Shown piece by piece: positions 1 to 43,780 of a DNA stretch of 43,780 nucleotides. This DNA comes from Acidovorax facilis (GTDB lineage Bacteria; Pseudomonadota; Gammaproteobacteria; Burkholderiales; Burkholderiaceae_C). The position numbers were made by a program, and so were the translations under genes. Numbering within the stretch: position 1 is the first letter of the stretch; the number at the start of each line of letters is the position of its first letter. Below the pieces are notes generated by a model. That model ran no database searches and was not told the DNA's origin. It saw only the letters and a program-made list of their open reading frames with translations. The stretch is from assembly GCF_023913775.1 (NCBI RefSeq), contig NZ_JAMXAX010000034.1:1-43780 (forward strand). Reading direction: 5' to 3'.

Positions 1-4
1 CTCC

Positions 5-247
5 ATGCCCAAGGCCCCCGAAACCCCCGCTCCTCCCGCCGAACCTGCCAGCTACGAGGCGGCCCTGGAAGAGCTGGAGCAACTCGTGGCCCGCATCGAG
101 TCGGGCCAGTTGCCGCTGGACCAGATGCTGGCCGGCTACCAGCGCGGCGCCACGTTGCTGGCGTTTTGCCGCCAGCGGCTCGAAGCCGTGCAGGACCAGA
201 TCAAGGTGCTGGATGAAGGGCAACTGCAACCATGGAACCAGGAATGA
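5..247 (+). CDS. xseB: Exodeoxyribonuclease VII small subunit
   Basis: This 80-residue protein is the small subunit of exonuclease VII. Several small chains bind each XseA catalytic chain and regulate degradation of single-stranded DNA in the cytoplasm. After a proline-rich leader of about 15 residues, the sequence has the family pattern [19 protein letters not shown], then [13 protein letters not shown], and a helical tail ending in IKVLDE. The length is normal for the family. Its stop overlaps the ispA start (ATGA at 244-247), so the two are probably translationally coupled. The xseB-ispA-dxs order is common in beta- and gammaproteobacteria. This is chromosomal host DNA; identification is firm. 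Confidence 0.95.
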
Positions 248-1209
248 GCGCGGTGCCAATGAATTTCGAGAGCCAGCCGCTGGACATGAACCTCTGGAGC
301 CAGAACCACCTGGCCCGGGTGGAGCAGGCCCTGTCGCAATGGGTGGGCGATGGCGCACCCGCCGGGCTGGGCGACGCCATGCGCTATGCCGTGCTCGATG
401 GTGGCAAGCGGCTGCGGCCCCTGCTGGTGCTGGCGGCCTATGAGGCGGTCTGCAGCGGCGCACCGGCCTCTGCGGTGGTTGACGATGCCGCGCTGCGCGC
501 TGGCCTGGACGAGGCGGCCCTGCGGGCCGCGTGCGCGGTGGAACTCATTCACGCCTACTCGCTGGTGCACGACGACATGCCCTGCATGGACAACGACGTG
601 CTGCGCCGTGGCAAGCCCACCGTGCATGTGCAGTTTGGCGAGGCCCAGGCGCTGCTGGCGGGCGATGCCTTGCAGGCCTTTGCATTTGAGCTGCTCACGC
701 CCGACAACACCCTCATCCCCGCCGCCACGCAGGCCACGCTGTGCAGGCTGCTGGCGCGGGCCGCCGGCTCGGCCGGCATGGCGGGCGGGCAGGCCATCGA
801 CCTGGCCAGCGTGGGTGTGGCGTTGACCGAAGACCAGTTGCGCCAGATGCACCGGCTCAAGACCGGCGCGCTGCTGCAGGGCAGTGTGCTCATGGGGGCG
901 GCGTGCGGCCACGCCGTGGGCGAGGCCTACCAGGCGCTGTCCGACTACGGGGCCGCCATGGGTCTTGCGTTCCAGGTGGTGGATGACATCCTTGACGTGG
1001 TGGCCGATTCCGCCACGCTGGGCAAGACGGCCGGCAAGGACGCTGCGGCCGACAAGCCCACCTATGTGTCTTTGCTGGGGCTTGCGCGGGCGCAGGCCTA
1101 TGCCCAGGAGCTGCTGGCCGAGGCCCATGCGGCCCTGGCCCGCAGTGGCCTGCCCGATACCCGCGCGCTGGCGGCCCTGGCGGACATGGTGGTGCGCCGC
1201 TCGCACTGA
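244..1209 (+). CDS. ispA: Polyprenyl synthetase, farnesyl diphosphate synthase type
   Basis: This enzyme condenses isopentenyl diphosphate with dimethylallyl and geranyl diphosphate to make farnesyl diphosphate, feeding quinone and cell-wall carrier lipid synthesis. The first aspartate-rich motif is visible in [12 protein letters not shown] and the second in [10 protein letters not shown]. The substrate-binding stretch GGKRLRPLL precedes the first motif, and KTGALLQGS and GKTAGKD follow the family pattern. I chose the ATG at 244 because it overlaps the xseB stop as ATGA; an ATG at 232 in the same frame and another at 271 are alternatives. The length of about 321 residues is slightly longer than the E. 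coli enzyme. It is followed by dxs, which supplies the same pathway. Confidence 0.95.
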
Positions 1210-1278
1210 GCCTGGCCCGATGATCCGTGCTGCACCCTGTTCATGCCCGTTGCAGTGAAATCAATGCCAAATTGGCCT

Positions 1279-1303
1279 CCAGCGCTTTCCTGTAAAGCGC
1301 TGG
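1279..1303. repeat. Intergenic palindrome, Comamonadaceae-type
   Basis: A perfect 10-bp inverted repeat, CCAGCGCTTT and AAAGCGCTGG, is separated by five bases. It is preceded by an AATTGGCCT stretch and followed by CAGCTATGAAAAAAAT. From memory this whole arrangement resembles a palindrome scattered between genes in Acidovorax and related Comamonadaceae. The A-rich tail does not give a T-run on the plus strand, so it is a poor intrinsic terminator for ispA. Confidence 0.6.
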
Positions 1304-1324
1304 CAGCTATGAAAAAAATAGTAA

Positions 1325-3229
1325 ATGTCCACGATGTCCTTTCCCCTGCTGCAGACCATCAATGACCCGGCCGACCTGCGCCAGCTTTCGCGCGCAGATC
1401 TCAAGGCCCTGGCGACCGAGTTGCGCGGGTTCGTGATCGAAAGTGTTGCGCGCACGGGTGGGCACCTCAGCTCCAACCTGGGCACGGTGGAACTGACGAT
1501 CGCGCTGCACCATGTCTTCAACACCCCTGAAGACCGCCTGGTGTGGGACGTGGGCCACCAGACCTATCCGCACAAGATCCTGACCGGCCGCCGCGACCGA
1601 ATGCACACGCTGCGCCAGTTGGGCGGCATCTCGGGCTTTCCGCAGCGGGCCGAGAGCATTTACGACACCTTTGGCACGGCGCATTCGAGCACCAGCATCT
1701 CGGCCGCGCTGGGCATGGCGCTGGCCGCCAAGCGCAAGGGCGAAAACCGCCACGCCGTGGCGATCATCGGCGATGGCGCCATGAGTGCGGGCATGGCCTT
1801 CGAGGCGCTGAACAACGGCGGTGTGGCCGATGCCAACCTGCTCGTGGTGCTGAACGACAACGACATGAGCATCAGCCCGCCCGTGGGCGCGCTCAATCGC
1901 TACCTCGCTCAGCTCATGAGCGGGCAGTTCTACGCGGCTGCCAAGAACGTGGGCAAGACCGTGCTGCGCCCCGTGCCGCCCCTGCTGGAGCTGGCCAAGC
2001 GCTTCGAGCAGCAGGCCAAGGGCATGGTGGTGCCTGCCACGTTGTTCGAGAAGTTCGGCTTCAACTACATCGGCCCCATCGATGGGCACGACCTCGACTC
2101 GCTGATCCCCACGCTGGAGAACATCAAGGGCCTCAAAGGCCCGCAGTTCCTGCACGTGGTCACCAAAAAAGGCCAGGGCTACAAGCTGGCCGAGGCCGAC
2201 CCCGTGGCCTACCATGGCCCCGGCAAGTTCGACCCCTCCGTGGGCCTCACCAAGCCCGCCACGCCGCCCAAGCAGACGTTCACGCAGGTGTTTGGTCAGT
2301 GGCTGTGCGACATGGCCGCACACGACTCTCGCCTGGTGGGCATCACGCCCGCCATGCGCGAGGGCTCGGGCATGGTGGAGTTTGAAAAACGTTTCCCGGA
2401 CCGCTACTACGACGTGGGCATTGCCGAGCAGCATGCCGTAACCTTTGCCGCCGGCATGGCCTGCGAAGGCGTCAAGCCGGTGGTGGCGATTTACTCCACC
2501 TTCTTGCAGCGCGGTTATGACCAGCTGATCCACGACGTGGCCCTGCAAAACCTGCCCGTGGTGTTTGCGCTGGACCGCGCGGGCCTGGTAGGCGCCGACG
2601 GTGCCACGCATGCAGGCGCGTACGACATCCCGTTTGTGCGCTGTATTCCCAACATGAGCATGGCCTGCCCGGCTGACGAGCGCGAATGCCGCCAACTGCT
2701 CAGCAGCGCCTTCGAGCAGGACCACCCCGTGGCCGTGCGTTACCCGCGTGGCAGCGGGGCCGGTGTGGCGCCGCTGGCGGCGTTGGATGGCCTGCCTTTT
2801 GGCAAAGGCGAGATCCGTCGCGAGCGCCAGGGCACCGATGCCAAGGCGCCGCGCATTGCGATCCTGTCGTTTGGCACGTTGCTGTACCCCGCGCTGGAAG
2901 CGGCCGAGGCTCTGGACGCCACGGTGGTCAACATGCGCTGGGCCAAACCCATCGACGAGGGCTTGTTGCGCGAGGTGGCCGAGCGCCACGATGCGCTGGT
3001 CACGCTGGAAGAAGGCGCGATCATGGGCGGTGCGGGCAGCGCCGTGACCGAAGCGCTCCACAGCATGGGCATCGTGCGGCCCGTGCTGCAGCTGGGCCTG
3101 CCGGACGTGTTCATCGAACATGGCGACCCGGCCAAGCTGCTTGCGTTGCAGGGGCTCGATGCCGAGGGAATCCGCCTTGCGATCGAGCGGCGGTTTTTGC
3201 CCGCGCTGCAGTCTGTGCGGGCTGCCTGA
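1325..3229 (+). CDS. dxs: 1-deoxy-D-xylulose-5-phosphate synthase
   Basis: This thiamine-diphosphate enzyme condenses pyruvate and glyceraldehyde 3-phosphate into DXP, the entry step of the MEP isoprenoid pathway. The 634-residue length is typical. Visible family signatures include [12 protein letters not shown] near the N terminus, [16 protein letters not shown], the cofactor-binding [16 protein letters not shown], and [13 protein letters not shown]. The second domain has the catalytic glutamate in [15 protein letters not shown], and [15 protein letters not shown]. The C-terminal domain is a transketolase-like fold with [13 protein letters not shown]. The start at 1325 has no obvious Shine-Dalgarno site, and an ATG nine bases downstream is an alternative. 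It lies 115 bp after ispA in the same direction, so the two isoprenoid genes may share a transcript. Confidence 0.97.
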
Positions 3230-3346
3230 TCTGCCAAGGTGGTCTGCCGCAGTCCCGTTTTGCAGCGGGGTGCGTGCGGCTGTCCCCAAGATGCTTGCAG
3301 AAGCCTGAAGCCATGTGCAAGGGCCGGGATTTTCGCGGGAAAACCC

Positions 3347-3377
3347 GCAAAAGTCTGAGGGGGCATGTTTCTACAAT
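3347..3377 (+). promoter_or_regulatory. Candidate promoter of the TRAP receptor gene
   Basis: A good -10 hexamer TACAAT lies at 3372-3377 in the gap between dxs and the TRAP receptor gene. The -35 region about 18 bases upstream (CAAAAG) is weak. The placement leaves a 5' leader of roughly 80 bases. A GC-rich hairpin (GCGGG/CCCGC around 3335-3348) overlaps the -35 area. Confidence 0.4.
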
Positions 3378-3461
3378 GAACCCGGCTCAAACAAGTCCTT
3401 GACGGCGCCGTGCACAACGCGTGCGCCCAAGTTTCGCAATCACTATATCGGAGAGAACCTC

Positions 3462-4544
3462 ATGGATCGTCGTTCAATCATCAAGCAGGCTGGCATCGCT
3501 GGCGTGCTGGCTGCAGGCGTTGCGCCTGCCGTCCACGCCCAGGCTGCCATTCGTTGGCGTCTGGCTTCCAGCTTCCCCAAGTCGCTGGACACCATCTATG
3601 GCGGCGCTGATGTGTTCTCCAAGGCCGTCAAGGCCATGTCGGGTGGCAAGTTTGAAATCTCCGTGCACGCTGGTGGCGAGCTGATGCCCCCCTTTGGCGT
3701 GATGGACGGCGTGCAGCAGGGCACCGTGGAGATGTGCCACACCGTGCCTTACTACTTCTACGGTAAGAACCCTGCCTTCGCGCTGGGTTCGGCAGTGCCC
3801 TTCGGCTTCAATGCCCGCCAGATGAATGCCTGGATGCTGCATGGCAATGGCCGCAAGCTGATGAACGAGTTCTACGCGAACTACAACGCCATCAGCTTCG
3901 CCGGCGGCAACACCGGCACCCAGATGGGTGGCTGGTTCCGCAAGGAAATCAAGTCGCCCGCCGACTTTAAGGGCATGAAGATGCGCCTGGGCGGCGGCCT
4001 GATTGGCGAGGTGATGCAAAAGCTGGGCGCTGTGCCCCAGAGCATCCCTGGCGGCGAAATCTACCAGGCCCTCGAAAAGGGCACGCTGGACGCTGCTGAA
4101 TGGGTGGGTCCGTACGACGACCAGAAGCTGGGCTTCAACAAGGTGGCTCCGTTCTACTACTACCCCGGCTGGTGGGAAGGTGGCCCGGAAGTGGACTTCT
4201 TCGTCAACCAGAAGGCCTTCGACGGCCTGTCTGCCGAGAACAAGGCCATCATCGAAGCCGCAACCAACGTGGCCCACATCGACATGCTGGCCAAGTACGA
4301 CGCGCTGAACCCGACGGCCCTCAAGCAACTGGTGGCTGCCAAGACCAAGGTGCTGCCGTTCTCGCAAGCCGTGATGGACGCTTCGTTCAAGGCCTCCATG
4401 GAAGTCTTCGCCGCCAACGACGCGAAGAGCCCCGAGTGGAAGAAGATCTACGCCGACATGCGCGCATTCCAGCGCGACCAGGTGCTCTGGTTCCGCTTTG
4501 CCGAAGCCCGCTACGACTCGTTCATGTCTTCGCAGAAGCTCTGA
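3462..4544 (+). CDS. TRAP transporter substrate-binding protein (DctP/TakP family)
   Basis: This 360-residue protein is a periplasmic receptor of a tripartite ATP-independent (TRAP) transporter, the type that captures carboxylates or 2-oxoacids and hands them to a membrane permease. The N terminus MDRRSIIKQAG, then a hydrophobic stretch and AVHAQA, looks like a twin-arginine-type export signal cleaved near residue 27. The mature start IRWRLASSFPKSLDTIYGG and later EIYQALEKGTLDAAEWVGPYDD follow the TRAP receptor pattern with ligand contacts around that segment. The ATG at 3462 has a good ribosome site (GGAGAG). No small or large permease gene follows; instead a terminator and then the ICE begin, so the receptor is an orphan here or was separated from its partners. 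The ligand is not determinable from the sequence. Confidence 0.9.
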   Translation: MDRRSIIKQAGIAGVLAAGVAPAVHAQAAIRWRLASSFPKSLDTIYGGADVFSKAVKAMSGGKFEISVHAGGELMPPFGVMDGVQQGTVEMCHTVPYYFYGKNPAFALGSAVPFGFNARQMNAWMLHGNGRKLMNEFYANYNAISFAGGNTGTQMGGWFRKEIKSPADFKGMKMRLGGGLIGEVMQKLGAVPQSIPGGEIYQALEKGTLDAAEWVGPYDDQKLGFNKVAPFYYYPGWWEGGPEVDFFVNQKAFDGLSAENKAIIEAATNVAHIDMLAKYDALNPTALKQLVAAKTKVLPFSQAVMDASFKASMEVFAANDAKSPEWKKIYADMRAFQRDQVLWFRFAEARYDSFMSSQKL

Positions 4545-4557
4545 TCCCGAGTGGCTC

Positions 4558-4585
4558 TGGAATGGCGGCGCAAGCTGCCATTCCA
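4558..4585. repeat. Perfect 9-bp inverted repeat after the TRAP receptor gene
   Basis: TGGAATGGC at 4558-4566 pairs with GCCATTCCA at 4577-4585 across a 10-base spacer. It starts about 13 bases after the stop codon and stands just before the stronger terminator hairpin. It has no T-run of its own and may protect the 3' end of the mRNA. Confidence 0.5.
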
Positions 4586-4594
4586 AGGTCTGCA

Positions 4595-4625
4595 AAACCC
4601 GTCCTCTTTTGGGCGGGTTTTTTTT
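4595..4625 (+). terminator. Intrinsic terminator of the TRAP receptor gene
   Basis: AAACCCG at 4595-4601 pairs with CGGGTTT at 4614-4620, extended by a T-G wobble and two C-G pairs over a 6-base loop. The stem runs straight into eight T residues at 4618-4625. This is a textbook rho-independent terminator. The candidate ICE attachment site lies inside the T-run. Confidence 0.85.
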
Positions 4626-4628
4626 CGT
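4621..4628. other. Candidate ICE attachment site (element end)
   Basis: TTTTTCGT occurs where chromosomal genes give way to the ICE, inside the T-run of the TRAP receptor terminator. Established knowledge is that Tn4371-family ICEs integrate at the 8-base TTTTTCAT; this copy has one transition. The first ICE gene begins about 580 bp to the right, and in this family the trb end is the end opposite the integrase. Only one end is in view, so the matching repeat cannot be checked. Confidence 0.5.
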
Positions 4629-5208
4629 CCCGGTGTTCTGCGAGGCGGCGCCTTGCTGCGGCCATGCGGCCCCCTTCAACCGCAGGAACGTGGGCAAGGT
4701 CCCAAGCCACAGCCGGCGGCTTGACTCTCGATGCCTTGGAGCGCGCGGCCGTTGCCCGTGTACCGCTGAAGCCTTTCGATTCGTGAAGGGCTTCCTTGTG
4801 GCTGCTCGCCGCTAAGAAAGAGGGTGGCAGGAGATCAAGGGGCTCATCTGCTTGCGCGATGCGCCAAAGTCGATGCCCCACCGCTACCTCCATGATCCAT
4901 GGCGCACGGCCCCCCTGCGTCTGCTCCATAAAAAATGTCCGCTGTCAAGTCTTTGGTGCGGACCTGCAGTGGTGCGAAAGGTCTTATGGGGCAATGGGTT
5001 AGGCCAGATTCGCCCTGTTGCGTACTCTCGCCGCTTTTGGAGCTAGGTGCCGCATAGGCGCTTCGCGGTGGTGAGCGCAGGGGCATCGCAGCGGGCAAGG
5101 TCGCATTGCCATCATAGCCTCGGCTTGTCGCCGCCCAGCTCCCAAAGCGAAGCGCAGTCCGTGGGCTGCGCTTTCGTTGGTGGCGCGATGACAAGGGTAT
5201 CCGCGTCG
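4629..5208. other. ICE end, no convincing gene
   Basis: This stretch of about 580 bp lies between the candidate attachment site and the last trb-operon gene. Open frames exist on both strands but none shows a recognisable family, a good ribosome site or conserved composition. The only clear structure is a hairpin near 5150. It probably represents the non-coding terminus of the element. Confidence 0.5.
5150..5173 (-). terminator. Hairpin downstream of the trb operon
   Basis: AAGCGCAG at 5150-5157 pairs perfectly with CTGCGCTT at 5166-5173 across an 8-base loop, about 35 bp beyond the stop of the last trb-operon gene. On the minus strand only a short T triplet follows, so it is a weak intrinsic terminator candidate. 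Confidence 0.35.
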
Positions 5209-5460
5209 TCAGGGCTGTTTCGGTTTCGGTGGTGAGGCCCTGGTCATCGCTCCCTTCCGGAATCCCCGATCCCCCGCCATGAACGCTTCCAGCATATGCG
5301 GAATCAGCGTCGCCGCATCCACAGCCTCGCCATACGCTTGTGCGTGAAGCGCAGCGTACTGGTCGAGGTCGGCTTTCAAGCTGACCGGGCATGCAAAGGT
5401 CAGCTTGGTGGATTCAAGTTTCGGCAGCGGCCCGAGGCGGAGTTTTTTTGTCGTACTCAT
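5209..5460 (-). CDS. DUF2274 family protein
   Basis: This 83-residue protein carries MSTTKKLRLGPLPK followed by TKLTFACPVSLKADLDQYAALHAQAYGE, the pattern of DUF2274, a small family found directly after trbI in Tn4371-type elements. The central segment resembles a ribbon-helix-helix strand and helix, which would suggest DNA binding, but the family function is not established. The start overlaps the trbI stop (ATGA at 5457-5460), so it is the last gene of the mating-pair-formation operon. The tail is basic and proline rich. The role is unknown; position suggests a regulator or accessory of the conjugation genes. Confidence 0.85.
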   Translation of the reverse strand: MSTTKKLRLGPLPKLESTKLTFACPVSLKADLDQYAALHAQAYGEAVDAATLIPHMLEAFMAGDRGFRKGAMTRASPPKPKQP

Positions 5461-6716
5461 CGCGTAGTTCCCCTCAGGTAGAACATGGGCTGGTAAGGAC
5501 GGAGCCGTAAGTCGCGGTTGGCGACGATCCGCACCGACAACCCCGGCCGCGCCGTCAGCGTCGGCTGGACGTTCATGTTGCGCCGAGTCATCTCCTGCCC
5601 GACCTGATTGATGCTGTCCTGGGCACTGTCGCGCCCGGCGATGATGATGCGGTTGCCGTCCTGCCGGTTCTCCGGCGCGGCCAGTTCGGCCCCCACGCCC
5701 AACAGCGTGGTCAATGCCGCCCCGGCCAGGATGCGGCCCCAGTGCCGGTCTACCTCGTCCTCCACACCGGCATAGCCGGCGGGATCGGTGCCCACGAGGT
5801 TGTCGAGCGTCAGCGAAGACGTGTCCGGCAGGATGATCCGGTGCCACACCATTTGCACCCGGCTCTGGCCATAGCTCACCTGGCTGTTGTAGCGGCCCAG
5901 GATGCGCGAGCCCTGCGGGATCAGCAGGAATTTTCCAGTGGCCGTGTCATAGACCGGTTCCGTTACCGTGGCGATCACGTCGCCCGGCAGATCGGACTTG
6001 ATGCCCGTCACCAGCGCCGCCGCAATCACCGTCCCGGCCATGACCTGGTACGGCGAGGCCGACATTTGCAGATTCCCGGAATTACGGGTTTCCGTAGAAC
6101 CGCCTTTCAGGAACGCCTCCTTCTGCTCCTGGCGGTTCTGCACCGTGGTCGGGTCGGCTGGCTGGGCCCCGGTCGAGGCTGGCCCGGCGGCCAGCGGGTC
6201 AAAGGCCGCCATGGCGCTGGGTGCACCGGGTGCCGCTTGCGGGATAGCACCAGCGGCTTGTCCCGGCTTGCCCGAGCGGAAGAACACCGACGACGCCGCT
6301 GCCGCTTCCGCCTCCTTGCGCAAGGCATCCTCGGGATCATGGCCCGGCGGCGCATAGGTGGGCGCCATCGGCTGCTGCGAGGCCACGATGGCCGGGCCGA
6401 GATCGCCCGGCAGCGGCGGCCCCAGTTCGGGCACCTTGGGCAGCTTGGAGTAGTCCGAAGGCAACCCATCCAGCCCCTCGGACTTCGACACGCGATCGAC
6501 GTTGTACAGCTCGCTCTGCCCACCGCCGCGCCGGTGCGGCTGCAGCGACCAGATCGTGGCGCCGAGCACGGCGACCGACAGGCCGCCAGTGAGGATGGTC
6601 AAGGTGCGCCGGTTCAGGCGCGTGACCGGGCGCGGCTGCGCGCGCAGCGCCACAGCATCGGGCGCCACCTTGCCCGCCTGCTGCGTGGCGAGGTCGGGAG
6701 TGTCATCCTGGCCCAT
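5457..6716 (-). CDS. trbI: Conjugal transfer protein TrbI (VirB10-like)
   Basis: TrbI is the VirB10-type protein that spans the periplasm and links the inner-membrane part of the type IV secretion channel to the outer-membrane core. The 419-residue protein has a short cytoplasmic N terminus, one membrane segment at about residues 38-57 (TLTILTGGLSVAVLGATIWS), and a proline/alanine-rich periplasmic linker. The C-terminal VirB10 domain includes GDVIATVTEPVYDTATGKFL and PQGSRILGRYNSQVSYGQ. The motif LPDTSSLTLDN and the hydrophobic antenna region near GRILAGAALTTLLGVGAELA follow. It starts one base after the trbG stop and its own stop overlaps the DUF2274 start. Confidence 0.95.
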   Translation of the reverse strand: MGQDDTPDLATQQAGKVAPDAVALRAQPRPVTRLNRRTLTILTGGLSVAVLGATIWSLQPHRRGGGQSELYNVDRVSKSEGLDGLPSDYSKLPKVPELGPPLPGDLGPAIVASQQPMAPTYAPPGHDPEDALRKEAEAAAASSVFFRSGKPGQAAGAIPQAAPGAPSAMAAFDPLAAGPASTGAQPADPTTVQNRQEQKEAFLKGGSTETRNSGNLQMSASPYQVMAGTVIAAALVTGIKSDLPGDVIATVTEPVYDTATGKFLLIPQGSRILGRYNSQVSYGQSRVQMVWHRIILPDTSSLTLDNLVGTDPAGYAGVEDEVDRHWGRILAGAALTTLLGVGAELAAPENRQDGNRIIIAGRDSAQDSINQVGQEMTRRNMNVQPTLTARPGLSVRIVANRDLRLRPYQPMFYLRGTTR

Positions 6717-6717
6717 G

Positions 6718-7719
6718 TCAATTCCTCCCTACGCCATCCGTGCGCTCAATCCGCACCACGTCGCCCTTGTCCCCGCCCAGCCGCAACTCGGCCGCACCAA
6801 ACAGCCGATCCACGATGTAGTACGGCGATCGGAAGCGGTAGTTCACCAGTTGCCCGTCGCCCTGCGCGCCGATCACAAACAGCGGCGGCAGCTCGCCATG
6901 GGCAATACCTGGCGGGAACTGGATGTAGACCTTCTCGCCGTCATCGAAAGCGCGCAGCGGCTTCCACGGCGGATTGCTGCCGCTGACCGCATAGCGGAAG
7001 CGGATCTTCTCCAGCGACAGGCCGCTATCGACCGGCGCAGCCGCACCGGCCGCCTGCGCCTGGCGCTGCAAGGCCAGCATCTTGTCCTTGGGATACTCCC
7101 AGGACACCGACGCCATCCATGTCTTCTCGGTCGCGGTCAGCTCTAGCAGGTAGGTACGTCGGCTGGTCGTGATGACCAGATTCGTCTTCAACCCCGAGCG
7201 GATCGGCTTGACCATCACATTGACGCGCAAGTCCGCGCCGGAACCGCTGGACGTATCGCCCACGATCCAGCGAACGGTATCGCCCGCAGCCACCGTCACC
7301 AGTTCTTCGCCGGGTTGCAAGGCAACCACCGTCACGCGGCCCACAGCCGCATAGACCTGGTACAGCGCGCCATCGGTGAAGGGCCAGACCTGGATCGCGT
7401 TCACATAGCCCTCGCGCGTGGGTGCGATGCGCGCCTCGGCATTGGCGCGTGATACGCGCACCTTCTCGTCCGCAGGCTCTTGCGCAAGTTTGGCGTCCCC
7501 CGTGCCGGACAACGGCATCAGTTGCCCCGGCAAAGCCAGCGGCTCGGGTACGCTGACCACCTCCACGGGCTTCGGCGCTTCGGGCAGCGGTTGCGCTTGC
7601 ACCGGTTCATCGAGCGAGATGGACGGCGGCGGCTTGCCCTGCGTGGCGCAGCCCGCAAACAAGACGGTGGATGCCAGCAGGATCACCGGCAAAGCGGGCT
7701 TACGGAAATGTGCATTCAT
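6718..7719 (-). CDS. trbG: Conjugal transfer protein TrbG (VirB9-like)
   Basis: TrbG is the VirB9-type component of the outer-membrane core complex. The N terminus has a lipoprotein signal with a lipobox ending LFAGC at about residue 24, then a proline-rich spacer. The VirB9 region follows, with VYAAVGRVTVVALQPGEELV, GDTVRWIVGD, and a C-terminal part containing RFRYAVSGSNPPWKP and KVYIQFPPGI. I chose the start at 7719 because it overlaps the trbF stop as ATGA; a 13-residue longer form in the same frame lacks support. The gene belongs to the continuous trb operon and is followed one base later by trbI. Confidence 0.94.
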   Translation of the reverse strand: MNAHFRKPALPVILLASTVLFAGCATQGKPPPSISLDEPVQAQPLPEAPKPVEVVSVPEPLALPGQLMPLSGTGDAKLAQEPADEKVRVSRANAEARIAPTREGYVNAIQVWPFTDGALYQVYAAVGRVTVVALQPGEELVTVAAGDTVRWIVGDTSSGSGADLRVNVMVKPIRSGLKTNLVITTSRRTYLLELTATEKTWMASVSWEYPKDKMLALQRQAQAAGAAAPVDSGLSLEKIRFRYAVSGSNPPWKPLRAFDDGEKVYIQFPPGIAHGELPPLFVIGAQGDGQLVNYRFRSPYYIVDRLFGAAELRLGGDKGDVVRIERTDGVGRN

Positions 7720-8420
7720 GGTTTTGCTCCTTCGTTCGCTTCCAACTCGCGGCTCCACGACAGACCATTGACGTAGATGCCCAGGGGGTTTTTGCGCACA
7801 CGCTGCTCGGTGCGCGGGGTTTGCAACACGGTGGAAACCACCGCGTTCCAGCGTTCGGTGCGATCCAGCGCACCATTCACAAAGCGTGTCTCCGTCCAGC
7901 GCACGTTGAAAGACGACTCACTGGCGCGGGTCACGCTGCTGATCTGCACCGTCACCGACTCCTTGCCGATGCGCGCAAACGGGTCATTGGTGCGGGCGTA
8001 CTCGTTCAGCACCACCGCCCCCTTGTCGGTGGTGTAGTCGTAGGCATCCAGCCAGTTCTGCCGCACGACGATGGGGTCGATGGACAGCGAGCGCACCAGG
8101 CCGATGAAGCGGCCGAGGTGGTAGGCGATCTGCGCATCGCTGGGCTTGTAGGGCGTGGCGGCTTCGCCGACGGCCCGAACCTGGCCCGCGTTGTCCACCT
8201 CGATGACGTAGGGCGTGACGATGGACTGGGCCGAGCGCCAGACCAGGCCACCCGCCATCAGCACGGCCAGCGTCAAGCAGCCGAAGGCCATGAAACGCCA
8301 GTTCTTCGCCTGCACGCGGGCCGAGCCAATGCGCTCGTCCCACACCTGGGCGGCCGATTGGTAGGGGGTGGCAGGCTGCGGCGTGTCGGCGTAGCGCACC
8401 TGCGGTCGTTTGAATCGCAT
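7716..8420 (-). CDS. trbF: Conjugal transfer protein TrbF (VirB8-like)
   Basis: TrbF is the VirB8-type inner-membrane scaffold of the conjugation channel. The 234-residue protein has a cytoplasmic N terminus (MRFKRPQVRYADTP), one membrane segment at about residues 42-60, and a periplasmic NTF2-like domain. The domain begins with TPYVIEVDNAGQVRAVGEA and includes HLGRFIGLVRSLSIDP and VRWTETRFVNGALDRTERW. A strong ribosome site (AAGGAGA) precedes the ATG. Its stop overlaps the trbG start. Confidence 0.94.
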   Translation of the reverse strand: MRFKRPQVRYADTPQPATPYQSAAQVWDERIGSARVQAKNWRFMAFGCLTLAVLMAGGLVWRSAQSIVTPYVIEVDNAGQVRAVGEAATPYKPSDAQIAYHLGRFIGLVRSLSIDPIVVRQNWLDAYDYTTDKGAVVLNEYARTNDPFARIGKESVTVQISSVTRASESSFNVRWTETRFVNGALDRTERWNAVVSTVLQTPRTEQRVRKNPLGIYVNGLSWSRELEANEGAKP

Positions 8421-8438
8421 AAGGGTTCTCCTTGAAGT

Positions 8439-9812
8439 TCAGGAATTGGAATCACGCAGGCTTGGCCCCTGGCTGGAACTGCCGGCGTCGCCACCGCGCA
8501 GCGTGTGGGCGGCGGTCGTGGCGGCATGGCTGAGTTGCTGCCTGCGGTGCAGGCGCTTGGCCCAGGCGGGTTGCTCGGTGGGTGGTGACGAAACGGCTGC
8601 ATCGGCGGTGCCACCCGACGCGGCGCCAGCCGCTCCCGTTCCAGAGGCGGGGCCACCACCTTCCTGGAACGCCGCTGCGGCGCGCTTTGTCATCGAACGC
8701 GCGCCCTCGGCCACCTTCTGCCCGGCCGCCTGTGCGCCGGTCTTGGCGACATTGCCCATGCCAGTGGCGGCACCCTTGAGGCCACCACCGGCCGAAGCAG
8801 AACCCGCCTGGTACGCCGACTTGGCGCTGCTGGCGGTCGATGCCATCGAGCGGGCACCGTCTCCGGCCACCTTGGCGGCCGCGGGCGCCATGCGGGCTCC
8901 GGCCGCCACTGCGCTGCCCACGCCCGTGGCCGCGGCACCGACCACCACGGCGGTACCGGCTGCACCGATGGCAGCCCCGGCCATCGCTCCCGCGCCAAGC
9001 TGTGGCCCACCGGACACCAACCCGGTCGCAATGCCCGGTCCGAAGATGCCCAACGCGAGCATGGACAGCGAGGCCAGCATGATGACCAACGCCTGGTCGA
9101 TGGAGGGCTCGGCGCCTGCCGGAATCGTGAACTCAGAGAACAGCCCAGACCCGATCCCCACGATGACGGCGAGCACCAGCACCTTGATGCCCGAGGACAC
9201 CACGTTGCCCAACACCTTCTCGGCCAGAAACGCCGTCTTGTTCCAGAGGGCAAACGGCACCAGCACAAAGCCCGCGAGTGTCGTCAGCTTGAACTCGATC
9301 AGCGTCACGAAGAGCTGCACTGCCAGCACGAAGAAACTAACGATGACCACCAGCCAGGCGAAGAACAGCACCACGATCAGATCGATGTGGACGAACACCT
9401 CTGGAAAGCCTGCCAAGTCGCCAATTTGCGTGAAGATAGGCGCCGCTGCTTCCACACCCACCTTGGCCAGGTGGCCCGGTTGCAGGAAGTTGCCCATGCT
9501 CAAGGTCGAGCCGCTGGCCGTCAGGCCCAGACCCGCAAACGACCGGAACACGATGCCCGCCAAGGTATTGAAGTTGCCGATGATGTAGGCGAAGGCTCCG
9601 ACATACAGCACTTTGCGGATCAGCTTGGCGATCACGTCCTCACCCTGGCCGGTGGCATGGCTCATGGCCCAGAACAGCCCCGCCAACGTCATGTCGATGA
9701 CGATCAGCGTGGCCGTGAGGAATGCCACCTCGCCCTGCAGCAGCCCAAAGCCCGAGTCGATGTAGCGCGAGAACGTGTCGAGGAATCGGTCAATGACCGT
9801 CACGTCGTTCAT
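8439..9812 (-). CDS. trbL: Conjugal transfer protein TrbL (VirB6-like)
   Basis: TrbL is the polytopic VirB6-type inner-membrane channel protein. The 457-residue sequence begins MNDVTVIDRFLDTFSRYIDSG and then shows about six hydrophobic membrane segments up to roughly residue 260. The remainder is a low-complexity, alanine-, glycine- and serine-rich tail, which is usual for TrbL from this ICE family and varies between elements. It lies between trbJ (12-bp gap upstream) and trbF (18-bp gap). The tail is predicted to be flexible and gives no functional motif. Confidence 0.93.
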   Translation of the reverse strand: MNDVTVIDRFLDTFSRYIDSGFGLLQGEVAFLTATLIVIDMTLAGLFWAMSHATGQGEDVIAKLIRKVLYVGAFAYIIGNFNTLAGIVFRSFAGLGLTASGSTLSMGNFLQPGHLAKVGVEAAAPIFTQIGDLAGFPEVFVHIDLIVVLFFAWLVVIVSFFVLAVQLFVTLIEFKLTTLAGFVLVPFALWNKTAFLAEKVLGNVVSSGIKVLVLAVIVGIGSGLFSEFTIPAGAEPSIDQALVIMLASLSMLALGIFGPGIATGLVSGGPQLGAGAMAGAAIGAAGTAVVVGAAATGVGSAVAAGARMAPAAAKVAGDGARSMASTASSAKSAYQAGSASAGGGLKGAATGMGNVAKTGAQAAGQKVAEGARSMTKRAAAAFQEGGGPASGTGAAGAASGGTADAAVSSPPTEQPAWAKRLHRRQQLSHAATTAAHTLRGGDAGSSSQGPSLRDSNS

Positions 9813-9824
9813 GGCTGTGCTCCG

Positions 9825-10556
9825 TCAGTTGCCGTAGAAGTTGACGGGATGCGGCGTGTACGGGGTGCCCGTACCCTGAAAACGCCGCCGTACTTCTCGC
9901 CCGCGCTCGGCTGCAGCCGCCTGCCGAGCCAGTTCCAGCGAGGCCGCCCGATCCTGTGTGATCTGCAATCGCTGCGTCTGGATGGACTGCTTGGCCTGCA
10001 GGGCCAAGAGTTGGTTCATGGCCTGCATGGCCTGAAGCGCACCTTCAGCCGATTGGCTCTTGCCCACGAGGTCAGCGAGAACGCCTTCGTCATCGCTCAG
10101 GTTCTGCGAGGCCTGGGCCTGCATCTGCATCGTGGTCTGCAAGCCGTTCAGTGTGTTCTTCCAGCGCTCTTGCGTATCGCGGTACATCTGATCGCCGCTC
10201 ACCGTGGCGGCGTACTGTTCGGGATATAGCCGCTGGAAATCCTGATCCATGCGCGCCACGTCGTAGGCCATGCCTTTGGCCCGAGCGATCAGCCGCTGCG
10301 TGGTCGCCAGATTGCTGCGTAGGCGGCTCACCACATTGAACGGCAGGCTCGCTAAGTTGCGGGCTTGGTTCGTCAGCATCTGCGCCTCGTTCTGGAGCTG
10401 CTGGATCTGGTTGTTGATCTGCTCCAGCGTGCGGATCGCGGTCAGCGTGTTCTGCACGAGGTTCGTGGGGTCGATCACGACCCATTGCGCCTGCACGGCG
10501 GGCACTGTGCAGAGCAGGGATGCGGCGACGGCGGCGGCGATAAGGTGCTTCTTCAT
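9825..10556 (-). CDS. trbJ: Conjugal transfer protein TrbJ (VirB5-like)
   Basis: TrbJ is the VirB5-type minor pilus component, exported to the periplasm. The 243-residue protein has a clear signal peptide (MKKHLIAAAVAASLLC, cleavage near AVQAQ). The mature protein is almost entirely helical and glutamine rich, with WVVIDPTNLVQNTLTAIRTLEQINNQ and QLQNEAQMLTNQARNLASLP typical of the family. The C terminus ends with PYTPHPVNFYGN. The start overlaps the trbE stop as ATGA at 10553-10556. RP4 TrbJ is a shorter homologue with the same features, and TrbK-type exclusion functions sit next to it there; here the exclusion lipoprotein is near traG instead. Confidence 0.94.
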   Translation of the reverse strand: MKKHLIAAAVAASLLCTVPAVQAQWVVIDPTNLVQNTLTAIRTLEQINNQIQQLQNEAQMLTNQARNLASLPFNVVSRLRSNLATTQRLIARAKGMAYDVARMDQDFQRLYPEQYAATVSGDQMYRDTQERWKNTLNGLQTTMQMQAQASQNLSDDEGVLADLVGKSQSAEGALQAMQAMNQLLALQAKQSIQTQRLQITQDRAASLELARQAAAAERGREVRRRFQGTGTPYTPHPVNFYGN

Positions 10557-13024
10557 GATGGGTTCTCCTGTGGGTGGTCAGCGGTGCGAGCGGAAAACTG
10601 AGAGGTCAGCGGCGCAAGGCCGGGGAACGAGGGCAGCAGATCGGCCGCCCAATCGAGGCCACGATGGCACAGCCAGGCACCCGCGAAGCCGGGCACGCCT
10701 GCGTCCAGCAGTACGCGATCCATGTTCCGCTGGTCCTGCGGCGAGGACGCGCCCGCAAAGGCTAGCGTCGCGGCCCCCAGGTCGAGGTCGAACAGGCGGT
10801 TGCCGAGGCGGGATTGGTAGTAGTAGTCGCGCTTGGGCTGCGCGGTGGCGACGATCTCGATCTGGCGGCTATTGAGGCCGAAGCCCTCGTAGATCGTGCG
10901 AATCTGCGGCTCGCTCGCCTGCGGATTCGGCAGGAAGATGCGGCTGGCGCAGCTTTCGATGATCGCGGGCGCGATGCTCGAATCCTTGATGTCCGCGAGC
11001 GACTGCGTGGCGAAGATGACGCTGACGTTCTTCTTGCGCAGCGTCTTGAGCCACTGGCGGATGCGGGCAGCGAATACCGGGTCATCGAGGAACAGCCACG
11101 CTTCATCGAGGATCAGCAGCGTGGGGGCACCGTCAAAGCGTTCGTCGAAGCGCGCAAAGAGGTAGTGCAGCACGGCCATGACGGCGGCCTTGCTGTGCAT
11201 CAGCTCTTCCATCTCGAAGCACTGAACGGAGCCGAAGCCCAGGCGATCCGAATCCGCATCCAGCAGCTTGCCGTGCGCGCCGCCGAGCACATAGGGCGCG
11301 AGCGCCTGGCGCAGCGCGTTCGATTGCAATAGCACGGACAGGCCAGTCATCGTGCGCTGCTCCACGGGCGCACCGGCAAGGCTGCCGAGCGCCGACCAGA
11401 TCGCCGCTTTCTCATCGGGGCCGACCGCCACCCCTTCGTGCAACAGGCGGCCCTCGATCCATTCGGCCGCCCATGTGCGGTAGCCTTCGCGGTCGATGCG
11501 CGCGAGCGGCTGGAAAGCGATCTCGCCATCCGTGCCCAGGTCATAGTGCTCGCCTCCCAGCCCGAGGATGGTGGCACGCATGGAACGCCCCATGTCGAAG
11601 GCAAAGATGCGCGAGCCGGGGTAGCGGCGGAACTGCATCGCCAGCGTGGCGAGCAAGACCGACTTGCCCATGCCGGTCGGCCCGGCCACCAGCGTGTGGC
11701 CCACGTCGCCAATGTGCGTGACCAACCGGAACGGCGTGGCGCCTTCGGTGCGGGTCACGATCAGCGGCGGCCCGTCGAGATGGGCATTGCGCTCAGGGCC
11801 TGCCCATACGGCGGACACCGGCATCAGGTGCGCCAGGTTCAGCGTCGAAACGATGGGCTGGCGCACGTTCGCGTAGGCGTGGCCCGGAATTGACGACAAC
11901 CACGCATCGACCGCGTTCAGGGTTTCAGGAATAGTGACGAAACCACGGCCCTGAATGACGCGCTCCACCATGCGCAGCTTCTCGTCGGCCACGGCGGGAT
12001 CGGCATCGAGCACCGTCACCGTGGCGGTGACGTAGCCGAAGGCCACTTGGTCGCTACCCAGCTCCTGCAGGGCCGCGTCCGCATCGGCCGACTTGTTGCT
12101 GGCGTCGGTATCGACCAGCGGCGATTCCTGCTGGAAGATGGTTTCGCGCAGTAAGGCGATGACGTTCTTGCGCTTGGCGAACCACTGGCGGCGCAGGCGC
12201 CCCAATTCCCGTTCCGCCTCGGATTTGTCCAGGCAGAGAAAGCGCGTACTCCAGCGATACGCAAATCCGAGGCGGTTGAGGTCGTCCAGAATCCCCGGCC
12301 AGGTCGAGGTCGGAAAACCTCGCACCGTCGTCACGCGCAGGTGCTGGTCGCCCAGCATCGGAGCCAGCCCACCAATGAGCGCGGAATCGGCCAGCAGCGC
12401 ATCGAGGTGAAACGGCACTTCGGGCACTGGCACGGGATAGCGTCGCGTGGAAATGGTCGCGTGCAGGTAGGTCAGCGTCTGCGCGTCATCGAGCCATGCG
12501 ATTTCCGGCATCACGCCATCGAGCAGGTCAAACACGCGATCCGTTTCCGCCTGAAATGCTGTCAGGCGCTCGCGCCAGTCCACGCCCTCGGTGGGTCGGT
12601 TCTCGTACAGCAGCCCCGCTGCGCGGGCGCGCGATTCCTCGGGCGGCAGGTACACCAGCGTCAGGTGGTAGCCGCTCTCGAAGTGATGCCCAGCTTCCTC
12701 GAAGCTGGCCCGGCGCTCCTCGTCCACCAGCCACGACAACTGTTCCGGAAACTCGGAGTGCGGGTAATCGGCGGCAGCGCGGCGCTCAGCCTCCACGAAC
12801 AGCGCCCAGCCCGAACCCAGGCGGCGCAGCGCGTTGTTCAAGCGCGCCGACGTGGCGATCAGCTCGCCCTGCGTGGCGCTGTCCAGATCAGGCCCACGGA
12901 AACGCGCCGTGCGCTGGAAGGAACCATCCTTGTTCAGCACTACGCCAGGGGCCACCAGTCCGGCCCACGGCAGCCAGTCGGCCAGCAGCGCGGGCCGTTG
13001 GCGGTATTCGGTAAGGTTCAGCAT
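10553..13024 (-). CDS. trbE: Conjugal transfer ATPase TrbE (VirB4-like)
   Basis: TrbE is the VirB4-type ATPase that powers pilus assembly and substrate passage at the inner membrane. The 823-residue length is normal. The N-terminal CagE/TrbE/VirB domain runs to about residue 420, with MLNLTEYRQRPALLADWLPW at the start. The Walker A motif GPTGMGKS is at residues 448-455 and the Walker B segment LLILDEAWLFLDD is near residue 650. FATQSLADIKDSSIAPAI is another conserved VirB4 stretch. The gene follows trbD by 9 bp, and its stop overlaps the trbJ start. Confidence 0.97.
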   Translation of the reverse strand: MLNLTEYRQRPALLADWLPWAGLVAPGVVLNKDGSFQRTARFRGPDLDSATQGELIATSARLNNALRRLGSGWALFVEAERRAAADYPHSEFPEQLSWLVDEERRASFEEAGHHFESGYHLTLVYLPPEESRARAAGLLYENRPTEGVDWRERLTAFQAETDRVFDLLDGVMPEIAWLDDAQTLTYLHATISTRRYPVPVPEVPFHLDALLADSALIGGLAPMLGDQHLRVTTVRGFPTSTWPGILDDLNRLGFAYRWSTRFLCLDKSEAERELGRLRRQWFAKRKNVIALLRETIFQQESPLVDTDASNKSADADAALQELGSDQVAFGYVTATVTVLDADPAVADEKLRMVERVIQGRGFVTIPETLNAVDAWLSSIPGHAYANVRQPIVSTLNLAHLMPVSAVWAGPERNAHLDGPPLIVTRTEGATPFRLVTHIGDVGHTLVAGPTGMGKSVLLATLAMQFRRYPGSRIFAFDMGRSMRATILGLGGEHYDLGTDGEIAFQPLARIDREGYRTWAAEWIEGRLLHEGVAVGPDEKAAIWSALGSLAGAPVEQRTMTGLSVLLQSNALRQALAPYVLGGAHGKLLDADSDRLGFGSVQCFEMEELMHSKAAVMAVLHYLFARFDERFDGAPTLLILDEAWLFLDDPVFAARIRQWLKTLRKKNVSVIFATQSLADIKDSSIAPAIIESCASRIFLPNPQASEPQIRTIYEGFGLNSRQIEIVATAQPKRDYYYQSRLGNRLFDLDLGAATLAFAGASSPQDQRNMDRVLLDAGVPGFAGAWLCHRGLDWAADLLPSFPGLAPLTSQFSARTADHPQENPS

Positions 13025-13033
13025 GGCATCCCC

Positions 13034-13306
13034 CTACACGTCCAGCAGCGGCTTGTGCTTGATGTGCCGCGCGAAGACCTGCATGAACTGCGGATCGACG
13101 CGCGCGCCCCACACCGTCAGCGAATGGCCGACGATCCAGAGCACCACGCCCGGAATCCACAGTTGCAGGCCCAGCCCGACAGCAGCAGCCAAGGTGCCGT
13201 TGGCAATCGCCACGGTGCGCGGCGCACCGCCCATCAGAATCGGCTCGGTCAGCGAGCGATGCAAAGGCACCTCGAACCCGGCCGCGAAGTTGTCTGGGCC
13301 GCTCAT
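13034..13306 (-). CDS. trbD: Conjugal transfer protein TrbD (VirB3-like)
   Basis: TrbD is the small VirB3-type inner-membrane protein that associates with the TrbE ATPase. The 90-residue sequence has the family opening (FEVPLHRSLTEPILMGGAPR), two adjacent membrane stretches around residues 30-65, and a basic C terminus (VFARHIKHKPLLDV). I took the ATG at 13306 because it overlaps the trbC stop as ATGA. A much longer open frame upstream in the same phase lies antisense-free but inside trbC, and is not the real start. Confidence 0.92.
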   Translation of the reverse strand: MSGPDNFAAGFEVPLHRSLTEPILMGGAPRTVAIANGTLAAAVGLGLQLWIPGVVLWIVGHSLTVWGARVDPQFMQVFARHIKHKPLLDV

Positions 13307-13689
13307 ACGACTGCCCCACCCGAGAAGCTGAAGAACGACAGGAAGAAGCTCGAAGCGGCGAACGCGATGGACAGACCGAACACGATCTGGATCAGCTTGC
13401 GGAATCCTCCCGAGGTATCGCCGAAGGCGAGTGCCAGGCCCGTGGCGATGATGATGATGACGGCAACGATGCGCGCCACCGGCCCCTGGATCGACTCCAA
13501 GATGGATTGCAGCGGCGCTTCCCACGGCATCGAGGAGCCGGCGGCCTGCGCGGTGCCGGCCAGGAACAGCAGCAACGCGGCCAGCAGCAGCCCTTGCGCC
13601 GCAGGGCGGGCCAGGCTGCGCAGCCGTGCGAGGTTGGGCAGACGCGAAAGCGGATTTACGGAAATACGGAAAGCAGCAACGTGCGTCAT
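13303..13689 (-). CDS. trbC: Conjugal transfer prepilin TrbC (VirB2-like)
   Basis: TrbC is the VirB2-type pilin precursor of the conjugative pilus. The 128-residue protein has a long, arginine-containing N-terminal leader, a hydrophobic segment (LLLAALLLFLAGTAQA) with a cleavage-like AQA, and two further membrane helices around residues 70-95 and 100-125 that would form the pilin body. In RP4 the pilin is cyclised by TraF; a TraF homologue is encoded at 32.6-33.2 kb, so the same maturation is plausible. Start and stop both overlap neighbours as ATGA (trbB before, trbD after). Confidence 0.92.
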   Translation of the reverse strand: MTHVAAFRISVNPLSRLPNLARLRSLARPAAQGLLLAALLLFLAGTAQAAGSSMPWEAPLQSILESIQGPVARIVAVIIIIATGLALAFGDTSGGFRKLIQIVFGLSIAFAASSFFLSFFSFSGGAVV

Positions 13690-14765
13690 GAAAGTTCTCC
13701 AGGTGGATCAAGGGACAGGGAAGGTGCAGCGGCAGGCACTGCGGAGGAAACCGGCGGCAACTCGGGAAACGGCGTTTCCAGCGCCCCCAAGGCATCCACC
13801 AGTTGGTAGCCCACGCCGTCGAAGCCGACGACACGGGCGATGCTCTCGATGCGGCGCTTGCGCCCGCGCCCGGCGATGTGGATCACCACATTGACCGCTT
13901 CGGCGATCAGCGCACGGGGTGGGTTCACCGCCACTTCGAGAATCAGTTGCTCCAGGCGCAGCAATGCGCCGATGGCGGAGCCCGCATGGATCGTGGCGAT
14001 GCCGCCCGGATGGCCCGTGCCCCACACCTTGATGAGGTCCAGCGCCTCGGCGCCGCGCACTTCGCCCACGACGACACGATCGGGACGCAGCCGCATGGAA
14101 GAGCGCACCAGTTCCTGCATGGACACCACGCCTCGGCGCGTGCGCAGTGGCACGTGGTCACGGGCGGCGCATTGCAGCTCCACCGTGTCTTCGAGCACCA
14201 GCACGCGGTCGCCCGTGGCGGCGATCTCCGCCAGCAGCGCATTGGCCAGGGTGGTCTTGCCGCTGCTGGTAGCCCCCGCGATCAGGATGTTCTGCCGCTC
14301 GCGCACCGCACGGATGAGGTAGTCCGCCTGGGCGCGGGTCATCATGCCGTCGGTGACGTAGCGCTCCAAGGGGATCACGCCGATGGCGCGCTTGCGCAGT
14401 GCGAAGGCCGGGCCTGGTGCGGCCGGGGGCAGGATGCCCTCGAAGCGTTCGCCGGTTTCGGGCAGCTCCGCCGACAACAGCGGCTGGCCGCGATGCACTT
14501 CTGCGCCGACGTGGGCCGCTACGAGTCGGATGATGCGTTCGCCGTCCGCTTCGGACAGATCCACACCCATCGGGGAACGACCCGAGGAAAGCCGGTCGAT
14601 CCACAAGGTGCGATCGGGGTTGAGCATGATTTCCACCACGTCCGGGTCTTCGAGCGCGGCGGCGATCAGCGGCCCCATTGCTGTGCGCAGCATCTGGATG
14701 CGCCGGTCCAGTGACGTGGCGGCCGATGAACGAGGTTCTGCCGGGAGTTGGGGAACGGCGTTCAT
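13686..14765 (-). CDS. trbB: Conjugal transfer ATPase TrbB (VirB11-like)
   Basis: TrbB is the hexameric VirB11-type traffic ATPase on the cytoplasmic face of the secretion channel. The 359-residue protein has the VirB11 N-terminal domain, with VVEIMLNPDRTLWID near residue 44, and Walker A GATSSGKT at about residues 164-171. LEDTVELQC forms the Asp box, and RPDRVVVGEVRGAEALDLIKVW the Walker B/His-box region followed by GHPGGIATIHA. A proline-rich tail is specific to this version. It overlaps the CopG-like gene upstream and trbC downstream by ATGA. Confidence 0.96.
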   Translation of the reverse strand: MNAVPQLPAEPRSSAATSLDRRIQMLRTAMGPLIAAALEDPDVVEIMLNPDRTLWIDRLSSGRSPMGVDLSEADGERIIRLVAAHVGAEVHRGQPLLSAELPETGERFEGILPPAAPGPAFALRKRAIGVIPLERYVTDGMMTRAQADYLIRAVRERQNILIAGATSSGKTTLANALLAEIAATGDRVLVLEDTVELQCAARDHVPLRTRRGVVSMQELVRSSMRLRPDRVVVGEVRGAEALDLIKVWGTGHPGGIATIHAGSAIGALLRLEQLILEVAVNPPRALIAEAVNVVIHIAGRGRKRRIESIARVVGFDGVGYQLVDALGALETPFPELPPVSSAVPAAAPSLSLDPPGELS

Positions 14766-15208
14766 GAGGCACGCTCCTGCGCTTCATCCATGCGCGTGGG
14801 GTCTGGATGCAACTCCTCCACCACGTCCCGCACCAAGCTGCGCCCGCGCAACAGATGGCGACCCAGCTGTTCGACGAACTGTTCGAAGCGGGCCTTGCCC
14901 TGGGCACGCGCTGCGTCCTGATGGGCCTCTGGCACCGGCGTGCTCACCGTGAGGAAGTAGCGGATGAACAGCGCCAGTGTTTCAATTTGGATGTTCTGGT
15001 CGCGCTCCAAGCACTCGGCATGGCGCGACAGGCGATCCAGCCGTTTGGCAACTGCTGCTTCGCGCTGGTCGGCCGCGTCAGGCGACAGCCACGATGCGAG
15101 CGCCGCAGCGACGATGGACGACTTGGAAACGCCTTTCTTGGCGGCCAACTCATCGAGCCGTTTGCTGTGCTCTGGCTGGATGAATACATTGAGGCGGTGC
15201 TGGGTCAT
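14762..15208 (-). CDS. CopG-family ribbon-helix-helix regulator
   Basis: This 148-residue protein begins MTQHRLNVFIQPEHSKRLDELAAKKGVSKSSIVAAALASWL, which is a ribbon-helix-helix DNA-binding domain of the CopG/Arc type. The remaining two thirds are helical and charged. It is encoded between traG and trbB in Tn4371-type ICEs and overlaps both (ATGA at 15205-15208 and 14762-14765). The likely role is autoregulation of the transfer operon or help with the relaxosome; neither is shown by the sequence. Confidence 0.88.
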   Translation of the reverse strand: MTQHRLNVFIQPEHSKRLDELAAKKGVSKSSIVAAALASWLSPDAADQREAAVAKRLDRLSRHAECLERDQNIQIETLALFIRYFLTVSTPVPEAHQDAARAQGKARFEQFVEQLGRHLLRGRSLVRDVVEELHPDPTRMDEAQERAS

Positions 15209-17205
15209 AGGTCGATTCCGTCGTTGGGGTCGAGGGATGCCAGCCGGGCCGTGCGCTGCAGCGCCGGGTCAAGCTGGCGCGGGAGGGGAAGCGGCGCGTC
15301 GTCGTCATCGAGCAGCGCGAGGTCGTTGGCTGCGGATGCCTGTTCGGGTTGGTACTCGGAGACTTCGGAAAGCTCGGGCTGGCGGCGCGGGCCGCCGTCG
15401 TCGGCAGCGGCAGCGAAGCCTTCAGCGGCATCAGTGACAGAGGCGATCGGCACAGCGGGAATCGCCAACGCACTCCAGTCGTCGGCACGCGAGGGAGGTA
15501 CGTCGGCGTAGCGTCCCGCAGTCAGAACGGGCGGCGGCAGCACGCGGTGCTTGAAATTGCTGTCCGCGTAGTAGCGCAGCTTCTTGGCTTTGATCGGCGC
15601 CAAGCTGGACACCATCACCACGGCCTCATCGGGCGGAAGCTGCATGACTTCGCCGGGCGTCAAGAGCGGCCGGGCCGTCTCCTGGCGCGACACCATCAGA
15701 TGGCCCAGCCACGGCGCCAGGCGGTGGCCCGCGTAGTTGCGCTGGGATTTGAGTTCGGTGGCGGTGCCCAGGGTTTCTGAGATCCGTTTGGCGGTGCGTT
15801 CGTCGTTGGTGGCGAACGTCACGCGCACATGGCAGTTGTCCAGAATCGAATGGTTCTGGCCGTAGGCTTTGTCGATCTGATTGAGCGACTGCGCGATCAG
15901 GAAGCTGCGGATGCCATAACCCGCCATGAAGGCCAAGGCTGTCTCGAAGAAATCCAGGCGCCCGAGCGCCGGGAACTCGTCGAGCATCAGCAGCAGCTTG
16001 TGGCGGCGCTCAATGCCGTCGCTGCCGTCGAGTGATTCCGTGAGGCGCCGCCCGATCTGGTTCAGGATCAGGCGAATGAGCGGCTTCGTCCGCGAAATGT
16101 CCGATGGCGGCACCACGAGATACAGCGAGACGGGATGCTCGGCTGCAATCAGGTCGGCGATGCGCCAGTCACAGCGCGAGGTGACTTCGGCCACCGTGGG
16201 ATCGCGGTACAGGCCGAGGAACGACATGGCCGTGGAGAGCACGCCCGAGCGCTCGTTGTCGCTTTTGTTGAGGACTTCACGCGCGGCGGACGCCACCACC
16301 GGATGCGGGCCATCACCCAAGTGCGATGTGGTCATCATCCGGTGCAGCGTCAACTCAAATGGGCACGCGGGATCGGACAGGAAATTGGCAACCCCACGCA
16401 AGGTCTTGTCTTCGCCCGCATACAGCACATGCAGGATGGCGCCCACCAGCAGCGCGTGCGAAGTCTTCTCCCAGTGGTTTCGCTTCTCCAGCGCGCCTTC
16501 GGGATCGACCAGGATGTCCGCGATGTTCTGCACGTCGCGCACTTCATGCGCGCCGCGCCGTACTTCCAGCAGCGGGTTGTAGGCCGCCGACTTCGCATCC
16601 GTGGGGTTGAACAGCAGGCAGTGCGAGAAGCGCGAGCGCCAGCCTGCGGTGATGCTCCAGTTCTCGCCCTTGATGTCGTGGATGACGGCGGACGCGGGCC
16701 AGCTCAACAAGGTGGGCACCACCAGGCCGACGCCTTTGCCGCTGCGCGTGGGCGCGAACGTCAGGACATGTTCCGGGCCTTCATGGCGAAGGTACTGGTA
16801 GTCGTGCTGGCCCAGGAACACGCCGGCCGGCTGCGTGAGGCCCGCCTTGCGAATGTCCTCCTTGTTGGCCCACCGCGCCGTGCCATAAGTCGTGACCAGC
16901 TTGGATTGCCGCGAACGCCAGATCGACATGCCGATGGCAACCACCACCGCGAACAGGCCACTGCCTGCTGCAATGGCGCCACCCGTGTCAAAGACGTGGG
17001 GCGCATAGGCATCGAAGAAGAACCACCACTCGAACAGCCGCCAGGGGTGGTAGATCGGCGTGCCCAGTAGGTCGAACCAAGGCGAGCCCAGGCGTAGCTG
17101 GTAGCCCAAGGCGGCGGCTGTCCATTGTGTGGCGCCCCACACGCCGGAGATCACGATGCCGAACACCACGGCGATCTGACCGAACAGCACGTTCGTCCCT
17201 TGCAT
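15205..17205 (-). CDS. traG: Type IV coupling protein TraG (VirD4-like)
   Basis: TraG couples the relaxase-DNA complex to the secretion channel. The 666-residue protein has two N-terminal membrane segments (about residues 7-32 and 76-95), then the RecA-like ATPase domain. The Walker A region APTRSGKGVG is at 151-160 and Walker B LLMLDEFPALG at about 420. YGTARWANKEDIRKAG and FLIAQSLNQIDKAYGQ are typical VirD4/TraG stretches. The acidic C-terminal tail is variable. I chose the ATG at 17205 over an upstream start because residues preceding MQGTNVLFGQ do not fit the family. It is the first gene of the transfer operon and may be read from a promoter in the 17.2-17.4 kb gap. Confidence 0.96.
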   Translation of the reverse strand: MQGTNVLFGQIAVVFGIVISGVWGATQWTAAALGYQLRLGSPWFDLLGTPIYHPWRLFEWWFFFDAYAPHVFDTGGAIAAGSGLFAVVVAIGMSIWRSRQSKLVTTYGTARWANKEDIRKAGLTQPAGVFLGQHDYQYLRHEGPEHVLTFAPTRSGKGVGLVVPTLLSWPASAVIHDIKGENWSITAGWRSRFSHCLLFNPTDAKSAAYNPLLEVRRGAHEVRDVQNIADILVDPEGALEKRNHWEKTSHALLVGAILHVLYAGEDKTLRGVANFLSDPACPFELTLHRMMTTSHLGDGPHPVVASAAREVLNKSDNERSGVLSTAMSFLGLYRDPTVAEVTSRCDWRIADLIAAEHPVSLYLVVPPSDISRTKPLIRLILNQIGRRLTESLDGSDGIERRHKLLLMLDEFPALGRLDFFETALAFMAGYGIRSFLIAQSLNQIDKAYGQNHSILDNCHVRVTFATNDERTAKRISETLGTATELKSQRNYAGHRLAPWLGHLMVSRQETARPLLTPGEVMQLPPDEAVVMVSSLAPIKAKKLRYYADSNFKHRVLPPPVLTAGRYADVPPSRADDWSALAIPAVPIASVTDAAEGFAAAADDGGPRRQPELSEVSEYQPEQASAANDLALLDDDDAPLPLPRQLDPALQRTARLASLDPNDGIDL

Positions 17206-17413
17206 GACCCTGCCTCCATTCACGGCACAAAGACGTGCCGCAGGCATCAGGATCAGCGCCGTGGGGAGTACCGGTCAAAGACCGTTATCAGAATGTAGAT
17301 GCCGCAAAAAGCATCGTTTCAGGCAGGAGAGAGCACAGTAAGAACGCCGCTAGCTAAGGCGCATTGCGGCGTATCGAACGAGAAAAAAGAACTGCGTTGC
17401 AGGCAGCAGACAA

Positions 17414-17674
17414 TCAGAACTTGGGCGGTTCTTTGGATGGGGTGTATGGCACCTTGCCATCGCCCACGAAGCGTCGGCGCGTGGCTTCGGCCACGCGATT
17501 GCACAACGCGTCACCCAGCTTGGCCCGATCCAGCTTGCACTGCTGGCGCAGTTCCTTGAGGCGCTCAGGATTGGCCGCAAGGGATTCCACCGTCTCGGTG
17601 GAATTGGATGACTGGCCGCAGGCGGCGAGCATCGCCGCCAGCGATGACGACACAATGATCTTGAACAGGCTCAT
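17414..17674 (-). CDS. eexN: EexN-type entry exclusion lipoprotein
   Basis: This 86-residue lipoprotein has a signal peptide with lipobox LAAC (cysteine at about residue 19). The body carries ESLAANPERLKELRQQCKLDR and GDALCNRVAEATRRRF, with conserved cysteines, and a C terminus ending in PPKF. This is the pattern of the EexN family, which in IncN plasmids reduces redundant entry of the same element into a cell that already holds it. I chose the ATG at 17674 since the upstream extension lacks a signal sequence. The complete IS5-family element ends only 86 bp upstream of this start, so normal transcription into the gene may be altered. Confidence 0.85.
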   Translation of the reverse strand: MSLFKIIVSSSLAAMLAACGQSSNSTETVESLAANPERLKELRQQCKLDRAKLGDALCNRVAEATRRRFVGDGKVPYTPSKEPPKF

Positions 17675-17760
17675 GGTTTTATTTCTCCAAAGAGTGGGGC
17701 TTGAGGCAAAGGCCGCAGCAGATCCGCACGGCCTTGATAGATTCAAACGAATTTCTTTAG

Positions 17761-18915
17761 GGCAATGCTGAAAAAGTCCCCGCTGCTTCTTCAGTCTGGG
17801 TAAATTACAGGGCCATGAAGCAGCAGACCCTTGCCATGGCGGCCGACACGCAGTCGGGCTTTGAACAACACCGCAAACCCACGCGGCGCGATGAATTCCT
17901 CAAGACCATGGATGCGCTGGTGCCCTGGGCTGCGCTATGCGAGGAGATTGCCCCGCACTATCCCAAGGCCGGCAATGGACGCCCCCCCATTGGTTTGGAG
18001 CGCATGCTGCGCATTCACTTCATCCAGCACTGGTTCAACCTGGCTGACTTGGCGTGCGAGGAAGCCCTATACGACAGTGCCAGCCTGCGCCGCTTTGTGG
18101 GCATAGATCTGGGCTGCGAGCCGGTCCCAGACGCCACCACGATGCTCAAGTTCCGCCACCTGCTCAACGACAACAAGTTGGGCCAAGCACTGTTCACGCG
18201 CGTCGGCAAGGAGTTGCAGGCTCGCGGTATCAAGGTCAACACCGGCACCATCGTGGACGCCACCATCATCGGCGCGCCCAGCTCCACCAAGAACGCTGAC
18301 AAGGCCAGAGACCCCGAAATGCACCAGACCAAGAAGGGCCAGCAGTGGTATTTCGGCATGAAGTTGCACATTGGCGTGGATAGCCAAACCGGGCTGACCC
18401 ACAGCGCGGTGGTCACGGCGGCCAACGTGCATGACAAACACCCGCTGCCCGATTTGCTGCACGGCAACGAACAGCGCGTCTACGGCGACTCGGCCTACGC
18501 CAGTCAGAAAGCACTGATAGCGAGTAAAGCACCCCAAGCCAAGGACTTCACCAACCAGCGCACGCGACGTGCGGGCGAGGTGAACGAGGTGCAGCGGGCC
18601 AAGAACCGCAACAAGTCGCGGGTACGTGCCAGGGTCGAGCATGTCTTTGCGGTGATCAAGCGCCTGTGGGGATTCACCAAGGTGCGCTACCGTGGGCTAC
18701 AAAAGAACGCCACGCGCGCATTCACGGCCTTGGCGCTGGCCAACATTTACCTGTGCCGCAGTCATCTGTTGGGACAGGTGCGCCCGTAAGGGCGGAAATC
18801 GGGCCTCAGCGCCCCGCGAACTGCCCAAATGGGCCGCGCGAGAGGCATAAAAGTCCAAAAAACTGCGTCATCCAGGTTTGCGCGGAAATTTTTCGACGGC
18901 TTGTTCAGCGTAGCC
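17761..18915 (+). mobile_element. IS5-family insertion sequence, complete
   Basis: The element is 1,155 bp. The left end starts GGCAATGCTGAAAAAG and the reverse complement of the right end starts GGCTACGCTGAACAAG; 16 of the first 22 positions match, giving imperfect terminal inverted repeats. TTAG stands directly outside both ends (17757-17760 and 18916-18919), a 4-bp target duplication of the YTAR type expected for IS5. One transposase gene fills most of the element. The intact target duplication shows a direct insertion without later rearrangement. It separates the cargo operon from eexN and traG. Confidence 0.9.
17815..18789 (+). CDS. IS5-family transposase
   Basis: This 324-residue DDE transposase excises and inserts the surrounding element. 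The N-terminal part carries the DUF772-type region (IGLERMLRIHFIQHWFNLAD and DSASLRRFVGIDLG). The first catalytic aspartate lies in TIVDATIIGAPSSTKN, the second in VYGDSAYAS, and the glutamate in RARVEHVFAVIKRLWGF, which fits the IS5 Y-R-E-K signature. No frameshift or stop interrupts it, so it appears functional. It is the only plus-strand gene between the TRAP receptor gene and the MocR gene. Confidence 0.95.
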   Translation: MKQQTLAMAADTQSGFEQHRKPTRRDEFLKTMDALVPWAALCEEIAPHYPKAGNGRPPIGLERMLRIHFIQHWFNLADLACEEALYDSASLRRFVGIDLGCEPVPDATTMLKFRHLLNDNKLGQALFTRVGKELQARGIKVNTGTIVDATIIGAPSSTKNADKARDPEMHQTKKGQQWYFGMKLHIGVDSQTGLTHSAVVTAANVHDKHPLPDLLHGNEQRVYGDSAYASQKALIASKAPQAKDFTNQRTRRAGEVNEVQRAKNRNKSRVRARVEHVFAVIKRLWGFTKVRYRGLQKNATRAFTALALANIYLCRSHLLGQVRP

Positions 18916-18972
18916 TTAGCGCAAGAATGCTGACTTGCACACGAATGGGTCGCCGTGCGCCCTTCTAGAGCG

Positions 18973-20134
18973 TCATGCGCGGCTTCTGCTGGGCTCGCCG
19001 CATGTTGCTGCTAGCGCCAGCGCGAGAATTGCCATGACCGCTCCGACGGCACAGGTGCCGTTCCATCCGAAATGGGAGAACGCGAGTCCTCCCAGGCCCG
19101 CCCCAATGGAACCCCCAAGAAGCATGGTCGCGATAAACACCGTATTGAGGCGGCTGTGCGCCGTGGCATCGAGAGCCAGTGCCCGTGCATGGTTCGCGAC
19201 TTGAGACGATTGGACACCTATGTCCATCAGCAACACGCCCACAGCAAGCGCCCATAAACTGCCTGGCAAGGCGATGAGCAAGACGAAAGCGAGGATGACC
19301 AGCGCCGTCCCGGCGCGAATCACCGCGGTCAGCGAGGCGACCGGCCGCCGGCGCGGCGGCCACACCAACCGCGCCGATCACCGCCATCATTCCGGTCGCC
19401 GACGGTCCCAATTGGTAGGGTTCACCGGCAAGCAACACCGCAAGGTTCGACCAGAAGGCCAGAAAGGCTGCGAAGATCAGCGCTTGTATAAGGACAGCGA
19501 TCCGCAATGTCCGGTGCTCGGCTAGCAGTAGCCATAGCGATCCCAGCAACGCGGCATAACTCGGAGTTGCTTTCGGATGGACCTTTGGCAATCGCCATGC
19601 AAAGAGGAGCGCCATTGCAAACATGGCTCCGGCGGCAGCAAGAAACATGGCCCGCCAACCCCACCATTCCGTGACACCGCCGCTGATCGTTCTTGACAGA
19701 AGAATGCCCAGAAGAATGGCGCCCGTGATCAAACCAAGCGCTTGGCCTCTGGATGCAATGGGCGCAATGTGAACCGCAAGCGGAACGATTTGTTGCGCAA
19801 CGGTGGAGAACAGACCGATCATGAAGCTGGCCGCGATCAGCAGCCACAACGTTGTCGCAATTGAGGCTCCAAGTAATCCCAACGCAAGTGCAACAGTCGT
19901 GAGAACGATCAGTGCCCGGCGTTCAAACTTATCACCCAGGGGCGCGAGAAAAATGACCCCCAAGGTATTGCCCGTTAAGGCGGCCATCGGGATCGCGGCC
20001 ACGACGGCAGGCGTGGTGCCGAACGCAATGGAAAGCTCGGCAAGCATGGGTTGGCTGTAGTAGGTATTGGCAACCGCCAATCCTGCTCCCGCCGCAAGGA
20101 GAGGCATCGTCTTGCCATCTAGGTTTTTCTTCAT
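18973..20134 (-). pseudogene. MFS transporter, frameshifted
   Basis: The N-terminal 270 residues (20134 down to about 19325) form a typical major-facilitator protein. MKKNLDGKTMPLLAAGAGLA and NTYYSQPMLAELS open it, and about eight membrane helices are visible. The usual DKFERR loop motif lies between helices 2 and 3. After GRLADR the frame runs into non-membrane sequence, while the next frame continues with AVIRAGTALVILAFVLLIALPG and four more helices to a stop at 18973. The two parts together make a full 12-helix transporter, so one indel near 19325 has broken the gene, or the read contains an error. A good ribosome site (GGGAGGAAAT) precedes the start. It follows lysR closely and was probably its co-transcribed efflux partner. 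Confidence 0.85.
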
Positions 20135-20149
20135 GTTCCAATTTCCTCC

Positions 20150-21055
20150 CTATCGTCCAGATGACGTGACACACGACGGAACGGCAACGACTCGCTCAAC
20201 GAACCGCGACAGTCTTTCGGACGGTTCCCTATCTAGCCGCAGCAGATAGGTCGTCAGCACTGGTGGGCGTCCGGCCAAGGGGCGCGAAACGATGCCTTGT
20301 TCTCGGCCGCCTGCGATCTGCGAGGCGCCGGCCAGTCCCAGCGCCAACCCCGCCGCGACCATTGCCATCATTAATTCGCAGGACATGACCTGTTCAGCGA
20401 CCAGAGGCTTCTGATCCGCGACGCGCAAGATGCGCTCGATCTGCTGGCAATAGCCCTCGCAGAACTGTGGGTCGCCCATCACCAGCGGATAGCGGAGCAC
20501 TTCATCGAGCGGAATGCGCTTGTATGCCAGCAAGGGATGGCGGGCCGGCAAGGCAACGTGCAGCGGATCGCTCCAGGCCTCCACCGCCAGGATGCCGTCA
20601 CCCACGTTGGCCGATTGGGCGAGGCCCACGTCGTACAGGTCTTCATGCAGCCCCTTGAGCTGCTGCGCCAGAGAGACCTCAAACAGGCGGATTTCCACCT
20701 CAGGTTCTTCCTGTCGGCACAGTGCCAGCAAGGCCGGCAAGCGTGAGGGGGTCATGCCATCGGACAGCGCGATGCGCAACTGACCATGGAAGCCATTGGC
20801 GGACGCCTTTACACTGTCGCGGGCTTGCTGCAAGGCCATGAAAATGCGCGGAACATGCTCAAGGAACAGGTTGCCGGCACGCGTCAGCCGCGTGCTGCGA
20901 GACGTGCGAACGAATAGCTGCTCGCTCAGGTCTTCTTCCAACTCCTTGATGGCGCGCGACAGCGGCGATTGCTCCATATGCAGCCGCTCGGCGGCGCGGG
21001 CGAAGTGGAGTTCTTCGGCCACGGCCAGGAAGCAACGCAGGTGCCGCAATTCCAT
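20150..21055 (-). CDS. LysR-family transcriptional regulator
   Basis: This 301-residue LysR-type regulator starts with a winged helix-turn-helix (MELRHLRCFLAVAEELHFAR, then LHMEQSPLSRAIKELEEDL) over residues 1-60. An effector-binding domain follows, from about GQLRIALSDGMTPSRLPALL. The ATG at 21055 is 11 bp after the glyA stop on the same strand, and the stop at 20150 is 15 bp before the MFS start. It therefore lies in one transcription unit with the PLP-gene cluster rather than divergent from its target, which is unusual for LysR proteins. Its inducer is not known. Residues beyond LysR position 250 look normal in length. Confidence 0.93.
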   Translation of the reverse strand: MELRHLRCFLAVAEELHFARAAERLHMEQSPLSRAIKELEEDLSEQLFVRTSRSTRLTRAGNLFLEHVPRIFMALQQARDSVKASANGFHGQLRIALSDGMTPSRLPALLALCRQEEPEVEIRLFEVSLAQQLKGLHEDLYDVGLAQSANVGDGILAVEAWSDPLHVALPARHPLLAYKRIPLDEVLRYPLVMGDPQFCEGYCQQIERILRVADQKPLVAEQVMSCELMMAMVAAGLALGLAGASQIAGGREQGIVSRPLAGRPPVLTTYLLRLDREPSERLSRFVERVVAVPSCVTSSGR

Positions 21056-21066
21056 GTGCAAAACCG

Positions 21067-22338
<1,272 letters not shown>

Positions 22339-22349
22339 GGTGGGGAGTC

Positions 22350-23180
22350 CTATCGTCGGTTTCGTTGAGGTTGGGTTGTTGGGGATGGCTCGGGCGTGTC
22401 CATGTCCAGTTGCCTGCGGATACTGCGGATGAGATCGCTGGCAGCGGCCAGGGCTTCGGCCGCTGACTTGTCCGCCAGGCTCTCGATGAGCCAAGCACCA
22501 ATGACGACGGCATCGGCGCTCTGGGCGATGTCGCGGGCGGTCTGCGCGTCACGGATGCTGAAGTCGATGCCCACGGGAATGCGCACATGGCGGCGAATGC
22601 GTGCCGGCGTCTGGTCGCCAGTGAGGGCCTTGACGCATAGGCAGCAGAGGTAACCGCTGGCGCGCTCGGCCACCGCCCGCACGTGGCGCTCCGTGGCGGA
22701 CGATGCCAACCGCAAGATCATGTCGAGGCCGCAATGGCGCAGTTGTGCGGCCAGCCCATCGGCGGCTTCTGGCGGGCAATCGACCACCAGCACACCATCC
22801 ACGCCCGCGCTGGCCGCGTTCTCGGCAAAGGCGCCCGACTGACGCAATTGGTCGTAGCGTTCGATGGGATTTGCATAAGCCCTCAGCACCACGGGCGTGG
22901 CGCCATCCGCCTCGCGGAACTGTCGTACCTGGTCAAGGACTTGCAGCAGTCCAACCCCTGAGCGCAATGCCTGTTCGCCAGCGGCTTGGACAGCCGTGTC
23001 TTCCGCCGATGGATCGGAGAACGGCACGCCCAATTCAATGACGTCGGCTCCAGCCTCCACCAGCACGTGCATCAACGCAGGCGTGATGTCCGCGTAAGGG
23101 TATCCCGCGACGACATGGGCAATCAGCACCTTGCGACCTTGTTCGCTCAGACGCTCAAACGTGAGGGCAAGGCGATGCAT
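22350..23180 (-). CDS. Divergent TrpA-like protein (tryptophan synthase alpha family)
   Basis: This 276-residue TIM-barrel protein is a clear homologue of the tryptophan synthase alpha chain, which splits indole-3-glycerol phosphate into indole and glyceraldehyde 3-phosphate. Starting at the ATG at 23180, the numbering matches the enteric enzyme exactly: Glu49 in [11 protein letters not shown] is retained. The second catalytic acid Asp60 is replaced by Glu60, and the following Gly-Pro is Asp-Thr. The tyrosine equivalent to Tyr175 is cysteine (GYLCCLC). The phosphate-binding GFG and GS motifs are GIDF and GA. No trpB is present. The gene lies between argD-like and glyA genes. The altered site suggests a different substrate, possibly unphosphorylated, or a non-catalytic role. 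A GTG start at 23207 is possible. Confidence 0.85.
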
Positions 23181-23194
23181 GGTTGGACCCACAG

Positions 23195-24436
23195 TCACCT
23201 CACACACTCCGCCTGCATTGCGGCGTCAGGCGCCGCAGGACTCGAACGACTGAGCGCAGGAACGGAGGACAGCAAGGGGGCGATACGCGCCACGATGTCG
23301 TCAATCTGCGCTTCGTCGCAGATCAGCGGGGGCAGCAAACGGATGGTGGTGTCGCGTGTCACCGTGATGAGCAAGCGCTGCTCCTCCAACGCCCGCCCGA
23401 CCAGTTCCTTGCAACTTCTGTCCAGCTCGATGCCTGCCATCAGGCCCTGGCCCCGGATTGCCAGCACATTCGGGTGATTACCCAGCGTCTTTTGCAAGCC
23501 TGTGAGCAGGCGGTCTCCCAGGACAGCGGCCCGCTGCGGCATGCTGTCCCGCGCCATGATGTCGAGCACAGTGCAGCCCACGCGACAGGCCAGCGGATTG
23601 CCGCCAAAAGTCGATCCATGCTGGCCGGGCGAGAACAGGTCGGCCGCCTCACCTCGCGCCAGGCACGCGCCGATGGGAAAGCCGTTGCCCAGCGCCTTCG
23701 CCAAGGTCATGACGTCGGGTGTGATGCCCGCATGCTGGTGCCCAAACCAGGCCCCGGTACGCCCCATGCCCGCCTGGATCTCATCAATCATCAGCAGCCA
23801 GCCACGCTCGTCGCACAAAGCACGCAGTTCCCTCAAATAGTCGGCACTGGCGACGCGGATGCCACCTTCACCCTGTACGGGCTCGATCAGCACCGCAACG
23901 ATGCCGGGTGATTGGTCTGCCGCATTGCGCACCGCCTCGATATCGTCGTACGGAACCCGCAGGAAACCAGGCATCAGGGGCTCAAAACCTTGCTGCTTCG
24001 CCGGATTGCCGGTGGCCGAGAGTGTTGCCAGGGTGCGGCCATGAAAGCCGTTCTCCATCACAAGAATCTGTGGCTGCGCCACCTGCCTGCGGTGCCCGTG
24101 CAGGCGCGCGAGCTTGAGTGCGGTTTCGTTGGCCTCGGCGCCAGAGTTGCAGAAGAAAACACGCTGCATGCCCGCCAACGCGCACAGGCGTTCGCCCAGT
24201 TGCTCCTGCCAGTCGATGCGGTACACGTTGGAGGTGTTCAGCAGCAGGCCGGCTTGCTCGGCGATGACGGCGGCGATCTCCGGATGGGCATGGCCCAGGC
24301 TGGTGACGGCGACGCCCGCGATGGCATCCAGGTATTCCACGCCGTTCTCGTCCCACAGAAGCGCGCCGCTGCCGCGTGCGAATGAGACGGGTTGGCGGGC
24401 ATAGGCCCGCATCAAGTGGGAAGTGGTGTGTTGCAT
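23195..24436 (-). CDS. ArgD-like class III aminotransferase
   Basis: This 413-residue PLP-dependent aminotransferase resembles acetylornithine aminotransferase. Family stretches include [52 protein letters not shown], the aspartate in [13 protein letters not shown], and the PLP lysine at about residue 247 in [28 protein letters not shown] is also present. All key residues are intact. The acceptor could be acetylornithine or another omega-amino compound, and the context is not an arginine cluster. The start at 24436 lies inside the end of the kinase gene (25-bp overlap), and the stop is 14 bp before the trpA-like ATG. Confidence 0.9.
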
Positions 24437-25368
24437 GAACGGTGACTCCAATGAGATTCGGAAAACGCTTGGCGGATACGCACCAGTTCGCGGGCGTGGG
24501 TCTGGTTGTTGGCCTGAGGGCTGACCACTCGGCTCGGCAGCACCAATTCGGCGCATTGCGCGTTGTGGGTGTGGCGCAGCGCCTGCACGATCATTTGGCA
24601 AGCCCTGGCAATGGCTTCGGGCAAGGTGGCACCGTTGAGCCAATGCCCCGTCAGGGCAGCGCTGAACAGATCGCCTGTTCCTTTGGGCACGGCGTCGATG
24701 CGTGCATGCGTGATGACGTGCGCTTGCTCGCGGGTGACAAATACAACCTGCATTTCACCGTCCGCCCAGGTAGTCGGCGCCGCACTGGTCACCGCGATCC
24801 ATTGGGTGCGGCCCGTCAGCAAGGTTCGGGCCGCTGCAACGACGCTCTCCATGTCATCGACCGGGCGGCCTGTCAGGTGCGCCAGCTCAAACCCGTTCGG
24901 TGTCAGTCCATGGGCCAGCGGCAGCAAATGCTGGCGGTAGGCTTCGGCCATGCCGGTATCGACATAGATGCCGCGATCGTGATCGCCCATCACGGGGTCG
25001 ATGACCACGCGCAGGCCCGCGCGCTCGGCCTGCAAGGCTCGCGTCCAGCGGGCCAGCACCTCGGCTTGCCCCGGATTTCCCAGGTAACCGGCCAGGACGG
25101 CGCGCAGTGCGTGCAGCGCGCCGCGTGCCGACAAATCCTGTAGATATCCCTCGAACCATTCGACGGGCAGCGCACCGCCGTGCATCGTCGGATAGTGCGG
25201 CGTGTTGCTGAACACGACGGTCGGCACCGCAGCCACCGACAGGCCCAGCGACTCCAAGGTCGGAACCGCGACGTTGTTTCCTACCCGGCCGTAGACCACC
25301 TGCGATTGCACCGAGACCACCTCCAGCGATAGCGGTCGAGATACCCTAGAAGATGGGGTTTCGATCAT
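24412..25368 (-). CDS. pdxY: Pyridoxal/pyridoxine kinase (PdxY/PdxK type)
   Basis: This ribokinase-family protein phosphorylates pyridoxal or related B6 vitamers to the 5'-phosphate in the salvage pathway. The N-terminal [20 protein letters not shown] matches the PdxY/PdxK vitamer-binding region, [14 protein letters not shown] and [13 protein letters not shown] follow, and the anion-hole and catalytic aspartate lie in [14 protein letters not shown] (aspartate at about residue 233). The GTGD form resembles E. coli PdxK more than its PdxY. The protein is 318 residues, about 30 longer than usual, from an N-terminal extension and a C-terminal tail. The start overlaps the amidotransferase stop (ATGA at 25365-25368). 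Its presence among PLP enzymes is the strongest clue to the cargo's theme. Confidence 0.88.
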
Positions 25369-26084
25369 GGAGCCTCCCTTGGACAGGCCGCCTCAATCTC
25401 GTCCAGCCAGGCGGTGAAGGCCGCCCGTGCCGCCAGCGGCAAGCTGGATTGCAAGGCTTGTGCGTCGGTGCGTAATGCGCGCGGGTCGATGCCAGCCTGC
25501 GCCAGTTCGCAGGCATGGCCAACTAGCCAGCGCTCAATCTGGCGGGGGTCCGCTTCCAGATGGCATTGCAGCGCCAGCACATGGCGGCCCACGCTGAAAG
25601 CCTGATTGGCGCAGCTTGGCGTGCCCGCCAGTCGCGTTGCCCCAGCGGGAATGTCAAAGCGGTCGCCGTGCCAGTGCAGCACCGGCACCTTGCCCAGCAC
25701 CGCCAGCGGTGACGCCTCGCCCTCCGGCGTTAGCGTCAGTGGCGCAAAACCGATTTCCTTGACACCCATGCTGGCGACACCGGCACCGAGCGCCCGCGCG
25801 ATCAGTTGCGCGCCCAGGCAGATGCCCAGCAGCGGGCGCTGGCTTTTCAGTCGCTGAAGAATCACTGCGAGTTCGTCGCCGATAAAGGGATAGATGGCGT
25901 CATCGAAGGCGCTGATCGGCCCACCCAGCACCACCAGCAAATCTGCCGCTGCCGTGTTCACAGTGCGCAAGTCGTCGGTGGTGGCATCCAGGTAGCGCAC
26001 GGCATAACCGCGTGCCGCGAGTAGCGGCTCCAAGGTGCCGAGGTCTTCAAAGTCCAGATGGCGGATGGCCAGGGCGGTTTTCAT
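25365..26084 (-). CDS. Class I glutamine amidotransferase (GuaA-like domain)
   Basis: This 239-residue stand-alone amidotransferase has a full catalytic triad: Cys89 in [16 protein letters not shown], His175 and Glu177 in [22 protein letters not shown] provides the oxyanion segment. It resembles YfeJ-type proteins related to the GMP synthase glutaminase domain and is not the PLP-synthase subunit PdxT. Such enzymes hydrolyse glutamine to supply ammonia or act on gamma-glutamyl compounds. No synthetase partner is encoded beside it, so the acceptor is unknown. Start and stop overlap yggS and the kinase gene as ATGA, indicating tight coupling with the PLP genes. Confidence 0.88.
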
Positions 26085-26896
26085 GGTTGTGCCTCCTCTG
26101 TGCTGGGTTCGCCGGGCCAGTAGTGGCTGTCTGGCAAAGGGCGGGCACCGAAGATGGCCTGGCCGACGCGCACCACGGTGGCGCCTTCCTCGATGGCGAT
26201 CTCGAAGTCACCGGACATACCCATGGAAAGCTCGTCCAGCCCGATGCTCGCAGGAGCGCTTTGCCGCAGTTGGTCGCGTAGCGTGCGCAGGAGAATGAAG
26301 CACTGGCGCACCCGCTCAGCCTCGGCGGAAAACAGCGCCAGCGTCATGAGCCCGCGCACACGCAGCGCCGGGAACGCGGGCAGCGCGCGCAGGAAGGCCG
26401 GAACGTCCTCGGGCGACAGCCCGTACTTGCTGGCCTCGCCCGAGGTATTGACCTGCACAAACACATCCAGCGAGCGGCCTTCGGCTTGCAGGCGACGCTC
26501 CAGTGCCTCGGCCACGCGCAGGCTGTCCAGTGCCTGGAACTCGCTGGCGAAGCGCGCCACCAGCTTGGCCTTGTTGGTCTGCAGGTGGCCGATGACCGAC
26601 CAATGCAGGTCGGTCAAGTCTTGCATGGCTTCCCATTTGCCGAAGGCTTCCTGCACCTTGTTTTCACCCAGCATCCGGCAGCCAGCCGCATGGGCCAGGC
26701 GCAGGCTGGCCTCGGGCTTGGTCTTGCTCACCGGCAGCAGGCGCACCCCGGCCGGGTCGCGGCCGACGCGGTGGCAGGCGGCGTCCATGCGGGTGCGCAC
26801 CGCCGCCAGGTTGTGTTGGAAGTCATCGACTGTGGCCGCCTGCGGATAGCGGCCATGCTGGTCGTGACGGGTCTGGGTGTCCGATGGCTCAGGCAT
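26081..26896 (-). CDS. yggS: PLP homeostasis protein (YggS/PLPBP family)
   Basis: This alanine-racemase-fold protein binds PLP and balances vitamin B6 and amino-acid pools; it has no known enzymatic activity. The 271-residue sequence has an N-terminal extension, then HNLAAVRTRMDAACHRVGR and the PLP lysine at about residue 58 in LLPVSKTKPEASL. GENKVQEAFGKWE, HWSVIGHLQTNKAK, VQVNTSGEASKYG, and LSMGMSGDFEIAIEEGATVVRVG (split here by the family phosphate-binding loop) follow the family. The ATG at 26896 overlaps the end of the BenE gene by 8 bp, and the stop overlaps the amidotransferase start. Residues upstream of MPEPSDTQ in the same frame do not fit. Confidence 0.95.
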   Translation of the reverse strand: MPEPSDTQTRHDQHGRYPQAATVDDFQHNLAAVRTRMDAACHRVGRDPAGVRLLPVSKTKPEASLRLAHAAGCRMLGENKVQEAFGKWEAMQDLTDLHWSVIGHLQTNKAKLVARFASEFQALDSLRVAEALERRLQAEGRSLDVFVQVNTSGEASKYGLSPEDVPAFLRALPAFPALRVRGLMTLALFSAEAERVRQCFILLRTLRDQLRQSAPASIGLDELSMGMSGDFEIAIEEGATVVRVGQAIFGARPLPDSHYWPGEPSTEEAQP

Positions 26897-28145
26897 TGGC
26901 CCCCTCCCTCTTGATCGCGGGTTGGGCGGCCGATGCCGCAGTGGCCGGCCGCCCACGGCGCGGCAGTGTTCCATTGAGCACGGCATAGGCAATTAGGCCG
27001 ATCACCAGACCCCAGAATGCGCCGCCAATCCCCAACAGGCTGATGTTGGCGGCGGCCGCCAGGAAGGTGATCAGCGACGCTTCGCGCGTCCTCACATCGG
27101 CCAAGGCGGTGGCGAGGCTGCCGCCGATAGTGCCCAGCAGCGCCAGCCCCGCCAGCGTGGTGATGAAGGTCGCTGGGAAGGCCATGAAGACGGCGGCCAG
27201 CGTCACGCCGAACACGCCCACGAGGATGTAGCACACGCCTGCGGCGATGCCCGCGATCCAGCGTTTGGACGGATCTTCGTGCGCCTCCCGGCCCGTGGCG
27301 ATGGCGGCCGTGATGGCGGCGATGTTGAAAGCATGCGAGCCGAACGGTGCCATCAGCAGCGAACCCAGGCCGGTCACCGTCACGATGGGGTTGGCGCTGG
27401 TCTTGAAGCCGTCATTGCGCAGCACCAGCATGCCGGGCATGTACTGGCCGGTCAGGGTGATGAGGAACAGCGGCAGCGCCACGCTCAACAAGGCGTTGAG
27501 TGAAAAAGCGGGCATGGTGAAGACTGGCGTGGCCAGCTTCAGGCTCAACCCCGACAGATCGACGCGATCCTGCATCAGCAGGAAGGCCAGACCCAACACC
27601 AGGATGCCCACCACCGCATAGCGTGCGGAGCATCGCTTGAACACCACGTAGGCGAGGATCAGCAGTCCGGCCAATAGCGGGTCGATGCTCATGCCACCAA
27701 AAGCCCCAATGCCAAACTGCAGCAGGATGCCCGCGAGCAAGCCTGCGGCCACGCCTGGCGGGATCAGACGGATGACACGCTCGAACCAACCCGACAGCCC
27801 CAGCACCACAAATGCCGCTGCTGAAATCAGGTAGGCCCCCACGGCTTCAGCATACGGGGTGGTCGCCAGCGCCGTGACCAGAAACGCCGCCGCAGGCGTG
27901 GACCACGCGGTGATGATCGGCTCGCGGGACATCCAGCTCAGGATGATCCCCGTCACGCCCACACCGATGGAAATCGACCACACCCAAGAGGCCGTCAGTT
28001 CCGGGCTCAGGCCCGCGACCTTGGCGGCCTGGAACACCAGGATGAATGTGCCGCCGTAGTTGACGATGACCGAGATCAGTCCGGCTACGACTGGATGGGT
28101 GAGATCGTTCCAGCGAACGGTTGAAGGTGAAGGGACGGATGACAT
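26889..28145 (-). CDS. benE: BenE-family transporter (benzoate/H+ symporter family)
   Basis: This 418-residue inner-membrane protein has about 12 hydrophobic segments. HPVVAGLISVIVNYGGTFIL and SIGVGVTGIILSWMSREPII with AWSTPAAAFLVTALATTPY match the BenE/YdcO family. GSHAFNIAAITAAIATGREA is the other conserved stretch. Family members are annotated as benzoate-proton symporters, yet no aromatic catabolic gene is nearby. In this operon the substrate may be a B6 vitamer, an amino acid or an antimetabolite; that is inference. It is the first gene of the cargo operon, and the divergent MocR gene starts 108 bp away, so its promoter is probably MocR controlled. Confidence 0.9.
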   Translation of the reverse strand: MSSVPSPSTVRWNDLTHPVVAGLISVIVNYGGTFILVFQAAKVAGLSPELTASWVWSISIGVGVTGIILSWMSREPIITAWSTPAAAFLVTALATTPYAEAVGAYLISAAAFVVLGLSGWFERVIRLIPPGVAAGLLAGILLQFGIGAFGGMSIDPLLAGLLILAYVVFKRCSARYAVVGILVLGLAFLLMQDRVDLSGLSLKLATPVFTMPAFSLNALLSVALPLFLITLTGQYMPGMLVLRNDGFKTSANPIVTVTGLGSLLMAPFGSHAFNIAAITAAIATGREAHEDPSKRWIAGIAAGVCYILVGVFGVTLAAVFMAFPATFITTLAGLALLGTIGGSLATALADVRTREASLITFLAAAANISLLGIGGAFWGLVIGLIAYAVLNGTLPRRGRPATAASAAQPAIKREGANA

Positions 28146-28177
28146 GGCCTGACGGTGACTCCTGATAAATCGGTTAG

Positions 28178-28216
28178 ATGGCTTGTGAAACGTATTTATA
28201 GATTTAAAATGGCTTG
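28178..28216. promoter_or_regulatory. Direct repeats in the divergent benE/mocR promoter (candidate MocR operator)
   Basis: ATGGCTTG occurs at 28178-28185 and again at 28209-28216, 31 bp apart, about three helical turns. The flanks are alike (TTAGATGGCTTGTG and TAAAATGGCTTGGTG). Between them lies an AT-rich stretch that on the minus strand contains TATAAA at 28195-28200, a candidate -10 for the cargo operon. MocR/PdxR regulators are known to bind two direct repeats in divergent promoters, which fits this spacing and position. Confidence 0.55.
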
Positions 28217-28253
28217 GTGTTCCCCGCCATTTTTTTGATTAGATACAGACCAA

Positions 28254-29750
28254 TTGTTCAAACATGCCCAACTTGAATCCGTCAAAGCCTGGGTCGGCGA
28301 CCCGGCCCATGGCGCCTTGCCCCTGCATGCGCGCATTCAGCGGGCCATCCGGCAACTGATCCTCGACGGCGCGCTCGATGTAGGCAGGCCATTGCCCGCG
28401 TCACGCGCCTTGGCGAAGTCCTTGGGGGTGTCCCGCGATACGGTCGAGTCGGCCTACAGCCAGTTGCACGCGGAAGGTTTCATCGAGCGGCGCGTGGGCA
28501 GCGGCAGCTTTGTGTCGGAGCGGGCACAGCGCTTGCCAGGGCGGGGGGCAGTACAGCGCACGAGGGCACCCAAGGAAACGTTGCGGCTCAGTCGGCGCGG
28601 CAGCGCCATGTTCCAGGGCGGTGGCGTGCGCGACTTCCTGACACCACGCCCATTCGCGCCCGGTGTACCGGAAACGCGCAACTTTCCACTACCGACCTGG
28701 GAGCGGCTGGAGCGGCAGGTGTTGAAGGAATACGGCACCCTGGCGCTGCTGCACAGCCCACCACAGGGAATGGCGCCGCTGCGGCGTGCCATCGCGGATT
28801 ACGTCAATCTCGAACGCGGTGCGCGCGCCACACCCGAGCGTGTGCTGGTGCTGACCAGTTCTCAGCAAGCCCTGACCCTGTGCGCCACGGTGTTGCTCGA
28901 TGCGGGTGACCAGATATTCATCGAAGACCCCGTGTACCACGGCGCGCGTAAGGCGTTCGACGCCGCCGGACTGGAGTGCGTGCCCGTGCCATTGGATGCA
29001 GACGGCCTGCGGGTGGAGCATTTGATTGAGGCAAGCAAGGCGCCAGGCGAACCGGCCAGGGCGGTGTTCCTGACGCCATCGCACCAATTCCCCACGGGGG
29101 CGACACTGTCGCTAGACCGGCGCCTGGCCGTCATTGAATGGGCCAGAGAGCACCAGGGCTGGATCATCGAAGACGACTACGACAGCGAATTCCACTACGC
29201 AGGTAAACCCACGGCCTGCGTACAGGGGCTCGATCCGCACGAGCGGACGATCTACATCGGCACCTTCACCAAATCGCTGTTTCCCGGCCTGCGCATCGGC
29301 TACATGGTGTTGCCGATGCAGTTGGTGGCGCCTATGACAGTGGCCCGCACCTTGCTGGATGGACACAGCGCGCCCATCCCGCAACTCACGCTGGCGCGCT
29401 TCATCGAAGGCGGCCACTTCGGCGCCCATGTGCGCACCATGCGCGCCGTCTACGCCGAACGGCGTGACGTGCTGGCGCGGCTGGTGCGCCAGCATCTGGC
29501 TGACTTCGTAGAACCGAGGGTGCCGGCCGGGGGCATGCAGATGCCCTGTGTGTTCATCCGCGACATCCCCGAGCGCGAGGCCGTGGACTCCGCACGCCGA
29601 GCGGGAATCGACCTGCTGGGACTGACGGCGCTGCATACGTCGAGCAAGCACAAGGCAGGCTTCCTCATGGGATTCGCCGCTCACGCCCCGCATGAGCTGG
29701 ATGTTGCCGTCAAGAAACTTGCAAATGTGCTACGTGCGCTGTGCCGCTGA
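28254..29750 (+). CDS. MocR/PdxR-type regulator (GntR domain fused to aminotransferase domain)
   Basis: This 498-residue regulator joins an N-terminal GntR winged helix (ALPLHARIQRAIRQLILDGA, LPASRALAKSLGVSRDTVESAY) to a type I aminotransferase-fold domain from about residue 125. The domain binds PLP as effector: the Schiff-base lysine is at about residue 340 in GTFTKSLFPGLRIGY, with IIEDDYDSEFHY before it. Known members such as PdxR control B6 synthesis or salvage, GabR controls GABA use. The start is a TTG at 28254 since no ATG occurs in frame nearby. It is divergent from the PLP-gene operon and is the obvious candidate to control it in response to PLP or a PLP-amine adduct. Confidence 0.92.
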   Translation: MFKHAQLESVKAWVGDPAHGALPLHARIQRAIRQLILDGALDVGRPLPASRALAKSLGVSRDTVESAYSQLHAEGFIERRVGSGSFVSERAQRLPGRGAVQRTRAPKETLRLSRRGSAMFQGGGVRDFLTPRPFAPGVPETRNFPLPTWERLERQVLKEYGTLALLHSPPQGMAPLRRAIADYVNLERGARATPERVLVLTSSQQALTLCATVLLDAGDQIFIEDPVYHGARKAFDAAGLECVPVPLDADGLRVEHLIEASKAPGEPARAVFLTPSHQFPTGATLSLDRRLAVIEWAREHQGWIIEDDYDSEFHYAGKPTACVQGLDPHERTIYIGTFTKSLFPGLRIGYMVLPMQLVAPMTVARTLLDGHSAPIPQLTLARFIEGGHFGAHVRTMRAVYAERRDVLARLVRQHLADFVEPRVPAGGMQMPCVFIRDIPEREAVDSARRAGIDLLGLTALHTSSKHKAGFLMGFAAHAPHELDVAVKKLANVLRALCR

Positions 29751-29998
29751 TCGGCATGCCAAGCGTGAAAAAAGCCAGGATGAGATCGTTGCCCATCGGG
29801 TGATCGCCTCCGGTGTCCAACGTGAATCTTCTCTGCTGCGCGAGCGCAGCGTGAGCTGCTGCAGCAGCGAGGCCGCGCTATCGGTGCGCACTACCAGCCA
29901 TGCAACTCTCCAATTGCTTCAAGAAGGCAATGGACATGACACCGGCAGCCCACTGGACGGCTAGTGAGACGCCCGAGCTGTTTTCTTAGAATTCTCTT

Positions 29999-31987
29999 TC
30001 AGATCGAAGGCGTTTGCTGTCTTCCGATCATCCATGACACGCCGCCGCCGCCCACGGTGGCTGCGAGTTGCTGCCCCAGCCGCTGCTCGATCACTGGCTT
30101 CCACGGCACCAGGCTGAAGCCCTTGCCATCGTCGAGCATGGCGTAACGCCCGCTGGCGAGCATGACGGAGCGCCGGTAGATGCCGACCACGCGCTGGCCG
30201 TCAGCCATAGGGCGGTGCTCCAGCCCGGTATCGGCGGCAATGCTCTTGGCTGCCTGTGCCAGTTCCCGGTTGCGCAGCGTCGCCAACAGGTTGCGCGCCA
30301 GAATCACGCGCTGACCACGCCGCTCCGCCAACCCCAGTTCGCTCAGGAAGTCAGCTCGTTTCTGTAGTGCCTCCTCGGCCTCGCTGCCAAAGCCCAGGTC
30401 GCCCAGCCCCTTGCCGCCATCGATCAACTGCTGATCCAGCCAGGTCGCGCCGATCGCGCGCGCCTGTCGTTCGATAGGCAGGTGCGATTTCAGCTCCACA
30501 GCCACGCCGCCCAGGCGCTGCGCGTCATAGCGGCGACCTTTCTCTGGCAAGTCGCCCGGCACCTTCCATAACCCCTCGGCCACCCGCTCCACGATGCCGG
30601 CCCGGCGCAGGGCTTCCAGCCGTCGAACGTGAGCGGCCACGACTTCCTGCGGATCGCGGCCGGCCTGCGTTTGGCGTTGAGCTATCGCCAAGTGATGGTC
30701 GGTGCGGTACAGGCCATCGCTGGTCAGCGCGGCGATGTTCCGATCCGCCGCCCGCACTTCGGCGGAACCGCGCACCTCCACAACCGATCCGGTGGGATAG
30801 TTCGCCGGTTCGTCGCGGGCATTGAGCGCGACATAGTGGGCCTTTCCGTCCACACCGTCGATGACTAGATAGGCCCGGTCGCGCAACTCGTCGGCCAGCC
30901 CCTTGGCGGCCACGCGGCCGACGATGGTGCGCCCATCGTCGCCCGGCTCGAAGACGGCCAGCTCGCGCGGCCGGCCGCTCATGACCCTTTGCATGGTGCG
31001 GATGATGTCGCCGCGCTCGCCCAGGGCACGCAAGGTCTTTTCGGCATCGGCATGGACGGCCCAGGTGCCGGGCTGCATCTCGTCGGCCAGGCCCAGGCGC
31101 TGCAAGCGTTGCAGGCGGCCGATCAGAAGCAGGCGCTGGCGTTGCAGTCGGGGGTCGTTAATGCGTTCGATCTGCACCCGGCCATCGTCGCCACTCTCGC
31201 GTTTCAGCGTGCGATCCAGGCTCGTCCACCGCTCCTGCTCCACCTCGCGCTGCAGGCTCTGCTGGATCTCCAGCTCGGTGCGCGGGCCGAGCCACTCCGT
31301 CGCCAGCTTGGCGGCGCGATGGCGGAAGCCATCGGCGATGTAGTCGCCCGCGATGATGAGGTCTTTACCGGTGTCGTCGCGCCCACGCACGATCAGGTGG
31401 GTGTGCGGGTTGTCGGTGTTCCAGTGATCGACCGCCACCCATTCCAGCCGCGTGCCTAGGTCGGCCTCCATGCGGCCCACCAGGTGGCGCGTGTACATCC
31501 GAAGATCGTCCAATTCAGCGCCATCCTCGGGCGAGACGATGAAGCGAAAGTGATGCCGGTCATCCTGGCTGCGTTCCTTGAACGCATCCAGATCGGCTTC
31601 GTCGGTCTGCGGCCCATAGGCCCGGCCCGGTTCGCCATCGCGGCCCGCACCATCACGCTCGATGTAGCGCAGGTGCTTGGCGAGCGATTGCGGGCTGGCC
31701 CGCTGCTGATTGACCAGCAGCGTCTTGATGGTCACGCGCCGCGACATGGGCATCAGCTTCGCGCCCGCGAAGCGCGCCGCCGTGTGGCCGCGTCCCAGGC
31801 GCGAGCCGGGCCGCTGGCCGGTTCCAGTGCCCTTGCCAGCTCCGCCAGGGCGGCGCACCGAGGACTTGCCGCCGCTGGTCTTTCCGACCTGCTTGAGCAC
31901 CTTGGACACGAAGCCTTGACCGCGGTTCTTCGGGGCCTTTGGAGGGTTTGGACGGATGCGGAAATCGTCATCGCGGCGGTTGCTCAT
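29999..31987 (-). CDS. VirD2-like relaxase with DUF3363 domain
   Basis: This 662-residue protein nicks oriT and stays covalently bound to the transferred strand. The N terminus is basic and disordered (residues 1-90). The relaxase core has YIERDG near residue 108, HHFRFIVSPEDGAEL, and the metal-binding DHWNTDNPHTHLIVRGRD (histidines at about 188, 195 and 197). The C-terminal two thirds is DUF3363. This is the relaxase architecture of Tn4371-family ICEs. The start at 31987 overlaps an upstream unknown gene as ATGA. It is the last gene of the minus-strand replication and mobilisation operon, and the cargo is inserted beyond its 3' end, between it and traG. Confidence 0.93.
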   Translation of the reverse strand: MSNRRDDDFRIRPNPPKAPKNRGQGFVSKVLKQVGKTSGGKSSVRRPGGAGKGTGTGQRPGSRLGRGHTAARFAGAKLMPMSRRVTIKTLLVNQQRASPQSLAKHLRYIERDGAGRDGEPGRAYGPQTDEADLDAFKERSQDDRHHFRFIVSPEDGAELDDLRMYTRHLVGRMEADLGTRLEWVAVDHWNTDNPHTHLIVRGRDDTGKDLIIAGDYIADGFRHRAAKLATEWLGPRTELEIQQSLQREVEQERWTSLDRTLKRESGDDGRVQIERINDPRLQRQRLLLIGRLQRLQRLGLADEMQPGTWAVHADAEKTLRALGERGDIIRTMQRVMSGRPRELAVFEPGDDGRTIVGRVAAKGLADELRDRAYLVIDGVDGKAHYVALNARDEPANYPTGSVVEVRGSAEVRAADRNIAALTSDGLYRTDHHLAIAQRQTQAGRDPQEVVAAHVRRLEALRRAGIVERVAEGLWKVPGDLPEKGRRYDAQRLGGVAVELKSHLPIERQARAIGATWLDQQLIDGGKGLGDLGFGSEAEEALQKRADFLSELGLAERRGQRVILARNLLATLRNRELAQAAKSIAADTGLEHRPMADGQRVVGIYRRSVMLASGRYAMLDDGKGFSLVPWKPVIEQRLGQQLAATVGGGGVSWMIGRQQTPSI

Positions 31988-32604
31988 GGCTGTCTCCCTG
32001 GAAAGTCGTGGCGTGTCCGGTCGTGCGAAGCACGCGGACATGCCCGTATCGGCGCGGGCCTCACGCCCCAAGCGGCACGGCGGCGAAGCCGCACCGTGCC
32101 GCGCCACCCCCACGTGCAGACTAGCTTTGCGGGCGGCTGGGTGCCGCACCCTTTTGTCTTGCCTTCCGCATTTGCCTCCCGCATTCGCTCCCGGCCATCG
32201 CGGCCCGGTGGCGCTGCTGCACTGGCAGCCAACGCCCCGGCGAACACCGCGACGGCCACAGGCCGGCCGTGTTCGAGGCAAGTCATCTGCACGTGGGACG
32301 GCTGCATGGAATGCAGGGCCGCATGCTGCGCGGTGGGCCGTGCAAAAGCACAGGCACGCCATGCGCGGCGACACGGCCCGTGCAGCCGGAAAGCCCCGCC
32401 CAAGCGCACGGACAGACTGCACGGCGAGTCGGCAGCCAGCGATACAGTGACTGGTGCGCCGGATGACCGCGCTGAATGCAGCCCGAGGTGCAGCGCGAAG
32501 TGCCATGCGAATGCATTGGCACTGCACGCGCGGCGACATGGCGATGACACGCCCGATAGCACGATGGAATGCACATTGGCGTGCAGCAAACCGGCGACCC
32601 TCAT
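31984..32604 (-). CDS. Unknown 206-residue protein bridging traF and the relaxase gene
   Basis: The frame starts at an ATG that overlaps the traF stop (ATGA at 32601-32604) and ends at a TGA that overlaps the relaxase ATG (31984-31987). This double coupling matches the style of the rest of the operon and is the main evidence that it is coding. The protein is rich in alanine, arginine, histidine and cysteine, with no hydrophobic membrane segment and no family that I recognise. The C-terminal part (KGCGTQPPAKLVCTWGWRG, then RACPRASHDRTRHDFPGRQP) looks the most ordered. Codon use is less GC3-biased than in neighbours. The alternative is that the interval is a non-coding oriT region; both may be true. 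Confidence 0.5.
   Translation of the reverse strand: MRVAGLLHANVHSIVLSGVSSPCRRACSANAFAWHFALHLGLHSARSSGAPVTVSLAADSPCSLSVRLGGAFRLHGPCRRAWRACAFARPTAQHAALHSMQPSHVQMTCLEHGRPVAVAVFAGALAASAAAPPGRDGRERMREANAEGKTKGCGTQPPAKLVCTWGWRGTVRLRRRAAWGVRPAPIRACPRASHDRTRHDFPGRQP
32014..32100. other. Pair of strong hairpins upstream of the relaxase gene (candidate oriT part)
   Basis: Hairpin one pairs TGTCCG (32014-32019) with CGGACA (32035-32040) and CGTGC with GCACG around a GAA loop, leaving a two-base bulge. Hairpin two pairs GGCACGG (32074-32080) with CCGTGCC (32094-32100) and CGGC with GCCG around a GAA loop, again with a two-base bulge but on the other arm. They lie 27-113 bp upstream of the relaxase start. 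A further imperfect palindrome lies at 32500-32522. Paired inverted repeats next to a relaxase gene are typical of transfer origins; the nick site is not identifiable. Confidence 0.4.
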
Positions 32605-33200
32605 GGACGGGCCTCCAGCCAGACCGGGTGCGCCACGCCGATCACGGCGGATGCGCTGACCGGCCCAAAATACCGGCTGTCGAAAGACACCGGGTTGGTC
32701 GCGCTCAGAAGGAATAATTCGCCAGGCCGAAGCTGGCGGCATTGCGGCCAGGATGGCAGCAGACGGCCCAGCCGGTCGGCAGACCGCACGGCGGCCACCG
32801 GCACGCCGTCGATCCACACCAGCGCATCGAACACACACACGTGCTGCGGCGTGACCGCGCCCACACGTTTGAGCAGCGGCACACGCGCTGGAAGGTAGCC
32901 GCGCTGCGCAGCCAGCGCGGCAGCGTCGACGGGCAAGCGGGTCAGCACGATGCTGCCCACGCGCAACGAAGGTGGTAGCGGACGTGGCAGCGAGTCGGCA
33001 CCGTGGCCCGTCGGATCGACGCGGTACCAGCCGACCGCTACGCTGTCGGACGGGTTGTAGACCAAGCGCGGCAGCGGCTGCACGAACGCCGCCCAGGCCA
33101 ACGCAGCTAAGCCGCAGGCGGACAGTGCAGCCAGCACGAGGCGAGCATGCCAACGCAAATGCGCAGGCGAGCGAGAAATGGATGTTGCTGCGGCGGTCAT
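32601..33200 (-). CDS. traF: TraF-type S26 signal peptidase
   Basis: TraF of RP4 is a membrane serine peptidase that processes and circularises the TrbC pilin. This 199-residue homologue has a membrane anchor at about residues 20-40 (LVLAALSACGLAALAWAAF), then the S26 nucleophile region YNPSDSVAVGWYRVDP (serine at about 53) and the general-base lysine in PLLKRVGAV. The C-terminal LLSATNPVSFDSRYFGPVSAS is the conserved box E. Its substrate is probably the TrbC prepilin at 13.3-13.7 kb. The start overlaps the DUF2840 stop, and its stop overlaps the next unknown gene. Confidence 0.92.
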   Translation of the reverse strand: MTAAATSISRSPAHLRWHARLVLAALSACGLAALAWAAFVQPLPRLVYNPSDSVAVGWYRVDPTGHGADSLPRPLPPSLRVGSIVLTRLPVDAAALAAQRGYLPARVPLLKRVGAVTPQHVCVFDALVWIDGVPVAAVRSADRLGRLLPSWPQCRQLRPGELFLLSATNPVSFDSRYFGPVSASAVIGVAHPVWLEARP

Positions 33201-33754
33201 GGCGACACCCTTCCGGCCAGCCAGGCGGCATGCCGCTCGGCGGTGTATTCGGGCAGCGGCAAGCGCGCCGCGAGCCGGTTGCCCAGCGTGCGCCAGTACG
33301 CCGGCGAGACGCCGACAGGCGCGATGCCCAGCGCCTCGATGGCGTCGATATGCTCCAGCACAGCACGGACCTGGTTGTCGCCCTCGGCGTGCAGCAGCAG
33401 GCGCGCGCCCGGTTGCACGCCAGCGATGCGCTGCGCGTCATCCAAAGGCGTGCAAGCCTGCATCACCATGAGCTGCCAGCGGATCGTGCCGTAGTCGTTG
33501 GACTGCCAGCGGATGCGACAGAACACCGCGTTCGGCACGAACACGGCCACGCTGCGCCAGCGGTCGAGCCGCAGCGTGCGCGCAGGTTCCCCAAAGCGCA
33601 GGTAGAGCTTGATTCGGTGCTCCACGTAGGCCAACGCAACGCGCGTCAGCGGAGTGGAGGAAGGCCGGCCCGCGAACACAGCGAGCGACGGCGACGGTGC
33701 CGCCGTGGTCGCGATGGCAACAGGTGCGGTGGCAGGCAAAGCGGACATGTTCAT
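33197..33754 (-). CDS. DUF2840 family protein
   Basis: This 185-residue protein has a low-complexity N terminus of about 30 residues and then the DUF2840 body: LTRVALAYVEHRIKLYLRFG, FCRIRWQSNDYGTIRWQLMV, and LPEYTAERHAAWLAGRVSP at the end. The family is found almost only in Tn4371-type ICEs, next to traF, and has no established function. Both ends overlap neighbours by ATGA (RHH-like gene upstream, traF downstream), so it is expressed with the mobilisation genes. No membrane segment or catalytic motif is evident. Confidence 0.9.
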   Translation of the reverse strand: MNMSALPATAPVAIATTAAPSPSLAVFAGRPSSTPLTRVALAYVEHRIKLYLRFGEPARTLRLDRWRSVAVFVPNAVFCRIRWQSNDYGTIRWQLMVMQACTPLDDAQRIAGVQPGARLLLHAEGDNQVRAVLEHIDAIEALGIAPVGVSPAYWRTLGNRLAARLPLPEYTAERHAAWLAGRVSP

Positions 33755-34035
33755 GGTGTGTTCTCCCTGCGGTGTTCAGGAAACTCCCGCTCCAGCAGCG
33801 CGCGCAGCACGTCCGCCACCGTCACGCCTTGCGTGAAGGCCGATACCTTGATGCGCGAGCGCATGGCGGGCGTGATATCGAGCGTGAGGCGAGCCGTGTA
33901 GGTGTCGCCCTTGTTGAGTGCATCGCCGTCGCCTTGGCGAATCCACGCCTCGGCGTGCGGATTCGCTGGCGGGCGCGCTCCGATACCGACGCGCTTGGCC
34001 GGGCGTTTGCTGTTGGGTGGTGGATTGGCTGTCAT
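33751..34035 (-). CDS. Small ParA-associated ribbon-helix-helix-like protein
   Basis: This 94-residue protein has a basic N terminus (PPPNSKRPAKRVGIG), then YTARLTLDITPAMRSRIKVSAFTQG and TVADVLRALLEREFPE. The strand followed by two helices resembles a ribbon-helix-helix domain. Its start overlaps the parA stop as ATGA. Small RHH proteins next to ParA often act as centromere-binding partners or regulators, but a large ParB is also encoded at 41-43 kb, so the role is uncertain. Confidence 0.8.
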   Translation of the reverse strand: MTANPPPNSKRPAKRVGIGARPPANPHAEAWIRQGDGDALNKGDTYTARLTLDITPAMRSRIKVSAFTQGVTVADVLRALLEREFPEHRRENTP

Positions 34036-34670
34036 GTCGGCCACCGCAGCAGTTCGTCCACCAGCGTGGTGATTTCGCGTGCGGCGGCGCTGTCGGGCGC
34101 CGTCTCGCGTGCAAGCCGGCCAGCGGCCACGCTGTCGGCGAAGACGATGCGTTGATGCACTTCCGAACGCAGCGCAGGCAGCGGCTGGTCGGCGAGCGCC
34201 TGGCGTGCTTCGCGTCCGATCACGGTGGTGCTGACACGCCGGTTGATGACAAAGGCTGCACGGAGCTGCGGCCGGAACACCTGCGCTTCCCGGATCAGCG
34301 CCACCATTTCCGCCGAAGCCCACAGGTCGTAGGGGCTGGGCTGCACGGGAATCAGCACACGCTCGGCCGCTAGCAGCGCGGAGCGCGCCAAGGCCGCGAT
34401 CCTGGGTGGTCCATCAATGACGACGTGATCGGCCCGTCTGGCGAGTTCTGGCGCTTCCTGATGCAGGGCTTCGCGTGCCAGGCCCACGGCGCTGAACAGC
34501 CTTGGCAAGCCTTGCTGACTTCGGCGCTGCGTCCAGTCCAGGGCAGAGCCTTGCGGATCGGAATCCAGCAGGATGACCGATTGCCCGCGCATCGCCAGCT
34601 CTCCGGCGATGTGCGTGGCGAGCGTGGTCTTGCCCACGCCGCCTTTCTGGTTGAGCAAGGCGACGATCAT
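34032..34670 (-). CDS. parA: ParA-family partition ATPase
   Basis: This 212-residue ATPase begins directly with the deviant Walker A motif (MIVALLNQKGGVGKTTLATH), followed by LLDSDPQGSALDW and VVIDGPPRIAALARSALLAA. Its short length and lack of an N-terminal DNA-binding domain place it with the small ParA/Soj-like plasmid proteins. It should help keep the ICE in dividing cells during its replicating circular stage, with ParB or the adjacent RHH-like protein. I chose the ATG at 34670; the upstream extension in the same frame precedes the P-loop with unrelated residues. The AT-rich and iteron region lies just upstream. Confidence 0.93.
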   Translation of the reverse strand: MIVALLNQKGGVGKTTLATHIAGELAMRGQSVILLDSDPQGSALDWTQRRSQQGLPRLFSAVGLAREALHQEAPELARRADHVVIDGPPRIAALARSALLAAERVLIPVQPSPYDLWASAEMVALIREAQVFRPQLRAAFVINRRVSTTVIGREARQALADQPLPALRSEVHQRIVFADSVAAGRLARETAPDSAAAREITTLVDELLRWPT

Positions 34671-34791
34671 GACGCGGCCCTCCAAGCGGGAAAGCTGGCT
34701 TGCGCGCGCCTTGCAAAACGAGGTTGTTTCGGGTTTCTGGCTTGCTGCGCTTGTTGCCTTTTGGCGCTTGTCCACCGAAACGGCGCGCTGC

Positions 34792-34830
34792 TACTAAAAG
34801 TTAGAGTATTTAAGTTAGGTAAGTTAAGGG
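34792..34830. other. AT-rich stretch beside iterons (candidate DNA unwinding element)
   Basis: About 39 bp of A/T-rich DNA with repeated AGTTA motifs stand out in a GC-rich element. They lie between the parA start and three iterons. This placement fits the melting region of a plasmid origin, or the promoter of parA, or both. Confidence 0.4.
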
Positions 34831-34870
34831 AGGCCGAAACCCGCGCCAGCATTGGCTTTGCGGCCGATTT

Positions 34871-34935
34871 TGTTGCCTGATAGCACGAGGATCTGTTGCC
34901 TGATAGCACGATACCTGTGTTGCCTGATAGCACGA
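34871..34935. repeat. Three 18-bp iterons, candidate replication origin
   Basis: TGTTGCCTGATAGCACGA occurs three times without a mismatch, at 34871-34888, 34894-34911 and 34918-34935, spaced 23 and 24 bp apart. The copies lie just past the end of repA and before parA. A DnaA-box-like CCATCCACA follows at 34939-34947 and TTATCCCCG at 34960-34968. Equal spacing of about two helical turns suggests binding by RepA on one face. This is an iteron-type origin or a RepA control region. Confidence 0.75.
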
Positions 34936-34959
34936 GCCCATCCACAGGCTTTGCCGCAG

Positions 34960-35817
34960 TTATCCCCGTGCCGTGGGCGGCACGGGCCGGAACGTCAGCA
35001 ACGGGGAAGAAAGACCCGAGACATGCTCGACGCCCAACTGGTAGCCGGGCAAGGCTTGCCGCGTCACGAGCGCCCGCAGGTCGGCGGCGAAATCGTAGTA
35101 CCGCGCGACGCTGCCCGATTTGCGGTACAGGTGCTGGAAGTCGAACTGCCAGCCACCCGGCTGTCGCCCGCCGTGCTTCCTCACCAGCCGGTACAGCCAG
35201 CGCTCGATGCCACCCGTCAGCCGGAAATACGCCGGGTCGATGGTCAGCACCAGTGCCGCATCCAGCACGCCCGCATAGAACCAGTCCGGCAGGATCAGCT
35301 CGATGCCCAGCGGCGTACCGCTGCTGTCGGCCAGCTCCTTCCACTCGTTGATCCAGGAGAAGCGGTGCAGTCGCCTGCCCGTGGTCTCCCGGATGGACGT
35401 GGCCACCGTGGTCGATTGCAGGCGATCCAGGGCCGCTTTGAGGCGCTGGTAGTCGCGCAGCGAGGTGCCACGCCCGATGAAGCGCAGGATCTCGTAGGGC
35501 GTGGCCTGCATCAGCCGCGACGGGCGCAAGCCCGCATCGCGCGCCTCCACGATCTGGCTGGCGGCCCAGATCAGCACGTCCGCATCCCAGATCGTGGCGA
35601 TGCCATGCTCGGCCGTCCCTTCCACGCGGATCGTGATGCCGCTGGCGCGGAAGTCGATCGGCGCCGTGCGCCGCGACTTCGCCAGCGAGAAGAACGGAAA
35701 GGCCATCAGGTCCTGGCTGTCGCGCGGCGCCATGTCGCCCGGCAGGGCGCGGAACAGGTCGAGCTGTTCGCGCTCCTGCGACGGTCGCTGCCGTGATGGC
35801 AGCGATGGGCTGGACAT
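34960..35817 (-). CDS. repA: Replication initiator protein RepA
   Basis: This 285-residue protein matches the plasmid-type RepA found in Tn4371-family ICEs. Typical stretches include AFPFFSLAKSRRTAPIDFR, ATIWDADVLIWAASQIVEAR, and FIGRGTSLRDYQRLKAALDRLQSTTV. SWINEWKELADSSGTPLGIEL and YFRLTGGIERWLYRLVRKHGG follow. The winged-helix initiator fold is likely. The ATG at 35817 is preferred; a GTG twelve bases upstream is possible. It sits directly beside three iterons, which are its likely binding sites, and precedes parA. It suggests that the excised ICE can replicate. Confidence 0.92.
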   Translation of the reverse strand: MSSPSLPSRQRPSQEREQLDLFRALPGDMAPRDSQDLMAFPFFSLAKSRRTAPIDFRASGITIRVEGTAEHGIATIWDADVLIWAASQIVEARDAGLRPSRLMQATPYEILRFIGRGTSLRDYQRLKAALDRLQSTTVATSIRETTGRRLHRFSWINEWKELADSSGTPLGIELILPDWFYAGVLDAALVLTIDPAYFRLTGGIERWLYRLVRKHGGRQPGGWQFDFQHLYRKSGSVARYYDFAADLRALVTRQALPGYQLGVEHVSGLSSPLLTFRPVPPTARG

Positions 35818-35843
35818 GGCGAAGGCCACCCGCGTGCCAGCGA

Positions 35844-36125
35844 TTAGCGCGCACGGCTGTCCGCCGCATGCTGCTCGGCGTACTCAGGATCAGAAGTCGT
35901 CTCGTAGCTGCGCTCCGCGGCCCAGGTATCGAGGTCGGCCACGGCGTACATGACGCGCCGCCCGAACTTGCGAAACTTCGGACCGCCTCCGATCACGCGC
36001 TGTTTCTCCAGCGTGCGCGGCGATAGGCGCAGGTAGTCGGCAGCTTCGTCGTTGGTCAAATAGCGTTGGGGCTGCGCGGGAGTAGTCGCGAGAGCGGCAG
36101 CAGGTCGCAAGGGAGTAGGACGCAT
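35844..36125 (-). CDS. AlpA/MerR-like helix-turn-helix protein
   Basis: This 93-residue protein has an excisionase-type winged helix: RYLTNDEAADYLRLSPRTLEKQR, then GGPKFRKFGRRVMYAVADLDTWAAER. Proteins of this kind act as excision factors or as activators of integrase genes in ICEs and prophages. The ATG at 36125 has a strong ribosome site (GGAGG, 8-base spacing), so it is preferred to an ATG 15 bases upstream. The gene is 26 bp before repA on the same strand. The acidic C terminus after the domain is short. Confidence 0.88.
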   Translation of the reverse strand: MRPTPLRPAAALATTPAQPQRYLTNDEAADYLRLSPRTLEKQRVIGGGPKFRKFGRRVMYAVADLDTWAAERSYETTSDPEYAEQHAADSRAR

Positions 36126-36208
36126 GGTGAAAACCTCCATCGGTTAAAAGGTTCCGGCCACAAAGCGCAACCGGATGGAGGTAGTCTCAGAAAACGCGGC
36201 TGTTCTGC

Positions 36209-37003
36209 TCAGGGCCGATCTGCGCTGGATGCAGAACGACCCTTCTCAAGGGGCGGAAGTTGTGCTAGGCGGCGGTAGCCGCCGCGCATCAACGCATCGC
36301 CGCGTTGCACCAGGCGGCGCACCTTGGAGCGCAAGCCGCCGTCGCTGTACCAGTCCACCGCCGCATCGACTCCGTACAACCCTTCAGCGATCTCGCGCAA
36401 AGAGGCACCCGCCAGGGCGGCGTCGAGCGCCTGCAAGGTGTGCAGTTCCTGCAATGCCGACAGCGATGGCCGCACCGATGCCACCGCCGCAGGCGTGGCA
36501 TCAACGGCGGTCGCGAGCTTTTGCAGCATGGCGGCCAGCCCCTGCAACTGCGCGCAGGCGCGGATGGCATAGGCGAAGGCCATGCCATCGGCCAGGCCAG
36601 GCGCGATAGCCAGCCGCAGGCTGTAGCCCGGCCAGCGCAGCACCAGCATCAGTCGCTTGCCGTCATGGATCAGGCATTTGCTGCCGGGCAGACTCCAGAA
36701 CGCGAAGACGATGGCGTCCATTGGCGGATCAGCGTCCGGGTAGAGCTGGAGCACGCCATCGTGGTCGGGGAACCAGGCTGGGTGCGCGTCACGCGCATCC
36801 AGTGCCGGGTCTTCCAGCAGGCGCAAGCCCCAGCGATGCGCCACTGGCTGTGCCACCTGCGGCCGGCGATGACGGCGCAGCCAGTCGAGCCGGTAATCGG
36901 GATTGCGGCGCAGGTACTCCCAGGCCAGCGCCAGGCCATCGAGGTGCAGTGTGTAGAGATACGCGGCTGTCGGATACCAGGGTTCGGTGTGATGCTCGGC
37001 CAT
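36209..37003 (-). CDS. DUF2285 family protein
   Basis: This 264-residue protein shows an N-terminal region WYPTAAYLYTLHLDGLALAWEYLRRNPDYR and a C-terminal DUF2285 part (LQALDAALAGASLREIAEGLYG, with LRSKVRRLVQRGDALMRGGYRRL). The C-terminal part looks like a helix-turn-helix with a basic recognition helix, so DNA binding is likely. The family is a conserved backbone member of Tn4371-type ICEs, located before the AlpA-like gene. The function is not established; a regulator of the replication and transfer genes is plausible. Confidence 0.88.
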   Translation of the reverse strand: MAEHHTEPWYPTAAYLYTLHLDGLALAWEYLRRNPDYRLDWLRRHRRPQVAQPVAHRWGLRLLEDPALDARDAHPAWFPDHDGVLQLYPDADPPMDAIVFAFWSLPGSKCLIHDGKRLMLVLRWPGYSLRLAIAPGLADGMAFAYAIRACAQLQGLAAMLQKLATAVDATPAAVASVRPSLSALQELHTLQALDAALAGASLREIAEGLYGVDAAVDWYSDGGLRSKVRRLVQRGDALMRGGYRRLAQLPPLEKGRSASSADRP

Positions 37004-37341
37004 AGCGCAGGCTCCTGTCGAAGATCAGGAACGTCGCCACGGGCGTTCAACACAGGGCTATCGCAGACAACCAATTGCCATCAGAATCGGGGCAAGCTGT
37101 AACATTGAGTGTCAAGACCGATTGGCTCCGGTGTATTGCGAAATTCGTCCGAATACGACGACCGCGCAATCCCAAAGCGTCACGCGGCACAGAACACCGT
37201 GCCGCAACCCGCATGAAAGATCGTGACTGTTTTAGCCACAGATACACAGGTTTGATGCAAGAGTTCGGATTCAGACCGGCCAGGTCTGATGCCAGACTGA
37301 AATAGTCTCAATACGCCCGGCTTGGCCGGGGCGCGAACGGT
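37004..37341. other. Intergenic region upstream of DUF2285
   Basis: About 340 bp without a gene. It contains the leader of the DUF2285-repA-parA operon and the 3' flank of DUF2958. TCAGACC (37271-37277) and GGTCTGA (37283-37289) form a perfect 7-bp inverted repeat, and a GC-rich hairpin spans 37314-37333 just after the DUF2958 stop. These are possible terminator or operator structures. Confidence 0.5.
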
Positions 37342-37689
37342 TCAATCGACGATGGAACCGTTTTCCTGCGCCAGTCGCAGGTACTCCGACAGCGGTCGCA
37401 CGGCCTGGAAATACCGATCCCGCATCACGGGCTGCTGGCGCGGCCCGACGATGGAGGCCAGATCGGACAGCTTCACGTGGCCCAGCTCGGGCATGCTGAT
37501 TCCCAGGTCGATCAGGCCGTAGGCCGTGTCCCCATCGACGGGATTGAGTGCGACCAGCAGCCAGGTGGCGTGCGCATCGGGCGTGAACAGCCGCACCACG
37601 GGCAGCGGGTCGATGGCCCTGCCAGCGGCACAGGCCTGGCCGTGGGCCAGCAACTGCCTGCGCTCGTCCTCGGTGATGAGTTGGTTCAT
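37342..37689 (-). CDS. DUF2958 family protein
   Basis: This 115-residue protein starts MNQLITEDERRQLLAHGQA and carries DPLPVVRLFTPDAHATWLL and DTAYGLIDLGISMPELGHVKL. It ends with YFQAVRPLSEYLRLAQENG. It is the DUF2958 family, frequent on ICEs and conjugative plasmids and of unknown function. I chose the ATG at 37689; an ATG 15 bases upstream is possible. It is divergent from the XRE regulator and shares with it the palindrome-bearing intergenic region. Confidence 0.9.
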   Translation of the reverse strand: MNQLITEDERRQLLAHGQACAAGRAIDPLPVVRLFTPDAHATWLLVALNPVDGDTAYGLIDLGISMPELGHVKLSDLASIVGPRQQPVMRDRYFQAVRPLSEYLRLAQENGSIVD

Positions 37690-37763
37690 GGATGGCCCCT
37701 TCATTGACACAAATCCGCCAAAGCGTGAAAGCGTAAAGCCGTATCGATGGATTTGAGGAAAAG

Positions 37764-37818
37764 TACGGATGCGGTTTTGCGGTTCTGTCGGAATCCGTAG
37801 ATACGGATTTCCGCAAAA
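37764..37818. promoter_or_regulatory. Candidate operator between DUF2958 and the XRE gene
   Basis: An 18-bp perfect palindrome, AATCCGTA-GA-TACGGATT, lies at 37792-37809. A further TACGGAT half-site lies at 37764-37770, and TTTTGCGG (37775-37782) pairs with CCGCAAAA (37811-37818) around it. The nested symmetry sits in the divergent region between the XRE gene and the DUF2958 gene. This is the expected position for autoregulatory binding by the XRE protein. Confidence 0.55.
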
Positions 37819-37903
37819 ACGTAGAAGCACGAAAAGAATCATATCCACGAATGAGTTAAAGATAACGTGGTTTTAATTGTGCTGTGACTTGACGCTTCTG
37901 TCT

Positions 37904-38194
37904 ATGCAGAAGCGAACTGTCCAGCGTGGCCGACCGGCCGGCGCCACCACCTTCGACGCCGAACTGGCCCAGGCCTTCGGCGCGGCGGTGCGTGCGCTGC
38001 GGTTGGAGCGTGGGGTCGCGCAAGAATCGCTGGCGCACCTCGCCGGCATTGAGCGTTCGCACATGGGCAAGGTCGAGCGCGGCGAGCACATGCCCACGTT
38101 GGCGATCATCTTCAAGATCGCTGGCGCGCTTGAATGCAGCACGGCAGTGCTGATGAGCAAGACCGAAGGCCAGCTTGCTGCGGCCCGGTCGTAG
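37904..38194 (+). CDS. XRE-family transcriptional regulator
   Basis: This 96-residue protein is essentially one Cro/C1-type helix-turn-helix domain. It includes FGAAVRALRLERGVAQESLAHLAG, IERSHMGKVERGEHMPTLAII, and FKIAGALECSTAVLMSK. The ATG at 37904 is the likely start. It is one of the few plus-strand genes of the ICE backbone and faces away from the long minus-strand replication and mobilisation operon. The neighbouring palindrome suggests that it represses its own promoter and that of the divergent genes. Small XRE proteins often hold ICEs in the quiescent state. Confidence 0.9.
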   Translation: MQKRTVQRGRPAGATTFDAELAQAFGAAVRALRLERGVAQESLAHLAGIERSHMGKVERGEHMPTLAIIFKIAGALECSTAVLMSKTEGQLAAARS

Positions 38195-38230
38195 CGATAG
38201 GAAACCCGCCCTTGTGACAAGGCGCTGACC

Positions 38231-38448
38231 TGGCCGATCCGGCGCAGCCGGTTCGGGGCATTCAGGGGTGCCAAGCTCTGCGCGGCGGGGATAGCCCCTT
38301 GGGCCTTCCCCTGGAGGTAAGCGCCAGCGCGCAGCGCCGCAGGCGCGAAGGCGCGAAGGCGTGAGGGATTGATGCCGAATGGCCGTGACGACAAAGGCGG
38401 CACGGGGCGCAGCCCGAAAGCCCGGCGGCGCATCGCGCCGACACGCCA
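38231..38448. repeat. Long direct repeat, copy A
   Basis: About 218 bp with strong similarity, in the same orientation, to 39460-39669. The two share GGCCGATCCGGCG at the start and GCGCAGCGCCGCAGGCGCG in the middle. A near-identical last part runs from GTGAGGGATTGA to CCGACACGCC. Copy A has an extra GCGCGAAG unit. The plus strand folds into short hairpins (GCC-GAAT-GGC, CCGTG with CACGG, GGGC-GCA-GCCC), as would a structured RNA. It lies between the XRE gene and the DUF736 gene. Confidence 0.8.
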
Positions 38449-38569
38449 TGCCGTCCTCGCAGCCACAGATTCAAGCCATGCAGATAGAGGCAGCCGATAC
38501 AGCCCTGCCTCTTGCAGTGCCGCGAAAGCAGCACTGCGCCCCGCCGAAATGGGCGGGGCGCAGTGGCCG

Positions 38570-38884
38570 TCAGGCCGCCTGGGGCTTGCTGCGCGACCAG
38601 ATCAACGTGTGTGTGCCGTCCTCTTCCTCGATCAGGCGAGCATAGACCGTCGCCGGGAACGAAGGGTCATCGAGGGTGCAGGACACGTAGGCTCTGCCGG
38701 CTTCGCTGGTCTTCCTCCACGCCGCGCCGATGTCGTGGCCGGTCGCCTGGAGGCGGAAGTCGGGGGCGTTCTCCTTGTCGCCCTTGTCGTTGGGAACCAG
38801 TTTGACCTTGACGTTGAGCGTCAGGGTGCGAAGCGTGCCGGTGAAGCCGTCTTTGTCTGCGGTGAAGGTGCCGATGTTGGCCAT
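38570..38884 (-). CDS. DUF736 family protein
   Basis: This 104-residue protein begins MANIGTFTADKDGFTGTLRTLTLNVKVKLVPNDKGDKENAPDF (typical DUF736), then ATGHDIGAAWRKTSEAGRAYVS and a C-terminal PATVYARLIEEEDGTHTLIWSR. DUF736 proteins are common on ICEs and Ti-like plasmids, and no function is established. The ATG at 38884 has a good ribosome site (AAAGGAA). It is flanked on both sides by copies of a long direct repeat, and its leader resembles the leader of a small plus-strand frame at 39169. Confidence 0.9.
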   Translation of the reverse strand: MANIGTFTADKDGFTGTLRTLTLNVKVKLVPNDKGDKENAPDFRLQATGHDIGAAWRKTSEAGRAYVSCTLDDPSFPATVYARLIEEEDGTHTLIWSRSKPQAA

Positions 38885-39459
38885 GATGAATTTCCTTTCG
38901 GTTGAACAAGGTTCGCGCCCATCGCGTCCTTGTTGTGATCCGATCGGCGGGGGACGGGCTGGCTGCACCGCTTGCGGTCGCAACGCAGTGGAGAACCGGA
39001 AGGCGAAAAGAATTTGTCCCGCGAGGAATGCGCCGAACGCAGTGACAAAGCAGGGGAAATTGTTTTTGCTGGACGGTTGCAGCCATGAAGCCCGAGGCGC
39101 AGCCGTGCCCCCGCCAGGATTCACAACGAGACAAGGACGCCTTGGGCCGATCCGCTCCGAAAGGAGTTATGGCCGATTCGGCATACCCGCACGAAGGCTT
39201 CACCGACTCGTTCCCTGACGCGGGCCAGGTCAACGCTCCAACGACTGACGAGAAAGCCCCTGCCGCACCTTGCGATGCCGATCTTGAAGCGTGGCGTGGA
39301 AGTTTCATAGCGAGGTCGAGCGGTGTGTCCGTGAACCATCCTTCGTGATGCGATAGACGAGAACCGCCAGCGTCGAGGGCGGCACGCATCCGCAGAACCT
39401 GCCGCAGCAAGCGCCAGCGTGTTCGCCAGTGCCCCGCCCATCGCGGCGGAGCGCTGGCC
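38885..39459. other. Region between DUF736 and repeat copy B
   Basis: About 575 bp with only a small, weakly supported plus-strand frame (39169-39348). It contains the DUF736 leader and promoter. Other open frames on either strand show no family resemblance. Nothing else with clear structure is seen. Confidence 0.4.
39169..39348 (+). CDS. Possible small protein, 59 residues, unknown
   Basis: The frame starts MADSAYPHEGFTDSFPDAG and ends in ARSSGVSVNHPS; I do not recognise it. Support comes from its upstream sequence, which resembles the DUF736 leader read from the opposite strand. Both have CACAAC, AAGGACGC, TGGGC, CCGAAAGGA and then ATGGCC. The AAGGAG ribosome site is only two to three bases from the ATG, closer than normal, which counts against it. 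A longer in-frame start at 39085 is possible. Confidence 0.3.
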   Translation: MADSAYPHEGFTDSFPDAGQVNAPTTDEKAPAAPCDADLEAWRGSFIARSSGVSVNHPS

Positions 39460-39669
39460 GGGCCGATCCGGCGTATCCGGTTCGGTGGTATTTGAGGGGC
39501 GCCAAGCAACGCGCGGCGGGGATGGGCCTTGCGCCGATCCCCTGGAGGCAAGCGAAGCGCGCAGCGCCGCAGGCGCGAAGGAGTGAGGGATTGAAGCCGA
39601 ATGGCCGTGACGACAAAGGCGGCACGGGGCGCAGCCCGAAAGCCCGGCGGTGCATCGCGCCGACACGCC
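39460..39669. repeat. Long direct repeat, copy B
   Basis: The second copy of the repeat described at 38231-38448, same orientation, about 1.2 kb away. The last 110 bp are almost identical between copies, the first 100 bp less so. About 30 bp after it on the plus strand stands a good ribosome site and ATG followed by only five codons (39692-39709), which looks like the start of a lost gene. Confidence 0.8.
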
Positions 39670-39746
39670 CAGGCCGTTCTATATTTTGGAAGGAAACAGA
39701 TGCAGATGCTGGCCTGAAGTGACGTCGGTACTGCCTCGCCTTCCCG

Positions 39747-40574
39747 TCAGTCAGCTTCCGGTTCGTGCTTCAGCTTGATCGTATGAATGCGCGCCTCGAT
39801 GGTATCGTCCTGCACGCGTATTGAGTCGAGGCGTTCCAGCAGGAAATCCTCTCGAATGACCTCCACGACCGTCGTTTTCCGATCTTCGCCGTCGTGCCAG
39901 TTGAATTCCAGTCTGGCAAGTGGCACTTCTTGCAGTTGCACCGCCCCGTCTGCAGTCACCTTTGCGGTGAGAAGCTGGCCGCTCACGACCACCATCGGGT
40001 GCCAGAAGAACAAGCGCCAATACCGCCCCGTCTCCTCTGTGATCCACCCGTTGAACGCGCCCACTTCGTCTTCCGTGTACTGGCTGGCCTTGAGCAGCGA
40101 CGAATAGATGTCATCGGGTTGACATGCCGTGAACTCGTCCCGACCATGCAGCTTGCTTAGCGCGCAAATCTCTGAGAACAGATTGCGCCAGTCCGCGGGC
40201 CTCTCCTCGTAGGGGTGAATCTGATCGAGGAAGGGGCAAGGAACCGGGCTTGTGCCGAACTTGATGTAGCTCTCGAAGTCTGCGTTGGGCGTCGAGGGCC
40301 GCTCCGTCAGGAGAACGATGGGAAAAGCGTTGTTGATGGTTTGGATCACGAACGTCGTCTTGACGCAAACGCCGCGTCGATTCAGTCCACCAGCGGTTTC
40401 CGCCGTAAGATCGATTCCCCGCGCCTTGCCGTGAATGTCTTTGTGCGTGACGTTCGGCTCCACGAAGAAGTCTGCCGCCGTGAGCGCGCGCACAACACGA
40501 GACTTCATCAGGTATCCCGAGCGTTCGAGGGATTCGCGAATAACGTCGATTGGGATTGGCTGTTCTGCAGGCAT
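39747..40574 (-). CDS. Restriction-endonuclease-like protein, catalytic motif degenerate
   Basis: This 275-residue protein is an accessory gene, not ICE backbone. The first 90 residues resemble a PD-(D/E)XK-type nuclease region: IRESLERSGYLMKSRVV, FFVEPNVTHKDIHGKARGID with an aspartate at residue 55, then a strand VCVKTTFVIQTINNAFPIVLL. In related proteins as I remember them the strand carries E-x-K (ECKNN); here the matching residues are Q-T-I, so cleavage activity may be lost. The rest is not recognised. The base composition is lower in GC than its neighbours, suggesting separate acquisition. It could be a defence-related or regulatory remnant; function is open. Confidence 0.6.
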   Translation of the reverse strand: MPAEQPIPIDVIRESLERSGYLMKSRVVRALTAADFFVEPNVTHKDIHGKARGIDLTAETAGGLNRRGVCVKTTFVIQTINNAFPIVLLTERPSTPNADFESYIKFGTSPVPCPFLDQIHPYEERPADWRNLFSEICALSKLHGRDEFTACQPDDIYSSLLKASQYTEDEVGAFNGWITEETGRYWRLFFWHPMVVVSGQLLTAKVTADGAVQLQEVPLARLEFNWHDGEDRKTTVVEVIREDFLLERLDSIRVQDDTIEARIHTIKLKHEPEAD

Positions 40575-40697
40575 GACTGGATTGTGCCGCCTGCGATGAT
40601 CTTTCCACGCAGCAGCGCATATGTGGGGATGCCTTTAACGCCGTTGCCTGAGCCACCGAAGGCGGCGACGCGATGTTCTGGCTGTTCTGCTTCAACA

Positions 40698-40723
40698 CCG
40701 GGCGCGGCCACTGCCGCGCCCGG
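40698..40723. terminator. Perfect 11-bp hairpin, candidate terminator
   Basis: CCGGGCGCGGC at 40698-40708 pairs with GCCGCGCCCGG at 40713-40723 over a 4-base loop, followed on the plus strand by ATTTT. It stands with a second hairpin in the gap before the parB-side genes and probably insulates them from the accessory gene. Confidence 0.6.
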
Positions 40724-40735
40724 ATTTTGCGTCCA

Positions 40736-40766
40736 CCGCGCCCAGGGCGGAACGGCCTGGGCGCGG
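40736..40766 (-). terminator. Perfect 11-bp hairpin after the small parB-linked gene
   Basis: CCGCGCCCAGG at 40736-40746 pairs with CCTGGGCGCGG at 40756-40766 across nine bases. It begins 12 bp after the stop of the small gene at 40779 on the minus strand, as expected for transcription termination or 3'-end protection. A clear T-run is missing. Confidence 0.5.
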
Positions 40767-40778
40767 TGCTGGTCGCGG

Positions 40779-40991
40779 TTATTCCTTCGTCTCGATGATC
40801 CACCACACGGCGCGCGACAAAGCGCGGCCCGTGATGGGGTGAATGTCCGTGAGGTCGGCGCTGGCCGTCCAACCCGAGGGCGGACGGTAGCTGCGCACGT
40901 CGCCTTCGCCGTGCCAGCGGCGGGCGCGCACTGTGCCAGGTGCATAGATCGCCGCCATGCGCGAGCGGCTGGTGGTGGTGGTGCGGCTCAT
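40779..40991 (-). CDS. Small conserved-looking protein downstream of parB
   Basis: This 70-residue protein starts MSRTTTTSRSRMAAIYAPGTVR and continues with YRPPSGWTASADLTDIHPITGR and a C terminus ending in IIETKE. I recall similar small proteins beside parB in Tn4371-type ICEs, but no function is known. The ATG at 40991 is taken; an upstream start adds six residues. It lies 63 bp after the parB stop on the same strand and is followed by hairpins, so it is probably the last gene of the parB transcript. Confidence 0.65.
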   Translation of the reverse strand: MSRTTTTSRSRMAAIYAPGTVRARRWHGEGDVRSYRPPSGWTASADLTDIHPITGRALSRAVWWIIETKE

Positions 40992-41054
40992 GGGCGGTTC
41001 TCCTACCAAGCGAAGCGCCCCGGTCGAAGCCAGGGCGCTTGCCTTCGGCGTGGG

Positions 41055-43109
41055 TCAAGCGGCCAAGGCCTCGGCGGGTTCATCCGCCACGGCTTCGGCA
41101 TCCTCCGGGGCGTCCTGCGCCGCTTCCTGCATTGCTTCCCGCGGGTCTTCGGCCTTGAAGATGGCGGGCATCCAGCCCGTGCCATCGGCCAGCCGTTCGG
41201 CTTCGCTGGCAATGTCGGCCTTCTTCAGCTTCGCCAGCCGGGTGACGTGCTCCGGTGCGAACGCGCCCACGGCATCCAGAATCACGGCCTTGGAAACATG
41301 CTTGAAGTAGCCTTCGGCGGTCGGCTTCCACCATGCGGCCATGTCGAGGCCCACGGCCTGTGCCAGTTCCGCGCCGGGCTGGTGTGGCGTGGCGCGGGGC
41401 GTCACCACATCCACCGTGGACGCCACGCACACGGCCAGCAACTTGACCAGTTCGCCTTGCTCCATCGCCAGCAGCGCGGTGAACAGTTCGGCGCTGTCCT
41501 TGGGCAGCTTGCCGCCCCATGCCTGTTGCAATTCGCGCAGCGCCTCAGCAGCGGACGATTCGGGCCAGTCCGGGCCCATGCCTTCCAGCCGGTCTTGTGC
41601 CGTGAGACGCACGCCCAGCGGCAGATCGTGCCCGTAGTGGCTGTCCTGCAGGACGGTTTGCACCATGCCATGCACCAGTGCGGCCAATGCCACCTGCGGA
41701 TGCCGGGCAACTTCGATTTGCAGCGCGGCGGTACGGTGGGCGCTGAGGCGTTGGGCCAACCGATCAGAGATAGCGGCCTTGGGCGCTTCGTCGTTCTCGC
41801 CTTCGTCGTCGTTCTCGGCTTCCACGCTGCCGAAACCTTGGCGCAACTTTTCCGGCGTGCGCAGCGCCTTCGCTTCGGCCTCACGCATCAGCCCTCGATG
41901 AATCACTGCCTCGCCGTTGCGGTCGATGGTGACGATGGCACCGGCAGCGGCCCGCATGTTCGCGGCATAGTCCAGCAAACCATCTTCCAGTGCCTGCAAC
42001 TGCTGGCCCAGGCGCTCACCTTCCTCCTGCAAGGCGTCGGCCTTGTCCTCGTCGTCGGCGTCCATCGCGGCATCGAGGGCTTCGGCTACCTCCCGCATCC
42101 TGGCTTGCAGCTTCTCGATGCGCAGGGCTTCGCGCTTGCCCGGCGTGCGCCGCTCTCTCGGGGCGCGTTGAAACGCTTGCAGGTCGGCATAGGTGGCGGC
42201 GTGTGCAGCATCCACCCATGCCCAGCCTTCGGCCTTCACCTCGGCGGCGATGCCCGCCAGCCTCTCGTGCGCCAGCCGTTCCAGCAAGGCCGCATCGTTG
42301 AGGTACACGCCCGCATCGCCTTCCGCGAACAGATCGCGGCGAATCCCGCCGCCTGCGGCTTCGTAGGTGTCCAACCCGACGAATCGCACCAGCGGATGCC
42401 GGTAAGCATCAATCTCGCGCTCGGTGAGGCGTTCGCGCAGCGCAGACGGACTGCGCTGCCACTGCGGCGCATCGTAGAACGCGGCGTCTTGCGAAGCATG
42501 ATCGTCAGTGATGGAAAGCGCCATGAGTTGGTCGAGCGTGACGGCATCGGCCCGGTAGTCGGCCATCAAGCGTGGCGAAACATTCGCCAGCTTCAAGCGC
42601 CGCTGCACCACCAGCGGCGTGACGGAAAAATCCGCTGCAATGTCTTCGATGGGCCGGCCTTCGGCCACCAGCGCCGCGAAGGCTTCAAACTGGTCTGCCG
42701 GGTGCATGGCTTCGCGCTGCACGTTCTCGGTGAGGCTGGCCGTGCGGGCCGTACCATCGGCCACCAGCAGGCAAGGCACCTCCCAATCCTTGGCGAGGCG
42801 GTGCTTCTTCGCCAGCAGCTTCAACGCGGCCAGCCTGCGGCCACCGGCCACCACTTCGTAATGCTCGCCATCGGCAGCGGGAATCACGATGAGGTTTTGC
42901 AGCAGGCCCACGCGCTGGATGCTCGCGGCCAGTTCGGGAATGGACATGCGCGGGGTCTTGCGCACGTTGCGGCCCGTGGGGCGCAGCACCAGCTGCGACA
43001 GCGGAACCAGAATCATGTTCTTGCTCGGGTCGGCGGCTTGCAGCACGTTGGCGGTGCTGCTGGCTGCGGTGTTGACGGCCAGGGTTTCGGTACGGGTAAC
43101 GGCGTTCAT
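41055..43109 (-). CDS. parB: ParB/RepB/Spo0J-family partition protein, large form
   Basis: This 684-residue protein has the ParB N-terminal nuclease-like domain: MILVPLSQLVLRPTGRNVRK, SIPELAASIQRVGLLQNLIV, HYEVVAGGRRLAALKLL, and SLTENVQREAMHPADQFEAF. A helix-turn-helix follows (IEDIAADFSVTPLVVQRRL, with KLANVSPRLMADYR). The C-terminal 400 residues are helical and acidic, as in the long ParB-like proteins of ICEs and large plasmids. It is separated from parA by about 6.4 kb. It may bind partition sites or act in gene control. Identification is firm, exact role less so. Confidence 0.93.
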   Translation of the reverse strand: MNAVTRTETLAVNTAASSTANVLQAADPSKNMILVPLSQLVLRPTGRNVRKTPRMSIPELAASIQRVGLLQNLIVIPAADGEHYEVVAGGRRLAALKLLAKKHRLAKDWEVPCLLVADGTARTASLTENVQREAMHPADQFEAFAALVAEGRPIEDIAADFSVTPLVVQRRLKLANVSPRLMADYRADAVTLDQLMALSITDDHASQDAAFYDAPQWQRSPSALRERLTEREIDAYRHPLVRFVGLDTYEAAGGGIRRDLFAEGDAGVYLNDAALLERLAHERLAGIAAEVKAEGWAWVDAAHAATYADLQAFQRAPRERRTPGKREALRIEKLQARMREVAEALDAAMDADDEDKADALQEEGERLGQQLQALEDGLLDYAANMRAAAGAIVTIDRNGEAVIHRGLMREAEAKALRTPEKLRQGFGSVEAENDDEGENDEAPKAAISDRLAQRLSAHRTAALQIEVARHPQVALAALVHGMVQTVLQDSHYGHDLPLGVRLTAQDRLEGMGPDWPESSAAEALRELQQAWGGKLPKDSAELFTALLAMEQGELVKLLAVCVASTVDVVTPRATPHQPGAELAQAVGLDMAAWWKPTAEGYFKHVSKAVILDAVGAFAPEHVTRLAKLKKADIASEAERLADGTGWMPAIFKAEDPREAMQEAAQDAPEDAEAVADEPAEALAA

Positions 43110-43187
43110 GGTGTATCTCCAATCAAATGAAACAGACAGGGAATGGAGGGGAAACCGCCCCTCCGGCGGGAAAATGTCGGGAACGGG

Positions 43188-43658
43188 TCAGGCTTTGAGG
43201 GCGCGCATGCCATCGGCCAGCAGCCACAGGGCGCGGTTCAGGCGAATGTCGGAATCAATGCCCTGCACGGGGCGGGTTTGCTGCCTGCGGCCATTGGCGC
43301 TGCGGCCATGCAATCCGCCCTTGGTCAGGTTCTCCTGCGTGCGGTTGAACACGCTCCACAGGTCGGGGCGGCGATCCTCGAAGCGGCGCGGCATCAGAAT
43401 CTGAGATTCGGTGATAGGCGCAGGCTTGTTCGGGTCGTTGTACTTCAAAGCCAGCGCAGCACGGGCGAACACTTCGGATTCGCCATCGTCCAAGGTGATG
43501 CCGCGCATGAGATTGCGGGATTCCTTCACCCGCTCGAAGCCGCTCAACACCTCGTAAGCGCCTGCTATGACGTGCCCGGCCACGTTGCCTTTGTGGGGCA
43601 CGCGCACATCGGCCACGGTGTCACCGCACACCAGCCCATTGCTGCACACGAAACGGAA
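43188..43658 (-). pseudogene. DUF932 family protein, N-terminal part missing
   Basis: The readable part, about 156 residues, begins FRFVCSNGLVCGDTVADVRVPHKGNVAG and ends with RALWLLADGMRALKA, the C-terminal half of a DUF932 protein as found beside parB in ICEs and plasmids. The family has another 100 or more residues before FRFVCSNG. Immediately upstream of the first phenylalanine codon the frame hits a stop at 43659-43661, inside a tandem repeat unrelated to the family. The gene has therefore been cut by an insertion or rearrangement. An internal GTG at 43649 could serve as start but would give only a fragment. The function of intact members is not established. Confidence 0.75.
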
Positions 43659-43685
43659 CTATGTCCAGCGTCGAACTATGTCCAG
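43656..43685. repeat. Tandem 13-bp repeat at the DUF932 junction
   Basis: GAACTATGTCCAG occurs at 43656-43668 and again at 43673-43685, a 17-bp period. The first copy begins exactly where the DUF932 reading frame breaks. Short repeats of this kind occur at the ends of some insertion sequences, so this is probably the terminus of an element that continues beyond the window. Confidence 0.5.
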
Positions 43686-43780
43686 TCATTCGACTTGCGC
43701 CTGAGCGAGCAAGTCTTGCTGGCCAATAACGCTGTACATAGCAATCCTCCTTGCTGGGCATGTCGCCCACAAGGAGACCA

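What the first reader, a model, noticed from the sequence alone, without database searches (positions are those of the whole stretch)
18973..29750. Mobile PLP-centred operon as ICE cargo
Seen directly: nine minus-strand genes (BenE-type transporter, YggS, class I amidotransferase, pyridoxal kinase, ArgD-like aminotransferase, TrpA-like protein, GlyA, LysR, MFS) are packed with ATGA or short overlaps or gaps under 16 bp, and a MocR/PdxR regulator is divergent. Known: PdxY/PdxK salvages B6, YggS buffers PLP, GlyA, ArgD and MocR bind PLP. Inference: the set is a functional unit that manages PLP or tolerates a PLP-directed inhibitor (for example a cycloserine-like amine), by supplying extra target enzymes, cofactor salvage, a buffering protein, uptake and efflux. 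A biosynthetic or catabolic route using GlyA, a TrpA-like lyase and an aminotransferase is the alternative. I know of no described system with this gene set.
Basis: partly seen in the sequence, partly recalled or inferred. Interest (0 to 1): 0.8.

Follow-up and report, generated by a model that had tools for sequence, protein, structure and literature searches.

The report
Mobile vitamin B6 enzyme operon
An element with DNA-transfer genes, in a bacterium that is probably an Acidovorax, carries a block of genes beside a vitamin-B6-type regulator that is predicted to bring in and activate vitamin B6 and would supply spare copies of enzymes that need it; a 2016 study already predicted most of this gene set as a B6 regulon, and one member, the tryptophan-synthase-like gene, lacks its usual partner gene and many of its conserved residues.

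Summary
The genes are there as described: BenE, YggS, amidotransferase, PdxK, ArgD-like, TrpA-like, GlyA, LysR and MFS on the minus strand, spaced -25 to +15 bp, with a divergent MocR. The MFS gene is frameshifted. The regulator passes NCBI's PdxR cut-off. The set is not undescribed: Suvorova & Rodionov (2016, passages) list pdxK, BenE, COG325 (= YggS), ArgD-type, GlyA, a GuaA-type amidotransferase, acetyltransferases and DapA as PdxR-regulon members. In 29 loci with a close MocR the genes vary in presence but never break one order, and 29 of 37 loci have AATGG-N14-CCA-like sites at -46 from MocR. Conjugation genes flank the operon here and in several relatives. Not found in print: trpBA as members, and carriage by conjugative elements. 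The window's TrpA looks like a relic: no trpB, catalytic and phosphate-site residues replaced, site-specific constraint lost. Best reading: a mobile PLP-homeostasis operon, likely induced when PLP runs short, giving B6 salvage plus spare PLP enzymes. Signal and BenE substrate are inferred. Tolerance to a B6 antagonist remains a live rival.

The parts
28254..29750 (+). MocR/PdxR-type regulator (GntR HTH + aminotransferase-like domain)
   Evidence: PF00392 + PF00155; NF052282 PdxR 407.5 bits, cut-off 320; the lysine of 'TFTKS' lines up with 'AFSKS' of the closest solved relative, 7pq9 (that this is the PLP lysine is recalled)
28207..28233 (.). Putative operator AAATGG-N14-CCATTTT in the divergent promoter region
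   Evidence: Only strict copy in the window; the looser pattern lies at -46 of MocR in 29 of 37 loci, against 98 of 4167 other 170-nt windows
26889..28145 (-). BenE-family transporter, putative pyridoxine importer
   Evidence: PF03594, TIGR00843; the B6 role is a prediction of PMC5320631
26081..26896 (-). YggS / PLP homeostasis protein
   Evidence: TIGR00044 above cut-off; 'VSKTKP' lysine conserved with E. coli YggS 1w8g
25365..26084 (-). Class I glutamine amidotransferase-like protein
   Evidence: NF005458 341 bits, cut-off 250; nearest solved chain 9xfs, E 6.7e-85
24412..25368 (-). Pyridoxine/pyridoxal/pyridoxamine kinase
   Evidence: NF006034 415 bits, cut-off 342
23195..24436 (-). ArgD-family class III aminotransferase
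   Evidence: TIGR00707 462 bits, cut-off 410; 2eh6 E 4e-102
22350..23180 (-). Eroded TrpA-like gene without trpB
   Evidence: 32 of 109 positions invariant in 79 presumed housekeeping TrpA loci are changed, against 8-10 of 109 in four copies beside trpB; formerly invariant sites vary like variable sites
21067..22338 (-). GlyA isoform (serine hydroxymethyltransferase)
   Evidence: PF00464; 87-96% identical to a GlyA in five other genomes, 60-66% to the second GlyA of all six genomes searched
20150..21055 (-). LysR regulator, after GlyA
   Evidence: PF00126/PF03466; same place in L089, L090, L128
18965..20134 (-). MFS transporter gene, frameshifted in the window
   Evidence: PF07690; second part in another frame at 18973-19368; intact in L128
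15205..17247 (-). TraG coupling protein of the carrying element (trb genes at 5457-14765)
   Evidence: NF010450 1218 bits, cut-off 674; TrbG, TrbF, TrbL, TrbJ, TrbE and TrbB over a cut-off; TrbI (5457-6716) below its cut-off
17414..17746 (-). EexN-family lipoprotein, boundary of the cargo
   Evidence: NF033894 over cut-off; same border in L089 and L090
29999..32539 (-). DUF3363-type relaxase on the other side of the cargo
   Evidence: PF11843; 81% identical in L089

Best explanation
This operon, which lies between conjugation genes, is most likely a mobile copy of a PdxR (MocR-type) vitamin B6 regulon, predicted to switch on when PLP runs short so as to import B6 (BenE), phosphorylate it (PdxK), hold or deliver PLP (YggS) and supply spare PLP-dependent enzymes (GlyA, the ArgD-like aminotransferase and, in relatives, TrpB with its partner TrpA). 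Shown: the gene set, the fixed order with variable content, one operator-like site conserved next to MocR, dN/dS well below 1, a separate GlyA isoform, carriage next to conjugation genes, and loss of constraint on TrpA where trpB is missing. Inferred: PLP shortage as signal (from PdxR studies cited in PMC5320631), BenE substrate, isozymes as back-ups comparable to the zinc-free paralogues of Zur regulons (my recall). Proposed and untested: the spare GlyA matters because PNP, made when PdxK phosphorylates imported pyridoxine, inhibits E. coli GlyA in vitro (PMC10202323), and YggS limits PNP build-up.
For: Close MocR and the same gene order in pBYT1-1, pKAZ5, a gammaproteobacterial MAG and genomes of other families. 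PdxR-regulon membership of nearly every gene in PMC5320631 (passages). Operator-like site at -46 in 29 of 37 loci. dN/dS 0.04-0.28 for all genes except TrpA of the TrpB-less pair. The window's GlyA is 87-96% identical to a GlyA in five other genomes against 60-66% to the second copy in all six. PdxJ in 13 of 13 carriers searched, so the operon is a conditional extra, not a supply for auxotrophs. Of the enzymes beside the kinase and the amidotransferase, GlyA and the ArgD-like protein are PLP enzymes and TrpA is the partner of one.
Against: No expression, transport or binding data. No sigma-70-like promoter was found for the minus-strand operon; the one hit points towards MocR and does not exceed chance. 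The amidotransferase has no evident PLP role. pBYT1-1 adds DapA, lactate permease and a PEP-mutase-family lyase, which look catabolic. Regulon GlyA differs from the hosts' GlyA at only 10 fixed positions (9 against 6 sequences) and I saw no special PLP-site signature. MocR scores slightly higher on the rhizopine MocR model than on PdxR, though below that model's cut-off. PdxR data on PLP as anti-activator come from Firmicutes and Actinobacteria. 6 of 37 loci lack the operator pattern in the 170 nt searched, and many loci are close relatives.
Confidence: 0.55

Rival explanations
1. Tolerance unit against a PLP-directed antagonist: extra target enzymes, salvage, YggS, acetyltransferase and efflux protect against an amine or a B6 analogue.
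For: GNAT genes lie inside the operon in L089 and L141 and MFS genes next to it in L089, L090 and L128; E. coli yggS mutants are more sensitive to 4-deoxypyridoxine, and GlyA is inhibited by its phosphate (PMC10202323, passages); mobility suits a conditional stress.
Against: 20 of 29 operons lack PdxK and 20 of 29 lack GlyA; only BenE and YggS are in 25 of 29 each. A B6 importer plus a B6 kinase would be expected to worsen poisoning by B6 analogues, since 4dPN toxicity largely depends on PdxK.
Confidence: 0.25
2. A catabolic or biosynthetic route (amino-acid aldol chemistry by GlyA, transamination by the ArgD-like enzyme, uptake of an aromatic acid by BenE) for an unknown compound.
For: BenE family is named for benzoate; DapA, PEP-mutase-family and permease genes in pBYT1-1.
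Against: Enzymes are present or absent one by one in relatives while the order stays, which a linear pathway would hardly survive; regulator over the PdxR cut-off; trpB absent and trpA eroded here.
Confidence: 0.12
3. Unrelated genes gathered by chance in an element hot spot.
For: Element cargo regions are mixed; an IS-type transposase and a broken MFS gene lie at the edge.
Against: Same order in 29 loci without a break, a conserved operator-like site, purifying selection.
Confidence: 0.02

Closest known systems
PdxR regulons of MocR transcription factors (Suvorova & Rodionov 2016, PMC5320631)
   Same: MocR often divergent from its targets; pdxK, BenE, COG325 (YggS), ArgD-family, GlyA-family, GuaA-family amidotransferase, RimI/RimL acetyltransferase, DapA listed as members (passages)
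   Different: trpB/trpA are not named in the main text ('trp' and 'tryptophan' 0 occurrences; its supplementary tables were not open to me), and 'mobile' has 0 occurrences
Tn4371-like conjugative elements (label recalled, from no call)
   Same: trb transfer genes, TraG, EexN, DUF3363 relaxase, RovC/DUF2285-type regulator, ParB-like protein around a cargo gap
   Different: No integrase or end seen on the 43780-base contig; cargo is B6 related
Tryptophan synthase alpha chain
   Same: TIGR00262 above cut-off; E of 'IELGVPF' kept
   Different: Changes at D60, G61, P62, M100, G101, Y179, S182, G185, V214, G215, G217 (numbering of L009); no trpB beside it
Zur-controlled zinc-free paralogues (recalled)
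   Same: Importer, cofactor handling and spare enzymes under one cofactor sensor (analogy only)
   Different: PLP, not zinc; cofactor sparing not shown

Membership tests
PdxR regulon (MocR subfamily) | GntR DNA-binding domain fused to an aminotransferase-like domain with the PLP lysine | tested here: met
   (identity of the lysine recalled)
PdxR regulon (MocR subfamily) | Divergent orientation and a conserved operator in the common intergenic region | tested here: met
   Divergent; site at -46 in 29 of 37 loci; binding itself untested, and comparison with the published PdxR motif not made
PdxR regulon (MocR subfamily) | Targets in PLP synthesis, salvage or transport | tested here: met
   PdxK over cut-off; BenE listed as putative pyridoxine transporter
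PdxR regulon (MocR subfamily) | PLP-responsive transcription | not testable with these tools
   Needs expression data
Tn4371-like ICE | trb mating-pair genes, TraG, relaxase around cargo | tested here: met
   same layout in L089
Tn4371-like ICE | Site-specific integrase and integrated ends | tested here: inconclusive
   Window is a whole contig and I named no integrase on it; in G064 TraG, TrbE and a weak integrase match (27%, L166) and the relaxase (L167) flank the operon in a 5.45-Mb contig
Tryptophan synthase alpha | Catalytic Asp60 and phosphate-site residues | tested here: not met
   D60E, Y179C, G215D, G217S, S to A in VIGSW; residue roles recalled. L128 keeps D60 but not the others
Tryptophan synthase alpha | Adjacent trpB partner | tested here: not met
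   Absent between ArgD and TrpA here and in L128; present in L089, L090, L009, L141
Serine hydroxymethyltransferase | Family profile and PLP lysine motif THKT | tested here: met

The most novel reading that the evidence does not exclude
Conjugative elements spread a cofactor-shortage back-up kit: one PLP sensor that turns on B6 import, B6 phosphorylation, a PLP carrier and a replaceable set of spare PLP enzymes (GlyA, ArgD-like, TrpBA) that keep amino-acid and one-carbon metabolism going when PLP is scarce or poisoned, a B6 counterpart of the Zur zinc-sparing response.
Probability: 0.3. Interest if true: 0.7.

Novelty: new variant of a known kind. Interest (0 to 1): 0.42.

Why it matters
Bacterial B6 importers, and the reason why PdxR regulons hold extra GlyA, ArgD-type and YggS genes, are open questions. 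A compact, repeatedly mobilised operon with one conserved operator-like site, natural variants that lack different genes, and hosts that can make their own PLP gives a direct way to test both. It also shows how an operon sheds an enzyme: trpB gone, trpA eroding while its frame mostly stays open.

Tried and rejected
Rejected: a TrpA-like lyase with a new activity in this copy. Sites at least 97% invariant in 61 sequences of the type found beside trpB (P0009-P0069; gene context seen for few) vary among 7 near-full-length sequences of the window type as often (26 of 95) as the variable sites do (54 of 173). In 131 control subsets of similar divergence the two figures were 3.4% on average (at most 8.2%) and 50%. 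Against pure decay: window/L128 dN/dS is 0.37 (0.22-0.59), not 1. The eight database sequences are open frames (one, P0008, is a partial), but a protein database selects for that; open frames may be kept so that translation runs on to glyA (inference). L127 has only a broken stretch with the same signature.

Led nowhere: Rfam and tRNA scans of the window (0 hits); E. coli genomes (no match in 'near' mode); plasmid names in papers (2 papers, neither about this operon from the listing); regulon-type TrpA searches in two families (0 of 198; 63 of 160 rang, but the threshold let housekeeping TrpA in, so I draw no prevalence from either); C. metallidurans CH34 (L092, 24.8 kb) has YggS and PdxK side by side and no other queried gene at E <= 1e-15. 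BLAST of the window operon against plasmids gave 41 records, none covering 80%.

Not independent: L009 and L090 are 98-100% identical over the shared part; several genus relatives are close. L123 offers only 4.3 kb upstream of MocR, so its missing genes count for less.

Full report
Observation. The minus-strand set and the divergent regulator are real. With starts set by the annotated pBYT1-1 homologues the spacings are -8, -4, -4, -25, +14, +11, +11 and +15 bp. Consensus scans of 18900-28400 do not exceed shuffled expectation (1 promoter-like site, expected 1.4, and it points towards MocR; 8 terminator-like sites, expected 6.6), so they neither support nor break a single transcript. The MFS gene is frameshifted.

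Surroundings. Left of the cargo are an EexN lipoprotein, TraG and trb genes, right of it a DUF3363 relaxase, a RovC/DUF2285-type regulator and a ParB-like gene. pBYT1-1 of Pseudomonas sp. BYT-1 has the same layout with the operon at the same place. In one search genes of this kind also lie beside the operon in L090 (pKAZ5, EexN only), L124, L128 and L137; L009 and L130 instead sit beside another integrase (54% identical to each other). The remaining loci with a close MocR showed none of the eight marker proteins nearby except a weak transposase match in L127. So at least two kinds of mobile element seem to carry it. The name Tn4371-like is recalled, from no call.

Relatives. MocR at 81% or more is in 6 of 47 genomes of the genus, at 78% or more in 16 of 399 of the family; at E <= 1e-220 in 3 of 399 of the order and 2 of 369 of the class; at E <= 1e-180 in 7 of 398 of the phylum. 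Each count includes the window's own genome, and the samples overlap. That patchiness fits horizontal transfer. I compared 37 loci. In the 29 with a close MocR (75% or more to the pBYT1-1 protein: window, L089, L090, L009, L121-L145) BenE is present in 25, YggS in 25, the amidotransferase in 16, PdxK in 9 (in L127 only a short hit), ArgD-like in 11, TrpB in 4, TrpA in 6, GlyA in 9, LysR in 8; the order BenE-YggS-amidotransferase-PdxK-ArgD-TrpB-TrpA-GlyA-LysR is broken in none. Two rows, L009 and L090, are nearly the same sequence. The other 8 loci are more distant, with BenE-MocR alone, GNAT-MocR or other arrangements. I ran no chance model for the shared order itself.

Operator. The pattern AATGG-N(10-16)-CCA starts exactly 46 bases before the MocR start in 29 of 37 loci (spacer 14 in all but L152), at another place in 2 more (L148, L150), and is missing in 6 (L131, L144-L147, L149). 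It occurs in 98 of 4167 other 170-nt windows of the same loci and in 1.7% of shuffles. It was derived from these loci, so this shows conservation, not binding. The window has one strict copy, 28207-28233.

Selection. Pairwise dN/dS by my own Nei-Gojobori script is 0.04-0.28 for every gene pair tested apart from TrpA in the TrpB-less pair window/L128 (0.37, bootstrap 0.22-0.59; 0.12 in the TrpB-bearing pair L089/L141). Several dS values exceed 1 and are near saturation. LysR of L141 is probably not the same orthologue (0.24).

TrpA. The four copies next to trpB change 8-10 of 109 positions that are at least 97% invariant in 79 presumed housekeeping TrpA loci; the window and L128 change 32 of 109 each. 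Of 609 database proteins at E <= 1e-75 the best 120 were listed: eight are 81-99% identical to the window copy (the first is probably its own cluster), 61 are 58-68% identical, and of those the four whose motifs I printed are canonical apart from P0053, which differs in part; the other 51 are mostly 53-57% identical and look like housekeeping TrpA, except P0078 (64% over 77% of the query). Site-class analysis shows loss of site-specific constraint in the window-type group. L127 carries a broken stretch with the same signature. The simplest history is loss of trpB in an ancestor of these copies and erosion of trpA since. Residue roles are recalled.

GlyA. The window's GlyA is 87-96% identical to a GlyA in five other genomes of three families (window's family included) and 60-66% identical to the second GlyA of all six genomes, so it is a travelling isoform. 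Ten fixed differences separate 9 regulon from 6 host sequences; I saw no obvious PLP-site change.

Known background. PMC5320631 (passages seen; not the whole text, supplements closed) already lists the membership and predicts a link between BenE and GlyA. It reports from earlier work that apo-PdxR activates and PLP acts as anti-activator in Gram-positive bacteria. PMC10202323 (passages): PNP and 4dPNP inhibit GlyA in vitro, yggS mutants are more sensitive to 4dPN, toxicity largely depends on PdxK. PMC13353753 (search listing): PLPHP is hypothesised to carry PLP to enzymes. PMC9127364 (passages) shows that several PLP enzymes are damaged by the reactive enamine 2-aminoacrylate. PMC4944035: outline and abstract only. 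My paper searches listed no paper that I could tell to be about this operon on a mobile element or with trpBA; only the top 20 rows of the large searches were seen, and most subscription papers are not in the library.

Mechanism. All 13 carriers searched encode PdxJ, so the operon does not feed auxotrophs; a conditional response is more likely. The best reading is PLP shortage or PLP-pathway stress, met by import, phosphorylation, PLP handling and spare enzymes. A specific, untested prediction is that regulon GlyA resists PNP. Shown: anatomy, conservation, selection, mobility context. Inferred: signal, BenE substrate, purpose of the isozymes. The antagonist-tolerance rival shares most of this machinery and is separated from it only by experiment.

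Verdict. A real, conserved operon on elements with conjugation genes; its kind was predicted in 2016; new here, as far as my searches go, are trpBA membership, recurrent carriage by conjugative elements and the erosion of TrpA.

Noticed in passing
17815-18789: DDE transposase (IS5 type, label recalled) lies between the EexN gene and the broken MFS gene; an 87% identical stretch is elsewhere in the genome.
   Followed up: no
L090 (pKAZ5) 17003-19974: Beyond the operon, pKAZ5 has a class V aminotransferase annotated as phosphoserine aminotransferase, a short aminotransferase annotated as HisC and a further MFS gene: more PLP enzymes nearby.
   Followed up: partly
L089 24530-27878: pBYT1-1 adds a DapA-family gene, an L-lactate permease and a PEP-mutase-family gene after MocR and MFS; the PEP-mutase-type gene recurs in L090 and L009.
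   Followed up: partly
L150: On a Phytobacter plasmid a 63% identical MocR faces a GNAT gene, with the operator pattern at another distance, next to predicted oqxAB and catA genes.
   Followed up: no
L124 and L125: One same-genus genome (G011) holds two separate MocR-BenE-YggS-amidotransferase operons.
   Followed up: no
P0015, P0029: Proteins close to the trpB-linked TrpA type are named from Pseudomonas aeruginosa (93 contigs) and Pseudomonadaceae (46 contigs); their gene context was not seen.
   Followed up: no
L009 TrpB 8733-10007: Regulon TrpB differs from 74 presumed housekeeping TrpB at 13 of 245 near-invariant positions in all four copies (two of them near-identical), including P to M before HPYP.
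   Followed up: partly
25365-26084: The amidotransferase has a close solved relative, 9xfs (E 6.7e-85), whose function I did not look up.
   Followed up: no
28231-28256: The MocR start is TTG with no clear ribosome site in the 23 bases printed upstream; CCAATTG or CCATTTG stands there in all 25 aligned loci.
   Followed up: no
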